Assembly (NCBI GenBank): GCA_015062385.1
Contig: SUUT01000003.1
Span: 1 to 63,783, forward strand
DNA from: Alphaproteobacteria bacterium
GTDB taxonomy: Bacteria; Pseudomonadota; Alphaproteobacteria; CAAHEQ01; UBA3637
DNA length: 63,783 nt
Reading direction: 5' to 3'
In this document: positions 1 through 63,783 of the stretch, in pieces
How the letters are laid out: each line of letters begins with the position of its first letter
Position numbering within the stretch: position 1 is the stretch's first letter
Notes under the pieces: generated by a model
Told to the model about the DNA's origin: nothing
Seen by the model: the letters and a program-made list of their open reading frames with translations, nothing else
Databases searched by the model: none
Translations under genes and position numbers: made by a program

Positions 1-109
1 CAGCAAAATCAAATTTTTGCAGAAATGAAAGATTATTGTTTGTGTTGAATATCTTATACAAAATCAAAAAAAATGCCAAAATGTGTAAAAAAGTGTTGCA
101 TTTATACGT
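1..109 (-). repeat. Dispersed intergenic element, copy A
   Basis: Read on the minus strand, this stretch matches 46383-46491 on the plus strand with no gap. Positions 109 to 45 match 46383-46447 at 60 of 65 bases. The remaining 44 bases are less similar but end in a shared block, CAAAAATxTGATTTTGCT. The match runs to the window edge, so the element may be longer. It lies just beyond the 3' end of recG and, in this orientation, points towards whatever minus-strand gene lies left of the window. No reading frame was recognised in it. Confidence 0.75.
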
Positions 110-194
110 CCCTTTTCTTGCAGATAAGGAAAAGATGTAAGTGATGTTTTTTTGTGTTTGTAAAGTGGGGATTGATTGTCCGGATATGATTTTT

Positions 195-2282
195 TTAAGC
201 GTTTAAAGTGTTGACTTGTTTGTCTTTTTTAAATAAATAAAGCAAATGCTTTAATGCCTCTCCACGAGAAGATGTTAAATTTTTATCAGTGTTTAAAATC
301 AGTTTTGCATCTTGTGTTGCTGTATATAATAAATCGCTGTGCATGGATAAATCTGCAAATTTAAAGTTTAGTAATCCAGATTGTTTGGAACCTAAAATTT
401 CTCCGGCGCCTCTTAATCGTAAATCTTCTTCTGCAATTAAAAATCCGTTATCGGTTTCTCTCATAATTTTTAGTCGAGCTTGTGCCGTTTGAGATAATTT
501 CTTTCCATAGAGGAGTAAGCAGGTTGATTGGGTATTTCCTCGTCCGACACGTCCTCTTAATTGATGCAATCCCGCTAACCCAAAGCGTTCTGCTTGTTCA
601 ATAACCATAATAGAGGCAGATTTGACATCAACGCCGACTTCAATAACTGTTGTTGCAACCAATATATCAAATTCCCCTGAGACAAATTTTTCCATAATGG
701 CATCTTTATCTGATCCTTTCATTTTTCCATGAACTAAACCGATACGATTCTTAAATATTTTTTTCAATTCTTCGAAGCGTTTTTCAGCAGCAATTAAGTC
801 TGATTTTTCTGATTCTTCTACTAATGGACATACCCAGTAAACTTGTAGTCGTTCAGTGCTGTTTTGTATTTTGTAAAAAAGTTTTTCTGCAATTTCCGTT
901 GCTTTTGTCATAGGCATAACACGTGTTTCGATTTTTTTTCTGTTTGCCGGTTTTTCATCTAAAATGGAAATATCCATATCTCCGTAATTTGTTAAAGCAA
1001 GTGTTCGTGGAATTGGGGTAGCCGTCATAACCAACACATTAACCCCTTTTTCTTTTTGTGTTAAAGCAAGTCGTTGATGAACTCCGAATTTGTGTTGTTC
1101 ATCAATAATAACTAATCCTAATTTATGATAGCAAACGTCTTCACTGAAAACGGCATGTGTACCGATAAGTAGTTGTATCTCTCCGGATTTGAGTGCGGAT
1201 AATAATTCTTGACGTTTTTTTCCTTTTTCTCGACCTGTTAACACTGCCATGCGAATAGGTATATTTTGTAGCATTTTTTGAATAGATTCAAAATGTTGAT
1301 GAGCCAAAATGTCTGTCGGAGCCATTAAAACGCCTTGAAAGGAAGATTCTACTGCTTGTAAAAGACTCATCAGTGCAACAATTGTTTTGCCACTACCGAC
1401 ATCTCCTTGTAATAGGCGAATCATTTTACCTGTATCTGCTAAATCAGAACCGATTTCGGTAATAACACGATTTTGGGCATTTGTCAGCTCAAAGGGTAAT
1501 TGTTTCTTTAACTGTGATTGCAGAGTTTTTGAGGTGGGAATTATAGTTCCTTGTTGTTTTTTTTGTTTTGCACGGACTAAAAGCAGTGCTAATTGATTAG
1601 CTAAGAGCTCATCGTAAGCCAGTCGCATTCGGTTTATATTTTGTGGTAATAAATCATTTTCTTCATGTGGTGTATGAACTTTTTTCAATGCTTCATGGAA
1701 AGAAGGCCATTTTTTTTGTTGTAAAAAAGAATTATCCAGCCATTCGGGTATGGAAGGTAAATGTGCCAGTATTGTTTGAATGGATTTTGTTATACCTTTA
1801 TTTGTTAATCCTGCGGTTAGCGGGTATATCGGTTCAAATTCGGGAATGGCAGTGGAAGAGGGGGTTATATAATCCGGATGAAGAATTTTTATTGTGCATC
1901 CAATCCGTTCTATTTTTCCTGAGACCGTATATGTTTGTCCGATTGTTAATTGTTTTTTTAAGTAATCGGCGTGGTAGTTGAAAAATACTAATTCAATATC
2001 GCAAGCACATAAATTGCCGGTTGCCAAAATACGATAAGGCATTTTTTTGCGGAGGGGTGTGATGTGTTCGGAAATGGTTAATTGTATCGTACCATATTCC
2101 CCACGTTTTACCTGAGATAGATTTGTTATTTGAGGGCGATGATTAATGCCGATAGGTATATGAAATAATAAATCAATCAAACAAGGTCCGCATAATTTTT
2201 TTAAAAATCCGGCTGTTCTATCTCCTATACCTGCAAGAGATGTATAATCTTTAAAAAGAATATTTAAAGATTCGGGACGCAT
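195..2282 (-). CDS. recG: ATP-dependent DNA helicase RecG
   Basis: RecG is a monomeric double-stranded DNA translocase that reverses stalled forks and processes branched recombination intermediates in the cytoplasm. The 695 residues are the usual family length. An N-terminal wedge/OB-fold region precedes the helicase core. Walker A GDVGSGKT lies near residue 293, the DEQH box near 392, the TATPIPRTLAL motif follows, and motif VI (LHQLRGRVGRG) is near 571. The start follows the upstream gene's stop by two bases and has no clear ribosome-binding site, which suggests translational coupling. The protein looks intact. Confidence 0.97.
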   Translation of the reverse strand: MRPESLNILFKDYTSLAGIGDRTAGFLKKLCGPCLIDLLFHIPIGINHRPQITNLSQVKRGEYGTIQLTISEHITPLRKKMPYRILATGNLCACDIELVFFNYHADYLKKQLTIGQTYTVSGKIERIGCTIKILHPDYITPSSTAIPEFEPIYPLTAGLTNKGITKSIQTILAHLPSIPEWLDNSFLQQKKWPSFHEALKKVHTPHEENDLLPQNINRMRLAYDELLANQLALLLVRAKQKKQQGTIIPTSKTLQSQLKKQLPFELTNAQNRVITEIGSDLADTGKMIRLLQGDVGSGKTIVALMSLLQAVESSFQGVLMAPTDILAHQHFESIQKMLQNIPIRMAVLTGREKGKKRQELLSALKSGEIQLLIGTHAVFSEDVCYHKLGLVIIDEQHKFGVHQRLALTQKEKGVNVLVMTATPIPRTLALTNYGDMDISILDEKPANRKKIETRVMPMTKATEIAEKLFYKIQNSTERLQVYWVCPLVEESEKSDLIAAEKRFEELKKIFKNRIGLVHGKMKGSDKDAIMEKFVSGEFDILVATTVIEVGVDVKSASIMVIEQAERFGLAGLHQLRGRVGRGNTQSTCLLLYGKKLSQTAQARLKIMRETDNGFLIAEEDLRLRGAGEILGSKQSGLLNFKFADLSMHSDLLYTATQDAKLILNTDKNLTSSRGEALKHLLYLFKKDKQVNTLNA

Positions 2283-2284
2283 TT

Positions 2285-2797
2285 TTAAGAAGCCTGTTTG
2301 TTAATGATAACACCTGAACGGGTTGATTTTTTAGGTTGCTTAAACAGTTCTTTTTTCGTTCTTTTGACATTTACGGGTTTTGTTTGATTGAGTGGTCGGA
2401 TAGGTTTGATAATTTTTCCATCGGGTAATTTTAAAGTTCCGTCTTGGTATACGGTTGATTGAAAAATCGGTAAATTGTCAAATCTGTTTAATACTTCCGA
2501 ACAATTCATTTCCGGAGCCTTTTTTTGTTCTGAGTAAACCTCAAATTTTTTACGGGCATAAGCGGTTAAGGCTGCTGTTTCTTCCTTTTCGGTAGCTGTT
2601 TGATTGACCAAAATACGGCTGGCAATGACTTCGTAATTTTTTAATTTATCTGTATCTGCACCGCAAGCTTGTGCCGCACCGGCGGTAATTGCCAATTTTT
2701 CGGCTTCGGTCAGTCCTTTGCTTGTTCGGCTTTGTGCCAATGTGGGGGTTGTTAACAAAAGAGAGAGACTTGTAAGTATAAAGAGTATTTTTTTCAT
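2285..2797 (-). CDS. Small secreted protein of unknown function
   Basis: This 170-residue protein starts at an ATG behind a good site (AAGGAGAAAAAATC); an in-frame ATG 15 codons further upstream would disrupt the signal peptide and is less likely. The N terminus MKKILFILTSLSLLLTTPTLA is a classical Sec signal peptide with likely cleavage after TLA, so the mature protein should be periplasmic. Two cysteines (in AQACGAD and MNCSE) could form a disulfide. The C-terminal third is basic and rich in Lys, Pro and Thr. I do not recognise the family. It is the first gene of a two-gene unit with recG, an odd pairing that may reflect shared transcription only. Confidence 0.8.
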   Translation of the reverse strand: MKKILFILTSLSLLLTTPTLAQSRTSKGLTEAEKLAITAGAAQACGADTDKLKNYEVIASRILVNQTATEKEETAALTAYARKKFEVYSEQKKAPEMNCSEVLNRFDNLPIFQSTVYQDGTLKLPDGKIIKPIRPLNQTKPVNVKRTKKELFKQPKKSTRSGVIINKQAS

Positions 2798-2831
2798 TGA
2801 TTTTTTCTCCTTCCTATGACTATATAATGAA

Positions 2832-2860
2832 AGTATATACAATCAAATGAAATAATTCAA
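2832..2860 (-). promoter_or_regulatory. Sigma70-type promoter for the secreted protein-recG unit
   Basis: On the minus strand, TTGAAT (2860-2855) and TATACT (2837-2832) are separated by 17 bases and lie about 35 bases upstream of the secreted-protein start. The -35 box overlaps the ribosome-binding site of the divergent esterase gene. Confidence 0.5.
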
Positions 2861-2870
2861 GGAGATTTTT

Positions 2871-3515
2871 ATGCAACTTTCGGGTCCGTCTATTATACCG
2901 ACTATGTCGACAAGTGCCGTTATTTTATTACATGGATATGGGGCAAACGGTTCTGATTTGATTTCTATTGGAGAAGACTTATCGTCAGAGTTTTCTCAAA
3001 CGGCGTTTTTTGCTCCAAATGCATCGACAGAAATTTTTTCGCAAGGGTACGAGTGGTTTTCATTAAATGACTATAATCCGCAGCAGTTGACACTTGATTA
3101 TTTAAATGTTTTGCAAAAGCGGGCAATGTATCAAGTAGATTTAGTTAAAAATTATATTTTAAATGTTGTAGAAACGTGTCATATCCCATTGGATAAAATA
3201 ATTATCGGGGGATTTTCTCAAGGAGGCTTGATGGCGTTTTTGACGGCATACTCTATGTCGGAAAAATGTGCTGGTGTTATGGGGTTGTCGGCTGTTCCGC
3301 TTGTTCAATCGGTACCCTGTTGTTTCAGTATGCCGGTATTATTAACACATGGTGGTTTGGATTCGGTTGTTCCGCCGATTGCAATGAATATTTCAAAGGA
3401 CACGCTTGAAAAAATGAAACAGCCTGTGCAAACCTTTTGTTCAAAGAGAATGGAACATAATATTGATAAAGCCTGTTTGGATCAGATTCGCCTGTTTTTA
3501 AAAAAACGGTTTTAA
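2871..3515 (+). CDS. Phospholipase/carboxylesterase family alpha/beta hydrolase
   Basis: A 214-residue serine hydrolase of the Abhydrolase_2 (YpfH-like) family, presumably cytoplasmic because no signal peptide is seen. HGYGANGSD (20-28) fits the oxyanion-hole loop. The nucleophile is Ser116 in GGFSQGG, the acid is probably Asp164 in HGGLDSVVP, and the base His196 in MEHNID. The start has a strong AAGGAG site. It is divergent from the secreted-protein gene and convergent with the anmK-like gene, with six bases between stop codons. Substrate cannot be deduced; the family cleaves short acyl or lysophospholipid esters. Confidence 0.88.
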   Translation: MQLSGPSIIPTMSTSAVILLHGYGANGSDLISIGEDLSSEFSQTAFFAPNASTEIFSQGYEWFSLNDYNPQQLTLDYLNVLQKRAMYQVDLVKNYILNVVETCHIPLDKIIIGGFSQGGLMAFLTAYSMSEKCAGVMGLSAVPLVQSVPCCFSMPVLLTHGGLDSVVPPIAMNISKDTLEKMKQPVQTFCSKRMEHNIDKACLDQIRLFLKKRF

Positions 3516-3521
3516 TGTTTT

Positions 3522-4619
3522 TTATGACGGCAAATACATTGTTCCGCCGCTGAACGGTTCCGGAACACCGGTTGTTTGTGGATAGCTAATCGGTAAACCG
3601 GTTAAAGAACGAACGGCTAAAAAGGCATAAGCTTGTGCATTGAGCGTATCATTGAGCCAATGACATTCCGAACCGGTGTGTATTTGTCCGGATAGTTTCT
3701 GCTTTATAAGTCTTAACAGAGCAGGATTATGTATTCCGCCACCGATTAAAATCCATTGATAAGGGGATTGCGGTAAGAATTTTTCTGCATCCTGAATACT
3801 TTGTGCAATAGCAGTTGTGATGGTTGTTGCTCCGTCATCCAAAGAACAGCCTTCAATTTGTTCATATAATTTTAGAAATGCTTTTTTATCGGTTGTTTTG
3901 GGCGGAGAGGTTAAATAGAATTTATCTTTTAACAGGCGTGTTAATAACCGTTTATCTAATTTTCCCCGAGTTGCATGAATGCCGTCATAATCCATTTCCG
4001 CTCCTGTATGACGATGGATCCAATAGTCCAGTAAAGCTGTTCCAATACCCACATCAAAAGCTTGCAATTCACCAAAAGGACCAATATATGTCAGGGTTGT
4101 AATGCCACCTAAAGATACAATAGCTATCGGTTTTTCCATGTGTCGTGTCATGGCGTTATAGAATGCTGTAAAAACAGGTCCACCTTGCCCGCCGGCTTTT
4201 AAGTCCGATTGAATAAATTTGGCAATAACGGGAATACCGGTAGTTGTTGCTAATTTTTGTGGATTTCCTAAAATGACGGCAACTTTTTCAGTCGCATTAC
4301 GATACATTAAATGTCCGGAATATCCAATCAGATTAATTTTAGGGTACTCTCTTTTATATTGCACATAAAATTCTTGAAAAACAGTTAAGTGAAAAGCTGT
4401 TAAATCTTCATCTAACTGTTTCATTTCTTGTGTGTTTGTATAATCGTCTTTCAAAATGAAAGAGAGAATGCGTTCTTTTAGATCTATTGGATACGGGCGG
4501 GTTAATTGTTTTATTTTGCCGTACAAATCAACTCCGTCTGTTTTTAAGAGACAAATTTCAACGGTGCTTAAACTCGAATCCGAATAGATACCGATAGCTG
4601 TTTTTTCTTCAATGTACAT
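3522..4619 (-). CDS. anmK: Divergent anhydro-N-acetylmuramic acid kinase-like protein
   Basis: AnmK phosphorylates and opens 1,6-anhydro-MurNAc during cell-wall recycling. The 365 residues align with the family throughout: GGQGGPV for GGQGAPL, SLGGITTLTYIG for the NIGGI segment, AFDVGIGTALLDYW for the DTGPGN segment with its aspartate kept, and ILIGGGIHNPALL near the C terminus. The N-terminal nucleotide-binding motif, normally close to GxMSGTSLDGVD, reads GIYSDSSLSTVE, so both aspartates and a glycine of the phosphate loop are changed. It is the last gene of the ftsE-ftsX-DUF218-plsC operon. Family is sure; kinase activity is doubtful. Confidence 0.85.
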   Translation of the reverse strand: MYIEEKTAIGIYSDSSLSTVEICLLKTDGVDLYGKIKQLTRPYPIDLKERILSFILKDDYTNTQEMKQLDEDLTAFHLTVFQEFYVQYKREYPKINLIGYSGHLMYRNATEKVAVILGNPQKLATTTGIPVIAKFIQSDLKAGGQGGPVFTAFYNAMTRHMEKPIAIVSLGGITTLTYIGPFGELQAFDVGIGTALLDYWIHRHTGAEMDYDGIHATRGKLDKRLLTRLLKDKFYLTSPPKTTDKKAFLKLYEQIEGCSLDDGATTITTAIAQSIQDAEKFLPQSPYQWILIGGGIHNPALLRLIKQKLSGQIHTGSECHWLNDTLNAQAYAFLAVRSLTGLPISYPQTTGVPEPFSGGTMYLPS

Positions 4620-4631
4620 TTTAGCCTGTTC

Positions 4632-5363
4632 TTACGATTTAAACGGATTTGGTAATTCATCTTGTGCTGTTTCAATCCGATTATATAATAGGTTTAAAAA
4701 TTCACGTTTATCAAGTCCGGCTTCAATTGGGGGCAATATTCGAAGAGTTACTTTGCCGGCATATTTTTTAATTTGATTTTTTGGCCAACAATAACCGGTA
4801 TTCAATGCAACAGGCACAACAGGGACTTTACATTGTTCATATAAAAAAGCCACACCAGGGGTGTACGGTTTTTTTGTACCCGGTTTTGTGCGGGTTCCTT
4901 CCGGAAAAATAACCAGATTCATTCCATCATCCAAATGTTTTTTAACACCGGTTAACATTTTACGCATGGTTTTAGCTCCACCCCCACGGTCAATCGGAAT
5001 ACAGCCTGTTTTTAAAAAGTAAATACCTGCAATCGGGATATAAAGTAATTCTTTTTTTAAAACATAAAACACATGAGGAATGAGACCGTGGAATAATCCT
5101 GTTTCAAAAGCGGATTGATGTTTTGATGCAATAATATAGCCGTTTTGTTGAGGTAAATTTTCAAGCCCTTGAACGTCTAATTGAATGCCACAGATAAGAC
5201 ATAATAATTTTGGTGTCATTTTAGACCAAAAACGGGGAAAACACCCAGCGGCTTTGCAGGAAAACAATAATGTCGGTGAAAATAATATAAACAAAATTAA
5301 TGTAATAACATACCATGAGATTACAAAAAGAATAGAACGAATCCATAAGACTGTTTCTCGCAT
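4632..5363 (-). CDS. plsC: 1-acyl-sn-glycerol-3-phosphate acyltransferase
   Basis: PlsC transfers an acyl chain to lysophosphatidic acid to make phosphatidic acid at the inner membrane. The 243-residue protein has one or two N-terminal hydrophobic segments (about 7-38), the catalytic motif HQSAFE (82-87, a His-x4-acidic version with Glu in place of Asp) and FPEGTR (153-158), which binds the glycerol-phosphate. Start is an ATG behind GGAGGG. It follows the DUF218 gene by one base and precedes the anmK-like gene by 12, so it is operonic. Confidence 0.93.
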   Translation of the reverse strand: MRETVLWIRSILFVISWYVITLILFILFSPTLLFSCKAAGCFPRFWSKMTPKLLCLICGIQLDVQGLENLPQQNGYIIASKHQSAFETGLFHGLIPHVFYVLKKELLYIPIAGIYFLKTGCIPIDRGGGAKTMRKMLTGVKKHLDDGMNLVIFPEGTRTKPGTKKPYTPGVAFLYEQCKVPVVPVALNTGYCWPKNQIKKYAGKVTLRILPPIEAGLDKREFLNLLYNRIETAQDELPNPFKS

Positions 5364-5364
5364 T

Positions 5365-5946
5365 TTACCCTCCGAAGTTCAGCCAGTGTTTTAAGTTAAC
5401 AAATACAAATTTATGATATTCAATAAATAACAACCATGCATAACGGGTTTTAATCCAATTAACAGAGTTGTTAAATTCTGTCGGGAAGACAGGCATAGGT
5501 GCAATTTTGAGTGTTTTGTTTTTTCGGTTGATTTCAAAAACACTCCGAGGCATATGATAAAAACTGGTTACCAATAAAACAGAATGGATGTTTTTGTTTT
5601 TAATCCAGTTATTGATTTCTTTTGCATTGCCGACAGTGTTTTCAGCTTCATACCCTAATGTTATTTTGTTTTTAAGTGATGGGGGAACGTTTTTCAATAA
5701 TTTTTTTGCAGATACCTTCTTATTAACACCGGATATTAATAAATGGTCGGCATCTTGCTCTTTTAATAATTTTATGGCTGTATCAATTCGTTTACTACCA
5801 CCGGTTAGAACAACAACCGCTTCTTGTTTCGTTGATAAATCGGTTTGTAATGAAAAAGCATAAATACAAAAGCAGACAAATCCGATAAGCCAACAACAAA
5901 AAGAAACTGCAAGACAGTAAAGCAATAAGTGCCAAAAATGTTTCAT
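5365..5946 (-). CDS. DUF218 (YdcF/ElyC/SanA-type) membrane protein
   Basis: This 193-residue protein has one N-terminal membrane segment (about 8-32) and a DUF218 domain: VVLTGGSKRIDTAIKLL, then LLISGV, and a later VTSFYHMPRS motif. The family acts in envelope homeostasis and peptidoglycan or lipid-carrier metabolism, with biochemistry poorly defined. Its start codon overlaps the ftsX stop by one base (TAATG), and plsC follows directly, so it is tightly co-expressed with FtsEX. In alphaproteobacteria a DUF218 gene next to ftsEX and plsC is a familiar arrangement. Confidence 0.88.
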   Translation of the reverse strand: MKHFWHLLLYCLAVSFCCWLIGFVCFCIYAFSLQTDLSTKQEAVVVLTGGSKRIDTAIKLLKEQDADHLLISGVNKKVSAKKLLKNVPPSLKNKITLGYEAENTVGNAKEINNWIKNKNIHSVLLVTSFYHMPRSVFEINRKNKTLKIAPMPVFPTEFNNSVNWIKTRYAWLLFIEYHKFVFVNLKHWLNFGG

Positions 5947-6839
5947 TATAAACTTCTCTTCAAATCACTCCAAACAGTTTTAAACGCTGTTAGGTAAGAT
6001 AATACAGCAGCTAAAACCGGAATACAAGTTAAAATGCCCCATTGTTCATGTGTCAGGGTTGCGTTTAAAATAAAACTGCCTGTTAAGTTATTTAAATAAT
6101 AAGCAAAAAACATCATAACGGGTAAAGCTATTAAAAATCCGATAATACCACCGATAAGGGTTAAATAAAAACTGCGATTTGCGAATTGGCGAGTTATATA
6201 AAAGTCCCCGGCCCCCATCATGTGAATAAGTGATATAACTTTTTGATGAACTTTTAATCCCGATTTTGTGACAAACATAATCGAAAATGCTAAACTGATT
6301 AAAATTAATATTAAAACAACACCAACCAGTCGAATAATGTTTTGTGCCAATGTAATCAGTTTGGATAATGCAATTCGATGACTGTCTAAAATTGCCATTG
6401 GAACTTGTTCGGATAAATCTGCTTTGATTTGATTTAGATCCGGTAAATTTTTTGTATCAATTGTAACGTCAATTAATTTAGGCAGAGGTAATTCGGTTGT
6501 TGTGATGTGTTCGCCAAGCCAAGGAGCCATTAAAGAATCCATTTGTGTATCGGATAACACTGTTGCTCCGAGAACCCCATCAGCTGAACGGATGATAGTT
6601 AAAGCTGTTTCAATGTCTGATTGCAACAGTTCACCTCTTTTTTTGCCATCCGAATCATACGATGGAATTTGAACGGTTAAAGAACCGGCAATATCTTTAT
6701 GCCAATTTTTTACAGAATCATGTGTTATTAATGCCGTTGCTAAAATTAATGTAGCAATAAAAACCATAAGCATACTAATCCAGCTGATAAAAAAACTGGA
6801 TGAGTCGCGAGCAAAAGGAATATCTGCGGATTTGGCCAT
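5946..6839 (-). CDS. ftsX: Cell-division ABC transporter permease FtsX
   Basis: FtsX is the membrane half of FtsEX, which couples ATP hydrolysis in the divisome to activation of cell-wall hydrolases. The 297 residues give the expected layout: a first membrane segment at about 17-40, a periplasmic domain to about 160, then three membrane segments (about 165-195, 222-248 and 270-290). The ribosome-binding site is AAGGAG. It follows ftsE by 10 bases and overlaps the DUF218 gene by one. Confidence 0.93.
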   Translation of the reverse strand: MAKSADIPFARDSSSFFISWISMLMVFIATLILATALITHDSVKNWHKDIAGSLTVQIPSYDSDGKKRGELLQSDIETALTIIRSADGVLGATVLSDTQMDSLMAPWLGEHITTTELPLPKLIDVTIDTKNLPDLNQIKADLSEQVPMAILDSHRIALSKLITLAQNIIRLVGVVLILILISLAFSIMFVTKSGLKVHQKVISLIHMMGAGDFYITRQFANRSFYLTLIGGIIGFLIALPVMMFFAYYLNNLTGSFILNATLTHEQWGILTCIPVLAAVLSYLTAFKTVWSDLKRSL

Positions 6840-6849
6840 TTTTTTCTCC

Positions 6850-7563
6850 TTATTGTCCGTTGTTTCTTATGTTTGGATTTATTCGTTCCAATCGACCGTG
6901 TGATAAATGGAGTTGGTCAAAACGGAAATGTTTAATTAAATTTTGATTGTGTGTTGCAATGACAATTGTTGTTCCCAATTTATTTAATTCTAGAAATAAA
7001 TAGAGCAATCTTTTTGCCATAGCATCATCTACATTGCCGGTTGGTTCATCGGCAACAAGTAATTGTGGACGATTAATAACGGCACGAGCAATAGCAATAC
7101 GTTGTTTTTCTCCACCAGATAGCTCTGGTGGGAACGCTTTTAATTGCTTTTCTAAACCAACCCAAGCCAAAAGTTCGCTAACATGACGTTTAATTTCGGT
7201 TTCTTTTACGCCGGCAATTCGTAAAGGTAAAGCAACATTGTCAAATGCATTTAAATGATTAAGTAGTCGATAATCTTGAAAAACAACACCGATTTGGCGT
7301 CTAATTTGTGCTTTTTCAGCACGGGAAAGTGTATCAACAGCTTTTCCGAATAATCGAACACGACCTCGTGTTGGTAAATGGTTCATATAAAACAATCCGA
7401 GTAATGATGTTTTTCCGGCCCCGCTTTCGCCCGTCATGAAGTGAAATGACCCCGGATCCAGTGTTAATTGAATGTCTTTTAATATCTCCGAACCATGTCC
7501 ATAACGGAATGAAACGCCGTTAAACTCGGCAATTGGGGATGAAAGTTTATTTTTTTCAAACAC
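6850..7563 (-). CDS. ftsE: Cell-division ATP-binding protein FtsE
   Basis: FtsE is the ATPase partner of FtsX at the division site. The 237 residues show Walker A GESGAGKT (45-52), a Q-loop in GVVFQDYRLL, the signature LSGGEKQRIAIARA, Walker B LLVADEPTGNVD and the H-loop histidine in IATHN. The start codon is GTG, preceded by GAGG at nine bases. It heads the five-gene minus-strand operon. The C terminus is about 15 residues longer than the short FtsE versions. Confidence 0.95.
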   Translation of the reverse strand: MFEKNKLSSPIAEFNGVSFRYGHGSEILKDIQLTLDPGSFHFMTGESGAGKTSLLGLFYMNHLPTRGRVRLFGKAVDTLSRAEKAQIRRQIGVVFQDYRLLNHLNAFDNVALPLRIAGVKETEIKRHVSELLAWVGLEKQLKAFPPELSGGEKQRIAIARAVINRPQLLVADEPTGNVDDAMAKRLLYLFLELNKLGTTIVIATHNQNLIKHFRFDQLHLSHGRLERINPNIRNNGQ

Positions 7564-7597
7564 TTAACTTAACCTCTTTAAAAAATGTTGTATCTTT

Positions 7598-7627
7598 TTG
7601 CAAAATCGTATATATATTATTTACACT
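7598..7627 (+). promoter_or_regulatory. Candidate sigma70 promoter for the zinc-ribbon gene
   Basis: TTGCAA (7598-7603) and TACACT (7622-7627) are 18 bases apart and lie 24 bases upstream of the zinc-ribbon start, in the 88-base gap divergent from ftsE. Confidence 0.4.
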
Positions 7628-7651
7628 ATTTTTTTTAAAAGGGAAAGATAA

Positions 7652-9100
7652 ATGTTAGTTATATGTCCAAAATGTTTTACGCAATATGTTGTTTCAGATG
7701 AAATTAAACTGCCGGAAGGACAGAAATTTCATTGTTCTGCTTGTCAAAATTACTTTTTGCTGGATGCTGGTCGGCAAAATGCTTTTTTAAGTGGAAACGA
7801 GGATGAAACAGATATTATTCCAACTGTTTCTGCCGTTATGAATCAACAAAATGGAAATGTTATTACAAATTCTGTTGTGCCGTCCGGTGTCGAAAAAGAA
7901 ATTATATCCTCTAAACAACAGGTTGTTGCACAAAACAATACGGTTGACATGCAAACGTCAGATATTTCACTTATACAATCACCGGCAGAACCAAAATTTA
8001 CGGAGCCGTTATCTCTGTTATCGCAAGAAGTTCCACAGACAACCGATCGATTGGATTCTATTCCGGAAGCATTTAAACCGGTTATTCCCGAAAAGAAAAA
8101 AACATCTGTTTTATCTGTTTTGTTTTGGTTGTGTGTTGCCGGTGGTATTTGTTATGGGGCATATTTGCAAAAGGATTTTTTAATTGCTCAGGTAGATGAA
8201 TTTGTATTGGGTTCATTAGATAAAGATTCTCAAAAACAATCTGTAAAAACCTTGAAGAAAGAAACGGCTAAAAATATTCAGAAAGCTCAACCGGAAGATA
8301 TAAAACAAAAGCAGGTTGAAAGGGTTGATTCGGTTAAACGGATTGAAAAAACAGATGATGCAATTCAAAAAACGGAAAAAGTACAATCAATGGATGTTGT
8401 GTCGAGTGTAATGCCGATTGTTAAGCCGCAAAATCAGATGATTAAGGAAAATGACGGAGATGTAAAGCAACCGGATATTAAAAATGCTGATGTTTCTGAA
8501 GATATGGTCCAGTCGGTAGATTCTTATTCGAAGGATACTACGAAGAATGTATTGAAAAATAATCCGGATTCGCAGAATGCGACTGCACAGATTCAGTTGA
8601 CGGATGTGCCTTTGAATAATAATGTGGCTTTGCCGGTTAATTCGGTGGATGAAACGACTAAAGAGGAAGAAATACTTCCGACTTTAAACAGTAAAGACGA
8701 AAGTTTAGATGTAAAATCGGATGATGTTGTTCCGGTAGTTATTCGTGAACAAGCCGTTGTTTCTGATGCTTTTGCGGGATTAGGTGCTGTTCCGGAAGCA
8801 TCCGTTAGTGAGGCAAGTCGTATTTTGACGATTCGGGATATTGTTTATGAATTATCCCCTAATGAAGCCGGTGTTATGCGGTTAATGATAAAGGGGAATA
8901 TTGCCAATACCGAATTAAAGAAGATGGTTATTCCTGAATTAAAAGCGGTTGTTTATAATCATGAAGATATGGTTGTTGCCCGTAAACGAATTATTTTGTC
9001 ACAACCGGAAGTGGAGGGTAATACCGTGCAATCCTTTTTTTCAAGCGTTGTTCCGGCTCCGGTGGAAGTTGCTCGTGTGGAGGTAATATTTGATGAGTAA
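7652..9100 (+). CDS. MJ0042-type zinc-ribbon single-pass membrane protein
   Basis: The 482-residue protein starts with an MJ0042 zinc ribbon (Cys5, Cys8, Cys28, Cys31), followed by a low-complexity linker, a membrane segment at about 152-172 (VLSVLFWLCVAGGICYGAYL), a long acidic/basic Ser, Lys and Gln-rich spacer (about 190-370), and a folded C-terminal domain of about 110 residues. The predicted topology puts the zinc ribbon in the cytoplasm and the C-terminal domain in the periplasm. Such genes sit divergent from ftsEX in many alphaproteobacteria; their role is not established. It overlaps the next gene by eight bases. Confidence 0.85.
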   Translation: MLVICPKCFTQYVVSDEIKLPEGQKFHCSACQNYFLLDAGRQNAFLSGNEDETDIIPTVSAVMNQQNGNVITNSVVPSGVEKEIISSKQQVVAQNNTVDMQTSDISLIQSPAEPKFTEPLSLLSQEVPQTTDRLDSIPEAFKPVIPEKKKTSVLSVLFWLCVAGGICYGAYLQKDFLIAQVDEFVLGSLDKDSQKQSVKTLKKETAKNIQKAQPEDIKQKQVERVDSVKRIEKTDDAIQKTEKVQSMDVVSSVMPIVKPQNQMIKENDGDVKQPDIKNADVSEDMVQSVDSYSKDTTKNVLKNNPDSQNATAQIQLTDVPLNNNVALPVNSVDETTKEEEILPTLNSKDESLDVKSDDVVPVVIREQAVVSDAFAGLGAVPEASVSEASRILTIRDIVYELSPNEAGVMRLMIKGNIANTELKKMVIPELKAVVYNHEDMVVARKRIILSQPEVEGNTVQSFFSSVVPAPVEVARVEVIFDE

Positions 9101-9926
9101 AATGCCCCGTTTGTTAAGAAAAAAATCTAAAAAAAATACATCTGAAACGGTTATTTCATATCATTATAGGCGAGCATATTTGTGTTGGGGTTTGTGTGTC
9201 AGTACGTTTATTTGTATTGCATTTTTATCTTTGTTGAGTTTTGTTTTGTCTGCTCAAGCAGCTTGTCCCGCAGGGGAAATGGCTTTGAAGCAACAGAATG
9301 AAAAACGGGCTGTTTCTTATTTTACTAGATGTGCGTTGGATCGGAATGAGGAAGATGCTCAATTATGGTTGGCTCAATATTATCAAAAACAATCACAGGA
9401 TGATATCGGGAATGTGATGAAAAAGCTATTATTTTATCATCTTGCAGCTGAAAATGGAAATGCACATGCTCAGGTTGCATTGGCTAAAGTGTTGTTAAAA
9501 ATGGATGAAGCAGATTCTTCCAGAGCTGTTTTGTCGTCCTATTTAAATCAAATGGCTTATGCAATGGAGTCTCAAAATATGTTGTTTAAAGGCGAGATTT
9601 TGCATCCGTATGTTTTATTGGTATTAGCTGCAGAAAATGCCAATCAAAAATGGTATTATCCGACAACGAACAAGACAGACGGAGAGGCTCAGGTTTTATT
9701 GCAAAATTATGAAATGGATGATGAAAAGAAACAAGAACTTTTAAAACAAGGCAGTCAATGGAAGCAACGCAAAATGAAAGAGAGTGCTCAAGAAGTTTTA
9801 TCGTTTGCAGAATATACTGATTTTATTCAAACGGTTTATCCGGAACAAGGACGAGCAGATGCTTTTGCCCGTCAACAAGCCGTTGCGAATTTAAAAGAAA
9901 AGATTGATAATTATTTGAAACAGTAA
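9093..9926 (+). CDS. Sel1/TPR-like membrane-anchored protein
   Basis: A 277-residue protein with a basic N terminus and one hydrophobic segment (about 33-55) ending in AQAA, either an anchor or a late signal peptide. The rest is helical with Sel1-like repeats, for example AQLWLAQYYQKQ and KLLFYHLAAENGNAHAQVALAKVLL. Such repeats usually scaffold protein-protein contacts in the envelope. A TTG codon sits directly before the ATG; the ATG is chosen because its distance from GGAGG (nine bases) is better. The overlap with the zinc-ribbon gene suggests coupling. No specific function is recognised. Confidence 0.75.
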   Translation: MSKMPRLLRKKSKKNTSETVISYHYRRAYLCWGLCVSTFICIAFLSLLSFVLSAQAACPAGEMALKQQNEKRAVSYFTRCALDRNEEDAQLWLAQYYQKQSQDDIGNVMKKLLFYHLAAENGNAHAQVALAKVLLKMDEADSSRAVLSSYLNQMAYAMESQNMLFKGEILHPYVLLVLAAENANQKWYYPTTNKTDGEAQVLLQNYEMDDEKKQELLKQGSQWKQRKMKESAQEVLSFAEYTDFIQTVYPEQGRADAFARQQAVANLKEKIDNYLKQ

Positions 9927-9937
9927 GGAGAGTTTTT

Positions 9938-11269
9938 TTGAGTAAAATTTATATTAAAACGTTTGGTTGTCAAATGAATATGTATGATTCTGCCCGTATG
10001 CGGGATGCATTGGGGACGTTAGGATATGAAACAACGGATAATCCGGCAGAAGCAGATATTTTATTGTTAAATACATGTCATATTCGGGAAAAAGCATCTG
10101 AAAAGTTATTTTCTGAAATCGGACGGCTCAATGAATTCAAGTCAATTCGTGCGAAGGAAAAAAAGAACACGTTAATTATTGTTTGTGGTTGTGTTGTGCA
10201 GGCCGAAGGTGCAGAAATTTTGCAACGGGCACATGCCGTTGATATTGCGGTCGGTCCGCAAAACTATCATCGTTTGCCGGAATTGGTTGCCCGATATAAC
10301 CGAAAAAAAGGTCGTGTGTTAGAGGCAGATTTTCCGGCTGATTCAAAGTTTGATTATTTGCCAAAGACAAAAGCAACATCAGCTTCTTGTTTTTTAGCCG
10401 TTCAGGAAGGATGTGATAATTTTTGCACTTATTGTGTCGTTCCTTATACACGAGGGTGTGAGTATTCCCGTTCGGCAGATGAAATTATTCAAGAAGCAAA
10501 AGATTTGGTTTCTACCGGAGCTAAAGAAATTATGTTGTTGGGGCAAAATGTGAATTGTTGGCATGGAGATGGTGCATCTGATTTGGGGGAGCTGATATAT
10601 CGAATTGCGGAAATTGACGGTTTGGAACGGATTAGATATACAACTTCCTATCCTTCAAAAATTACGGAAAACTTGGTTCGAGCACATGCAGAAGTGGAAA
10701 AATTAATGCCATATATTCATTTGCCGATACAATCGGGAAGTGATTCTGTTTTAAAAGCAATGAACAGATTATATACGGCATCGGAGTATATTGATATTAT
10801 CGGACGATTTAGGGAGGCTCGACCTGACATAGCCATTTCATCGGATTTTATTGTGGGGTTCCCCGGTGAAACGGATAAAGATTTTGAACAAACGTTAGAA
10901 GTGGTAAAAAAAGTTAAATATACTTCATCTTTTTCTTTTAAGTACAGTCCAAGACCCGGAACACCGGCCAGCTTGATGAAAAATCAAATTCCGGAGGATG
11001 TAAAAACCGAACGATTAATGCGTTTACAGGCGTTATTATTAGAGCAACAAAAAGAAGCATATGAGGCTGTTGTTGGAAAAGTGTTGCCTGTTTTGTTAAC
11101 GGAAAAAGGAAAGAAAGACGGACAGTTAATCGGTTATACACCGTATTTGCAGTCAACACATGTTTCATTGGATGACAGCTATTTAAATAAAATTGTTTCA
11201 TTAAAGATTACAAAAGCCAGTGCAACATCCTTGTCAAGCGAATTAAGTTGTGATATAAAAAAGCAATAG
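9938..11269 (+). CDS. miaB: tRNA-2-methylthio-N6-dimethylallyladenosine synthase MiaB
   Basis: MiaB is a radical-SAM methylthiotransferase that converts i6A37 to ms2i6A37 in tRNAs. Its 443 residues carry the N-terminal auxiliary-cluster cysteines Cys11, Cys47 and Cys85, the radical-SAM motif CDNFCTYC (Cys159, 163, 166) and a C-terminal TRAM region (about 375-440). The start is TTG behind AAGGAG at a good distance, and no in-frame ATG lies upstream. It heads the miaB-phoH-ybeY-corC run, an order conserved widely in proteobacteria. Confidence 0.95.
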   Translation: MSKIYIKTFGCQMNMYDSARMRDALGTLGYETTDNPAEADILLLNTCHIREKASEKLFSEIGRLNEFKSIRAKEKKNTLIIVCGCVVQAEGAEILQRAHAVDIAVGPQNYHRLPELVARYNRKKGRVLEADFPADSKFDYLPKTKATSASCFLAVQEGCDNFCTYCVVPYTRGCEYSRSADEIIQEAKDLVSTGAKEIMLLGQNVNCWHGDGASDLGELIYRIAEIDGLERIRYTTSYPSKITENLVRAHAEVEKLMPYIHLPIQSGSDSVLKAMNRLYTASEYIDIIGRFREARPDIAISSDFIVGFPGETDKDFEQTLEVVKKVKYTSSFSFKYSPRPGTPASLMKNQIPEDVKTERLMRLQALLLEQQKEAYEAVVGKVLPVLLTEKGKKDGQLIGYTPYLQSTHVSLDDSYLNKIVSLKITKASATSLSSELSCDIKKQ

Positions 11270-11291
11270 GATTAGAAGGAAAGGGAATATT

Positions 11292-11996
11292 ATGAAAGTA
11301 GAAGAACAAAAAGAAGTTTATGCCGCATCGGAATTAACACTTAAAACAAAAAAACGCCATATTAATCCACGTACGGAAACACAAGGTGTTTTTATTGATG
11401 CAATGAATAAGCATGAAATGGTCTTTGGATTGGGTCCTGCCGGTACCGGTAAAACATTTTTGGCCGTAGCAAAAGCGGTTGCCGCAATGTTGGAAGGAAA
11501 AGTCGATCGGATTATTTTGACCCGTCCGGCAGTTGAAGCCGGTGAAAATTTAGGTTTTCTCCCTGGTAATTTAAAAGATAAAATCGATCCGTATTTGCGT
11601 CCGTTATATGATGCTTTATACGAAATGTTGCCGGCAGATATGGTGGATAAAAAATTGGAAAGCGGGGAAATTGAAATCGCTCCGTTGGCCTATATGCGTG
11701 GACGGACTTTAAGCCATTCAGTTGTTATTTTGGATGAAGCACAAAATACAACGGCAATGCAAATGAAAATGTTTTTAACTCGATTGGGGGAAGGGTCAAG
11801 GATGATTATTAATGGTGACTTGACACAAACCGATTTGCCCAGAGGTGTTAAATCCGGTTTGTTGGATGCCATTCAAGTGTTGAAAAATGTTAAAGATATT
11901 GCTTTTGTGACATTTAGTGAAAAAGATGTTGTTCGACACGGGTTGGTTTCTAAAATCGTCAAAGCATATGAACAATCAAAAAAGGCAGAAGAATAA
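11292..11996 (+). CDS. phoH: PhoH-family ATPase (YbeZ type), short form
   Basis: PhoH/YbeZ is a P-loop ATPase linked to YbeY and RNA metabolism. The 234-residue protein has Walker A GPAGTGKT (48-55), LTRPAVEAGENLGFLPG, and Walker B with VVILDEAQNTT. Typical YbeZ proteins are some 320-350 residues with an N-terminal extension of about 100 residues before the ATPase core; that part is missing here. The upstream sequence codes for the end of miaB, so this is not an annotation error. The ATPase core is complete. The next gene starts directly after the stop codon. Confidence 0.92.
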   Translation: MKVEEQKEVYAASELTLKTKKRHINPRTETQGVFIDAMNKHEMVFGLGPAGTGKTFLAVAKAVAAMLEGKVDRIILTRPAVEAGENLGFLPGNLKDKIDPYLRPLYDALYEMLPADMVDKKLESGEIEIAPLAYMRGRTLSHSVVILDEAQNTTAMQMKMFLTRLGEGSRMIINGDLTQTDLPRGVKSGLLDAIQVLKNVKDIAFVTFSEKDVVRHGLVSKIVKAYEQSKKAEE

Positions 11997-12464
11997 ATGG
12001 TTGCTGTTTATGTTCGGCAAACGGATTTGCGATATTATCGAAAAATTAAAAAGATTCGTAAATTTTGTCATAAGGTTGTTCGAAAGGCATGGCACGATCA
12101 TGAACCGGTGGAAATTTCTTTGTTGTTGACAAATGATGAAACGATACAGGCATTGAATAAGCAATATCGAAATAAAGATTGTCCGACAAATGTTTTATCG
12201 TTTGAGGCGGGAAATCGTCCTCCTTTAAAAAAAATGTTATGGGTAGCCGGCGATATTGTTATGGCGTATGATACAATTTTACGGGAAGCAAAGGCTCAAA
12301 AAAAGAAATTTGAGGCACATTTTGCACATTTATTGGTTCATGGAACACTGCATCTACAAGGATATGATCATCTAAATCCGCAAGATGCCGAAGAAATGGA
12401 AGCGTTAGAAACTCAAATAATGTTAAAATTGGGATATGAAGACCCGTATGAAGGGGTTATTTAA
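11997..12464 (+). CDS. ybeY: Endoribonuclease YbeY
   Basis: YbeY is a zinc-dependent single-strand RNase for 16S rRNA 3'-end maturation and ribosome quality control. The 155 residues include the zinc motif HGTLHLQGYDH with ligands His115, His119 and His125, and the conserved NVLSFE segment. The ATG follows the phoH stop with no gap and corC starts directly after its own stop, so the three genes are translationally coupled. Confidence 0.95.
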   Translation: MVAVYVRQTDLRYYRKIKKIRKFCHKVVRKAWHDHEPVEISLLLTNDETIQALNKQYRNKDCPTNVLSFEAGNRPPLKKMLWVAGDIVMAYDTILREAKAQKKKFEAHFAHLLVHGTLHLQGYDHLNPQDAEEMEALETQIMLKLGYEDPYEGVI

Positions 12465-13397
12465 ATGGGTATGTTATATAAATTTAAATCGTTTTTTGTT
12501 AAACATCCGGAAGAAGAACAGGTTATTGAAACCATTGAAGAAATTATGGATGAGCGGGAAGAGCGGGGAGATAAGGTTCTTATTGATCCCGATGAATTAA
12601 ATTTGTTGAAAAATTTGTTTAAGTTGAAAGATATTCGTGCCGGTCAACTTTGTATTCCCAGTATTGATATTGTCGGAATATCCATTACGGCCACACTAAA
12701 AGAATTAACAAAGATTGTCATTGAAGATAAATTTACACGATTGCCGGTTTATGATAAGACTTTGGATGATATTATAGGTGTTGTCCATGTGAAAGATTTA
12801 TTGTGTGCTGTATTGGAGCGAACAGATGTGACGATTAAAGATGTGATGACAAATAATGTTTTATTTGTGCCGTCCTCAATGCGCGCATTGGATTTGTTGC
12901 GTGAAATGCAAGCGAAAAAAACTCAGATGGCTGTTGTGGTGGATGAGTATGGCGGAACGGATGGATTAATTACATTGGAAGATTTGTTAGAGGAAATTGT
13001 CGGGGAAATTGAAGATGAACATGATGCATTGGATACCCCTCCCGTTTTACACAAAATCGGAAATAGTGTTATTCAGGCGGATGCACGTATTCGATTGCTT
13101 GATTTAGAAGAAAGAATTGGTAAATTTTTAACAAAGGTTGAACGGGAAGAGGAGTTGGAAACAATCGGCGGATTGGTTTTCCATTTGTCTGGAAAATTAC
13201 CAAAAATCGGTGATGTCATTACGCATTCATCCGGATTGGTTTTTCAGGTTTTAGATGCTGATTCCAGACATATTAAGCAAATTAAAATAACACAATTTAA
13301 AAAGTTAAAGGAAAAAAAACCGGCACCGGTTAAAAAGAAAAGATTTTGTTTAAAATCTAAAATCAAACTCAACTCCGGAAAAAAGAAAAAAGCATGA
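12465..13397 (+). CDS. corC: CorC/YbeX-type CBS-domain protein
   Basis: The 310-residue protein has two CBS domains (about 65-185) followed by a CorC_HlyC domain (about 205-290) and a Lys-rich tail. It lacks the membrane DUF21 domain of the larger HlyC/CorC transporters, as expected for YbeX. The family has been linked to Mg/Co efflux and, through its neighbours, to ribosome metabolism. Its stop overlaps the mtaB start in an ATGA junction. Confidence 0.92.
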   Translation: MGMLYKFKSFFVKHPEEEQVIETIEEIMDEREERGDKVLIDPDELNLLKNLFKLKDIRAGQLCIPSIDIVGISITATLKELTKIVIEDKFTRLPVYDKTLDDIIGVVHVKDLLCAVLERTDVTIKDVMTNNVLFVPSSMRALDLLREMQAKKTQMAVVVDEYGGTDGLITLEDLLEEIVGEIEDEHDALDTPPVLHKIGNSVIQADARIRLLDLEERIGKFLTKVEREEELETIGGLVFHLSGKLPKIGDVITHSSGLVFQVLDADSRHIKQIKITQFKKLKEKKPAPVKKKRFCLKSKIKLNSGKKKKA

Positions 13398-14590
13398 AGA
13401 TAGTAACGTTTGGATGTCGATTAAATACGTTTGAATCAAAACTGATAGAAAAAATCGGTAGTGATTTACAGGACATTGTTGTTGTAAATACTTGTGCTGT
13501 GACGGCTGAGGCCGAACGTCAATGCCGGCAAGCCATTCGTAAGGTTTTTCGTGAATATCCGCATATGAAAATTATTGTGACCGGCTGTGCTGCTCAGCTT
13601 CATCCTGAGAAATATGCACAAATGCCGGAAGTGTTTCGTGTGTTGGGAAATCGGGAGAAATTAACAAGAGAGATGCTGTTTTCAGATGAGCGGGTTTGTG
13701 TCGGAGATATAAATCAACCGATTGAAAATATTCCTCTTGTGACAGATTTTGAGGGGCGTTCTCGGGCTTTTTTACAAATTCAACAAGGATGCAACCATAC
13801 CTGTACGTTTTGTATTGTTCGTTCAGCAAGAGGAAAAAATATTGGTCTTCCGCCTGAGCGGGTGTTGGAACAGGCACGTGTTTTTGTTAAACAAGGGTTT
13901 TCCGAAATTGTTTTGACAGGAGTGGATATAACGTCATACCCGTATGGTTTTAATTCTTTAATCAGACGTTTGGTAACAGAAGTGGAGGGTTTAAAACGAT
14001 TGCGTTTGGGGTCGTTAGATCCGGCTTGTGTGGATGATGAATTGATGGAATTATTGCTTTCTTCTCCGATATTAATGCCACATTTGCATTTGTCTGTTCA
14101 GGCAGGGGATAATTTAGTTTTGAAGCGAATGGGACGGCGACATACGGCTGAACAGATTATTCAATTTTGTACGCATTTAAAAAAAATGTGTCCGGATTTT
14201 GTTTTGGGTGGAGATTTTATTACAGGTTTTCCAACAGAAACAGAAGAACAATTTTTAAATACCTGTCAGTTGGTTCAAGAAGCACAAATAACGCAGTTAC
14301 ATGTTTTTCCGTATTCCGTTCGATTGGGTACACCGGCAGCTAAAATGCCAATGGTTGATATGGGTATCAGAAAAGAACGGGCGACACGATTACGGCAATT
14401 AGGTTTGACATTAGAACATCAGTTGTTAGATAAAATGATTGGGACAATTCGTCCCGTATTAATTGAACGGGAAGGACACGGATATACGGACAATTATCTT
14501 AAAGTACAGGTTTCATCCGGTCAAATCGGAAGCATTATTCCTGTAAAAATAACTAAAAGGAGCAAAAATGAGTTGGTTGGAGAAGCTTAA
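13394..14590 (+). CDS. mtaB: tRNA t6A37 methylthiotransferase MtaB
   Basis: MtaB adds the methylthio group to t6A37 of tRNA, giving ms2t6A. The 398 residues contain N-terminal Cys8 (TFGCRLNTFES), Cys34 and Cys65, and radical-SAM CNHTCTFC (Cys133, 137, 140). The opening TFGCRLNTxES is typical of MtaB, whereas MiaB has TFGCQMN. It overlaps corC by four bases and ftsY by 23. The mtaB-ftsY pair is common in alphaproteobacteria. The window therefore holds both A37 methylthiolases within 5 kb. Confidence 0.94.
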   Translation: MKIVTFGCRLNTFESKLIEKIGSDLQDIVVVNTCAVTAEAERQCRQAIRKVFREYPHMKIIVTGCAAQLHPEKYAQMPEVFRVLGNREKLTREMLFSDERVCVGDINQPIENIPLVTDFEGRSRAFLQIQQGCNHTCTFCIVRSARGKNIGLPPERVLEQARVFVKQGFSEIVLTGVDITSYPYGFNSLIRRLVTEVEGLKRLRLGSLDPACVDDELMELLLSSPILMPHLHLSVQAGDNLVLKRMGRRHTAEQIIQFCTHLKKMCPDFVLGGDFITGFPTETEEQFLNTCQLVQEAQITQLHVFPYSVRLGTPAAKMPMVDMGIRKERATRLRQLGLTLEHQLLDKMIGTIRPVLIEREGHGYTDNYLKVQVSSGQIGSIIPVKITKRSKNELVGEA

Positions 14591-15449
14591 ATTCGGGTTG
14601 AAAAAAACAGCTCGGATATTAAGCGGGATAAAAATGGATTTATCTTCATTGGAAGCTATTGAAGAAGCCTTAATTCAAGCAGATGTTGGTGTTGCAACAA
14701 CCGAAAAGTTAATTGCGGTATTGAAAGAACGACATCCGAAAGATGAACAAGAAACCCGACAAATTATTCAAACATATTTAACGGATGTTTTAATGCCGGT
14801 TGCTGTTCCGTTGCCTGTTAATACGGATAAAAAACCTTTTATTGTTTTGATGATTGGTGTTAATGGGGCCGGTAAAACAACAACAATCGGTAAATTGGGA
14901 CAGCAATATAAAGAGAAAGGATACAAGATAGCTTTTGTTGCCGGAGATACTTTTCGAGCAGGGGCAACAGAACAATTGCAAAAATGGGGTGAAAAAATCG
15001 GTTGTCCGGTTTATACGAAACCAAATGGTGATGCTGCCGGATTAATTTTTGATGCCATTACCGAATCTCAAAAAAATGGTGATGATATTTTATTTGTTGA
15101 TACGGCAGGTCGTTTACAAAATCGATCGGATTTAATGGCGGAACTTAATAAAATTGTTCGGGTTATTCAAAAGAAAGATGAAACGGCTCCACATGCTTCG
15201 TTATTGGTGTTAGATGCAACGGTTGGTCAAAATGCGTTGTCACAAGTTCAAACATTTTCGGAAATGACAAAAGTGACAGGTTTGGTCATGACTAAATTGG
15301 ACGGAACGGCAAAAGGTGGTGTTTTAATTGCACTTACCGAGCGTTTCGGATTGCCGATACATGCTATTGGTGTGGGAGAACAAGCATCTGATTTAAATGT
15401 ATTTACAGCACAAGAATATGTGGATGCTTTATTGGGTGAAACAGTATAA
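14568..15449 (+). CDS. ftsY: Signal recognition particle receptor FtsY
   Basis: FtsY is the SRP receptor GTPase that docks ribosome-SRP complexes at the inner membrane. The 293 residues comprise the N domain (about 1-85) and the G domain, with G1 GVNGAGKT (97-104), DTAGR and TKLDG. The long acidic A domain of E. coli FtsY is absent; a short basic N terminus (SWLEKLKFGLKKT) probably serves as the membrane-binding helix. The ATG has a clear AAAGGAG site inside the end of mtaB. Confidence 0.96.
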   Translation: MSWLEKLKFGLKKTARILSGIKMDLSSLEAIEEALIQADVGVATTEKLIAVLKERHPKDEQETRQIIQTYLTDVLMPVAVPLPVNTDKKPFIVLMIGVNGAGKTTTIGKLGQQYKEKGYKIAFVAGDTFRAGATEQLQKWGEKIGCPVYTKPNGDAAGLIFDAITESQKNGDDILFVDTAGRLQNRSDLMAELNKIVRVIQKKDETAPHASLLVLDATVGQNALSQVQTFSEMTKVTGLVMTKLDGTAKGGVLIALTERFGLPIHAIGVGEQASDLNVFTAQEYVDALLGETV

Positions 15450-15463
15450 AAACGGATAATTTG

Positions 15464-18250
15464 ATGGGATTTTTAAAGAAAACATTTATAACTGCTTCGC
15501 ACATTCCGGCGTTTAATATCGGTTTACTTTTTGCGTTGATGTGTTTGGCTTGTATTAAGTCTGTTGGATTGGCTTTTATGGATATGGGAGCCGTTCAATT
15601 ATATTTAACACAAACAAACGGTTTAAGTATTGGTATTGATTTTATTTTAGTTTCTATTTTGATGGGATATGTTGGATATAAAACACGGTTTTTGTATCGG
15701 CATCAAGGATATGGCGGTTTTTTTGTTGCAACGCTTTTAATTATTGGTATGACGATTTTAATCGGGTTGATAGAATATCAAGTTCCGGCGGCATATGATT
15801 TGTTATTTGTGTCCAAATATGTTTATTTTGCACTGATAAATGCGATTTTTTGGACGATTGTTAGTCGGTTTATTCCCTTAAAAACAGCTTCGTTGAAGTA
15901 TATTTTCGTGTTAGCAGCTGAGGCTGTCGGATATGCAATCGGCGGTTTGGGTGTATATTTTGTTTCCGTGGGAGCTTATGGGTTGTTGTACTATGCAATG
16001 GCACTGTTTATGGTCGTTTATACAGGAATTTATTTGTTAACACAGATGGTGCCTATTTTAAAAGAGAAATTTTTAATGCCCTCGGGAGAAGCTCAAGATT
16101 TCACAGAGCAAAAACTGGTTCGTACATTACTATTGTTTAGTTTTTTTGTAATGACGGCTTTTTGTTTAATGAATTACATTTTTTATGTTTCGATAAAAGA
16201 TGCTTTTAGTGGAACAGGAATGTTAAAACAAATTGCATTGTTTTGGGGATTATTTGGAAGCGTTGAGCTTGTTTTGGTAATTTGTTTTATACGAACACGT
16301 TATTTTTATTTATTATCAGCCACAATGGTTATCTTGTCTGCTGCATTGATTTTAACAGCTGTCGGATTAACGCAAAATAATCCGTATCATTTCGTATTTT
16401 ATGGTTTTTTATGTTTTTCTTTGACTTTTTATATGTATTTTAACGGATATGTATCAACATTATTAAAAACGTTGGCGAATAGATATGGAAATAAAAGTAT
16501 TAATCAAAAACGAATGATGTTGATTGAGCCAGTCGGTTTTATGCTAGGCGGTGTTTTGGTTGCACATACGCCACAACCAATATATCAATTTTACTATTTG
16601 TTGGTTTTGGGGTGTGTATTGTTGGGCCTTTTGTTGTTGGCAACCCGTTTTTATGGAAATGTTATTTTAAAATCTTTGCAATTGAGGGAGTGGCCCGGAA
16701 CGGAATTGATGTTGCCATCTTCTAAAATTTTAAATTATATTAAAGAAAGTATGCAAAACGCTTCTACGGATGAATTTATTTATTTTTTAAGAATTTTAGA
16801 AACTGCCCGTCATCCGTTTTATTATAAAAGTGTATTGAAATCTTTAAAACATGGGGCAGAAGCGGTTCGGTTGTATGCATTGAAGTGTATTTTGCGTATG
16901 CGAGATTTGGAACGTTATCAATCAACTGTTTTGTTTGTTTTTAAGACGGATGAATCGGCATCTGTACGGGCAATGGCCTTATCTATACTCATACAGATTG
17001 CTCATTTGAAAGAAGATATTTTATTGCTGGAAGAATATAGTTTTTACTTGGACGATCGATTGCTAAAAACAGGGGCAATGAGTGGTTTTTTAAATATTGG
17101 TAATAATTATGCTCTTTTGGCAATGGATGGATTGCAAAGTTTAGGGAAAAGTCATCGTAAAAGCGATCAATTAGCAGCTTTACAAGTAATGGAACAAGCC
17201 CCCAGTATCGGATTGATACGATTACTAATGCCATTGTTAAAAAGTCCGGATATGATGATTGTACGCAAAGCAATACATGTCGCAGGATTAATGAAACATC
17301 CGGAATCATTACCGATTATTTTAAACAGTTTGGATGATGTGGATTTACAAGAAGATGCGTTGTCGGCATTAAAGCAGTTTGGTGTAAAAGCATATCCGGC
17401 AATTGAACGAAATATTCATAATTCCGATGTATCTGAGTTTAGAAAAAAAATACTGGTTTTGTTTTTAATTACACAAACGGACAATGAGAGTCGTCAAATT
17501 TTATTGAGAGCTTTAAAAATCGGAAATCAAAAATTATGTAAAACAATTATTCGGGGAATGTACGATTCTCATATTTTTTGGATTCATAGAGGAAAATATA
17601 AGCAACTGAAAGCAAGCATTCGGCAAGATGCTTTTAAGATTGTTTGGTTAAATGCTTTCATAGATAAATATAAACAACCACCGGTTCCGGAAGTGCAGGA
17701 TGCTTTCGCATTTTTAACACGTGCAATGGGAGAAGAAGCAGCCCGTACCAGAGAATCTATTTTTTATCAATTGTTATTGCTGAAAAATATGCCGATATTT
17801 CAAAAGTCCATCCATGTTTTATTGGATGAGGATTATGAAAAATATCCGGTAGCACTGGCTGTTTTACAAGATATTTTATCAAAAGATTTGTTTGAAACCA
17901 TTGACATGGTTGCCCGTTTGCCATTTGTTCGTAAAAAGGAAGTTGTTGTGCCGGCTGTTTTAGAGAAAGAAGCCGTGAAAGATGTTTCTGAGCTTATTTT
18001 AAATCCTCCTTTTTTTGTGTCATCATGGATTGTTGCAAGTGCTTTATATTGCCTGAGAAAATTAAATGATAAAAATGGGTTGCCGGCTGTGTGCAAGTGT
18101 TTAAAAAGTACAGATGCATTAATTTTGGAAACAGCTATTAAAACATTAGCCAGATTGGAAAGTAATACGCAAGAAGCACATCGGATATTGTTGTCTGTTC
18201 CGACAAGCCGTTTAGTTAATTTGCCACTGGAATCTTTGTTAAAAAATTAG
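15464..18250 (+). CDS. NTT/MFS-like membrane protein with C-terminal HEAT repeats
   Basis: A 928-residue protein in two parts. Residues 15 to 410 hold about 11-12 hydrophobic helices in a transporter-like layout. The rest is soluble and alpha-helical, with HEAT-like pairs such as LLMPLLKSPDMMIVRKAIHVAGLM and LPIILNSLDDVDLQEDALSALKQFG. This resembles ATP/ADP-translocase-like (NTT) proteins of free-living bacteria that carry HEAT repeats and often a cyclic-nucleotide-binding domain. I see no diagnostic nucleotide-transport residues, so energy parasitism must not be assumed. A TTG precedes the ATG; the ATG is chosen. The next gene encodes the missing cNMP-type domain. Confidence 0.75.
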   Translation: MGFLKKTFITASHIPAFNIGLLFALMCLACIKSVGLAFMDMGAVQLYLTQTNGLSIGIDFILVSILMGYVGYKTRFLYRHQGYGGFFVATLLIIGMTILIGLIEYQVPAAYDLLFVSKYVYFALINAIFWTIVSRFIPLKTASLKYIFVLAAEAVGYAIGGLGVYFVSVGAYGLLYYAMALFMVVYTGIYLLTQMVPILKEKFLMPSGEAQDFTEQKLVRTLLLFSFFVMTAFCLMNYIFYVSIKDAFSGTGMLKQIALFWGLFGSVELVLVICFIRTRYFYLLSATMVILSAALILTAVGLTQNNPYHFVFYGFLCFSLTFYMYFNGYVSTLLKTLANRYGNKSINQKRMMLIEPVGFMLGGVLVAHTPQPIYQFYYLLVLGCVLLGLLLLATRFYGNVILKSLQLREWPGTELMLPSSKILNYIKESMQNASTDEFIYFLRILETARHPFYYKSVLKSLKHGAEAVRLYALKCILRMRDLERYQSTVLFVFKTDESASVRAMALSILIQIAHLKEDILLLEEYSFYLDDRLLKTGAMSGFLNIGNNYALLAMDGLQSLGKSHRKSDQLAALQVMEQAPSIGLIRLLMPLLKSPDMMIVRKAIHVAGLMKHPESLPIILNSLDDVDLQEDALSALKQFGVKAYPAIERNIHNSDVSEFRKKILVLFLITQTDNESRQILLRALKIGNQKLCKTIIRGMYDSHIFWIHRGKYKQLKASIRQDAFKIVWLNAFIDKYKQPPVPEVQDAFAFLTRAMGEEAARTRESIFYQLLLLKNMPIFQKSIHVLLDEDYEKYPVALAVLQDILSKDLFETIDMVARLPFVRKKEVVVPAVLEKEAVKDVSELILNPPFFVSSWIVASALYCLRKLNDKNGLPAVCKCLKSTDALILETAIKTLARLESNTQEAHRILLSVPTSRLVNLPLESLLKN

Positions 18251-18263
18251 GAGAAAATAAATA

Positions 18264-18686
18264 ATGGTGGGTACATTTGAAAAAGTTTTGATTTTAAAAA
18301 ATATCAGTATGTTTGAAAATGCTTCCGAAACGGCATTATCTGATTTTATTATGGCGGCAGAGGAAAAAATCTACAAATCCGGTGACGAGATTATTAATAA
18401 TGCGACAGAGAATCATTATTTGTTTATTATTTTATCCGGCAGTATTCAACGGATTGATTCCGATAATGAAATTGCGGAATTAGGACCTCGTCAGTTTTTT
18501 GGTGAAACAACAGTTCTGTGTCCTGCGGTTATTCCTTATCAGATTACTGCAAATGAACAAACAACGATACTTCGTATTAGCGGTAATAAGTTATATCAGG
18601 TTATGGCACTTCATCCGTCTATTGCAAAAGGTTTTATCGGTGAATTATCTAAGCGGCTAAGACAGCGTAGTGGAAAAAATATATAA
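18264..18686 (+). CDS. Stand-alone cyclic-nucleotide-binding-fold protein
   Basis: The 140 residues form one cNMP-binding (Crp-type) beta-roll, with HYLFIILSGSIQRI early and FFGETTVL as the phosphate-binding cassette. The arginine that normally follows the cassette and holds the cyclic phosphate is not present (IPYQITA instead of a PRTA-like motif), so canonical cAMP/cGMP binding is doubtful. There is no DNA-binding domain. It lies 13 bases after the HEAT-repeat membrane protein with a good AGGAG site, and is best read as its detached C-terminal domain. Confidence 0.85.
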   Translation: MVGTFEKVLILKNISMFENASETALSDFIMAAEEKIYKSGDEIINNATENHYLFIILSGSIQRIDSDNEIAELGPRQFFGETTVLCPAVIPYQITANEQTTILRISGNKLYQVMALHPSIAKGFIGELSKRLRQRSGKNI

Positions 18687-18723
18687 AAAACACATAATAA
18701 TAAAGTATATTTAAAAATAGTGA

Positions 18724-18752
18724 TTGCTTTTTAAAATAAAAAAAACTATTAT
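18724..18752 (+). promoter_or_regulatory. Sigma70-type promoter for the PpiC gene
   Basis: TTGCTT (18724-18729) and TATTAT (18747-18752) are 17 bases apart, in the 114-base gap upstream of the foldase gene. The 5' untranslated region would be about 40 bases. Confidence 0.5.
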
Positions 18753-18800
18753 ACAAAGTAGCCAACTTAAATAAAAAAGGGAAAATAAAGGAGAATACAG

Positions 18801-19931
18801 ATGGCAAAACAGAAAAAAGAAAAAGTTGTAGTTGTTCAAGAGGCTGATTTTGTTGAAGAAAAAACCGTTACGCCGGAAAAAGGCGGATTGAAGAAAAGTA
18901 CGATTGTTATCGGAGCCTTGTTGTTGGGGGCTGCTGCTGTTTGGGGTGTAATCGGATATCAGTCAATGTCTCAAAATACGGGAAAGTCCATTTTGGGTAA
19001 ATATTTTCAAGGAGAAAAAAAAGGTCAGGTTGTGGCTACAATCGATGGGGATAATATTTATTTGGCGGACATTAAAAATGTTGCTGAACAAATTCCGCAG
19101 TTGGCAGAATTGCCGTTTGATATGATTTATCCGCAGTTGTTACAAAAATATATTACAAAAGAAATTGTTTATCGTTCGGCACAGGATTCGGATATTCAAA
19201 ATGATCCACATGTGCAGATTGCCTTAAAAGAAGCAAGAGATACGATTTTAAGTAAAGCTTATTTGGAAAAAAGAATTTCTGAACTGGCAACTCCGGAAAA
19301 ATTGCAGGAATTGTATCAAGCAGAAGTTAAAAATATGGAACGGCAAGATGAAGTACATGCTCGTCATATTTTGGTCAGAACGGAAAAGGAAGCCCGTGAC
19401 ATATTGGTTCAACTAGAAGCTGGGGCTGATTTTAAAATGTTAGCTGATACAAAGTCATTGGATGCAGAAAACGGTAATGGTGGTGACTTGGGCTATTTTC
19501 AAAAAAATATGATGATTCCGGAGTTTGGAGAAGCTGTTTTTGCTTTAAAGAAAGGTCAGTTATCTAAACCGATTAAAACACCATTTGGATGGCACATTGT
19601 TTTGGTAGAAGATAGACGTTTAGCTGCTCCGCCGGCATTTGAAGATGTTCAAGAACAATTAAGACAGTTATTCGTTGAACGTAATATTCAAAATATTTTA
19701 CATCAGGAAGAAGTAAAGCATAACGTAAAAGTGCTTGTTCCGACACTACGTCAACCCAAAGATGCAGCAGAGGCAATCAAGGAGATTCAATCTGCTGTTT
19801 TGGATGAAACAGATGCGAAAGAAACGGTGTCGGATTCTACTGAATTGACAGAAAAATCAGCGGTTGAAGATGTTTCTGTTCCGGAGGGGGTATCTGAAAA
19901 TATTAAAACACAAGAAAATGGTGTACAATAA
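18801..19931 (+). CDS. Membrane-anchored PpiC-type peptidyl-prolyl isomerase
   Basis: A 376-residue envelope foldase. A cytoplasmic basic stretch precedes one membrane anchor (about 32-52). A SurA/PrsA-like chaperone region follows, then a parvulin domain (about 185-280) opening with ARHILVRTEKEA and containing GGDLGYF and PFGWHIV. The C-terminal 60 residues are acidic and Ser/Thr/Glu-rich. The ribosome-binding site is AAAGGAG. It has its own promoter and a strong terminator, so it is monocistronic. Likely client proteins are secreted or outer-membrane proteins. Confidence 0.92.
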   Translation: MAKQKKEKVVVVQEADFVEEKTVTPEKGGLKKSTIVIGALLLGAAAVWGVIGYQSMSQNTGKSILGKYFQGEKKGQVVATIDGDNIYLADIKNVAEQIPQLAELPFDMIYPQLLQKYITKEIVYRSAQDSDIQNDPHVQIALKEARDTILSKAYLEKRISELATPEKLQELYQAEVKNMERQDEVHARHILVRTEKEARDILVQLEAGADFKMLADTKSLDAENGNGGDLGYFQKNMMIPEFGEAVFALKKGQLSKPIKTPFGWHIVLVEDRRLAAPPAFEDVQEQLRQLFVERNIQNILHQEEVKHNVKVLVPTLRQPKDAAEAIKEIQSAVLDETDAKETVSDSTELTEKSAVEDVSVPEGVSENIKTQENGVQ

Positions 19932-19952
19932 TTATAAGAGAACGTGATAAAA

Positions 19953-19979
19953 GGCATCCATTATGTGGATGCCTTTTTT
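19953..19979 (+). terminator. Intrinsic terminator after the PpiC gene
   Basis: An 8-bp perfect stem, GGCATCCA/TGGATGCC, with a 5-base loop (TTATG) is followed by six T residues. Confidence 0.92.
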
Positions 19980-20133
19980 ATTGTGGACAAGAAAAGATTG
20001 ATTTAAAATGATATCTCTCCCTACGTGAATAGAGGGGGGGGTACATGACATAAGTTTTGGTTGGGGAGTTGATACTGTTTTGTGTATTTTTTTTATGTGA
20101 TGTGAAAATAATTTTAAAATGTGAAAAAAAAGA

Positions 20134-20162
20134 TTGTGCTTTTGTGGGAACTCTGATATAAT
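20134..20162 (+). promoter_or_regulatory. Strong sigma70-type promoter for the two-gene unit
   Basis: TTGTGC (20134-20139) and a perfect TATAAT (20157-20162) are 17 bases apart. The start codon of the coiled-coil gene is 44 bases downstream. A run of eight G residues (20034-20041) lies about 90 bases further upstream. Confidence 0.65.
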
Positions 20163-20206
20163 AACTTAAATATCTATTTAAGTATTTTGTATTTAAGGAG
20201 GTTAAA

Positions 20207-21226
20207 ATGAGTGATGATAGATGCCCAAGCAGTATTACGGCAATTGGATTGATAAAGGATTTGGTTGAAGAATGGAGAAATAACAGTATTGATGTAATTC
20301 AATCCGGAAAACAGGAGGAATTTGAAAGTAAAGTTAAACCGGAATATGATTATTATTGGTGGACTTCTTCTAAAAGCGTTGAAGGTTATTGGAACGATGA
20401 ACAAAGAAAATATGTGTCTGACGTAAAAGCGATGATGCATTGTTTTCGTTCATTTAAAGAGATATATGCAGAAAATCCCGATGCAGCAAAAAAAATACAT
20501 GAGGAGATTGTGAAACGCCATAAGAGTAAAGATTTTAGGTCTAGAAGGGCAGCAGACTTGTTGGGTGTTTATTTTTTTGGGGATGAATTGGGTTTCCCAA
20601 AAGAGTATGATTTTGAAGATGCACGTAGTCCGGACCGAAATAAACATTCAAGTCAAGAGATTGTGTTGTTGTTTGATGATGATGATTACAGTAAATATGG
20701 AAACGGTTTTTCGGATAGTCGTTTTGAAGAAGTAAATAAATTTATTTCACAACAAGAAAAATTGCAAGAAGAACAAAAAAGATTGCAAGAAGAACAAAAA
20801 AGATTGCAAGAAGAACAAGCAGCAGAAAAAGCGTGGAGGCCGGTGTGTCGAGCATTAGCTAATTGGAAGAACAAAGGATATGTTTTAAAATGGAATGAAT
20901 CTGAATCGGAATACGAACTGTGGTCTAAACCAGGATGTGAGTGGCAGTTTGGTCCAATCTCTTCTGTTAAACCAGACAAACTTCCTGACAAAGCCATTTC
21001 GAGCGAAATTGAGCTTAATAACCTGAAAAAGGAAATTAAGGAAGCGTATGATGATGCAAAAGCACATAAACAACCCCCAAAAGAAACAATGGAAAAGATG
21101 ATAGAAGAAGAGGAAAAATTAACACAAGTTCCTCAGGTAAATCAAACGCTCCGGAGACAAGGTGGTGGTGTTGCGGTTAATAATTTAGATTTAAGTGTTT
21201 ATGATAATAATAACGGTAGAGTGTAA
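20207..21226 (+). CDS. Hypothetical coiled-coil protein
   Basis: A 339-residue soluble protein with no signal peptide or membrane segment; I do not recognise the family. The N-terminal part (1-175) is mixed, with many Trp, Tyr and charged residues. Residues about 182-208 are a Gln/Glu-rich coiled coil made of a heptad (LQEEQKR) repeated almost identically at the DNA level as a 21-base unit. A second compact domain (about 209-290) has several tryptophans, and the tail is Gly/Asn-rich. AAGGAGG precedes the ATG. The next gene starts 21 bases after the stop, so the two are co-transcribed and may interact. Confidence 0.85.
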   Translation: MSDDRCPSSITAIGLIKDLVEEWRNNSIDVIQSGKQEEFESKVKPEYDYYWWTSSKSVEGYWNDEQRKYVSDVKAMMHCFRSFKEIYAENPDAAKKIHEEIVKRHKSKDFRSRRAADLLGVYFFGDELGFPKEYDFEDARSPDRNKHSSQEIVLLFDDDDYSKYGNGFSDSRFEEVNKFISQQEKLQEEQKRLQEEQKRLQEEQAAEKAWRPVCRALANWKNKGYVLKWNESESEYELWSKPGCEWQFGPISSVKPDKLPDKAISSEIELNNLKKEIKEAYDDAKAHKQPPKETMEKMIEEEEKLTQVPQVNQTLRRQGGGVAVNNLDLSVYDNNNGRV

Positions 21227-21247
21227 AAGAGATGGGGAGTAAAGATT

Positions 21248-24200
21248 ATGACGGATTCAAATGAAGCAGCAAGAAATTCTTATAAAAAAGTTTGTGAAGC
21301 TGTAATTGCTTTAAGAAGTTCCGGTATTCCAAATGTTGAAGTGATTGAAAATGAGGTCGGAGATTTTGTTGTGCGATTTCCGGAAGGACAATTAGATACA
21401 AATCCTCAATTAAAAGAGCTAGCCGTATCATTAATGAATGCACAAACGGAATATCAAAAGGGTGGACGGTTAGATGAAACTGTTCGAAGAGAAATTATGA
21501 ATACAGTCCAGCAAGAACAAGAGTCTGCTCAAAAACAGGAAACAGCCAAAGAAAAATACACAAAAGTTTGTCAATTGGTTGTGGAATTAAGAAACAGTGG
21601 AGAAGAAGGACTGACTGTTGAAGAAGAAAACGGAAAATTTGTTGTAAAGAAAAACGGAGCTGTTATTGATATTAATGCATTGGCAGCAGATAATGCTTTA
21701 AGACAAAAAATAGAAGCGTTAAATGTAGCACAAGCAGAATATGAACAAACAGGCATTCAATTGGCTAATAATGTTAAAGAAGAAATTATGAATACGGTTC
21801 AACAAGAACACGCTTCAGCTCGGCAAGAAGAAACAGCCAAAGAAAAATACACAAAAGTTTGTCAATTGGTTGTGGAATTAAGAAACAGTGGAGAAGAAGG
21901 ACTGACTGTTGAAGAAGAAAACGGAAAATTTGTTGTAAAGAAAAACGGAGCTGTTATTGATATTAATGCATTGGCAGCAGATAGTGCTTTAAGACAAAAA
22001 ATAGAAGCGTTAAATGCAGCACAAGCAGAATATGAACAAACAGGCATTCAATTGGCTAATAATGTTAAAACAGAAATTATGAATACGGTCCAGCAAGAAC
22101 ATGAGTCTGCTCAAAAACAGGAAACAGCCAAAGAAAAATACACAAAAGTTTGTCAATTAGTTGTGGAATTAAGAAACAGTGGAGAAGAAGGACTGACTGT
22201 TGAAGAAGAAAACGGGAAGTTTGTTGTGAAGAAAAACGGAGCTGTTATTGATATTAATGCATTGGCAGCAGATAATGCTTTAAGACAAAAAATAGAAGCA
22301 TTAAATGCAGCACAAGATACCTATGCACAAACGGGTGCTCAATTGGCAGATGATGTTAAAATAGGAATTATGCATGCCGTTGCGTTATATACCCAAGTAA
22401 ATTTGGCTGAAATTGCTTTAACATCCGAATCTGGAATAACAGTTGACTGGAGTAATGGGGAATTTGTCGTAAAAAGGAATGGTGAAGTTGTGGATACAGC
22501 TCAGTTGCCGGAGACAGATCCGTTGAAAGGTAAAATAGAAGCATTAAGTGTTGCTCAACAGGCTTATTCATTAAACGGATATCTCTTGAATGATGTGGTT
22601 AAGTCTGAAATTAAAGCATCTGTTCAGTCTCGTGCCGATGAAAATCAAAGAAAAGCAAATGCGTTGTATGCAGACATTCAGTATATTGCCGCCTATATTA
22701 ATACAAAAGAAGGTTTTGAAGCATCTGTTGAAACAAATGGTGTATTAACAGTAAAAGGTAAAAATGGTGAAACAATTTCCGTGGAAAATTTAGTATCGGA
22801 AAATCTTATTTCGCAAGAGGCACTTAATAGTTTACAAGAAAAATCGGCAGAACTGGCTAAATTGGGTGTAATGCCTACAAATACAGAACAGATTGCAAAG
22901 GAACAGGTTGAGAGAATAAAAACGGATAAAGAAACGTATGATAAAGTATTACAGAATCGTTTTTATATTCATAAATTAACCGGTTATGAAATTCAGGAAA
23001 AAGACGGACAGTTTTTTGCTGTTAAAGACGAAAAGCAAATTCCGTTAAAAGATTTCAAACATGAGGCGATTGAACCACCAATTATCCAAGATTTGTGTGC
23101 GGGATATGATGTATATAAACGGATTGAGACGGTAATTTCTGAACAGGATAAAAAACAGGCGGATGAAGTTTCTCAATCAAAATTGTATGATGAATTAATA
23201 TATAATATAGTGTATTTGGAAGTGTGGGCAGATTATAAGCTTGCATTAATTGGGGATAGGAACGAAGCTGTCAATAACAAATATCCGGATGAAAAACTGG
23301 GTTTGGATGAATTCAGAAAAAAATTACCGGAAGGTATGCAGGAAAAGTTAGATGTTGTTCGTAAATATTATAAGTTATTTCAATCGGTTAATGAAGGGGA
23401 TAAGGAAAAACAAGTATCGAATGTAAAATGCAAACTTAAAGAAGATGTTTTGGCGGCACATAAAACTGCTGCGTATAATGTTGCCTATTTAGAGGCACTT
23501 GGTTATCAAGTTGATTTAGATGCCGGAAAAGTGACACAAAACGGGGCTGAGATTAGTTTGGAACCTAAATTGCAACAGAAATTAGACGAAGCAAGAAATG
23601 CTAGGAACTTGGTTAATTATGATGGTGAACAGTTGCGAGACAGATTGGCGATATCGAAGGATGAATTAGAACAAATTGCATTGACTCAACGCAGTAAAGC
23701 CGAACAAGATGTTAATGCTGAAAGGAATGGTCGCTCAATTCCTTCTGAAGAGGCTGGAATTAAGGCTTTAGAACAAGCAGCATTTGTTCAAAATTGTATA
23801 AGCATTTTGACAGGGTATTCTATCTCTCCGATTGTAAATGAAAATGGTGATATTTCCGGTTGGTCAGTGAAGGATGCGGAAGGCACAGAACGTGTTTTAG
23901 CTGATGCAAATGCAGTTCTTCAAGATGAAGTTTTACAAAGAAAAGTTCCAGCAGATAGTTTGAATGCGATGGTAGTTCTTTATTCAGAAGTTACAAATGA
24001 GCAGAAAAAAGCAGGAACACCTTTAACACAGGAACAGATAAATAAAGTAATCGGTGTACAACTGCAGGTTGCTAAACAAAGTGTTCAGAATGCAAAAGTG
24101 GCTCGGTCAAAGATTGAGTATGTTAGAGCATACATCAAAGAAAAGCATCAAATAGATCTTATTACACAAAGAGATGAAACAACCGGAGAAATAAAGTGGG

Positions 24201-25792
24201 GGTATTTAACTACCACGGAAGGTGAACAACAAATGTTTGTTTCTTTGGAAGAAATGGCAAGTCAAAATCTGATTACAGCAGAACAGATGGTTGCTTTAAC
24301 GGAAAATACGACTTATCTTCAAGAGTTAGGGGTTGAATTGGATTCTGTCACTGTACAAAATATTATCCAAGAGCAAGCCCGATTAGCTCATGATGCTGTT
24401 TTGCGTGAACAGACTGAAAATAATCCGGCACTCGCAGATGCTTTCAAAAAAGCAACGATTGTTCATAATGGATTACAAATATTAACCGGTTGGTCTATTA
24501 TGCCGGTTGTTGAAAACGGACAAATTACCGGATGGGCAATTAAAGATGCGGAAGGAAGAGAAAAAACAGAGGCAGATTTAAATGGAATAATGCCGGAAGC
24601 AAATGTTCAAAAATTAAAAACATTGTATGCTGATGTTGTCCATATTGCTCAAGAGGCAGGAACACCGGTAACGGCAGATATGATACAGCAAGAACTTCCG
24701 GCAACGCAACAGGATGCTCAAAGATCTGTTGAAACGTTAAAAACATCTTATCAACTAATGTCTTATACGCAGGCACTTGTTAAGAAAAAAGCACAAATTG
24801 ATTTGACATTTACAGTAGATGGTATTACGGCAAAAAAAGCTGATGGTACGGATGTATCTTTAGATGAATTAGTTGCAGGGGGTATTTTAACGGCGGAAGA
24901 GTTGGCCTCGTTACAGCGTAATCATGTGACATATTATGCTCAGGGTTTTGAATTAGATAATAAAACTGCCGAAAAAATTAAAGCAGAGCAGATTCATCGG
25001 GTAAATGATGCTGATAAAGAGAATCAAGATGATGAACATTCTGACGATGAGCACAAAGGTGACGATGCAAAAGGAGATGATGAGGGTAACAATGAAGAAG
25101 ATCATAAAGTAGAAACACCGGAACAACGTGCAGCACGGCGTCGGTTGGAATTGATGAAAAAACCACATCGGACTTCTCAGGAAGAAAAGGAATTAGAACG
25201 GTTGAATAATGAAAGAAGACGTGCATTAGAAAAAAGATTAGCCGAAGAAGGAGAATTGCCTTTGCAAGAGATGCAAGAGTTAACTTGGCTTCAACAAAGA
25301 GATGCGGCACAGCAGCTACCAAAATCTCCTGCAACTCCGAAAGGAATTCCCACTTATTCAGGTGGAAGTCATGGTGGTGGATCCGGTGGTGGCACAACAG
25401 TGTCGGGTAAACCAACTGATTCCACCACTTTATCAGAAGATGATAAAAATAAATTAGCTTCTGCTGTTGTTGAGGGTGAACAGAAGGGCTTTTTGGCTCG
25501 TAATTGGGAGTGGATTGTTGGAGCGGTTGCAGCTGTTGCCGTTGCTATCGGGGCATTTTTCTTAATTCGTAAACAGAAAAAGAAAACAGATAAAGCAAAA
25601 GATGAAGTTAAAACTTTAACTGGACAGGTTTCAGATTTACAAACAAAAGTTGATGAGCTTTCAAAAGGAAATTCTGAAAACTCGGCATCTTCTGCTTTGG
25701 CAAATAGTGGAACAGCTGTTAATGTCGATTCATTATCAGATGATAAAAGTGCTAGACAGCTTATATATGATTCACAGACGAAATCAATGTAA
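21248..25792 (+). CDS. Large repeat protein with C-terminal membrane anchor
   Basis: This 1514-residue protein has no signal peptide. The N-terminal third holds at least four copies of a roughly 97-residue module (core YTKVCQLVVELRNSGEEGL then FVVKKNGAVIDINALAAD); three are almost identical in DNA. The middle has more divergent relatives, including a pair with GYSISPIVNENG and GWSIMPVVENGQ. Residues about 1255-1290 are Asp/Glu/His-rich, followed by a basic helical stretch and a Gly/Ser linker. One membrane segment (about 1418-1438) follows, then a coiled-coil tail. Topology suggests a membrane-tethered protein with a very large domain on one side. No known family was recognised. Confidence 0.85.
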   Translation: MTDSNEAARNSYKKVCEAVIALRSSGIPNVEVIENEVGDFVVRFPEGQLDTNPQLKELAVSLMNAQTEYQKGGRLDETVRREIMNTVQQEQESAQKQETAKEKYTKVCQLVVELRNSGEEGLTVEEENGKFVVKKNGAVIDINALAADNALRQKIEALNVAQAEYEQTGIQLANNVKEEIMNTVQQEHASARQEETAKEKYTKVCQLVVELRNSGEEGLTVEEENGKFVVKKNGAVIDINALAADSALRQKIEALNAAQAEYEQTGIQLANNVKTEIMNTVQQEHESAQKQETAKEKYTKVCQLVVELRNSGEEGLTVEEENGKFVVKKNGAVIDINALAADNALRQKIEALNAAQDTYAQTGAQLADDVKIGIMHAVALYTQVNLAEIALTSESGITVDWSNGEFVVKRNGEVVDTAQLPETDPLKGKIEALSVAQQAYSLNGYLLNDVVKSEIKASVQSRADENQRKANALYADIQYIAAYINTKEGFEASVETNGVLTVKGKNGETISVENLVSENLISQEALNSLQEKSAELAKLGVMPTNTEQIAKEQVERIKTDKETYDKVLQNRFYIHKLTGYEIQEKDGQFFAVKDEKQIPLKDFKHEAIEPPIIQDLCAGYDVYKRIETVISEQDKKQADEVSQSKLYDELIYNIVYLEVWADYKLALIGDRNEAVNNKYPDEKLGLDEFRKKLPEGMQEKLDVVRKYYKLFQSVNEGDKEKQVSNVKCKLKEDVLAAHKTAAYNVAYLEALGYQVDLDAGKVTQNGAEISLEPKLQQKLDEARNARNLVNYDGEQLRDRLAISKDELEQIALTQRSKAEQDVNAERNGRSIPSEEAGIKALEQAAFVQNCISILTGYSISPIVNENGDISGWSVKDAEGTERVLADANAVLQDEVLQRKVPADSLNAMVVLYSEVTNEQKKAGTPLTQEQINKVIGVQLQVAKQSVQNAKVARSKIEYVRAYIKEKHQIDLITQRDETTGEIKWGYLTTTEGEQQMFVSLEEMASQNLITAEQMVALTENTTYLQELGVELDSVTVQNIIQEQARLAHDAVLREQTENNPALADAFKKATIVHNGLQILTGWSIMPVVENGQITGWAIKDAEGREKTEADLNGIMPEANVQKLKTLYADVVHIAQEAGTPVTADMIQQELPATQQDAQRSVETLKTSYQLMSYTQALVKKKAQIDLTFTVDGITAKKADGTDVSLDELVAGGILTAEELASLQRNHVTYYAQGFELDNKTAEKIKAEQIHRVNDADKENQDDEHSDDEHKGDDAKGDDEGNNEEDHKVETPEQRAARRRLELMKKPHRTSQEEKELERLNNERRRALEKRLAEEGELPLQEMQELTWLQQRDAAQQLPKSPATPKGIPTYSGGSHGGGSGGGTTVSGKPTDSTTLSEDDKNKLASAVVEGEQKGFLARNWEWIVGAVAAVAVAIGAFFLIRKQKKKTDKAKDEVKTLTGQVSDLQTKVDELSKGNSENSASSALANSGTAVNVDSLSDDKSARQLIYDSQTKSM
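21540..22330 (+). repeat. Tandem 291-bp repeat (97 codons)
   Basis: The string AAACAGCCAA recurs at 21540, 21831 and 22122, exactly 291 bases apart, within three almost identical units; the third begins to diverge after about 22315. A more divergent relative of the same module precedes them (from about 21263). The period keeps the reading frame. Confidence 0.9.
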
Positions 25793-25813
25793 GCAGTGAA
25801 GATCTTTATTTTT

Positions 25814-25841
25814 CCCCTGTCAGATTGATTTTTGGCAGGGG
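25814..25841 (+). other. Hairpin downstream of the large repeat protein
   Basis: CCCCTGTC (25814-25821) pairs with GGCAGGGG (25834-25841), eight pairs with one G-U, around a 12-base loop. No T tract follows on the plus strand, so it may protect a 3' end or stop transcription only weakly. Confidence 0.4.
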
Positions 25842-25898
25842 ATGTTAATATTCAAATGTATGTATATTCAAAAAAATATATTTAGAGTAAAAAATAGG

Positions 25899-25928
25899 TT
25901 GACAATTTTTTTTTGGAAGATTAATACT
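25899..25928 (+). promoter_or_regulatory. Promoter of the leu leader-leuA transcript
   Basis: A perfect TTGACA (25899-25904) is followed after 18 bases by AATACT (25923-25928); TAATAC one base earlier is an alternative -10 box. Transcription would start close to 25935, which is the first base of the leader-peptide ATG. Confidence 0.6.
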
Positions 25929-25934
25929 AAACTT

Positions 25935-26024
25935 ATGATGCAACAATTAAACTTACAAAATTTGTTATTGTTATGCTTGCTTTTGTTAGGAATTGAAAAA
26001 CCAAACAGAAGGGCTTTGTTGTAA
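25935..26024 (+). CDS. leuL: Leucine-rich leader peptide of leuA
   Basis: The 29-residue peptide begins MMQQLNLQN and continues with two runs of four leucines, LLLLCLLLL, ending in RRALL; 12 of 29 codons are for leucine. It lies just upstream of an antiterminator/terminator pair and leuA, the classical layout of amino-acid attenuation: ribosome stalling at Leu codons when charged leucyl-tRNA is low would favour the antiterminator. No ribosome-binding site lies at a working distance (the nearest, GGAAG, is 15 bases away) and the promoter predicts initiation at or next to the ATG, so translation is probably leaderless. Either of two adjacent ATGs could serve; the first is given. Confidence 0.82.
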   Translation: MMQQLNLQNLLLLCLLLLGIEKPNRRALL

Positions 26025-26064
26025 TTTTATTTAATATTTAATTTGATTTTACAAAACACCCTTC
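26008..26064 (+). promoter_or_regulatory. leu attenuator antiterminator pairing
   Basis: GAAGGG (26008-26013) and TTTGT (26015-26019), inside the end of the leader-peptide gene, can pair with CCCTTC (26059-26064) and ACAAA (26051-26055). This uses the 5' arm of the terminator and so excludes it. CAACAA (25941-25946) could instead pair with TTGTTG (26016-26021), a possible protector stem when the ribosome is not stalled. Confidence 0.65.
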
Positions 26065-26077
26065 GGGGTGTTTTTTT
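26055..26077 (+). terminator. leu attenuator terminator
   Basis: AACACCC and GGGTGTT form a 7-bp stem with a stable TTCG tetraloop, followed by five further T residues. It lies between the leader-peptide stop and the leuA ribosome-binding site. Confidence 0.88.
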
Positions 26078-26096
26078 ATTAACAGGAGAAAGGAAA

Positions 26097-27410
26097 ATGT
26101 CAGAAAATATTTGTACAACATCTAATCAATCGGAAAATATAGCGAACAACAGAATTATCTTTTTTGATTCGACATTACGTGACGGAGAACAGATTCCAGG
26201 AGCGGCTATGACTTTGACTGAAAAAATAAAAATAGCACAGCAACTAACAAAAATGGGTGTGGATGTTATTGAAGCCGGTTTTGCAGGATCTTCTCCAACA
26301 GATTGGATGGCAATTCGGTTAATTTCAGAACAATGTGCTTCTGAAAAAACAAAAATTTGTTCTTTATCCCGTTGTCATGAAAAAGATATCCAGGCTTCAA
26401 TAACCGCATTGGCTCCGGCTATTCAAAAAAATGCAGCACGTATTCATGTTTTTGTTGCTACAAGTGAAAAACACATGAAAACAAAGTTAGGCAAAACAAA
26501 AGAAGAAGTGTTGAATATGATACGTCAAGGAGTTGGTTTGGCGAAAAAATATGTTGCGGACATAGAGTTTTCAGCAGAGGACGCATTTAATTCTGATAGA
26601 GATTTTTTAGCAAAATGCATAAAAACAGCTATTCAATATGGGGCTACGACCATTAATTTGCCGGATACGGTTGGAGAGGCTGCTCATTTTCAATATTATG
26701 AATTTATTAAAGATATAATTGATCGTGTACAAGCTCCACAACATATTGTTTTTTCTGTGCATTGTCATAATGATAAAGGTTTGGCGACATCAAATTCATT
26801 GATGGGATTAATGGCCGGGGCACGACAGGTTGAGTGTTGTATGAATGGGTTGGGTGAACGGGCAGGAAATGCTGCATTGGAAGAAATTGCAATGGCTATT
26901 CAGTCTTCACCAAATGTATATCCTTTTGAATTTCAGTTGGATACAACAAAAATTACGGAAACAGCACATCTTGTTTCTGCATTAACCGGCATCAAGATAT
27001 CGCCCTGTAAAGCGGTTGTTGGACAAAATGCATTTAGTCACGCATCCGGTGTTCATCAAGATGGTGTATTAAAGGGATGGGCACAAGGTATTCAAGGAAT
27101 TTATGGGGCCATTAATCCCAAATCTGTGGGGGCACAGGAAAATATTGTAATTACAAGACATTCCGGAATTCGAGCGGTTATGTATATGATGGAGAAAATT
27201 GGAGTTCCTGTGTCTTCGGTTGAGGCAACGGCTATATTAGAACGGATTAAGTGTTCGGGGAAAAAGATTATTTCTCCTGAACTGTTGGTGGATATGAAAC
27301 AGGCAGGTCCGATTAAAGCTCGTCATATTGGAAAGCATGTCTGTATTCCGATTGGTCCAAAAATGATTCGGATTTGTGCCGAATCACAATTTTCTAAAAT
27401 TAACTCGTAA
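26097..27410 (+). CDS. leuA: 2-isopropylmalate synthase, short form
   Basis: LeuA condenses acetyl-CoA with 2-oxoisovalerate, the first step of leucine synthesis. The 437 residues carry DSTLRDGEQIPGAAMT, the metal-binding HCHNDKG, NGLGERAGNAALEE and HASGVHQDGVLKG. The ATG with AGGAGAAAGG is chosen; an earlier in-frame codon lies in the attenuator stem. Typical LeuA has about 500 or more residues with a C-terminal leucine-binding regulatory domain; here only a short linker subdomain follows the catalytic barrel. Homocitrate or citramalate synthase are alternatives on sequence alone, but the Leu-rich leader argues for leuA. No other leu genes are nearby. Confidence 0.9.
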   Translation: MSENICTTSNQSENIANNRIIFFDSTLRDGEQIPGAAMTLTEKIKIAQQLTKMGVDVIEAGFAGSSPTDWMAIRLISEQCASEKTKICSLSRCHEKDIQASITALAPAIQKNAARIHVFVATSEKHMKTKLGKTKEEVLNMIRQGVGLAKKYVADIEFSAEDAFNSDRDFLAKCIKTAIQYGATTINLPDTVGEAAHFQYYEFIKDIIDRVQAPQHIVFSVHCHNDKGLATSNSLMGLMAGARQVECCMNGLGERAGNAALEEIAMAIQSSPNVYPFEFQLDTTKITETAHLVSALTGIKISPCKAVVGQNAFSHASGVHQDGVLKGWAQGIQGIYGAINPKSVGAQENIVITRHSGIRAVMYMMEKIGVPVSSVEATAILERIKCSGKKIISPELLVDMKQAGPIKARHIGKHVCIPIGPKMIRICAESQFSKINS

Positions 27411-27417
27411 TGAGTAC

Positions 27418-27445
27418 TTGACAAAGAAAAAGGTTTAGTGATAAG
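27418..27445 (+). promoter_or_regulatory. Candidate promoter for ndk
   Basis: TTGACA (27418-27423) starts eight bases after the leuA stop codon; GATAAG (27440-27445) follows after 16 bases. ndk starts 39 bases further on. Confidence 0.5.
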
Positions 27446-27484
27446 GTATGCTCAGTTTAAATGCTAAAAAAAAGGAGATTTAAA

Positions 27485-27907
27485 ATGGCTATTGAACGGA
27501 CTTTTTCAATGATTAAACCAGATGCAACTGCTCGTAATTTAACGGGGGCTATAAATGCAAAAATTGAAGCTGCTGGTTTGCGTATTGTTGGTCAAAAACG
27601 AGTTAAAATGACAAGGGAGCAAGCAGAACGTTTTTATGGTGAACATGCCGGCAAACCATTTTTTGAAGAATTGGTTGAATTTATGTCTTCTGCTCCGATT
27701 GTTGTGCAGGTTTTAGAAGGTGAAGATGCAATTATTGCTTATCGGACGGTTATGGGTAAAACAGATCCGGCAGAAGCAGATAAAGGGACAATTCGGGCTG
27801 AATTTGCAGAAAGTAAGGGGCGTAATTCCGTACATGGATCTGATTCTCCGGAATCAGCAGCTCGTGAGATTGCTCAATGGTTTAGTGTTAATGAAATCGT
27901 CGGGTAA
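27485..27907 (+). CDS. ndk: Nucleoside diphosphate kinase
   Basis: Ndk transfers phosphate from ATP to other (d)NDPs through a phosphohistidine. The 140-residue length is standard. [11 protein letters not shown] opens the protein, and the active-site histidine lies in RNSVHGSDS (about residue 115). The ATG after AAAGGAGATTTAAA is used; eight earlier in-frame codons lie in and upstream of the ribosome-binding site. The gene has its own promoter and terminator. Confidence 0.97.
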
Positions 27908-27931
27908 ATTTTAAAATAATTTTTATTTTAT

Positions 27932-27961
27932 AAAAAACCGTGTTGAAAAACGCGGTTTTTT
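27932..27961 (+). terminator. Intrinsic terminator after ndk
   Basis: AAAAAACCGTG pairs with CGCGGTTTTTT (11 pairs, one G-U) around an 8-base loop; the A and T flanks allow function on both strands. Confidence 0.85.
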
Positions 27962-28037
27962 ATGTAAAAATAAAATTTGTTTATAATTTCTTAACAGAAG
28001 ATATGTTAAACTAATAAAAAATGGTTATGGATTGAAA

Positions 28038-28964
28038 ATGACAGAAGCACATATTCCAGTTCTTTTATCTCCTGTTTTAACATATTTAGATTGTCGGCAA
28101 GCAGGAACCTATGTTGACGGAACTTTTGGGGCCGGTGGATATACACGAGCTATTTTGAATGCAAATTCAAAAAATAAAGTCATTGCGTTTGATCGAGATC
28201 CGAATGCAATTAAAACAGCCAGACTGTTTCAAGAAGAATTTGGTGAGCGGTTTGTTTTTATTCCGGACTGTTTCAGTTCCGTCTTGATGCATATTTCTGA
28301 GCGGGTAGATGGATTTGTTTTGGATTTAGGGGTGTCATCTATGCAACTTGATACACCTGAACGAGGGTTTTCGTTTCGGATGGATGGTCCGCTAGATATG
28401 CGAATGGGGCAAGAAGGAATATCGGCATATGAGGTTGTCAATACTTTTTCAGAAGCAAAATTAGCAGATATTTTTTATCAATACGGTGAGGAAAAAGCAT
28501 CTCGCCGCATTGCCCGAACAATCGTTCAATCCCGTACAAAAGATCCTATTAAAACAACGTTACAGTTAGCACAAATAATTCATTCTGTTATGCCTAAACC
28601 CAAAGATGGTTCAGATAGTGCCATGCGGACATTTCAAGCATTGCGTATTTTTGTAAATGATGAATTGGGCGAGTTGGAACGGGCATTATCTGCCTCTTTA
28701 GATTTGTTGAAGGTTGATGGTCGATTGGTTGTTGTGACATTCCATTCTTTGGAAGATAGAATTGTAAAGAATTTTTTAATCCGGCATTCTGAACTGCGAC
28801 CAAATGAAAACAGACATATGATTTCAGCCAATTTATTGCCGGTTGTTCATGAGTTTAAAGTTGTGACTCGGCGTCCGATATTGCCGGATTTGGAAGAACT
28901 TGAACGTAATTCACGAGCACATTCGGCAAAATTAAGATGTGGTATCAGATTGGAGACAAAATGA
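28038..28964 (+). CDS. rsmH: 16S rRNA m4C1402 methyltransferase RsmH
   Basis: RsmH (MraW) methylates N4 of C1402 in 16S rRNA using S-adenosylmethionine. The 308 residues begin EAHIPVLLSPVL, carry the SAM loop VDGTFGAGGYT and FDRDPNA, GFVLDLGVSSMQLD and VVTFHSLEDR. The ATG is preferred over a TTG two codons upstream. It opens the dcw cluster; the mraZ gene that usually precedes it is absent, and the terminator of ndk lies immediately upstream. Its stop overlaps ftsL in an ATGA junction. Confidence 0.95.
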   Translation: MTEAHIPVLLSPVLTYLDCRQAGTYVDGTFGAGGYTRAILNANSKNKVIAFDRDPNAIKTARLFQEEFGERFVFIPDCFSSVLMHISERVDGFVLDLGVSSMQLDTPERGFSFRMDGPLDMRMGQEGISAYEVVNTFSEAKLADIFYQYGEEKASRRIARTIVQSRTKDPIKTTLQLAQIIHSVMPKPKDGSDSAMRTFQALRIFVNDELGELERALSASLDLLKVDGRLVVVTFHSLEDRIVKNFLIRHSELRPNENRHMISANLLPVVHEFKVVTRRPILPDLEELERNSRAHSAKLRCGIRLETK

Positions 28965-29476
28965 AAAAAATTCTGATTAATACCATTTGTTTGCTGTTGG
29001 CTTTATTATCCGGTATTTCTTTGTTTGTATTGAAATATCAAGTCAAAGAACAAGAAGAAATACTGAAAACCATTCATAGGGAAATATTAAAAAATAAGCG
29101 GGAAATTCATATGTTGGAGGCGGAATGGGCACACTTAAATGACCCGCAACGTTTGTTGGATTTAGTTGTTGCACAAACAGATTGGAAGACAATTTCAGCA
29201 AAACAGATTGCTACATTAACAGATATTCCAATGAAGGAAAGAATATCGGATACCATTGAAGTGTTGGTAGAAGAAGAAACAACGGAAAAAACAAAAAAGA
29301 AAGCCGTTCGGAAGGAAATTGTACAAGTTGCCGTTAAAAAAGTAAAAGTTGAAAAAAGTACAAAAAGTAAAAATGAAGCCGTTCAATCAAAAATTTCAAC
29401 TAAGGATAAACAGGCTTTGCAAAAAGGAACGGCCGCCTTGTCCGGATTGTCAAAAAAACAAAAGAGGAAACAATAA
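28961..29476 (+). CDS. ftsL: Cell-division protein FtsL
   Basis: FtsL is a bitopic divisome protein that works with FtsB and FtsQ to activate FtsWI. The 171 residues have a membrane segment at about 4-24, a periplasmic coiled coil (about 27-60) ending in the conserved EAEWAHLNDPQRLLDL, and a Lys-rich C-terminal tail of about 90 residues longer than usual. The start is the ATG overlapping the rsmH stop; its own stop overlaps the ftsI start by one base. Position between rsmH and ftsI supports the call. Confidence 0.9.
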   Translation: MKKILINTICLLLALLSGISLFVLKYQVKEQEEILKTIHREILKNKREIHMLEAEWAHLNDPQRLLDLVVAQTDWKTISAKQIATLTDIPMKERISDTIEVLVEEETTEKTKKKAVRKEIVQVAVKKVKVEKSTKSKNEAVQSKISTKDKQALQKGTAALSGLSKKQKRKQ

Positions 29477-31215
29477 TGTGGCGTAAAAAGAAAGAAATTT
29501 TTTATTTTGCCGGACAGGAAGTTCCCCGAACAACAATGGACAAGTATAAGTGTTTGGATGCGGCTACGCGTGGTGTTTTAGAAAAAGCAACCGGACGGAT
29601 TACGTTTGTAATGATTGTTTTTGCTTTGTGTTTTATTGCTATTGCCGGTCGTTTATTTCAGCTAAGTGTGATGAATTATCAGTCTCGCCAGTTTATTCCG
29701 TCCGTATTAAAAACAAATATTGATTTTGCCCGTTATAATATTTTGGATAGGAATGGTATGATTTTGGCAACCAGTGTGCCGACAAAAGATTTATCCGTTA
29801 ATCCTAAAAAAGTAAAACAGAAAGACAGAACAACAGTTGCTCGTAATTTATCTGCTGTATTGCCGGACGTCAGTTATGAAGATATTTTAAATAAATTAAA
29901 TTCGAATTCATCATTTAAATATATTAAACGAAATATTACGCCCGTTGAACAAAAAGATGTTAATTGGTTGGGTTATTACTTTTTGGAAGAAACAAGCGGA
30001 GAAAAAAGGGTTTATCCGCAAGGAAACCTGTTTTCACATTTGCTGGGTGTTGTGGATATTGATAACCACGGAATTTCCGGTCTTGAAAAAGCATATGATA
30101 CATTCTTACAAGAAAAAGATTTAATGCTTTCTTTGGATATGTCAGTTCAGGAAATTGTGCGGAAAACATTAATGGAACAAGTTGCAAAATTTAAAGCTGA
30201 CGGTGGATTAAGTATTGTTATGGATGTTAATACAGGGGAGGTCATTGCCAGTGTATCATTACCTGATTATAATCCGAATTTACCATTGGAGAATGATAAA
30301 GATAAGTTGTTTAACAAAACGACACTAGGGGCGTATGAATTTGGTTCTGTTTTTAAGTTGTTTAATACGGCAATGGGCTTGGATACGGGGGTTGTGAAAC
30401 CGACAGACAGCTATGATGCATCACATTCTATTAAAATCGGCAGGAAAACTTTAACCGATTATCGGGGGCAAAATCGTCCGTTGCTTGTGCCGGAAATATT
30501 AATCCATTCATCTAATTTGGGTTCTGTACGAATTGCAATGAAGGCCGGTTATAAACGACAACGGGAATTTTTAGGTCGTTTTGGTTTTTATAAGCCTTTG
30601 CCGATACTGTTGCCGGAACGGACAAGAACACAATATCCTCGCTCTGAAAAATGGGCAGAAATTACATCAGCTAATGTTTCTTTCGGATATGGTATTTCGG
30701 TTTCCCCGCTACATTTAATTAGTGCAGTTTCAGCATTGGTAAATGGTGGATATTATCGTGTTCCGACCTTTTTAAAGGATGGAAATAAAGGACAGCCTGA
30801 GTATCAGGTTATTTCAGAAAAAACATCTAAAATGATGCGACACATGATGTGGGGTGTTGTTAATTGGAAAGCAAAACCGACAGATGTTGCTTATGGCTAT
30901 GCGGTTGGAGGTAAAACCGGTACAGCTAATTTAATCAAAAACGGTAAATATGTAGAAGGGTCATCCCGTACAACATTTGTCAGTGCGTTTCCAATGTCGG
31001 ATCCAAAGTATGCTGTGATGGTAACACTTGAAAATCCAAAACGTATAAAAGAAACATTTAATTTTAATACAGCCGGTTGGAATGCAAAGCCGACCGGTAT
31101 GAAAATTATTGAACAAATTGCTCCTTATCTTGGGATTGCTCCGGAAGAACCATGGGTTCAACCGGCATATATGCAACGAGCGATAGAGGCATCTGTTAAG
31201 GCGAATAAGAGGTAG
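29476..31215 (+). CDS. ftsI: Peptidoglycan transpeptidase FtsI (PBP3)
   Basis: FtsI is the septal D,D-transpeptidase that crosslinks glycan strands made by FtsW. The 579 residues have a membrane anchor at about 42-60, a pedestal domain, and the penicillin-binding domain with Ser291 in SVFK (SxxK motif), SSN and KTGTAN. The C terminus is about the usual length. Expression is coupled with ftsL (TAATG overlap); murEF begins five bases after its end. Confidence 0.96.
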   Translation: MWRKKKEIFYFAGQEVPRTTMDKYKCLDAATRGVLEKATGRITFVMIVFALCFIAIAGRLFQLSVMNYQSRQFIPSVLKTNIDFARYNILDRNGMILATSVPTKDLSVNPKKVKQKDRTTVARNLSAVLPDVSYEDILNKLNSNSSFKYIKRNITPVEQKDVNWLGYYFLEETSGEKRVYPQGNLFSHLLGVVDIDNHGISGLEKAYDTFLQEKDLMLSLDMSVQEIVRKTLMEQVAKFKADGGLSIVMDVNTGEVIASVSLPDYNPNLPLENDKDKLFNKTTLGAYEFGSVFKLFNTAMGLDTGVVKPTDSYDASHSIKIGRKTLTDYRGQNRPLLVPEILIHSSNLGSVRIAMKAGYKRQREFLGRFGFYKPLPILLPERTRTQYPRSEKWAEITSANVSFGYGISVSPLHLISAVSALVNGGYYRVPTFLKDGNKGQPEYQVISEKTSKMMRHMMWGVVNWKAKPTDVAYGYAVGGKTGTANLIKNGKYVEGSSRTTFVSAFPMSDPKYAVMVTLENPKRIKETFNFNTAGWNAKPTGMKIIEQIAPYLGIAPEEPWVQPAYMQRAIEASVKANKR

Positions 31216-31219
31216 TTAA

Positions 31220-34072
31220 ATGAAATTATCTATGTTTTTAAAGTTGTTAAATATTTCAATTGATTCTGTTTTTTTTCCAACGGATACGGAAAAGGTGATA
31301 TATTTGGAACAAGAAATAATTGGATTAACAAGCCATTCTCGGTCTATACAAAAAGGATTTGTTTTTTCCGCTGTTAAAGGGTTTAAATCAGATGGTTTGG
31401 ATTTTGTTTCAGATGCGGTTTTGAATGGGGCTGTTGCTGTTTTGACAGATAGAATCGTTCAGACTTCTGTTCCTGTTATTTTGGTTGATAATGTTCGTCA
31501 TTATATGGCTCGGGCGGCAAATATTTTGTATCCCTCCGAGAAATTGAAAAAAATTGCCGTTACAGGAACAAATGGTAAAACATCGACGGTATATTTTGTT
31601 AATCAGATTTTGAATAAAAACAATCGATTGTCTGCTAGTATCGGGACAATCGGTATTGATTCACCTGTTTATCAAAAGGGTGGTTCTATGACAACGCCGG
31701 ACAGTGTTTTCTTGCATGAAACATTTAATCTGTTAGCAGATAAATCGGTGGAATTTGTTGCATTGGAAGCATCTAGTCATGGTTTGGATCAACATCGATT
31801 AGACGGAACAAAATTTGTTGCAACCGGATTTACCAATTTAACACGTGATCATTTGGATTACCATCAAACAATGGAAAATTATATGTCTGCGAAGATGAAA
31901 TTATTTTTGGACCGGACGGATTTAAACGGAACTGTTATTTTGAATGCGGATATACCTGAGTTTCAAAAAATGTATGAACAAATCAAGTTAAGCGGACGAA
32001 AAATATATTCTTATGGATATAACGGAAAAGAATTAAACTTGGTTTCTCAAAAACCAACAATAACAGGACAAGAGATATGTGTTGAAATTTTAAATCAAAC
32101 TTATACGGTTTCTATTCCTGTTTTTGGAGATTTTCAGGTTATGAACCTTTTGTGTGCGATTGGATTATGTTTAGGGACGGGGTTGTCTGTTTCAGATATT
32201 GTTGGCATATTGCCGGAATTGAAAGCTCCGACAGGACGGTTAGAACCGATTGTGGTTGTTAATGGGGCCCAGATTTTTGTTGATTACGCTCATACACCGG
32301 ATGCCTTAGAACGAGTACTAATATCATTACGTCCGCATACAACAGGACGATTAATCTGTTTGTTTGGATGTGGTGGTAATCGGGATACGGGAAAACGCAG
32401 TCAAATGGGGCGAATTGCTGATAAGTTGGCTGATGTTGTTTATATTACGGATGATAATCCCCGTTTTGAGAATCCGATAGATATTCGTCAAATGATAAAA
32501 GAAGAGTGTCCGAAAGGAATTGAAATCGGTAGTCGGATTCAAGCAATAGCAACGGCAATACAAAATTTATCGGTAGGAGATATATTAGTTTTGTGCGGAA
32601 AAGGGCATGAAACAGGGCAAACGGTTCAAGATATTGTATATCAGTTTAATGATAAAACGGAAGTTTTATCGCAAACAGCTTCATTTTTTAAGCCTGTTCT
32701 CTGGCAGGGTTCTGAGTTAAGTATGGCTTTAAATACAGAGGTTTCTACACATATACAGGCAACAGGGGTATCCATAGATACTCGTACGCTAGAAGCCGGT
32801 GATTTGTTTATTGCTTTAAAAGGAGAAAAGATGGATGGCCATCAATTTGCGATAACAGCTATTCATAAAGGAGCAAGTGCCTGTCTTGTTGACAGATTGA
32901 TTTCCGATATTCCACCGGAAAAACAAATAATTGTTTCCGATACGTTGGTTGCATTAGAGGCTTTGGCACGTTTTGCCCGTATGCGGAGTGAAGCTGTTTT
33001 TATCGGTATAACGGGTAGTTCGGGAAAAACAACAACAAAAGAAATGTTGAAAGCTGCATTAAGCGAACAAGGAAAAACATATGCAACTGCCGGTAATTTT
33101 AATAATGAAATCGGTGTTCCGCTTATGTTATCACGAATGCCGTTAGATACGGAATACGCTGTTATTGAAATGGGCATGAACCATTTTGGAGAAATGTCCT
33201 TTTTATCGGATTTGGTTCGTCCGCACCATACAATGATTACAATGGTTGGGGCTGCACATCGGGCTTATTTTAAAAATGATTTGGAAATTGCTTCGGCAAA
33301 GGCAGAAATATATGATTATGCGGATAAAAAAGGAGTTGCTGTTTTAAACAAGGAAAGTCCGTTCTTTGATTATTTATCCGAACAGGCTCATTTGAATAAT
33401 ATTCGGAAAGTTGTTTCTTTTGGTCAAAAAGCCGGTGCAAATTTTGAAATGACCTCTTGTCGTGTTAATGCCGGTAAAACAACAATAAAAATGAAATGGA
33501 ACGGAGAAGAATATCATTATTCCATTGGATTTACCGGTCGTCATTTTGCCTTAAATTCGTTAGGTGTATTGGCACTTGTAGATGCTGTTGGGGCAAGTGT
33601 AGAACTGGCAATGCAAACATTGGAAAGACAAAAACCGGTTGCCGGAAGAGGGGCTTCCGAACAGTTGTATTTGTCAAATGGTGTTCAAATTACATTGATT
33701 GATGATGCTTATAATGCCAATCCGGCATCTATGAAAGCATCGATTCAGACACTGGGGGCTTATCGAAAAGGACGCCGTATCGCTGTTTTGGGTGATATGT
33801 TGGAATTGGGTGAGGAGAGTGTTTTATTTCATCAGAAATTGGGATCTGTTTTAATTGAAAATGAGATAGATTGTGTTTTTTGTGTCGGTCCGTTAATGAA
33901 AAACCTGTATGATATATTGCCATCTGAAATGAAAGGCGGATATAGCATGACGGTTGAAAGTATTATATCTGACATTGTGTCACAATTACAGACAGATGAC
34001 ACTGTTTTGATAAAAGCATCTAATGGAATGAATTTAAAAAAAATAATTATTGCCTTGAAAGGAGATAAATAA
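31220..34072 (+). CDS. murEF: Fused MurE-MurF peptidoglycan precursor ligase
   Basis: A single 950-residue reading frame joins two ATP-dependent Mur ligases. Residues 1 to about 490 are MurE, with GTNGKTST near 117 and DNPR near 413, the signature of meso-diaminopimelate rather than lysine addition. Residues about 495-950 are MurF (D-Ala-D-Ala addition), with GSSGKTTT near 598 and EMGMNHFGEM. Together they convert UDP-MurNAc-dipeptide to the pentapeptide in the cytoplasm. The two genes are adjacent but separate in most dcw clusters. No stop or frameshift is seen at the junction. The stop overlaps mraY by one base. Confidence 0.95.
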   Translation: MKLSMFLKLLNISIDSVFFPTDTEKVIYLEQEIIGLTSHSRSIQKGFVFSAVKGFKSDGLDFVSDAVLNGAVAVLTDRIVQTSVPVILVDNVRHYMARAANILYPSEKLKKIAVTGTNGKTSTVYFVNQILNKNNRLSASIGTIGIDSPVYQKGGSMTTPDSVFLHETFNLLADKSVEFVALEASSHGLDQHRLDGTKFVATGFTNLTRDHLDYHQTMENYMSAKMKLFLDRTDLNGTVILNADIPEFQKMYEQIKLSGRKIYSYGYNGKELNLVSQKPTITGQEICVEILNQTYTVSIPVFGDFQVMNLLCAIGLCLGTGLSVSDIVGILPELKAPTGRLEPIVVVNGAQIFVDYAHTPDALERVLISLRPHTTGRLICLFGCGGNRDTGKRSQMGRIADKLADVVYITDDNPRFENPIDIRQMIKEECPKGIEIGSRIQAIATAIQNLSVGDILVLCGKGHETGQTVQDIVYQFNDKTEVLSQTASFFKPVLWQGSELSMALNTEVSTHIQATGVSIDTRTLEAGDLFIALKGEKMDGHQFAITAIHKGASACLVDRLISDIPPEKQIIVSDTLVALEALARFARMRSEAVFIGITGSSGKTTTKEMLKAALSEQGKTYATAGNFNNEIGVPLMLSRMPLDTEYAVIEMGMNHFGEMSFLSDLVRPHHTMITMVGAAHRAYFKNDLEIASAKAEIYDYADKKGVAVLNKESPFFDYLSEQAHLNNIRKVVSFGQKAGANFEMTSCRVNAGKTTIKMKWNGEEYHYSIGFTGRHFALNSLGVLALVDAVGASVELAMQTLERQKPVAGRGASEQLYLSNGVQITLIDDAYNANPASMKASIQTLGAYRKGRRIAVLGDMLELGEESVLFHQKLGSVLIENEIDCVFCVGPLMKNLYDILPSEMKGGYSMTVESIISDIVSQLQTDDTVLIKASNGMNLKKIIIALKGDK

Positions 34073-35151
34073 TGCTATATTGGTTGTCATTTTTATCCGC
34101 AGATATTAATATTTTTAACATATTTCGCTACATTACCTTTCGGAGTGGTGGTGCATTGGCAACGTCTTTTTTGATTATGCTTCTATGTGGACCGAGATTT
34201 ATTGCTTGGTTAAAATGTAAACAAGGAGAGGGACAGCCGATTCGTCAGGACGGACCACAAACGCATTTTGCAAAAAGAGGAACACCGTGTATGGGCGGGC
34301 TTCTTTTATTGACAGCTGTACTGATTTCTGCATTGTTATGGGCCCAATGGACAAATCCGTATGTGTGGGTTTTGATTTTTGTAATGCTTGGTTTTGGTGG
34401 TGCGGGATTGTTGGATGATTATAAGAAATTAACAATGCAAAGTTCACAGGGAATTTCCGGAAAGCAAAAATTAACGTTACAATTCATTATCAGTTTGATT
34501 GCATGTTTGTGCTTAATTTGTTTAGATAAAAAAATGGGAACAACGTTAACGATTCCTTTTTTGAAAGATGTTTTTATTGATTTAAGTTATTTTTATGTTC
34601 CTTTTGTTTTGATTGTAATGGTTGGTAGCTCCAATGCCGTTAATTTAACAGACGGGTTGGATGGGTTGGTTAGCATTCCAGTTATTATGTGTTGTTTAGT
34701 ATTTGCGGTTTTTGCTTATTTGGTTGGTCGGATTGATTATAGTACATATTTACATATGCATTATGTTTCAAATGCAGGTGAGATGGCTGTTTTTTGTAGC
34801 GCTGTAATTGGAGCAACGCTTGGATTTCTTTGGTTTAATGCCCATCCGGCACAGGTATTTATGGGGGATACCGGTTCATTAGCCTTGGGGGGTATATTGG
34901 GGACGTTGTCGGTTGCGACAAAGCAAGAACTTTTATTAGCTATTGCCGGAGGTGTTTTTGTAATGGAAGCACTTTCCGATATTATTCAAGTCGGTTCTTA
35001 CAAATTAAGGAAAAAACGTGTTTTTTTAATGGCTCCGATTCATCATCATTTTGAAAAGAAAGGGTGGAGTGAAACAACTGTTGTTATTCGTTTTTGGATT
35101 ATTTCAATTTTATTGGCATTAATTGCTTTATCATCGTTAAAAATCAGATAG
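34072..35151 (+). CDS. mraY: Phospho-MurNAc-pentapeptide translocase MraY
   Basis: MraY links phospho-MurNAc-pentapeptide to undecaprenyl phosphate, making lipid I. The 359-residue protein has about ten membrane helices and the conserved GLLDDYKK, NLTDGLDGL and the cytoplasmic MAPIHHHFEKKGW loop with its active-site histidines. Start overlaps the murEF stop (TAATG). In most proteobacteria murD follows; here ftsW follows after nine bases. Confidence 0.97.
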   Translation: MLYWLSFLSADINIFNIFRYITFRSGGALATSFLIMLLCGPRFIAWLKCKQGEGQPIRQDGPQTHFAKRGTPCMGGLLLLTAVLISALLWAQWTNPYVWVLIFVMLGFGGAGLLDDYKKLTMQSSQGISGKQKLTLQFIISLIACLCLICLDKKMGTTLTIPFLKDVFIDLSYFYVPFVLIVMVGSSNAVNLTDGLDGLVSIPVIMCCLVFAVFAYLVGRIDYSTYLHMHYVSNAGEMAVFCSAVIGATLGFLWFNAHPAQVFMGDTGSLALGGILGTLSVATKQELLLAIAGGVFVMEALSDIIQVGSYKLRKKRVFLMAPIHHHFEKKGWSETTVVIRFWIISILLALIALSSLKIR

Positions 35152-35160
35152 GACAAGAAA

Positions 35161-36285
35161 ATGAGTGGATACATTCAAAAATTGTGTTCTTTTGTTGCCG
35201 ATACATATCGGAGTTTGGACAGAGGTCTTTTATATGGTGCATTTGTTTTAATTCTTTATGGTATTTTTTTAATTTTTGCTGCCAGTCCGGGAGTTGCTGA
35301 ACGAACAAACAGAGAAACATTTTATTTTATTTACAGACAACTTATTTTTTTAGGTCCTGCAGTTTTTGTACTGTTGGTAACCTCTTTTTTAGATTTTAAA
35401 AGGATTCGTCGTGTTAGTGGGTTGGCATTAATTGGTGCATTGGTTTGTATGGTTTATGTTGTTTTGTTTGGAACAGAGATCCAAGGAGCAAAACGGTGGA
35501 TAAATTTTTTCGGTATTGGTTTGCAACCATCAGAGTTCGTAAAACCTGCATTTGCTGTTGTGTGTGCGTGGCTATTGGCTTCCGGTCGTTTAATTAAACA
35601 ATTTCCGGGATATACTAGTGCTATTGTGCTATATGCAATAATTGCGGTACTTTTGTTATTGCAACCGGATGTGGGAATGTTTATTACCGTATCCGGTATT
35701 TTTGCCGTAGAATTGTTTTTGTCGGGAATTCCTGTTCTTCTTGTTGGTGTGTTAGGTGGTTTTTTCGCCGTGGCAGGGGTTATGGCATATTTTGTTTTTG
35801 ATCATGTTCATCAACGGGTTAATCGTTTTTTAAATCCGGAAAACGGAGAAGCTTATCAGGTTGAAAAGTCATTGGAAACACTTAAAAATGCCGGTTGGTT
35901 TGGTAAAGGTCCCGGAGAAGGGATTGTAAAATATGAATTGCCGGATGCACATACGGATTTTATTGTTGCTGTTTCTGCTGAGGAGTTTGGATTTATTTTA
36001 ACATTTTTCTTAATTGCCGTATTTGCATTTGTTGTTTTACGTGGTTTTTATTTAATGCGACAGGAAAATAATTATTTTTGTCAAATTGCTGTTGGAGGAT
36101 TATTGACACAAATTGCAATTCAGGCTATTGTAAATATGGGTTCAACGTTGAATATGTTGCCAACCAAAGGAATGACTTTACCTTTTATTTCGTATGGGGG
36201 GTCATCATTGGTGTCAATTGGTTTTGCATTTGGCATTATCTTGGGATTGACAAAGCGACACACGTTAAGCCGTGGATTGGAATAG
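35161..36285 (+). CDS. ftsW: Septal peptidoglycan glycosyltransferase FtsW
   Basis: FtsW is the SEDS-family polymerase that extends septal glycan strands from lipid II with FtsI. The 374 residues contain about ten membrane helices and the family motifs GAKRWINFFGIGLQPSE and LPTKGMTLPFISYGGSS. It starts nine bases after mraY and ends 18 bases before murG. Confidence 0.96.
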   Translation: MSGYIQKLCSFVADTYRSLDRGLLYGAFVLILYGIFLIFAASPGVAERTNRETFYFIYRQLIFLGPAVFVLLVTSFLDFKRIRRVSGLALIGALVCMVYVVLFGTEIQGAKRWINFFGIGLQPSEFVKPAFAVVCAWLLASGRLIKQFPGYTSAIVLYAIIAVLLLLQPDVGMFITVSGIFAVELFLSGIPVLLVGVLGGFFAVAGVMAYFVFDHVHQRVNRFLNPENGEAYQVEKSLETLKNAGWFGKGPGEGIVKYELPDAHTDFIVAVSAEEFGFILTFFLIAVFAFVVLRGFYLMRQENNYFCQIAVGGLLTQIAIQAIVNMGSTLNMLPTKGMTLPFISYGGSSLVSIGFAFGIILGLTKRHTLSRGLE

Positions 36286-36303
36286 GTATCGGGAGAAATG
36301 TAA

Positions 36304-37428
36304 ATGCAACAATCTCAAAAGAACAACAAAACAAATAAAACTAAACCATTGGTTATTGTTACGACAGGTGGTAGTGGTGGGCATATTTTTCCTGCTGAAT
36401 CAATTTCGGAAGCTCTGTTAGAAAAAGGGTTTCGAGTTGCTTTTATAACAGATAAGCGAGGCGGAGCATTCCACTCTCTTCCGGGGGTTGAAACATATAG
36501 ATTAGCAGCAGAATCTGTTGCCCGCCGTTCAATTTTTCATAAGTTGGTTGCGACTTTTAAGTTATTTGTTGGTGGAATTCAGGGAATTCATTTAATGTAT
36601 AAATTAAAACCGGCACTTGTTGTTGGTGTGGGTGGGTATGCTTCTTTTCCGGCGGTTATTGCTGCACAAGTATGTCGGATTCCTGTTGTGTTGCACGAAC
36701 AAAATGCCGTGTTGGGGCGTGCTAATCGAGTTTTGGCATCGGGGGCAAAGATGATTGTGACTTCTTTTTCGCCAACATTGTTGCTTCCGGAAAAAATTCC
36801 GCATATACGGGTAGGTATGCCGGCTCGTCCACAAATCAGAGAACGAGAAAATACTGTATATTCGACAGACAAGGAAACGATTAAGTTGCTGGTTTTCGGT
36901 GGTAGTCAAGGAGCAACGTTTTTTAGTCGCAAGTTTCCGGAAGTGTTGGCAAAATTACCTCGGGAATTGCAAGAAAAGATAGTTATCACACAACAAGCAC
37001 GTCCCGAGGATATTGGCTTTTTGGAAGACTTTTATCAAAACATTCCGTTTAAAAAAGTGACAATTTCTTCCTTTTTTGATAATATGCCTGATTTATTAAC
37101 ACAAGCTCACTTGGTTATTTCTCGTGGAGGCGCCTCTACAATTACGGAATTGGAAGTTATCGGAAGACCGGCTATGATTGTTCCGCTGCCGACAGCAGCG
37201 GATAATCATCAAATGGAAAATGCCCGTCAATTTTGTGATGATGGTGCAGGTTGGCTAATTAATGAAAAGATGTTTGATGTAGATAAAACGGCATTAAGGC
37301 TAAAAGAACTATTGGAAACACCGGAGGCATTGCAGGTGGCGGCAACACAGGCATATAACCGTTCCAAACCCAATGCTGCATTAGAAACGGCAGAGATTAT
37401 CAGTAATATAATTAAAGGAAAAAAATAA
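36304..37428 (+). CDS. murG: Lipid II synthase MurG
   Basis: MurG adds GlcNAc from UDP-GlcNAc to lipid I on the inner face of the membrane. The 374 residues have two Rossmann domains: TTGGSGGHIFPAESI near the N terminus, VVGVGGYASFP, HEQNAVLGRANR, LVFGGSQGA, and SRGGASTITEL in the C-terminal nucleotide-binding region. About 14 additional residues precede the fold. Its stop overlaps the murC start by one base. Confidence 0.97.
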   Translation: MQQSQKNNKTNKTKPLVIVTTGGSGGHIFPAESISEALLEKGFRVAFITDKRGGAFHSLPGVETYRLAAESVARRSIFHKLVATFKLFVGGIQGIHLMYKLKPALVVGVGGYASFPAVIAAQVCRIPVVLHEQNAVLGRANRVLASGAKMIVTSFSPTLLLPEKIPHIRVGMPARPQIRERENTVYSTDKETIKLLVFGGSQGATFFSRKFPEVLAKLPRELQEKIVITQQARPEDIGFLEDFYQNIPFKKVTISSFFDNMPDLLTQAHLVISRGGASTITELEVIGRPAMIVPLPTAADNHQMENARQFCDDGAGWLINEKMFDVDKTALRLKELLETPEALQVAATQAYNRSKPNAALETAEIISNIIKGKK

Positions 37429-38813
37429 TGAAATTAACGTGTCCGCTTCAAAAAATACATTTTGTTGGGATTGGTGGTATCGGGATGAGTGCCATTGCAG
37501 AAATGTTGGCTGATTTAGGTGTTCAGGTTCAGGGGTCCGATGAAAAAGAAAGTGCAAATACAAAACGTGTTCGTGAAAATGGTATCCCCGTGTTTATTGG
37601 GCATTCCGCTGAAAATTTGCAAGGAGTCGATGCTATTGTTGTTTCTAGTGCCATCCAGCCGGATAATCCGGAATTGGTTGCGGCTCAAAAAATGGGAATT
37701 CCGATTGGGCATCGTTCAGAAATGTTGGCAGAGATTTTGCAGTATAAACAGAGTATTTGTGTTTCCGGCACACATGGTAAAACAACAACATCTTCTTTAA
37801 TTGCCAGTGTTTTAATGACGGCAAATTTTGATCCGAGTTTTGTTATTGGCGGTATTTTAAATGCACAACATTCCAATGCCCGATTAGGGAAAGGAAATTA
37901 TGTGGTTGTGGAAGCTGATGAATCGGATGGTTCGTTTTTGAAGTTGCCGACAAATATATCGGTTATTACAAATATTGATGCAGAGCATATGGATTTTTAT
38001 AAAACATTTGATAATATGAAGGCGGCATATTTATTGTTTATGAGAAATACGGCTTTTTATGGAGCTTGTATTGCTTGTATAGATAATCCGGTGTTAAAAG
38101 AAGTGGTTACTCAGGTTCAAAACAGGTATTGTATTACGTATGGATTGGATAAATCCGCAATGGTACGGGCGGAAAATATTCGTACAGATAGACAAGGTAT
38201 GAAATTTGATGTTGTTGCCCGTTTAAAAGATAAAACATACTTTATGACAAATATATCTTTGGCAATGTTTGGGTTGCATAATGTTGTAAATGCTTTGGCA
38301 GCTGTTTCTGTGGGTCTGTATTTGGGTGTTTCCGAACGTAAAATTATTCAGGCATTATCTGAATTTGGTGGTATTCAGCGGCGTTTGACTTATCGGGGAC
38401 AAATAAATGCTGTTTCTGTATATGATGATTATGGTCATCATCCAACAGAAATTGCAGCTACATTAAAAGCGGTACGGGAAAGTACACAAGGAAAAGTTAT
38501 TGCTGTTTTTCAACCACACAGATATACCCGTTTGAGAGATTTGTGGGATGGTTTTTTAGCTTGTTTTGAAAATGCGGACGTTGTATATGTTTGTGATGTA
38601 TATAGTGCCGGAGAAGAACCGATTGAGGGGGTAACAGCCCCAACATTTGCACAAGTTTTGTCACAGACACACGGGCAGGTTAAATATTTACCGGTTTTTG
38701 ATGATTTAGTTAATTTAACGCATGGATATACAATGTATGATACGCTTGTTTGTTTGGGTGCAGGGAGTATTTCGTCTCAAATAACAACACTCATTTCATC
38801 ATTGAAAGGATAA
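37428..38813 (+). CDS. murC: UDP-N-acetylmuramate-L-alanine ligase MurC
   Basis: MurC adds L-alanine to UDP-MurNAc, the first peptide-stem step. The 461 residues show the N-terminal FVGIGGIGMSAIAEML, the ATP-binding GTHGKTTTSS (about 110-119), DESDGSF and DYGHHPTEIAATL. TAATG overlap with murG; murB follows after six bases. Confidence 0.97.
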   Translation: MKLTCPLQKIHFVGIGGIGMSAIAEMLADLGVQVQGSDEKESANTKRVRENGIPVFIGHSAENLQGVDAIVVSSAIQPDNPELVAAQKMGIPIGHRSEMLAEILQYKQSICVSGTHGKTTTSSLIASVLMTANFDPSFVIGGILNAQHSNARLGKGNYVVVEADESDGSFLKLPTNISVITNIDAEHMDFYKTFDNMKAAYLLFMRNTAFYGACIACIDNPVLKEVVTQVQNRYCITYGLDKSAMVRAENIRTDRQGMKFDVVARLKDKTYFMTNISLAMFGLHNVVNALAAVSVGLYLGVSERKIIQALSEFGGIQRRLTYRGQINAVSVYDDYGHHPTEIAATLKAVRESTQGKVIAVFQPHRYTRLRDLWDGFLACFENADVVYVCDVYSAGEEPIEGVTAPTFAQVLSQTHGQVKYLPVFDDLVNLTHGYTMYDTLVCLGAGSISSQITTLISSLKG

Positions 38814-38819
38814 AAACGA

Positions 38820-39794
38820 ATGAATATGCATTGGATGAGTTTAGTTTTAAGATATTTTACCTTTTCATTTAAAAAATCAGAAAAATGGATAAAAAGTTTG
38901 CCGCCTGTTCGAGGTAGATTGGTTGAAAATGAACCATTGCATAAGAAAAATTGGTTTGGCGTTGGAGGTTCGGCACAAGTTTATTTTGAACCTGCCGATG
39001 CGGCAGATTTGGCAGGTTTGTTATATAAATTAAGGGCGTTGCCACCTATTCCGATGAGTATATTGGGGGCAGGTAGCAATGTTTTAATTCGGGATGGAGG
39101 TGTTCCGGGTATAACCGTACATTTGGGAAAGCCGTTTTCGCAAATTGTCGTTCAGGATGATATATTAGTCTGTGGGGCTTCTGTCGGGGTAATGGAAGTT
39201 GCTCGGGAGGCGTTAAAAAATAAAATTGCCGGATTTGAGTTTTTATGTGGTATTCCCGGTTCGGTTGGTGGGGCTGTCCGAATGAATGCCGGTGCTTACG
39301 GATGTCAAATATTTGATATGTTAAAAACGTTGACCATTGTTACACGAGAAGGGGAGATTCGGGTTTTATCAGCAGATGAAATAAAGGATTCCTTTTCGTA
39401 TAGAAAATGTTTGTTGCCACAAGAGTGGATTTTTGTTAATGCCGTTTTTCAGGGTAAAAAGGTAAAGGATGCAACGGTTATTCGGGAAAAAATGGAAGCC
39501 AATAAACAAAAACGGGAAAAAGGTCAGCCAATTGGTGTTCGGACGGCTGGTTCAACATTTAAAAATCCGGAAGGGACACCAGCTTGGCAATTAATAGAAA
39601 AAGTCGGAATGCGAGGGGCTAAACGAGGGGGGGCTGAAGTTTCCAAGAAACATTGTAATTTTTTAATTAATTCGGGTTCTGCAACGGCAAAAGACATTGA
39701 AACGCTTGGAGAAGAAATTCGGCAAAAAGTTTATGAAAAAGAAGGTATTGAATTAGAATGGGAAGTCAAAAAAATGGGAGTTGATAAACTATGA
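38820..39794 (+). CDS. murB: UDP-N-acetylenolpyruvoylglucosamine reductase MurB
   Basis: MurB is the FAD enzyme that reduces enolpyruvyl-UDP-GlcNAc to UDP-MurNAc. The 324-residue protein carries NWFGVGGSAQVYFEP, LGAGSNVLIRDGG, CGIPGSVGGAVRMNAGAYG and GSTFKNPEG, the FAD-binding and catalytic segments of type II MurB. About 30 residues of basic, slightly hydrophobic sequence precede the usual start; a second ATG two codons later is possible. It ends in an ATGA overlap with ddl. Confidence 0.95.
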   Translation: MNMHWMSLVLRYFTFSFKKSEKWIKSLPPVRGRLVENEPLHKKNWFGVGGSAQVYFEPADAADLAGLLYKLRALPPIPMSILGAGSNVLIRDGGVPGITVHLGKPFSQIVVQDDILVCGASVGVMEVAREALKNKIAGFEFLCGIPGSVGGAVRMNAGAYGCQIFDMLKTLTIVTREGEIRVLSADEIKDSFSYRKCLLPQEWIFVNAVFQGKKVKDATVIREKMEANKQKREKGQPIGVRTAGSTFKNPEGTPAWQLIEKVGMRGAKRGGAEVSKKHCNFLINSGSATAKDIETLGEEIRQKVYEKEGIELEWEVKKMGVDKL

Positions 39795-40699
39795 AAGTTG
39801 CAGTTCTTATGGGCGGACATTCATCTGAACGTAATGTGTCATTAGAAAGCGGAAAGGGTGTGTTAAAAGCTTTGCTTGATGGCGGATACAACGCTTTTGC
39901 CGTTGATGTTGTATTTCCGATTTCCGGTTTGGTTTCTTTTTTGGAAGAAGAAAAGCCAGATGTTGTTTTTAATGCTTTGCATGGAAAGTATGGAGAAGAT
40001 GGTTGTGTTCAGGGACTGTTGAATTTAATGAAGATTCCCTATACGCATTCCGGTGTATTGGCATCGGCTGTTTCTATGGATAAACAGAAAACAAAAATTA
40101 TTGCTTCTTCTTTGGGTATTGATGTGCCGGATGGTAAATTAATTTGTAAAGAAGATATTTTAAAGGGTGGTGGATTTAAACGGCCGTATGTGGTAAAACC
40201 AAATAATGAAGGTTCATCGGTAGGTGTTTCTATTATTCATTCGGTAGCGGATGAAGAAAAATTATTGCAAGAGTGGGTTTGTGATGTACCGATGTTGTTG
40301 GAAGAATACATTGCCGGACGGGAAGTGTCGGTTGTTGTGTTAGATGATGGAGCAGTTGGTGTTGTTGAAATTAAACCCAATCAAGGATTTTATGATTATC
40401 AAACAAAGTATACAATAGGAGCAGCGACACATCAAATTCCGGCTGAAATAGATATAGATTGGACGGAAAAATTAAAAGCAGATGCTTATGCGATACACCA
40501 GGCATTGGGTTGTCGAGGTGTATCCCGTTCGGATTTTCGTTTAGATGAACAGAACGGAAGGGCTGTTTTTTTGGAATTAAATGCCAATCCCGGAATGACT
40601 CCGCTTTCGTTGGTTCCGGAAGTTGTTCTGAATATAAAAGGTATGTCATACGGTACATTGGTTGAATACCTATTGCACAAAGCAACATATGAAGGATAA
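39791..40699 (+). CDS. ddl: D-alanine-D-alanine ligase
   Basis: Ddl makes the D-Ala-D-Ala dipeptide used by MurF. The 302-residue ATP-grasp protein has LMGGHSSERNVSLESG, FNALHGKYGEDG, VVKPNNEGSSVGVS, LLEEYIAGREVSV and FLELNANPGMTPLSLVPE, covering substrate, ATP and Mg sites. Length is standard. It overlaps murB by four bases, and ftsQ starts two bases after its end. Confidence 0.96.
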   Translation: MKVAVLMGGHSSERNVSLESGKGVLKALLDGGYNAFAVDVVFPISGLVSFLEEEKPDVVFNALHGKYGEDGCVQGLLNLMKIPYTHSGVLASAVSMDKQKTKIIASSLGIDVPDGKLICKEDILKGGGFKRPYVVKPNNEGSSVGVSIIHSVADEEKLLQEWVCDVPMLLEEYIAGREVSVVVLDDGAVGVVEIKPNQGFYDYQTKYTIGAATHQIPAEIDIDWTEKLKADAYAIHQALGCRGVSRSDFRLDEQNGRAVFLELNANPGMTPLSLVPEVVLNIKGMSYGTLVEYLLHKATYEG

Positions 40700-40701
40700 A
40701 T

Positions 40702-41526
40702 ATGAAAAAGAATTATCGGACAAGAAAAAGAATAAAAAAATCATTTTGGACACTAAAACGAAAGATAAGTTTTTGTATTTTACTTGTTTTGAGTGTCAGT
40801 ATTGTGGTTTTCTTAATGGCTCCAACCGGCCAAAAAGCAAGACAGAAAGGTGTTGAATTGTTAGCTGTTATGCAGGAAAAAGCCCATTTAAAATTAGATC
40901 AGGTAAGTGTTGAAGGGCGTAATCGTACGTCAACGGAAGATATTAATAAGGCTTTGGATGTGTGGCAGGGTATGCCGATTATGGATATTGATTTGGAAAA
41001 ACAAAAAGAGGCCCTGTTGACGTTGCCTTGGATTAGAGATGTATTAATAGAACGATATTTACCGAATCAAATTTTAATTCGCATAACGGAAAAAGAACCG
41101 ATAGCTATTTGGCAAAATCATAAAAAGTACTTGCCGATTGATGAAAAAGGGGAACCGATTGCGGATGACAAGACTGTTATTTCAAATGTTTTATTAGTTG
41201 TTGGTGAAGATGCTCCTAAACACACACCATTGTTAATTGAAGAATTGGCAAAATATCCATCAATTGCAAAACGGGTTTTGTCTGCTGTTCGTGTGGGAAA
41301 ACGTCGGTGGGATTTGTATTTGAATGATGTTGAAAAAGGTGTTGTGGTTCGCTTGCCTGAAACGGGGATTGATAATGCTTTATTGCGGTTGAAAGATTTT
41401 CATGAGACTGGACAAATATTGGAGCGAGATATTCAAATAATTGATTTAAAATTGCCGGATAGGTTAATTATTCGAAGTGAAGCCCATGTTGAAACTCAAC
41501 ACAAAAATGTGAAAAAGAAAAAATAA
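40702..41526 (+). CDS. ftsQ: Cell-division protein FtsQ
   Basis: FtsQ is the bitopic divisome scaffold that recruits FtsL and FtsB. The 274 residues have a very basic N terminus, a membrane segment at about 25-43, a POTRA domain (about 62-135, LDQVSVEGRNRTSTEDI to ITEKEPIAIW) and the FtsQ beta domain. The Lys-rich tail (KNVKKKK) is unremarkable. It sits between ddl and ftsA as in other dcw clusters. Confidence 0.94.
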   Translation: MKKNYRTRKRIKKSFWTLKRKISFCILLVLSVSIVVFLMAPTGQKARQKGVELLAVMQEKAHLKLDQVSVEGRNRTSTEDINKALDVWQGMPIMDIDLEKQKEALLTLPWIRDVLIERYLPNQILIRITEKEPIAIWQNHKKYLPIDEKGEPIADDKTVISNVLLVVGEDAPKHTPLLIEELAKYPSIAKRVLSAVRVGKRRWDLYLNDVEKGVVVRLPETGIDNALLRLKDFHETGQILERDIQIIDLKLPDRLIIRSEAHVETQHKNVKKKK

Positions 41527-41539
41527 AAACAGGATAAAG

Positions 41540-42790
41540 ATGAGTAAAAAGAAAAAATTAAAATCAGTTTTAACATTATTGGATATTGGGACATCCAAAA
41601 TTTGTTGTATGGTCGTTCGTTTTGGACAGGATGGTGTGCCGGAAGTTATCGGTTTCGGCTATGAACGGGCATCCGGCATTCAAGCCGGGGCTATTATTGA
41701 TATGGATGCAGCTACCGATTGTATTCAAAAAACCATTAAGCAGGCAGATACGCAAGCAGATTGGCGAACAACGAATGTTGTTGTCAATGTTTCATCTACG
41801 CAAATGCGGGCTCATCATATCCATAAAGAAATTGAAATTAGTGACGGCAGACCCATTAATGCAGGAGATGTAAGGCGTTTGGTTGATGGTGTGATTGCCG
41901 GTTGTTTGGCGGAAGGCGATGAAGTTGTTCATGCATTTCCGCTTAGCTACATTGTGGATAAAGAACAAAATATACAAGATCCACGGGGATTATACGGTAC
42001 TCGATTAGGTGTTCATATGCATGTAATTACGTTGCCGGAAAGTCAAACCCGTAATTTGGTAGCCGTATTGGATAGATGTCATATTACAATTGATACAAAA
42101 GTGGCAACGCCTTATGCTTCGGCACTGGCTGTTGTAAATGAAGAAGAAAAGGATGTGGGTGTTAGTGTTGTTGATTTTGGGGCAGGAACGACATCTATTG
42201 CCATTTTTTTAGATGGTGGTTTGGTTCATTTAGATTTGATTCCACAGGGTGGAAATGTTATAACAAAAGATATTGCCCGTGGGTTGAACACCTATTTCTC
42301 TTCGGCAGAGCGTTTAAAAACATTACATGGAGCAACATTTTCATCAACTCGAGATGGTATTGAACGGTTAATTGTTCCTGTTTTGGGTGAAGAAGGGGTT
42401 AATATTCAGGTTCCGCAAGCAGAATTGATTTCCATTGTGATTCCTCGTGTAGAGGAAATTTTGGAAAATGTCGGTCGTATTTTTGACAGATATCCATATT
42501 TTGTTGTTTCAACGCAACATTTGGTTTTAACCGGTGGCGGAAGTATGTTGCAGGGGATAAAAGAAAAAACAGAGATACTTTTAGGCGGAACTGTTCGTAT
42601 GGGAAAACCGGAAATAATACGAGGATTACCCACTCAATATGAAAGTTATACATTTTCTACTTGCATTGGACTGTTAAAATATGTAATGATAAGAGAGAAA
42701 AGTTTATTAAACGCAAAATTTAAAACACAACCAACACCCAAAAAAGGTTTTATCGGAAAGGTAATGCAATGGCTAGTTCAGAATTTTTAG
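41540..42790 (+). CDS. ftsA: Cell-division protein FtsA
   Basis: FtsA is the actin-like ATPase that tethers FtsZ filaments to the membrane. The 416 residues show [13 protein letters not shown] (phosphate 1), [14 protein letters not shown] (phosphate 2) and [11 protein letters not shown] (adenosine), and end in an amphipathic helix [14 protein letters not shown], the membrane-targeting sequence. The last 22 bases overlap the ftsZ start. Confidence 0.96.
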
Positions 42791-44484
42791 AAGTACAGGA
42801 AAACGGATTATCAATCGGGTTGGCAACACCAGCCCCGGAATTTTTGTTAACGCCGAATATCGGTGTTATCGGTGTTGGTGGAGCAGGTGGTAATGCCGTT
42901 AATAATATGGTAACGGCAGATTTAGGGGATGTTGCTTTTTTTGCAGCGAATACAGATGCACAGGCGTTATCTCGATCATTGGTTGCCGATAAGATTCAAT
43001 TAGGGGTTACGATTACACAAGGACTTGGGGCGGGTGCCAATCCGGAAGTCGGTAAAGCGGCAGCGACGGAAGCCGCCGAGAAAATCAAAGAATATTTAAA
43101 AGGGCTGCATTTATTGTTCATTACGGCAGGTATGGGAGGCGGAACCGGAACAGGGGCTGCTCCTGTTATCGCAAAATTAGCTAAGGATATGGGAATTTTA
43201 ACGGTTGGTGTTGTTTCTAAACCATTTCAGTTTGAAGGTGCTCGACGTATGCGAACGGCCAATGACGGTATTGAGGAATTAAAAAAATATGTAGATACCT
43301 TGATTGTTATTCCGAATCAAAATTTATTCCGCATTGTAGCAAGTAATACAACATTTGCAGATGCTTTTAAAATTGCCGATGGTGTTTTGTGTCAGGGTGT
43401 ACGCTCTATTACGGACTTGGTTATGAATCCTGGGATGATTAACTTGGATTTTGCCGATGTTAAAACTGTTTTATCTTCGATGGGTCGTGCAATGATGGGA
43501 ACAGGAGAAGCCAGTGGGGAAAATCGAGCAGAAGTTGCCGTTGAAAAAGCAATTTCCAATCCGTTATTGGATGATTCATCTATTCAAGGTGCTAAAAGCA
43601 TTTTAATCAATATTTCGGGTGGTTTGGATTTGACTTTGGCAGAAGTAGATTTGGCTGCTGAACGAATTCGTCAGGAATTACATCAGGATGATGCAAATAT
43701 CATATTCGGAACATGTGCCGATGAAGCATTGCATGGGAAAATTCGAGTTTCTTTGGTTGCAACCGGTATTGATGATTCTCCAACTGAAAAATATGTTCCG
43801 ACTATTCGGCAAGCACAGGAAACCATTGTGGATGTGCCACACACGCAAGAACCGGATATATTGAGAGTGAATGTTGCTTCTGTTGAAGAAACAGAACAAC
43901 CCCTTCAGGAAGAAACTTTTCCGCTTATGACAGATATAACGGGAGCAGATTCTGATTTAAACGGGACGTCTTTTCAAAGTGCCGAATTAATGGTTCAACA
44001 ACCGATAGAAACTGAGAAACCACCCTATGAAATGGCTATTGAGATAACGGAAGAACCAACAACTCAACCGGCATTGTTTGTTGAAGAAGTGCCGGAGATT
44101 GCTCCGATTATTCCGGTTGAAGAAGTGCCTGAAATTAAAGAACCTGTTAGTATGGAATCTAAAAAAGCGGATGCAAATGTCAAAGCACCACGTAGCAGTA
44201 CGTTGTTTGATATTATGTTGCCCGGATTTAGAAAGGGAACACGTCGGGTAAAAGACGATGCATCTTCATCTTCTTTGGGCGGTACCACCGAAGTTGTTAC
44301 GGATACAAATGGAAGTAGAATTGTTGGGACGCCATATATGAATCAATCGGGTTCATATGGTATGATGCATGCAGATTCATTAAATGCAGGTGAAAAAACG
44401 CAAAGACAGTCAGAGCCACGTAATGAATTGTTTGATGATCCATTTGAAAATGTGGATTTGCCGGCATTTTTAAGACGCCGTTAA
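42769..44484 (+). CDS. ftsZ: Cell-division GTPase FtsZ
   Basis: FtsZ forms the cytokinetic ring. The 571 residues contain [17 protein letters not shown], the tubulin signature [10 protein letters not shown] (near residue 125) and [12 protein letters not shown]; the GTPase domain ends near residue 340. A long acidic, Pro- and Glu-rich linker of about 210 residues follows, including two similar segments around [19 protein letters not shown], then the conserved C-terminal peptide DLPAFLRRR that binds FtsA. The ATG lies within the end of ftsA behind GGAAAGG. Long linkers are typical of alphaproteobacteria. Confidence 0.97.
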
Positions 44485-44497
44485 GGATATTAAACGG

Positions 44498-45766
44498 ATG
44501 GATAATGCGGTTAAAAGCAGATATGTTGCCTTTAATATATTAAAGAGTGTCTTGTTTGCTCAAAAAACTTTGGAGGGTATTTTTGACAGACATTCGTTTT
44601 ATCATTCATTATCTCATGCGGATAAGCAGTTTGTTCGGATGCTTGTTTTAACGGTTTTACGTCGTTGGGGGCAGTTAAAATTTTTAGTTAATCAATGTTT
44701 GGATAAACCATTACCAGAAAAACGGCGGGATATTTTAGTTGTGTTGGCTTTGGGTGTTGCTCAACTTTATTATTTAAATACACCGCCTCATGCTGCTACT
44801 GATACGGCCGTTCAACTGACACGCGTTATAAAACAGTCTGCTTTTACGAAATTAGTTAATGCGGTTTTGCGGTCTTTTGTCCGAAAAGGAAAAACATTAA
44901 AAGAGCCCTCTGTTTTGTTGAATTATCCTGAGTGGTTGATGGATGATTGGAAGCAGAATTATGGTGAAGAAGTTGCCGAAAAGATGCTTTTATCATTAAT
45001 GGATAGCGGATATTTGGATATAACGGTTAAGACTAATCCGCAAGAGTGGGCTGAAATGTGGAATGGGGTTGTTTTAAATACAGGAACGGTTCGGTGTCCA
45101 TATCAAGGGGATGTTGCCTTAATGGATGGATATGCAGATGGTTTATGGTGGGTTCAAGAGGCGTCAGCTTCTATACCGGCACAATTATTTGATGAGTTAC
45201 AAAATAAGCGTGTAGCTGATTTATGTGCAGCTCCCGGTGGAAAAACAGCACAATTGGCTTGTCGAAGGGCATTTGTTGATGCATACGATATTTCTGAAAA
45301 ACGATTAATGCGTTTACGGGAGAATATGAAGCGATTAAAGCTGGAAGATTATGTACAGGTAAAATGTCAGGATGTTTTGACAATAACGGAAAAGCAAGTA
45401 TATGATGCGGTGTTATTAGATGCCCCCTGTTCAGCAACGGGAACAATTCGTCGGCATCCGGACTTGCTTTATCATAGAACGAAAGAAGATGTTCAACGGT
45501 TAACGCAAATACAGTCGGCACTATTACAAAAAGCTATCGATTTATTAAAACCAAATGGGCAGTTGGTATATTCTACTTGTTCCTTAATGCGTGATGAAAA
45601 TGAAAGTGTTGTTCAGCAGGCATTACTTAACAATAAAAATTTGGAACGGGTAGTGTTAAATAAAAAATGGCAACCGTTTTTAAATGCAAATGGTGCTATT
45701 CAAGTTTTGCCGACGATGGGACAGGATGGATTTTATGCGGTATTGTTATATAAAAAGAATACTTGA
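44498..45766 (+). CDS. rsmB: 16S rRNA m5C967 methyltransferase RsmB
   Basis: RsmB methylates C5 of C967 in 16S rRNA. The 422 residues have the N-terminal NusB-like RNA-binding domain (about 1-140), and the SAM-dependent domain with DLCAAPGGKTAQLA, DAPCSATGTIRRHPD and the catalytic cysteine in YSTCSLM. It starts 13 bases after ftsZ with an AAGGA site and is probably read through from the dcw operon. Confidence 0.94.
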   Translation: MDNAVKSRYVAFNILKSVLFAQKTLEGIFDRHSFYHSLSHADKQFVRMLVLTVLRRWGQLKFLVNQCLDKPLPEKRRDILVVLALGVAQLYYLNTPPHAATDTAVQLTRVIKQSAFTKLVNAVLRSFVRKGKTLKEPSVLLNYPEWLMDDWKQNYGEEVAEKMLLSLMDSGYLDITVKTNPQEWAEMWNGVVLNTGTVRCPYQGDVALMDGYADGLWWVQEASASIPAQLFDELQNKRVADLCAAPGGKTAQLACRRAFVDAYDISEKRLMRLRENMKRLKLEDYVQVKCQDVLTITEKQVYDAVLLDAPCSATGTIRRHPDLLYHRTKEDVQRLTQIQSALLQKAIDLLKPNGQLVYSTCSLMRDENESVVQQALLNNKNLERVVLNKKWQPFLNANGAIQVLPTMGQDGFYAVLLYKKNT

Positions 45767-45790
45767 TAAAGAAAAGAAAAAAATTATATT
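45763..45790 (+). promoter_or_regulatory. Sigma70-type promoter for divK
   Basis: TTGATA (45763-45768) overlaps the rsmB stop codon, and TATATT (45785-45790) follows after 16 bases. divK starts 17 bases further on. Confidence 0.55.
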
Positions 45791-45807
45791 TGAAGTAAGG
45801 AGGCATA

Positions 45808-46170
45808 ATGGCAGTTATATTGATTGTTGAAGATAATGAAATGAATATGCGTTTATTTTCCGATTTACTTCAATCCAGGGGGCATCAGGTCATCCCTTGT
45901 TTTCAATCAACAAAAGCAATGGATATTATTTTGGAAAAACATCCGGATATAATTTTAATGGATATACAAATGCCGGAAATTTCCGGATTAGAATTAACAC
46001 AAATGATTCGGCGAAATAAGAATATTAAAAATACAAAAATTATTGCTGTTTCAGCATTTGCGATGGATGAGGATATTGAACGAATTAAAGCTTCCGGTTG
46101 TGATGATTATATTTCCAAACCGATAGAAATTAGGTCGTTTTTTTCGGCTATTGGACGGCATTTAAATTAA
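45808..46170 (+). CDS. divK: Single-domain response regulator DivK
   Basis: DivK is the alphaproteobacterial cell-cycle response regulator that, when phosphorylated, alters the kinases upstream of CtrA. The 120-residue receiver domain has the acidic pair in VEDNEMN, the phosphoacceptor Asp52 in ILMDIQMPE, the Thr/Ser position in AVSAFAM and Lys in YISKPIE. No output domain is present. The ribosome-binding site is strong (AAGGAGG). It is separated from the giant gene by 392 bases. Confidence 0.93.
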   Translation: MAVILIVEDNEMNMRLFSDLLQSRGHQVIPCFQSTKAMDIILEKHPDIILMDIQMPEISGLELTQMIRRNKNIKNTKIIAVSAFAMDEDIERIKASGCDDYISKPIEIRSFFSAIGRHLN

Positions 46171-46562
46171 ATAATGTAAAAATAAGTTTTTTATCTAAAA
46201 TTGACCTTTTGGTCAGTTAATGCTGTTTTTCTTGTTATTATAGTCATTTTTTTCTTTTGATAGTGAGATTTTTGATGGAAATAAAAATAGTAGAACTATT
46301 TTTTTATTGTTTTTCTATGTATTAGTATAATTGTGTGATATTGGCTGATGTGTGTTTTAAAATATAAGCGGGTGAAAAACGTACGTATAAATGCAACAAT
46401 TTTTTTCACATTTTTGGATTTTTTTTGATTTTGAATAAGATATTCAATTAAAAGAAGAAACTAGCACTTTCTCAAAAATCTGATTTTGCTAATTCGAATA
46501 GGGAAAAAAAGGTACCTTTTTTTATAATATAAAGTAGTAGTATCTTTATAGGGAGAAGTCGT
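46171..46562 (+). other. 392-bp intergenic region before the giant gene
   Basis: No open frame of note is seen. TGACC (46202-46206) and GGTCA (46211-46215) form a short inverted repeat around TTTT. A TATAAT at 46326-46331 has TTATTG 16 bases upstream (46304-46309) and could start a long 5' untranslated region. A second TATAAT at 46523-46528 has no good -35 box. The dispersed element (46383-46491) lies between the two. The ribosome-binding site AGGGAGAAG is just before the giant gene. Confidence 0.6.
46383..46491 (+). repeat. Dispersed intergenic element, copy B
   Basis: This copy matches the minus strand of 1-109 without gaps; the first 65 bases (46383-46447) are identical at 60 positions and the rest is partly conserved, closing with a shared CAAAAATxTGATTTTGCT block. 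It ends 71 bases upstream of the giant gene's start codon. It may lie in a promoter region or within a long 5' untranslated region. Confidence 0.75.
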
Positions 46563-49500
46563 ATGTTTAAAGTAAAAATGCAAGACCTTGGCCGAAGTAT
46601 GGTAGAAATGCTGGGCGTATTAGCGATTATCGGGGTATTATCCGTTGCAGGGATAGCAGGATATCGTTATGCGATGGACCGATATATAGCAAACGACGTC
46701 TTACACGAATCAAACATACGGGGCTTTGACGTAACGGCAAACTTTAAAGGAAGACGTCTGCCGGATATAGCAGAAATCGGGGGATACGCAAAATACACGG
46801 GGACAGGTAAACCGATAGGAGTCTATCCGAATCCGGAAGATTTTAGTTGGTCTGAATATGCGGACAAGTGTCCGAGTGAAGACTTGTGTCAAGCATTTGA
46901 CGTAGAAGTCAAGGGGTTAAATAAACGGCAATGTCAGATGATTATGCAGAGCAGTTGGGAATTGCCGGATGCGTACTTGGTATCAACAGGAATAGCAGGG
47001 GATACAAGCGGAGACGGAACGGCCCCGATAGCGAGCGTATCATCAAGCAGACCGATAATGCGAACAGCAAGCAATGCAGATAGCGGGTTGTGTGATGAGT
47101 TTGAGGAGGATGAACAGAACATAGCGATACGGTTCCGGTTTGTCTCAACATTTACGGATTTTACGGATGGAGATTACGAGACCGGTTGGGAAGATGGGAT
47201 AACATCGGATGATACGGACGGTACCGGCGGGGGAAGCAGTACCGGCGGGGGAACAGGGGACGGCACCGGAGGTACAACCGGTGGTGGCGGAACACCGACA
47301 CCGGAAACGCCAATAGATTCGGATCAAAATGATGATCCGGAACCGGTTGTATGTAGTGGGGGCAAAGAAGATAACGGAAACGGTATTTGTGTATGTCCAA
47401 GCGGAACAACAGAATTTAGTGGGGTCTGTAAAACAAATTGCACGGGTGGTAAAGAGTTTGATAGTACGGGAACCTGTGTGTGTCCAAGCGGAACAACAGA
47501 ATATAATAATGAATGTAAAACAAGTTGTACGGGCAATTTTGCGTTTGACAGTGAAGGTAATTGTACAAAGTGTATTTCTAATTATTACGGCAACGATTGT
47601 ACGTCATATTGTACAGAAACATGGAGCAATGGTACGTGTGTGTGTAATGATTCGGATTCGTATTGGGACGGAACGAGTTGTGTGAGTTGCGGAACGAATC
47701 AACAGGTAAACAGTTCAAAAACGGGGTGTGAGTGTGAAACAGGATATTACGGAAGTGGATGTACAACGTATTGTAGCGGAACGAATGCTTCTTGGAATGA
47801 GCTAACATCGGAATGTGGATGTTCCAGTGGTCATTGGGATGGAAATGAATGTGTGATTTGTACAGGAAATATGCAATGGAGTGATACGGAAAAAGAATGT
47901 GTGTGTCAGGATAATTACTTTGGGAGTAGTTGTGCAACTTATTGTAACGAAGAAGAAGCAACATATAATAATGGAAATTGTGAATGTAACACAGAGAATT
48001 CGTATTGGAATGGCAGTAGTTGTACGGTTTGTGATGTGAACGGGGAAGTCAACGGCAACGAAGACGGATGTGTCTGTCGAAACGGATATTCCGGAAACGG
48101 ACAAACGTGTGAGGTATGCGAAACACCGAGACAGACGACAGCAGGGAATACGGGTTGTGAATGCCCCGGTGGAATGGAATATATAGCGAGTACGAATAAA
48201 TGTTACGACAGTGACGGAGGTTATACAGAAAATTATTGCGATGCAGGAGAAATTTGGAATGGGTCAGAGTGTGTACCAAACAGTTGCACAACAACAGCAG
48301 ATTGTCCGGGGACATATTATTGTGACATAGCAAGCAGCACATGTATTAAGGATCCGGCATGTACGGATACGAATACAATATTGGATATAACAAAAGAAAA
48401 ATGTGATAAATGTGAAGATAGATTTTATGTAGAAGCAAGCGGATATTGTACGCATTGTAATAATCAAACAACAATAGAAAATACAACACAGGCAGAATGC
48501 GAAGTTTGTGCAAATCGGATATGGACATCGGATGGTATTTGTACGGTTTGTCCGACAGGGCAAGTTCGTTTGAACACTGGATATTGTGGATGTGTAGATG
48601 GTTTTGTATGGGATACAACAACATTAACCTGCATGGATGTTGTGACGTATTGTACAAATGTAATGAAGAATGCCGGATTTGAAAGTGGGTTTATGGTTGA
48701 AGGAACGATTATTACATATACCGGTAATATGACGATTACTGATACAGTTAATTTATCACCATGCACATTGGAAGTATCCGGACAGATAATAATTGAAGAT
48801 GGAGGCACATTAAGTGTTGATGATATTATCGTAGATAACGGGAATAATGATTCGCCGGCAATTTCTATAGAAGATGGTGGAACGTTAATAGTTCCGGATA
48901 TTTATTATTGTAAAGAAATTAGCAATCAGGGGACAATTAACGGTAATTTACATTGTGTAAGCGGATGTGAATGTGATTGTTCGGCAGATAATACAATTTG
49001 TATGGGAGATACGCCGTATTGCACAAGCGGTATTTGTTCAAAATGTCCAATTGAGACACCACATTATAATGAAACAAGCGGTTGTCAAACCTGTGAAACC
49101 GCCAATACGACTTTGCCATATTGGAATGGTGAAACGCATCAGTGTGAAAATTGTCCGGAAACAACTCCTTTATGGGATTCAACAACAAAAGAATGTATTA
49201 AACAGCCTTGTGAAACGACTGATGACTGTCTAGACACTTATTATTGTGATATGAATGCCAAAGTTTGTGAAAAATTTGTTTGTTCGGCAGCAGATGTTTT
49301 GTATGATATGATTGAATCGGAATGTGAAGTTTGCGAAAATCGGTTTTGGTCAGTATTAATGGGATATTGTGTTTCTTGTGACAATCCTATTGATATTTCT
49401 CCGACAACAAAAGCAGATTGTGAAGAATGTACAAACAGATATTGGACTTCTCAAGCTGAAGGGGCAGATAGTGGTGTTTGTTCTATGTGTCCCAAAGGGC

Positions 49501-52500
49501 AATATCGGGATAGCATGGGGATTTGTGCTTGTCCGAGTAATTTGGTTTGGGATACAACAACACTAACATGTACGGATGTTGAAACTTTCTGTATTAACGG
49601 CATGAAAGCGGCAGGATTTGATGAAGAAAATTATGCTGTATCCGGTGATGTTATTACATATACGGGAAATATGCGTATTGCACAAGATTTACCTCTTTCG
49701 GCCTGTTATTTAAAAGTAGATGGGGAGTTGACTGTTAATGAAGGTGTTATTTTGTCAACAAACATATTACATGTGAACAGTCCGGATAATGTTGCTATCT
49801 TTGTTATCGGAGAATTAACAGCAACGGATATATATTATTGTAAAGAAATTGAAAATAACGGGCAAATTAACGGTACACTTCATTGTGCAGAAGGGTGTAA
49901 TTGTGATTGTTCCGCTGATGAAACTCTTTGTACGGGAGAAACACACTATTGTACTGTTGATGTGTGTTCTCGTTGCCCATTTGAAACACCGGTTTGGAAT
50001 GAAACAATCGGTTTGTGTGAAACCTGTCCGGATAATACGGTTTGGAATGGGGAATCTTGTGTATCTGAAGAAACATTCTGTGCACAAAGGATGCAGATGC
50101 TTGGATACAATTCAGATGATTTTACGGTAGAAGATGATACCATTACCTATGATGGAGATATGATTGTTTTAAGGCATTTAGATATGTATGCCTGTAATTT
50201 GAATGTGACCGGTATGGTTGATATGTCGGAAAATGGTGCCATAAATGTTAAAAATTTAACCGTTCGTTCAGATGAAGAATATGGAATTTTAGTACGAGGT
50301 TCTATTCATGTTTTAGAAAATGTTAATATCGTTGCAGATAAATACGGTGTTTATGTTTTAGATTCGGCAATTATGACTGTTGATGGTGATATATCGGCCT
50401 ATGGTAATGATACCGGTATTTACGTAGATATGGGAGGTACTTTAAATGCTCGGAATATTCACGGAACAGGCGGACAAGGTGTTTATAGCTATTATGGTAA
50501 AGTTGTTTCTTCCGGTACAATCAGTTCCGATGCAGATGGGAATGGTATATATTTTGATACCGGCAGTACTGCAGAAGCCGTTAATATTAATGCACTTGGT
50601 GGATTAGGATTAGGTGTGTATGAGGCAACACTGTCTGTTTCAGAAAATATTGTTGCAACGGGAAATACAGATAAGGGTATTTATATAGGATACTCTGATG
50701 TAACGGTGTTGGGGGTAGTTACCGGTTATGGAAAAGGTGGTTATGGTGTACATATCTTCCGATCATCTGAATTAACAGCACAAGATGTGGTTGGGGAAGG
50801 TACATCATCCGGTATTTATTTGTATGTAGATTCGGTTGTTAATGCAACAACAGTGACGGGTATGGCAACAGGTTCTATTTCTCATGGAATAGAATCATAT
50901 GAATGTTCTATTAATGCGGAATTGGTAACCGGTACAGGGGGAGAGGCCGGTATATGGAAACAGTATCGCTCCGGGGATTGGAATGTTTCAAAAATTGTTG
51001 GAATTGGTGGAATGTATGGTATTGTTGCAACAAATTATACAACATTGACAGCGGATGAAATTGAGGCAAAAGGAGATGAGTATGCTCTTTTGGTTGTGGG
51101 TAGCTCCTCTGTTACTGCAACAGATATGTATTATTGTAAAGCATATTCGCTGGATGCAGGTTATATTTATCAAAGTGGTTCTTCTAGTTATAAGACGGCA
51201 GGAACGGCTATTACCGGAAATATGCATTGTATGAATGGGTGTGCTTGTGCCTGTGAAACAGATAGTACTTGTTCAGAAGAAATGCCGTTATGTGTAGATA
51301 GTGTTTGTACAATTTGTCCTGCTGAAACACCCTATTGGAATGGAACAACTTGTAAGGTGTGTCCGACAGAAACGCCGTATTTAAATGCTGAAACGGCCCA
51401 ATGTGAGATTTGTCCGATGGGGCAGGTATGGAACACAGATGGAGATACCTGCGTTGTAGAGACGTGTTTATCTAGTATGGTAAATGCCGGATATGCTACA
51501 ACAGCATATGTAGTGGAAGGGGATACGATTACATATACCGGTAATATGACGGTTGCGACAGATTTAGACATTTCCGAATGTAATTTAAATGTTGCCGGTG
51601 TTTTAACGATTAATTCGGGAAAAACATTGACGGTTAACAATGTGACGGCTACTTCAACAAATAATCACGGTATATATTTAAATTCCGGTATATTAAATGC
51701 AAGTGGAGATGTTAGTGGTAGTACGACAACAACGAGTACATCATCTTATTACGGTATTTATGTTAAGGGAACAGGAACACTCAGTGCTGAAAATGTAACA
51801 GCTTCCTGTGTCACAAAGACAGGATTAAATATTGATGCTGCTGGTGGTAGTGTTAATGCAAGAGGGGATATAACATCAACCGGAAAAACATATGGATTAA
51901 CAACTGTTGGGACAGTTACAGCACAAAATATAACGGCAACAGGAACAAGTTATGCCGGAATATATGTTAACGGAGCAAGTGCTAAAATAACGGCAACAGG
52001 TAATATCAGTGGAACAAGTACGTCATCATACGGTGTATATGCATATAATGGAGGTATTATAGAAACAGGTGGAAATGTAATCGGTGAGAGTACATCAAAT
52101 CATGGTATTTATATGTCAGATAGTACATCATCCATTCAAGGTTCAACTGTTACAGGAAGCAGTGAAACAGCAAGTGGTATTTATATTAATACGGCAACAA
52201 ATGTGATGGGTGCTTCAAGTAGAATTGAGGGTACAGGCGGAACGTATGGTATTTATACGAAAGGGGATATTGTTTCCGAAGGTAGTATTAACGGTACGGG
52301 GAATACATACGGCATTAATGTTGTTGGTACGAATAGAATTGCGGCCATTGGAAGCATTAAAGCAACAGGCGGAACACATGGTTTATATGTGACAGCCGGT
52401 GGAAGTGTGGAAACGGTAACCGGATCTGTAACGGGAACAGGTTCAACCTATGGTGTGTTTGTAAAAACAAGTGCCGGTAAAATTTCTTCTACAAATGTTT

Positions 52501-55500
52501 ATTACTGTGAAACATATAGTAATGCAGGAACAATCAATGTAACACCAAAATGTGCAAGCGGATGTCACTGTGATTGCTCAACAGATGAAACCGTATGTAC
52601 AGGTAATACACAATATTGTTTGCAAGGTGTGTGTTTAGAATGTTCTGATGATACACAAATTTGGAATGAAGAAGAAGGTCAATGTGTATCATGTCCGGAT
52701 GGGCAAGTGTTTGATTTTGATTACAATGCTTGTATTGTAGATACCTGTCGGTCTAAGTTAGCCGATGCCGGATATACCTCAACAGCGTATGTAGTGAAAG
52801 GAGATACGATTACATATACCGGTAATATGACGGTTGCGACAGATTTAGACATTTCCGAATGTAATTTAAATGTTGCCGGTGTTTTAACGGTTAATTCGGG
52901 AAAAACATTGACGGTTAACAATGTGACGGCTACTTCAACAAATAATCACGGTATATATTTAAATTCCGGTATATTAAATGCAAGTGGAGATGTTAGTGGT
53001 AGTACGACAACAACGAGTACATCATCTTATTACGGTATTTATGTTAAGGGAACAGGAACACTCAGTGCTGAAAATGTAACAGCTTCCTGTGTCACAAAGA
53101 CAGGATTAAATATTGATGCTGCTGGTGGTAGTGTTAATGCAAGAGGGGATATAACATCAACCGGAAAAACATATGGATTAACAACTGTTGGGACAGTTAC
53201 AGCACAAAATATAACGGCAACAGGAACAAGTTATGCCGGAATATATGTTAACGGAGCAAGTGCTAAAATAACGGCAACAGGTAATATCAGTGGAACAAGT
53301 ACGTCATCATACGGTGTATATGCATATAATGGAGGTATTATAGAAACAGGTGGAAATGTAATCGGTGAGAGTACATCAAATCATGGTATTTATATGTCAG
53401 ATAGTACATCATCCATTCAAGGTTCAACTGTTACAGGAAGCAGTGAAACAGCAAGTGGTATTTATATTAATACGGCAACAAATGTGATGGGTGCTTCAAG
53501 TAGAATTGAGGGTACAGGCGGAACGTATGGTATTTATACGAAAGGGGATATTGTTTCCGAAGGTAGTATTAACGGTACGGGGAATACATACGGCATTAAT
53601 GTTGTTGGTACGAATAGAATTGCGGCCATTGGAAGCATTAAAGCAACAGGCGGAACACATGGTTTATATGTGACAGCCGGTGGAAGTGTGGAAACGGTAA
53701 CCGGATCTGTAACGGGAACAGGTTCAACCTATGGTGTGTTTGTAAAAACAAGTGCCGGTAAAATTTCTTCTACAAATGTTTATTACTGTGAAACATATAG
53801 TAATGCAGGAACAATCAATGTAACACCAAAATGTGCAAGCGGATGTCACTGTGATTGCTCAACAGATGAAACCGTATGTACAGGTAATACACAATATTGT
53901 TTGCAAGGTGTGTGTTTAGAATGTTCTGATGATACACAAATTTGGAATGAAGAAGAAGGTCAATGTGTATCATGTCCGGATGGGCAAGTGTTTGATTTTG
54001 ATTACAATGCTTGTATTGTAGATACCTGTCGGTCTAAGTTAGCCGATGCCGGATATACCTCAACAGCGTATGTAGTGAAAGGAGATACGATTACATATAC
54101 CGGTAATATGACGGTTGCGACAGATTTAGACATTTCCGAATGTAATTTAAATGTTGCCGGTGTTTTAACGGTTAATTCGGGAAAAACATTGACGGTTAAC
54201 AATGTGACGGCTACTTCAACAAATAATCACGGTATATATTTAAATTCCGGTATATTAAATGCAAGTGGAGATGTTAGTGGTAGTACGACATACACAGGAA
54301 CATCGTCTTATTGGGGTGTTTATGTGAAAGGTACCGGTTTGCTTAATGCAACTAATTTAACAGTCTCATCTGTGAAAACAGCAGGATTAAATATTGATGC
54401 AACCGGTGGTAGTGTTAATGCAAGAGGGGATATAACGGTAACAGGTGGCACGTATGGTATTTCTACGCTTGGAGCTGTTACAGCACAAAATATAACGGCA
54501 ACAGGAACAAGTACTGCCGGAATATATGTTAATGGAGCAAGTGCTAAAATAACGGCAACAGGTAATATCACTGGAACAAGTACATCATCATACGGTGTAT
54601 ATGCATATAATGGAGGTATTATAGAAACAGGTGGAAATGTAATCGGTAAGAGTACATCAAATCATGGTATTTACACAACCGGTGGAGCATCATCTATTCA
54701 AGGTTCAACTATTACAGGAATCAGTGAAACGGCAAGCGGTATTTATATTAATACGGCAACAAATAGTTTAACAGCTACGCAAGATGTGATTGCTAATGGA
54801 GCAGTTTATGGTATTTACAGTATCGGAGCTGTTAATGGAATCAATATTATTGGAACAGGCGGAACAAATGCCGGTGTTTATATGGGGGGTACAAGCGGTA
54901 AGTTAACAGCAAAAGGTAATGTGACAGGAACAAGTACATCTTTGTATGGTATTTATATCTATAATGGAGCTATTTTAACGGCAGAAAGTGATATAATCGG
55001 TACAAGTATAAATAGTCACGGGATTTATTTAAGTAATTCAACAGCCCAATTAACGGCAAAAGGAACAGTATCGGGAACTAGTGCAACAACATCCGGTATT
55101 TACGTTAATACCGCAACAAATACGCTAACGGGAACAATAGGAGTTATCGGAAAGGGTTTAATCAATGGTATTTATGCTGTGGGGAATATTGTTTCCGAGG
55201 GGAAAGTAGAAGGAACAGGTGATACATACGGTATTCATGTATATGCATCTAATAAAATTACGGCCAATGAAGTGATTGGAAACGGCGGTACTCACGGATT
55301 GTATATAACGGCTGCCGGTACGATTGAATCAACGGGTTCGGTAACCGGAACAGGTTCAGAATATGGGGTATTTGTTAAAGCCGCAACTGGTACAATTACG
55401 TCTGAAAATGTCTATTATTGTAAAACATATAGTAATGCAGGGACAATTAGTGTAATGCCAAAGTGTGCAAGTGGCTGTTCTTGTGCCTGCGAATCCCAAA

Positions 55501-58115
55501 CGTCTGTGTGTAGCGGGGATACACCATTATGTCGTCATGGTACTTGTGAACCCTGTCAATCAGATAGGCCTTATTGGAATGGGACCGAATGTACGGTTTG
55601 CCCAATGGAAACCCCTGTTTGGAATGAAACGACAAAGCATTGTGAAACTTGTCCGATAGGAACTATGTGGAATATCACATCTCGTATTTGTGAACAATGT
55701 TCTTCCCAAAATGGATTGGCATGGGATGGAACGACGTGTGTTGCCGTTGAAGAAGCCTGTACTACACAAATGCGAGAAGTTGGTTTTTCATCAGATAACT
55801 ACACCGTTGATGATAACACAATTACCTATACAGGACAAATGACAGTTAACAAGGATTTATATATACCCGCTTGTAATTTAAAGGTTGTTGGAACATTAAA
55901 AGTTGAAAATGGGGCAAAATTAACGGTTAATGATGTAGATGTGACAGAAAGTACCTTTGAAAAAGCTATTCATATTGAAAATGGTGCATTACATGCGTTA
56001 GGTTCTGTTTCGGCGTATGCCCGAAATGATTCGGCAATTTATGTTTATACAAATGGTTCTTTGATTGCTCAAAAAAATATTCAAGGCACATCAGAGGGAA
56101 GTGGATATGGTGTTTATGTATATCAAGGGAATATAACGGCTCAACAAAACCTCATCGGTTCAGCTATATCAAATAGTGGGGTGTTTGTTTCACGTGGTAC
56201 ATTGACGGTGCGTGGTAATGTAACGGCAACCGGTTCTTCGGGTTTATATGTTCGGAGTTCGGCAGTTTCAAATGTTTATGGCAATATTTATGCAAGTGCT
56301 GGTTCATCTTATGGTGTAATGGTGTATGAGGCAGCAAAATTACAGGTAAATGGAAATGTGACTGGCGTTAGTACCGGTTCGTATGGGGTATATGTAAATG
56401 AGGGTAGATTAGACGTTAATAATTTATTATCGGGTATTTCCGGTAGCAGTTATGGTGTGTATGGTATTATCAGTACGGGTAATACGACTATTAAAGCAGC
56501 AGATATTAAAGGAGTTGGTAGTGTTACAGGTATTTATGCAGATTCATACGGATCCGGAAAAAATTTGGATATAATTGCTATAAATGGTATATCCGGTTAT
56601 GGGGGATTATATGGAATTAATGTGGATGGATTTACAGCTTCCTTTGATGGTACGGTCGTTCTGACAGCTCCGAACATTTATTATTGTACTTCATATATGA
56701 ATGAGAGTGAGAATACTAAAATAAACGGTACACTTCAATGTGCACCAGATTGTGACTGTTCAGTAAAGAATATATGTATTGGAAAAACACCATACTTAAA
56801 CATGGAAACCGGAGAATGTGAAGCCTGTCCGACAGAAACACCGGTTTGGAATGAAACACTTATGCAATGTGAAGCCTGTCCGATAGAAACACCGGTTTGG
56901 GATGCAGAGCAAGGAAAATGCACACAGTGTGAAACAGAAACACCATACTATAATACAGATACCGGTCTATGTGAATCTTGTACAGGTAATACACCATATT
57001 ATAATGAGGACACAAAAGTTTGTGAGCGATGCCCGATAGATATGCCGGTTTGGAATACAGTTACATTACAATGTGAGGCCTGTCCGGAAAAAATGCCGGT
57101 TTGGAATGGAACAACTTGTGTAACGGAAAAAGATTTTTGTACAACTGCAATGACAGAGGCTGGATTTGGTACGGATAAATTTGCCGTTTTAAAAAATGAA
57201 ATTATTTATGCCGGTAATATGAGCGTCTTTTATGATTTGGATTTATCGGCTTGTCATTTAAAAGTAAATGGTACATTAACGGTAAAAGAAGATAAAGTAT
57301 TAAAAGCAAATACTGTTACGGTATCATCCGAAGCAGAATATGGTATTCGCATACAAGAAGGAGCATCCTTAATTACAAAAGGAGATGTTTCTGCCGTTGC
57401 AAAAGAGTATGGTGTTTATGTGGGTACCGGTAACTTGACTGTCGGAGGAACATTAACCGGAGAAAGTAAAGAACGGACTGCCGTATATTTTAAAACCGGA
57501 TCAACAATAGTTATTGATTCTGATTTAATCGGTACGAATACCTCATTAGGTGAAGAAAACGGATACGGCATATCTTCCGGTTCGGGTGTTTTTGTGACGA
57601 TTAAAGGTAATGTTCGTGGACAAGGATATATGGGGGTTTCTGTAAGTGGAAACTGGATTATTGAGGGAACATTAACGGCGATTGGTGATTATGCTCAGGG
57701 TTTAGATGTTTATGGAAATTTATGGATTGCCGGTAATTCTGAAATTACAAATCCGGGATCTGGTTGGGCAACAGCAGGCATTAATGATACAGGAAGGGTG
57801 GTTTCTTTATCTAATTTTGTTTCAACTGGGGCATACATGGCTGTTTCTAATACTGGATATATAAATGTTGCCGGAGAATTGATAGGTATAAGTACTGGGT
57901 TATCTGATGGGACTAGTTTTGGTTTGCATAATTCGGGAACAGTAATAGCAGGCGTTATAAAAGCTAAAGCTCCAACTTCGAGCTATGCTCATTCAATATC
58001 CAATTTCCTAGAAAAGTCATTTATTAAGGCTAAAACAAAAATTTATTATTGTGGAAGCGGGATTGATAATGACGGCACAATTAGTCCTACACCGGTTAAG
58101 AATTGTAATTGGTAG
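46563..58115 (+). CDS. Giant prepilin-headed Cys-rich/beta-helix repeat protein
   Basis: A single 3850-residue frame. The N terminus has a type IV prepilin signal: short basic leader, Gly10 before the cleavage site, Glu15 at +5, then a hydrophobic helix (about 16-34). A pilin-like domain with few cysteines runs to about 215, then a Gly/Thr linker (about 219-245). EGF-like Cys-rich modules fill about 262-690. From about 695, eight units each start with a C(x)3-5M(x)2-3G segment and TYTGNMT-like motif, continue with beta-helix-like repeats (GIYVNG, GVYAYNG) and end in a Cys-rich CPxETPxWN stretch. No C-terminal barrel or sorting signal is seen. Export by a type II secretion/type IV pilus system and surface location are inferences; no such genes are in the window. 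Confidence 0.88.
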   Translation: MFKVKMQDLGRSMVEMLGVLAIIGVLSVAGIAGYRYAMDRYIANDVLHESNIRGFDVTANFKGRRLPDIAEIGGYAKYTGTGKPIGVYPNPEDFSWSEYADKCPSEDLCQAFDVEVKGLNKRQCQMIMQSSWELPDAYLVSTGIAGDTSGDGTAPIASVSSSRPIMRTASNADSGLCDEFEEDEQNIAIRFRFVSTFTDFTDGDYETGWEDGITSDDTDGTGGGSSTGGGTGDGTGGTTGGGGTPTPETPIDSDQNDDPEPVVCSGGKEDNGNGICVCPSGTTEFSGVCKTNCTGGKEFDSTGTCVCPSGTTEYNNECKTSCTGNFAFDSEGNCTKCISNYYGNDCTSYCTETWSNGTCVCNDSDSYWDGTSCVSCGTNQQVNSSKTGCECETGYYGSGCTTYCSGTNASWNELTSECGCSSGHWDGNECVICTGNMQWSDTEKECVCQDNYFGSSCATYCNEEEATYNNGNCECNTENSYWNGSSCTVCDVNGEVNGNEDGCVCRNGYSGNGQTCEVCETPRQTTAGNTGCECPGGMEYIASTNKCYDSDGGYTENYCDAGEIWNGSECVPNSCTTTADCPGTYYCDIASSTCIKDPACTDTNTILDITKEKCDKCEDRFYVEASGYCTHCNNQTTIENTTQAECEVCANRIWTSDGICTVCPTGQVRLNTGYCGCVDGFVWDTTTLTCMDVVTYCTNVMKNAGFESGFMVEGTIITYTGNMTITDTVNLSPCTLEVSGQIIIEDGGTLSVDDIIVDNGNNDSPAISIEDGGTLIVPDIYYCKEISNQGTINGNLHCVSGCECDCSADNTICMGDTPYCTSGICSKCPIETPHYNETSGCQTCETANTTLPYWNGETHQCENCPETTPLWDSTTKECIKQPCETTDDCLDTYYCDMNAKVCEKFVCSAADVLYDMIESECEVCENRFWSVLMGYCVSCDNPIDISPTTKADCEECTNRYWTSQAEGADSGVCSMCPKGQYRDSMGICACPSNLVWDTTTLTCTDVETFCINGMKAAGFDEENYAVSGDVITYTGNMRIAQDLPLSACYLKVDGELTVNEGVILSTNILHVNSPDNVAIFVIGELTATDIYYCKEIENNGQINGTLHCAEGCNCDCSADETLCTGETHYCTVDVCSRCPFETPVWNETIGLCETCPDNTVWNGESCVSEETFCAQRMQMLGYNSDDFTVEDDTITYDGDMIVLRHLDMYACNLNVTGMVDMSENGAINVKNLTVRSDEEYGILVRGSIHVLENVNIVADKYGVYVLDSAIMTVDGDISAYGNDTGIYVDMGGTLNARNIHGTGGQGVYSYYGKVVSSGTISSDADGNGIYFDTGSTAEAVNINALGGLGLGVYEATLSVSENIVATGNTDKGIYIGYSDVTVLGVVTGYGKGGYGVHIFRSSELTAQDVVGEGTSSGIYLYVDSVVNATTVTGMATGSISHGIESYECSINAELVTGTGGEAGIWKQYRSGDWNVSKIVGIGGMYGIVATNYTTLTADEIEAKGDEYALLVVGSSSVTATDMYYCKAYSLDAGYIYQSGSSSYKTAGTAITGNMHCMNGCACACETDSTCSEEMPLCVDSVCTICPAETPYWNGTTCKVCPTETPYLNAETAQCEICPMGQVWNTDGDTCVVETCLSSMVNAGYATTAYVVEGDTITYTGNMTVATDLDISECNLNVAGVLTINSGKTLTVNNVTATSTNNHGIYLNSGILNASGDVSGSTTTTSTSSYYGIYVKGTGTLSAENVTASCVTKTGLNIDAAGGSVNARGDITSTGKTYGLTTVGTVTAQNITATGTSYAGIYVNGASAKITATGNISGTSTSSYGVYAYNGGIIETGGNVIGESTSNHGIYMSDSTSSIQGSTVTGSSETASGIYINTATNVMGASSRIEGTGGTYGIYTKGDIVSEGSINGTGNTYGINVVGTNRIAAIGSIKATGGTHGLYVTAGGSVETVTGSVTGTGSTYGVFVKTSAGKISSTNVYYCETYSNAGTINVTPKCASGCHCDCSTDETVCTGNTQYCLQGVCLECSDDTQIWNEEEGQCVSCPDGQVFDFDYNACIVDTCRSKLADAGYTSTAYVVKGDTITYTGNMTVATDLDISECNLNVAGVLTVNSGKTLTVNNVTATSTNNHGIYLNSGILNASGDVSGSTTTTSTSSYYGIYVKGTGTLSAENVTASCVTKTGLNIDAAGGSVNARGDITSTGKTYGLTTVGTVTAQNITATGTSYAGIYVNGASAKITATGNISGTSTSSYGVYAYNGGIIETGGNVIGESTSNHGIYMSDSTSSIQGSTVTGSSETASGIYINTATNVMGASSRIEGTGGTYGIYTKGDIVSEGSINGTGNTYGINVVGTNRIAAIGSIKATGGTHGLYVTAGGSVETVTGSVTGTGSTYGVFVKTSAGKISSTNVYYCETYSNAGTINVTPKCASGCHCDCSTDETVCTGNTQYCLQGVCLECSDDTQIWNEEEGQCVSCPDGQVFDFDYNACIVDTCRSKLADAGYTSTAYVVKGDTITYTGNMTVATDLDISECNLNVAGVLTVNSGKTLTVNNVTATSTNNHGIYLNSGILNASGDVSGSTTYTGTSSYWGVYVKGTGLLNATNLTVSSVKTAGLNIDATGGSVNARGDITVTGGTYGISTLGAVTAQNITATGTSTAGIYVNGASAKITATGNITGTSTSSYGVYAYNGGIIETGGNVIGKSTSNHGIYTTGGASSIQGSTITGISETASGIYINTATNSLTATQDVIANGAVYGIYSIGAVNGINIIGTGGTNAGVYMGGTSGKLTAKGNVTGTSTSLYGIYIYNGAILTAESDIIGTSINSHGIYLSNSTAQLTAKGTVSGTSATTSGIYVNTATNTLTGTIGVIGKGLINGIYAVGNIVSEGKVEGTGDTYGIHVYASNKITANEVIGNGGTHGLYITAAGTIESTGSVTGTGSEYGVFVKAATGTITSENVYYCKTYSNAGTISVMPKCASGCSCACESQTSVCSGDTPLCRHGTCEPCQSDRPYWNGTECTVCPMETPVWNETTKHCETCPIGTMWNITSRICEQCSSQNGLAWDGTTCVAVEEACTTQMREVGFSSDNYTVDDNTITYTGQMTVNKDLYIPACNLKVVGTLKVENGAKLTVNDVDVTESTFEKAIHIENGALHALGSVSAYARNDSAIYVYTNGSLIAQKNIQGTSEGSGYGVYVYQGNITAQQNLIGSAISNSGVFVSRGTLTVRGNVTATGSSGLYVRSSAVSNVYGNIYASAGSSYGVMVYEAAKLQVNGNVTGVSTGSYGVYVNEGRLDVNNLLSGISGSSYGVYGIISTGNTTIKAADIKGVGSVTGIYADSYGSGKNLDIIAINGISGYGGLYGINVDGFTASFDGTVVLTAPNIYYCTSYMNESENTKINGTLQCAPDCDCSVKNICIGKTPYLNMETGECEACPTETPVWNETLMQCEACPIETPVWDAEQGKCTQCETETPYYNTDTGLCESCTGNTPYYNEDTKVCERCPIDMPVWNTVTLQCEACPEKMPVWNGTTCVTEKDFCTTAMTEAGFGTDKFAVLKNEIIYAGNMSVFYDLDLSACHLKVNGTLTVKEDKVLKANTVTVSSEAEYGIRIQEGASLITKGDVSAVAKEYGVYVGTGNLTVGGTLTGESKERTAVYFKTGSTIVIDSDLIGTNTSLGEENGYGISSGSGVFVTIKGNVRGQGYMGVSVSGNWIIEGTLTAIGDYAQGLDVYGNLWIAGNSEITNPGSGWATAGINDTGRVVSLSNFVSTGAYMAVSNTGYINVAGELIGISTGLSDGTSFGLHNSGTVIAGVIKAKAPTSSYAHSISNFLEKSFIKAKTKIYYCGSGIDNDGTISPTPVKNCNW
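51522..54290 (+). repeat. Near-identical 1281-bp tandem repeat inside the giant gene
   Basis: Copy 1 (51522-52802) and copy 2 (52803-54083) are aligned at a constant offset of 1281 bases (427 codons) and looked identical wherever compared except A/G at 51609/52890. The first 207 bases of a third copy (54084-54290) match too, then it diverges into a related module. The period preserves frame. Confidence 0.92.
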
Positions 58116-58142
58116 GAGTGAATGATTGATTTATAAAAATTG

Positions 58143-58166
58143 ACCCACCGAAAAACATCGGTGGGT
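58143..58166 (-). terminator. Terminator of the outer-membrane protein gene
   Basis: ACCCACCG and CGGTGGGT form an 8-bp stem with an 8-base loop. On the minus strand it is followed, after three bases, by TTTTTAT, so it mainly serves the minus-strand gene; it also lies just after the giant gene. Confidence 0.65.
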
Positions 58167-58186
58167 AAAAACAAGCTAATTTCTTG

Positions 58187-58723
58187 TTAAAAAGAATATC
58201 GGGCTTTTAGCATAAAAATATTTGAATGGAATTTTGATTTTGAATCCCATTTGCCACCGGCTTCCGTTACTTTCATATAGCGATACTCACCACTGAACGT
58301 AATCGGTAAAAATGGTATGCCGTATTCAAGGCCGGCCATGCCTTGTAAAGCCGTTGAATTTTTATGGTCAAAACGGCTCATCCCTATACCGGCACCGATA
58401 TATGGATCAATAAACGGAATAAGCGGAATATTGGTATATCCGTTTAGAAAGACTCCGTCAAATGTGCTGTCTAGGTTATTTTTAGCATCCGGACGGATTC
58501 GCAAATATTCAATTTCTGCCCGTGGTTCTATAAACGGAACGGGTAATTCGTATCCGGCTGAAACAGATAGAACCGGAGAGTTTTTATAATCTGAATAGAT
58601 GTCTTCACGAGAGATGGAACCATCGTTTAATCCGGCCCCAATTCCGCCTTGCACATATAAACCGGCATGTGTAGTGAAGCAGATTCCTGTTGTTAAAAGG
58701 CAGGTTGTTAAAAATTTTTTCAT
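58187..58723 (-). CDS. Outer-membrane beta-barrel protein
   Basis: The 178-residue protein starts with a signal peptide, MKKFLTTCLLTTGICFTTHA, with cleavage after THA. Alternating strands follow (GLYVQGGIGAGL, DPYIGAGIGMSRF, FSGEYRYMKV) and the chain ends in LKARYSF, with the C-terminal Phe expected for BAM-dependent barrel insertion. It resembles the small 8-stranded OmpA-like/Opa porin family. The ATG behind GGAAAGGAAA is chosen, 10 codons after an alternative ATG that would add a hydrophilic leader. Function beyond the fold is unknown. Confidence 0.85.
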   Translation of the reverse strand: MKKFLTTCLLTTGICFTTHAGLYVQGGIGAGLNDGSISREDIYSDYKNSPVLSVSAGYELPVPFIEPRAEIEYLRIRPDAKNNLDSTFDGVFLNGYTNIPLIPFIDPYIGAGIGMSRFDHKNSTALQGMAGLEYGIPFLPITFSGEYRYMKVTEAGGKWDSKSKFHSNIFMLKARYSF

Positions 58724-58810
58724 ACTTATTTCCTTTCCTTGTTTTGTTTTCAATACATAGCATACACTTGAATGTTTAACAATTTATTTACAACGAGCGA
58801 ATCATTTTTA

Positions 58811-58839
58811 TTGCCTTTTAAAAATAATTTTGTTATACT
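58811..58839 (+). promoter_or_regulatory. Sigma70-type promoter of the trcR-gapR operon
   Basis: TTGCCT (58811-58816) and TATACT (58834-58839) are 17 bases apart; trcR starts 40 bases downstream. Confidence 0.62.
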
Positions 58840-58879
58840 CTGATTATTCATATTGATTTTTTATAAGAAAGGAAAAAAA

Positions 58880-59407
58880 ATGACACTACCCTTAATGCCA
58901 AAAGCAACCGCAGTTTGGTTGGTTGAAAATACAACATTGACATTTGAACAAATTGCCGATTTTTGCGGTATGCACTCTTTGGAAATTCAAGCAATTGCCG
59001 ATGGTGATGTTGCTGCTCATATTATGGGATTTAATCCGATTACAAATGGTCAGTTGACAGCAGAAGAAATTAAACGATGTGAACAAGATGAAAAAGCATC
59101 ATTGCAATTATTAGAACATCCGGAAATTGAACGCTTATTAAATAAAGGTTCTCGGTATGTATCTCAGGCCAAACGGGGAGACCGTCCGTCCGGTATTGCT
59201 TGGATTGTTAAACATCATCCGGAAATTTCAGATACGCAAATTGTTAAATTATTACGGACAACCAAAACAACAATTACAGCTATTCGGGAACGGACACATA
59301 AAAATATTCATAATATTCATCCGAAAAATCCGGTTACATTGGGTTTGTGTTCCGAATCTGATTTAAATAAAGCAATTGCTGTTTCGGTAAAACGAGTTGC
59401 ACAATAA
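58880..59407 (+). CDS. trcR: Cell-cycle transcriptional regulator TrcR (DUF1013)
   Basis: The 175-residue protein is the DUF1013 family, renamed TrcR in alphaproteobacteria and implicated in cell-cycle transcription. It opens LPLMPKATAVWLVENTTLTFEQIADFCGMH, has a helix-turn-helix-like N-terminal part and a second one around DTQIVKLLRTTKTTITAIRERTH. The ATG after AGAAAGGAAAAAA is used; an earlier ATG nine codons upstream overlaps the ribosome-binding site. gapR follows after nine bases. Confidence 0.9.
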   Translation: MTLPLMPKATAVWLVENTTLTFEQIADFCGMHSLEIQAIADGDVAAHIMGFNPITNGQLTAEEIKRCEQDEKASLQLLEHPEIERLLNKGSRYVSQAKRGDRPSGIAWIVKHHPEISDTQIVKLLRTTKTTITAIRERTHKNIHNIHPKNPVTLGLCSESDLNKAIAVSVKRVAQ

Positions 59408-59416
59408 GGGGGATAA

Positions 59417-59680
59417 ATGAGCGACGATATTGTTGAAATGGAAAAAGACGCAGACGGTGGAAAGTTAGTTTCTTATATTGAACGTATTGAACGGTTAGAA
59501 GAGGAACGTAAAGAATTGGGAGCTGATGTGCGGGAAATTTTTGCAGAAGCCAAAGGAAACGGATTTGATACCAAAGTGATGCGTCAAATTTTAAGATTAC
59601 GCAAAATGACACCGGCAGATCGTGCCGAAACGGAGTTTTTAAGAGACAGATATAAAAAATTATTGGGAATTGAAGAATAA
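59417..59680 (+). CDS. gapR: Nucleoid-associated protein GapR (DUF2312)
   Basis: GapR is a small coiled-coil DNA-binding protein of alphaproteobacteria that encircles overtwisted DNA ahead of replication and transcription. The 87 residues match the family: a long helix (LVSYIERIERLEEERKELG), the AKGNGFDTKVMRQILRLRKM segment and a short C-terminal helix. Ribosome-binding site AAGGGGG. It shares the trcR promoter. Both are cell-cycle or chromosome regulators, so co-expression is sensible. Confidence 0.93.
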   Translation: MSDDIVEMEKDADGGKLVSYIERIERLEEERKELGADVREIFAEAKGNGFDTKVMRQILRLRKMTPADRAETEFLRDRYKKLLGIEE

Positions 59681-59744
59681 TACTTGATTTTTCATATTTT
59701 AAAGTATAAACTTTACACGATAACCTAGTTTTGGAGGAAACACA

Positions 59745-60458
59745 ATGAAACACACATCCTTTTCTTTAATTGCTTTTGTCGCAGTTTGCGGTACAGTTGC
59801 CGTTTCAATGTCGGCAGTAGCCAATGAACAAGTTGTTTCACGCACGGAAACAACTTATACATCTCAAAATGAGCGTATTATGGATGGTTATACACCATTA
59901 GATGAAATTGATAATTCTGTCAAAACATCAACAAGAACATATAAAGTTCCAGCTCCGGCAACAACTCAACAAGCTCCGGTTGCCACACAAGGAGTTGCAA
60001 CACAAGCTCCGATGTATATTCAACAACAGCCAATGGTTGTTCATCAACCGGCCGGTTCCGTTCCAGCAGCAGTAACGACCACAAAAGAAGTTCCGGCAGC
60101 CGGTATTTGTGCGGCAGGGGCTAACTGTCCGGGAACGGTAACAAGTATTTCTTATACACAATCACCGGTAAAAGTTCAATATCCGGTTGTTCGTCAATAT
60201 CCTGTAACAGTGGAACATCCGGTTACGGTTAACCGAGATGTGACAGTTCGTCAACCGGTTGTTGTTCAACAGCCTGTTGTTATTCAAAAACCGGTTATGG
60301 TTCAACAACCTGTTATGGTGGAACGGGCTCCGGCTTATGTTCAACAACAACCTGTTGTTATGCAACAACAAGCTTCTTATGTCCAAGGTAAACCGGTGGT
60401 TGTTCAGGCTCCGGCCGGTCAGGTTTTACCACCGTGTACAAATGGTTTTTGCCAATAA
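59745..60458 (+). CDS. Secreted Val/Pro/Gln-repeat protein
   Basis: This 237-residue protein has a Sec signal peptide (MKHTSFSLIAFVAVCGTVAV then SMSAVANE, cleavage probably after ANA-like VAN). The mature chain is low-complexity: a Thr/Ala/Gln region, two cysteines in CAAGANC, then about 80 residues of short repeats of the form QPVVVQQPVVIQKPVMV and RQYPVTVEHPVTV, and a final PPCTNGFC. The repeat resembles the Val/Pro-rich repeats of eukaryotic articulin and alveolin cytoskeletal proteins only in character; homology is not claimed. It may be an extended periplasmic or surface structural protein. The site TTGGAGG is good and a terminator follows. Confidence 0.8.
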   Translation: MKHTSFSLIAFVAVCGTVAVSMSAVANEQVVSRTETTYTSQNERIMDGYTPLDEIDNSVKTSTRTYKVPAPATTQQAPVATQGVATQAPMYIQQQPMVVHQPAGSVPAAVTTTKEVPAAGICAAGANCPGTVTSISYTQSPVKVQYPVVRQYPVTVEHPVTVNRDVTVRQPVVVQQPVVIQKPVMVQQPVMVERAPAYVQQQPVVMQQQASYVQGKPVVVQAPAGQVLPPCTNGFCQ

Positions 60459-60500
60459 TGGATTTTTTTGCTTGCAAAAAGTAAAATGATTTGATAAGAT

Positions 60501-60537
60501 AAAACTGCTCGTGAAATTGAGCAGTTTTATTTTTTTA
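60501..60537 (+). terminator. Intrinsic terminator after the Val/Pro-repeat gene
   Basis: A 10-bp perfect stem AAAACTGCTC/GAGCAGTTTT with an 8-base loop is followed by A and seven T residues. Confidence 0.92.
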
Positions 60538-60599
60538 ATTTTTATGTTTGTTTAAAATAAATATAATTTACATCAACTATATATTTTTTTTGAGGGTCT

Positions 60600-61235
60600 A
60601 TGAAACCGAATCAAAAGAATCGTCATAATGGACGATATAATAACAGAAATTCACGTTCAACCATTACACGTAATACGGCATTGGAAAGTTCCGGTCCTAT
60701 GGGTAAAGTTCATGGTACGGCATTACAATTATTTGAGAAGTATCAAGCAGCAGCAAAAGATGCATTAATTCAAAATGATTTAGTTTTGTCTCAAACATAT
60801 ATGCAATATGCTGATCATTATATGCGTATGCAAAATATTGCAATTGCAAATGAAATGGCTATGCGACAAAATATGCAGGAACAGCAACGTCAACAGCAAT
60901 CGTTATCGAATTTAGAAAATGAGCAAGTAAAAGCGGAGTTGAGTGGTTCGGAAAAAGGTGAAGAAACATTGGATTCTATTCCTGATTTTGATGTTCCTGA
61001 AACGGAAAATAAGGATGTTGAAAGGAGTGTGTCTTCGGAGAAAACAGAGGTTTCCCCTGTTGCTAAAAAAGAAAAAAATGATTCTCAAGAGGAAAAAGCA
61101 AAGCAACTCGTGTCAGGGGGTAAGCCCGTTAAACAAAAAAAGCCGGTTAAGGTAGTTAAAAAGACTGTAAAAAAAATAATGCAATCTTCCGAGGATATGT
61201 CTATTCCGATTGCACAAATGCAAGATAATGTTTAG
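60600..61235 (+). CDS. DUF4167-family protein
   Basis: The 211 residues begin with an Asn/Arg-rich stretch (MKPNQKNRHNGRYNNRNSRS), then the DUF4167 core with DSNGP-like ESSGPMGKVHGTALQLFEKYQ and AADKAxxQNDxVLSQTYMQYADHYMR. This domain is specific to alphaproteobacteria and its N-terminal basic region suggests RNA or DNA binding; function is not known to me. The C-terminal half is acidic and then Lys-rich. GAGGG precedes the ATG and a terminator follows the stop by a few bases. Confidence 0.88.
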   Translation: MKPNQKNRHNGRYNNRNSRSTITRNTALESSGPMGKVHGTALQLFEKYQAAAKDALIQNDLVLSQTYMQYADHYMRMQNIAIANEMAMRQNMQEQQRQQQSLSNLENEQVKAELSGSEKGEETLDSIPDFDVPETENKDVERSVSSEKTEVSPVAKKEKNDSQEEKAKQLVSGGKPVKQKKPVKVVKKTVKKIMQSSEDMSIPIAQMQDNV

Positions 61236-61238
61236 TTG

Positions 61239-61265
61239 AAAAAAGCACCAACAGGTGCTTTTTTT
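61239..61265 (+). terminator. Intrinsic terminator after the DUF4167 gene
   Basis: AAAAAAGCACC pairs with GGTGCTTTTTT (11 pairs) around an AACA tetraloop; the 3' arm is the T tract. Confidence 0.92.
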
Positions 61266-61350
61266 AGTATTAAGAGAGTTTGTGCCGGTATTAGTAAGAA
61301 AAGATTTGTTGAAAAAGTAGTGTTTCCAGCTATTAAAATGTGGTTTTTTC

Positions 61351-61379
61351 TTGTTTGTGTTTGTTTTTTATGGTATAAT
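61351..61379 (+). promoter_or_regulatory. Sigma70-type promoter of the ankyrin gene
   Basis: TTGTTT (61351-61356) and a perfect TATAAT (61374-61379) are 17 bases apart; the start codon is 31 bases downstream with GGAGG between. Confidence 0.68.
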
Positions 61380-61410
61380 TTATATGTATGTATAAATCGG
61401 AGGGGTGTAA

Positions 61411-63783
61411 ATGAAAGTTTTTATCGGGAACAATTTGGGATACAGCTCCTCCACTTTATCCGAGACGGAAACTGTTTTTTTAGAAGCAATAAAAACAGGA
61501 AATACGCAGCAAATTCAAGAATTAATTAGTAAGGGCATAGATATCAATAAAAAATTAGATTTTGATGTGCCGTTAGCTATTGCCGTAAGGTATGAACAAC
61601 CGGAAGTTGTTCGGTTGCTATTAAATAATCAAGCTGATTTTACGGCATTAAATTCCATGGATAAATATAATTTATTGTTTTTATTTAGAACGGAGATTCA
61701 ATCATTTATTACAAAATACAATATTAATGTTCAGGAGCCGGATGAAAATGGTATATCGTTGATACAGCGGGCAATGTTTCAGGATGATCTTGAATTTTTT
61801 AAAATATTTGTTCAGGTTTCGGGTCGATTAAAAGATGATGTCGTTCATAAGGTTATTCAGAATTGTTCGGTTGAATTTTTACGATATTTAATTCAAGAGG
61901 GGTATGATATAAAGGCTTTGAACGCAGCAGGTGAACCACCGATTGTTTCTGCTGTTCAATCGGGGAATCCGGAGATGGTTCGTGTATTGGTTGATGCTGG
62001 TGTAGATGTAAATACCATAACGGTTAATGGACAAAAGGTTTCTCTGTATGACTATATTCCAAATGGTGATAGAGAAATGTTTCGGATGCTGGTTGCTTGT
62101 AATGCTTCGCTTCAAGAAACGACTGAGGAGGGAGATACCGAACTCCATAAAGCAGTGCGAAATGGTAATATATTTAAAATTAGAGCATTGATTGCGGCAG
62201 GGATTGATGTGAATGCTCAAAATGAAGCCGGAAATACGGCAATGCATCTGGCTATGGAACAGAATCATCAGATTGCGTATGTCTTCATGAGTGAATGTCG
62301 TACTCATAATGTATCATTGAATTTAAATTTGCAAAATTATGATGGAAATACGCCATTTCACTTTTTGGTAACAAAACAACGCGGAATATCAACATTATTA
62401 CCAATAATGCTTGAAAATGGGGCAGACATTAATGTTCAAAATAATGAGGGTAATACACCTTTACATTTTGCCGGAAAACTTTTGAATTTAGAAGCAATAC
62501 AATTATTTTTGGCAAATGGAGCAAATCCATATATTCAAAATTTTTGGGGAAATACACCATACCATTTTGTTCATGCTCATAGAACTAACCCTAAATTGAG
62601 TAGGTCTGTTTGGGAGTGTATTGCTCTGTTTAATGATCAAAACATAGATATTAGAAGGTTATCGACAACAGAAAATAAATCAGGTCAAAGTGTTCAATCA
62701 ATGGGCAGAGAAGAATTTCAACTTCCATTAATTGATGAATCCAGTATTCCTCGTATATATTCAATTCCCCGTCCACAAACACCTTCATCTGCAATGCCGG
62801 CACCGATTGATTTTGATGCTCCAATGGTTTCAAATGGACCTCCTATTCCCATTCTACCACCACAACCCTTAGAGGAAAGCAATATACCAATTTTGCCAGT
62901 ACAAGTTGAACCGATGCAATATTCTGGGAGTAATATTTCACCCATATCAGATCCACCCCCGCTCAATCCGACGCCACCGATGCCCCCAACGGATAAGGAA
63001 GAAATAAAGCACGAAGATATTCCGCTGTCGGTAGATGCTGTTCCGCCAGTGTCACAAAGTGAAATACCTTTGCCACAACCGGCTCCGGTGGAAATGGTTC
63101 CTCCACCACAAGTTCAAATTGAACCGATGCAATATTCAGAGAATAATATTTCACCCATATCAGATCCGCCCCCGCTCAACCCGACGCCACCGATGCCCCC
63201 AACGGATAAGGAAGAAATAAAGCACGAAGATATTCCGCTGTCGGTAGATGCTGTTCCGCCAGTGTCGCAAAGTGAAATACCTTTGCCACAACCGGCTCCG
63301 GTGGAAATGGTTCCTCCACCACAAGTTCAAATTGAACCGATGCAATATTCAGAGAATGATATTTCACCCATATCAGATCCACCCCCGCTCAATCCGACGC
63401 CACCGATGCCCCCAACGGATAAGGAAGAAATAAAGCACGAAGATATTCCGCTGTCGGTAGATGCTGTTCCGCCAGTGTCACAAAGTGAAATACCTTTGCC
63501 ACAACCGGCTCCGGTGGAAATGGTTCCTCCACCACAAGTTCAAATTGAACCGATGCAATATTCAGAGAATAATATTTCACCCATATCAGATCCGCCCCCG
63601 CTCAACCCGACGCCACCGATGCCCCCAACGGATAAGGAAGAAATAAAGCACGAAGATATTCCGCTGTCGGTAGATGCTGTTCCGCCAGTGTCGCAAAGTG
63701 AAATACCTTTGCCACAACCGGCTCCGGTGGAAATGGTTCCTCCACCACAAGTTCAAATTGAACCGATGCAATATTCAGAGAAT
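61411..63783 (+). CDS. Ankyrin-repeat protein with Pro-rich tandem repeats, 3' partial
   Basis: The frame is open for 791 codons and runs off the window. The ATG follows GGAGGGGTGTAA. Residues about 20-390 form ankyrin repeats, for example EGDTELHKAVRNGNIFKIRALIAAG, NEGNTPLHFAGKLLNLEAI and GNTPYHF, with more degenerate ones early. A linker follows, then from about residue 499 a Pro-rich region made of 71-residue tandem repeats (PPPLNPTPPMPPTDKEEIK, LPQPAPVEMVPPPQVQIEP). No signal peptide is seen. Ankyrin proteins of host-associated alphaproteobacteria are often effectors, but nothing here proves secretion. The C-terminal end is not visible. Confidence 0.88.
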   Translation, partial: MKVFIGNNLGYSSSTLSETETVFLEAIKTGNTQQIQELISKGIDINKKLDFDVPLAIAVRYEQPEVVRLLLNNQADFTALNSMDKYNLLFLFRTEIQSFITKYNINVQEPDENGISLIQRAMFQDDLEFFKIFVQVSGRLKDDVVHKVIQNCSVEFLRYLIQEGYDIKALNAAGEPPIVSAVQSGNPEMVRVLVDAGVDVNTITVNGQKVSLYDYIPNGDREMFRMLVACNASLQETTEEGDTELHKAVRNGNIFKIRALIAAGIDVNAQNEAGNTAMHLAMEQNHQIAYVFMSECRTHNVSLNLNLQNYDGNTPFHFLVTKQRGISTLLPIMLENGADINVQNNEGNTPLHFAGKLLNLEAIQLFLANGANPYIQNFWGNTPYHFVHAHRTNPKLSRSVWECIALFNDQNIDIRRLSTTENKSGQSVQSMGREEFQLPLIDESSIPRIYSIPRPQTPSSAMPAPIDFDAPMVSNGPPIPILPPQPLEESNIPILPVQVEPMQYSGSNISPISDPPPLNPTPPMPPTDKEEIKHEDIPLSVDAVPPVSQSEIPLPQPAPVEMVPPPQVQIEPMQYSENNISPISDPPPLNPTPPMPPTDKEEIKHEDIPLSVDAVPPVSQSEIPLPQPAPVEMVPPPQVQIEPMQYSENDISPISDPPPLNPTPPMPPTDKEEIKHEDIPLSVDAVPPVSQSEIPLPQPAPVEMVPPPQVQIEPMQYSENNISPISDPPPLNPTPPMPPTDKEEIKHEDIPLSVDAVPPVSQSEIPLPQPAPVEMVPPPQVQIEPMQYSEN
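62925..63783 (+). repeat. Tandem 213-bp repeat (71 codons), running off the window
   Basis: GGATAAGGAAGAAATAAAGC recurs at 62991, 63204, 63417 and 63630, exactly 213 bases apart. Copies 1 and 3 share variants (CCACCCCC, CTCAATCC, GTGTCACAAAG) and copies 2 and 4 share others (CCGCCCCC, CTCAACCC, GTGTCGCAAAG), so the larger unit is 426 bp. Confidence 0.93.

Follow-up and report, generated by a model that had tools for sequence, protein, structure and literature searches.

A giant type IVb pilin-like protein and about 100 paralogs, most of them behind probable invertible half-promoters, in an alphaproteobacterial genome

Some minor pilins are large: those of the CofB type and ComZ reach about 500 residues. 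Each of these is a single, fixed minor pilin with a large C-terminal extra domain. In ComZ this domain is a β-solenoid (PMC8179133). Modular pilins, in which a functional module is grafted onto a small pilin module on the filament (as in PilB and PilC of Streptococcus sanguinis), now number more than 1,200 proteins with 264 architectures, the most extreme of which by domain number has 860 residues (PMC8179133). Diversification of a pilin by DNA inversion is known from PilV, the type IVb adhesin of IncI plasmids; in the shufflon of R64 and TP114, a tyrosine shufflase rearranges 3' cassettes of the one pilV gene, so that a constant N-terminus is joined to a variable C-terminus (PMC9045228). Inversion of dispersed promoters is known from Bacteroides fragilis, in which the serine invertase Mpi inverts 13 regions, among them seven polysaccharide promoters (PMC4747536). 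In a defined gut community as many as 181 invertons per genome have been found (in Mitsuokella), and one group sharing a site motif comprises 32 invertons of Akkermansia (PMC11892184). A read-based survey saw inversions in none of four alphaproteobacterial species (PMC5903667).

The window described here is the whole stretch of DNA that was analyzed, 63,783 nucleotides from an alphaproteobacterial genome. Its parts belong to known kinds; their combination and scale are unusual. The reading that we favor, with a probability of roughly 0.75, is that a giant gene in the window belongs to a set of modular type IVb (PilV-like) pilins subject to phase variation, whose half-promoters are invertible, are flipped by an Mpi-type enzyme, and are mostly OFF, that of the giant included. 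As in the modular pilins, a small pilin module carries a grafted module that would be displayed on a filament; here, however, the module is type IVb-like, the tail has about 3,600 residues rather than a few hundred, and there are ~100 paralogs in one genome, with putative invertible promoters (PMC8179133). The pilus machine class, the constant pilin N-terminus, the variable C-terminus and, presumably, DNA inversion are shared with PilV and its shufflon, but in place of 3' cassettes of one gene there are complete genes, each with its own apparent promoter switch and serine-invertase-like sites (PMC9045228). The likeness to the B. fragilis system lies in one serine invertase family that would flip many small promoters, scattered over the genome ahead of surface genes; the differences are that about 90 copies of one element precede one gene family, that the host is an alphaproteobacterium, and that the -10 box lies outside the segment (PMC4747536). 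Among open-licence papers, no description of this head family or of its switch was found.

The giant protein is encoded by a single uninterrupted open reading frame of 3850 residues, located exactly where an earlier note on this DNA had placed it (Table 1). Its head reads MFKVKMQDLG/RSMVEMLGVLAIIGVLSVAG, in which Gly10 precedes the predicted cut (slash), Glu is at +5, and a hydrophobic helix, with a hydrophobic stretch of about 20 residues, comes next. The earlier note had drawn attention to this Gly10/Glu15 prepilin signature and helix, and both residues prove to be invariant across 38 aligned heads. The pilin-sized domain that it described extends to about residue 200, its Gly/Thr linker starts at residue 215, and its EGF-like cysteines amount to 40 or more between residues 263 and 700. 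All eight of its repeat units have been located by their ITYTGNM-type caps, at residues 717, 1031, 1194, 1656, 2083, 2510, 3087 and 3547; units 1 and 2 are short. Each cap follows the pattern ..DTITYTGNMTV..C.L.V.G.LTV.., and each unit ends in IYYC or a variant of it, followed by a Cys-rich spacer. A prepilin-type head on a very long rod is real, with head and β-solenoid units in one reading frame. The statement that prepilin signals are normally found on proteins of 150-300 residues is less apt, since it overlooks the more than 1,200 known modular pilins (PMC8179133). (In addition, a tandem repeat of about 213 nt, with repeated near-identical small ORFs, lies near the right edge of the window at about 62960-63771.)

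Table 1. Features of the giant gene and its upstream element (positions in the window), and genes of the pilus operon
Feature	Position	Strand	Basis or remark
Left recombination site, AAAAACGTACG, central dinucleotide TA (46382-46383)	46375..46385	+	flank/site comparison
Putative invertible segment between crossover points; outward-facing -35 box TTGCAT on minus strand of 46391-46396	46384..46512	+	majority orientation, presumed OFF
Right recombination site, AAAAAAAGGTACCTTTTTTT, central dinucleotide TA (46513-46514)	46504..46523	+	flank/site comparison
Static -10 box TATAAT; 17 bp from TTGCAT once segment is flipped	46523..46528	+	in silico flip
Giant modular type IVb pilin-like protein, 3850 aa	46563..58115	+	translation
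Class III leader, residues 1-10, predicted cleavage after Gly10; mature +1 Arg, +5 Glu	46563..46592	+	translation, head alignment
Pilin module, residues 11-200; α1 helix 7-60 and β sheet; nearest folds type IVb pilins	46593..47162	+	predicted structure, fold comparison
Gly/Thr-rich linker, residues 215-260 (more narrowly 215-248)	47205..47342	+	translation
Cys-rich region, EGF-like spacing, residues 263-700	47349..48662	+	translation
Unit 1, short solenoid, about 60 aa	48630..48962	+	repeat comparison
Unit 2, short solenoid, about 60 aa	49575..49886	+	repeat comparison
Unit 3, β-solenoid, model pLDDT 91	50070..51152	+	structure model, fold comparison
Unit 4	51450..52562	+	repeat comparison
Unit 5, duplicated recently from unit 4 and almost the same (identical stretches 51610-53009 and 52891-54290)	52731..53843	+	nucleotide self-comparison
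Unit 6	54012..55472	+	repeat comparison
Unit 7	55740..56747	+	repeat comparison
Unit 8 and C-terminus, ending in same IYYC closing motif	57126..58112	+	repeat comparison
PilL, TcpQ domain	C8 operon		PF10671, 3e-17
PilN secretin	C8 operon		TIGR02520, 1e-78
PilO	C8 operon		PF06864, 4e-28
PilP	C8 operon		TIGR03021
PilQ ATPase	C8 operon		PF00437, 8e-68
PilR	C8 operon		PF00482, 8e-27

Structure prediction for a single unit, which the earlier note had proposed, yields a confident β-solenoid for unit 3, and Pfam Beta_helix scores above its cut-off in the giant (28.4 versus 25.9 bits). In VIA-align, unit 3 resembles many β-helix proteins, with the Vag8 autotransporter passenger best (Z 28.6) and the exoprotein EtpA at 22.9, a ranking that speaks for a common fold only; Foldseek returned nothing for the solenoid at E below 0.001. 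Whereas Vag8 and EtpA, which share the solenoid rod, depend on autotransporter or two-partner export, Pfam and NCBIfam searches across the 3850 residues found neither a C-terminal barrel nor a TPS export domain; the C-terminus is itself a solenoid unit. By Pfam, repeats and fold, the extra module of the giant (Cys-rich stretch plus solenoid) is of a general kind and not peculiar to pili. Since each turn takes about 24 residues, a period visible in the sequence, the roughly 2,100 solenoid residues would, if stacked, make a rod estimated at some 40 nm. Units 4 and 5 go back to a recent tandem duplication that kept the reading frame (1400 nt repeated without a difference, offset by 1281 nt, window 51610-54290), and such an exact duplication within the gene indicates that rod length varies in whole units.

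For the pilin module, a sequence search of the PDB gave no significant match (best 0.54), and therefore folds were compared. An AlphaFold2 model of residues 1-215, made with 38 relatives (pLDDT 73, pTM 0.67), has a 54-residue helix and a five-stranded sheet. All 16 leading Foldseek matches to this model are type IVb pilins (TcpA, CofA, PilS). VIA-align likewise places it near CofA (9iuf, Z 10.3, rmsd 3.8, 159 aligned), PilS (3fhu, 10.2) and TcpA (3hrv, 9.1), with other pilins at Z below 7. One paralog matches the PilS family PF08805 (E 0.003).

The genome also encodes the apparatus that such a head would need. The earlier note took the absence of a prepilin peptidase as an observation that would refute its reading; a peptidase (PF01478) is present on contig C3, next to two pilin genes. 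The note's suggested search for type IV pilus genes leads to a complete type IVb operon on contig C8, the single machine of this kind in the genome, in which the genes for PilL, PilN, PilO, PilP, PilQ and PilR stand together in the order of IncI type IVb pili; a PilT-like ATPase is encoded on C24. Processing of the head can thus fall to the C3 peptidase, and its assembly to the dedicated type IVb apparatus of C8. (A VirB11-like ATPase and a VirB10-like protein at L185:3888-7995 on contig C7 indicate that the genome has a type IV secretion system as well.)

It has to be considered that the head might be a membrane anchor only, such that the giant would sit in the inner membrane through its helix, cleaved or not, and outside the pilus, an arrangement compatible with a promoter switch. 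A size far above that of any demonstrated pilin (we know of no prior case of a 3850-residue pilin being polymerized), the large Cys-rich tails of many paralogs, and the Arg found at +1 in nearly all of the 38 aligned heads, where characterized pilins usually carry Phe, Met or Leu, are all in line with an anchor. Against it stand the invariance of Gly-1 and Glu+5, the predicted type IVb-like fold of the module, and the presence of both peptidase and complete machine, and we consider the anchor unlikely, although a serious alternative. On the favored reading, the giant is a modular type IVb (PilV-like) pilin whose N-terminal module would be cut by the C3 peptidase and would then enter, or cap the tip of, a pilus made by the PilL-N-O-P-Q-R machine, so that its tail of disulfide-rich stretch and solenoid would be shown as an adhesive rod.

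The earlier note had suggested that the giant may be a distinct class of adhesin or surface fibre, but it is the extreme member of a family of about 100 paralogs in its own genome. When other proteins with the same head are sought, as the earlier note advised, its first 212 residues match 107 places in this 1.81 Mb genome (45 contigs, 99% complete) and a 45-column head profile gives 103 matches; some of these are fragments at contig ends, and the true gene number is about 90-107. Given about 105 occurrences in the genome, together with the invariant glycine and glutamate, the head of the giant is not a chance resemblance. The open frames of the head genes add up to 181 kb, or 10% of the assembly, and the 77 genes with at least 300 aa have a median length of 689 aa among themselves. 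Their tails, taken from residue 200 on, have a median Cys content of 9.5%, and those of 63 proteins form 23 clusters. A few heads are found on plain pilins of 144-181 aa, two of which adjoin the prepilin peptidase. There is a second giant on contig C21 (2661 aa plus a missing head), an ortholog fragment of the first in another species (1642 aa or more, head 74% identical), and the capped solenoid occurs at 21 places in this genome, at 17 in one sister species, and at one each in three others.

The head is present in all 43 examined genomes of the order, which all belong to one family, at 1 to 103 copies each. In a spread of 289 genomes of the class it occurs outside of the family in only 15 of about 286, with 1-15 copies, mostly on plain pilins (frames of 150-320 aa). 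The MAGs of the relatives stem from samples of rumen, rectum, caecum and rabbit gut. Assembly breaks where heads are repeated or where the upstream element has mixed orientations, and thus more giants are probably hidden. Many contig ends fall inside a head or just past an element (C4, C7, C12, C17, C18, C25, C28, C30, C34, C37, C39, C44 and C45).

More informative than the giant itself is a feature upstream of it that is absent from the earlier note, a putative invertible promoter element. This element of ~150 bp (46375-46530, with a conserved stretch at 46375-46524) lies 35-45 nt before the start codon. Comparison of 5' flanks shows that it has sharp edges and is 77-97% identical before 74 genes, the coding parts of which are far more diverged. 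Its two ends are inverted copies of one site, AAAAAAAGG(GA/TA/AA)CG on the left and AAAAAAAGG(TC/TA/TT)CCTTTTTTT on the right. Between species the sequence of the site varies while its form, A5-7, six bases (N6), T5-7, is kept. A structured leader RNA, formed by long-range pairing of the ends, was considered and is out, because copies that lie inverted mean that these ends act as sites in the DNA.

These inverted copies are few. Among 100 copies of the element in the loci examined, counted in the assembled consensus of MAGs and with contig-end fragments included, 85 precede a head and all face the same way, and a further five (C4:7329, C6:4857, C9:85901, C13:34504 and C26:97176) are turned round at the same distance from theirs; the remaining ten precede plain pilins or other genes or lie at contig ends. 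All five have the joints expected if the segment had been excised and reinserted in reverse, with the outer flanks unchanged, and the segment can be seen in both orientations between such unchanged flanks, both when paralogous copies are compared and when different loci within a genome are. Since the sites are only about 20 bp long and inverted copies occur in three genomes, assembly error is an unlikely source of them.

The terminal inverted repeats, the length of about 150 bp and the copy number of about 100 would also suit a small, MITE-like mobile element that has inserted itself either way round ahead of pilin genes. Almost all copies, however, precede the start codon of a member of one gene family by 35-45 nt, both flanks are colinear in the oppositely oriented CALXXW pair described below, and the static -10 box stays outside the site in inverted copies, which together make an inserted element very improbable.

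Several copies have other surroundings. One, truncated, lies at the left edge of the window (5-119, minus strand), its gene being beyond the contig end. Three precede genes without a prepilin head, namely that of a 122-aa secreted, Cys-containing protein (L052:9272-9419, C36:29271), a thymidylate-kinase-like ORF (L022:12637-12788, C3:34636), and a 208-aa ORF (L063:7209-7354, C40:57208). A longer element of about 180 bp is found in the majority orientation at three genes of major-pilin size (L023:9262-9441, L022:5730-5909, and L023 near 11256), so that major pilins may be switched too.

How inversion might control transcription can be read from the position of the promoter boxes. Copies in the majority orientation have GGGAAA as the hexamer ahead of the fixed -10 box, and no σ70-like -35 sequence at the right distance. 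When the segment is flipped in silico, TTGCA(T/A)-17-TAnAnT arises in 79 of the 79 parsed copies; in nearly all of them, TTGCAT or TTGCAA is then exactly 17 bp from TACACT, TATAAT or TATACT. With a generic σ70 matrix, every one of these copies scores better flipped, and the mean rises from 4.9 to 7.9. (It should be noted that TTGCAT is not a strong consensus -35 box.) Because flipping yields the better σ70 promoter, we infer that the majority orientation is OFF and that the five minority copies are ON; the element of the giant, which is in the majority orientation, would then be OFF. Genes that would be ON are those at C6:2626-4815, C9:84085-85863, C13:31532-34462 and from C26:97372 on. The logic could be reversed, with the majority ON and the minority OFF: this orientation is found in 85 of 90 copies, and a sigma factor or activator not yet known could use it. 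Yet the majority form has no σ70-like -35 box, the flipped form is the better one throughout, and the CALXXW segment has a clear TTGACA box of known direction; we give the reversed assignment little credence.

The sites also indicate what kind of enzyme would act on them. Their central dinucleotides match in every parsed copy, and by eye in the others, with about 60 copies of the GA/TC class, about 20 of TA/TA, and 2 of AA/TT. The main variable position within the sites belongs to this dinucleotide. In a tree of segment interiors there are about ten changes of class, with the two ends changing in concert, a rough count given that the tree is short and AT-rich and that two labels are mis-parsed. 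For the serine invertase Hin, one base change in one hix core prevents ligation in the inverted orientation (PMC4817059). A protein of 250 aa encoded on contig C26 of the genome matches NF009949, 'master DNA invertase Mpi family serine-type recombinase' (4.7e-81, 271.3 bits, just below the cut-off of 272). The constant match of the dinucleotides, the Hin precedent and this Mpi-like gene favor a serine invertase. In the loci examined from relatives, NF009949 matches at 271.4 bits in L114 and at 293.5 bits, above the cut-off, in L171, where the gene is directly upstream of a pilin gene. Two small tyrosine recombinases of 198 and 193 aa with weak FimB/FimE-type matches (L025:8103-8699 and L027:1554-2135) are alternative candidates for the flipping enzyme.

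Both orientations are also seen in other species. RGIG7750, from water buffalo, has a single inverted locus (L163) against nine of the majority kind. In E20_bin339 (CALXXW), the flanks of two head genes are colinear (97% identical) and the middle between the flanks is inverted (92%); the site GTGTCACAAAAAAAGGATCCTTTTTTTGTGACAC or a close variant stands at each segment end; the TTGACA box inside the segment faces the gene in L115 and faces away from it in L125, and by its sequence this is a textbook ON/OFF pair. In the rabbit relatives TTGCA is present at both segment ends, and a simple ON/OFF logic may be doubtful there. In L106, a rabbit MAG, two plain pilin genes (about 4660 to 9800) are read from one shared segment that has a site on either side and, at each end, a TTGCA box facing outward; flipping of this segment may choose between the two promoters or balance them.

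Promoter-like sequence at both ends, as in the rabbit relatives, might be expected if the element were an ordinary, non-inverting regulatory region, whose palindromes would be operators that co-regulate the modular pilins and were duplicated with the genes. Conservation of the element in sequence and position before ~85 genes, with most copies in one orientation, would fit as well. Such operators do not explain the in-place inverted copies with exact joints in three genomes, nor would they need matched central dinucleotides at distant sites; the boxes spaced by 17 bp that flipping creates in 79/79 copies and the presence of Mpi-like invertase genes also argue against them. We regard an operator region as quite unlikely.

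Taken together, these comparisons point to a process in which most of the 90-107 head genes would have their own half-promoter, consisting of a segment of ~130 bp that carries a -35 box and is framed by serine-recombinase sites in inverted orientation, and a fixed -10 box adjacent to it. An Mpi-family master serine invertase would flip these segments at low frequency, few pilin genes would be ON in a given cell, and their products would be processed and put into type IVb pili, where the tails may act as adhesins or as variable decoys. With five copies facing their gene and 85 facing away, the pilins made by a cell would be a small and shifting selection. The evidence leans toward a still broader proposal, that of a genome-wide switchboard in a gut alphaproteobacterial family, in which one master serine invertase would serve roughly 90-100 half-promoters, nearly all before a single gene family; few of the ~100 pilins (up to 3,850 residues) would be displayed per cell while populations hold the rest in reserve, and antigenic and adhesive diversification would proceed by choice of promoter and not by shuffling of cassettes.

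If this is true, we know of no larger set of promoter inversions that serves a single protein family, and it would lie in a class for which the read-based survey saw inversions in 0 of 4 species (PMC5903667). The known size of prepilin-headed proteins is extended to 3,850 residues. Matched A-N6-T sites located 35-45 nt before a GRSMVEMLG gene provide a signature that can be reused in metagenomes. For uncultured gut bacteria with small genomes, the proposed switch offers a testable model of surface variation, which would probably be directed against phages, hosts or partner cells.
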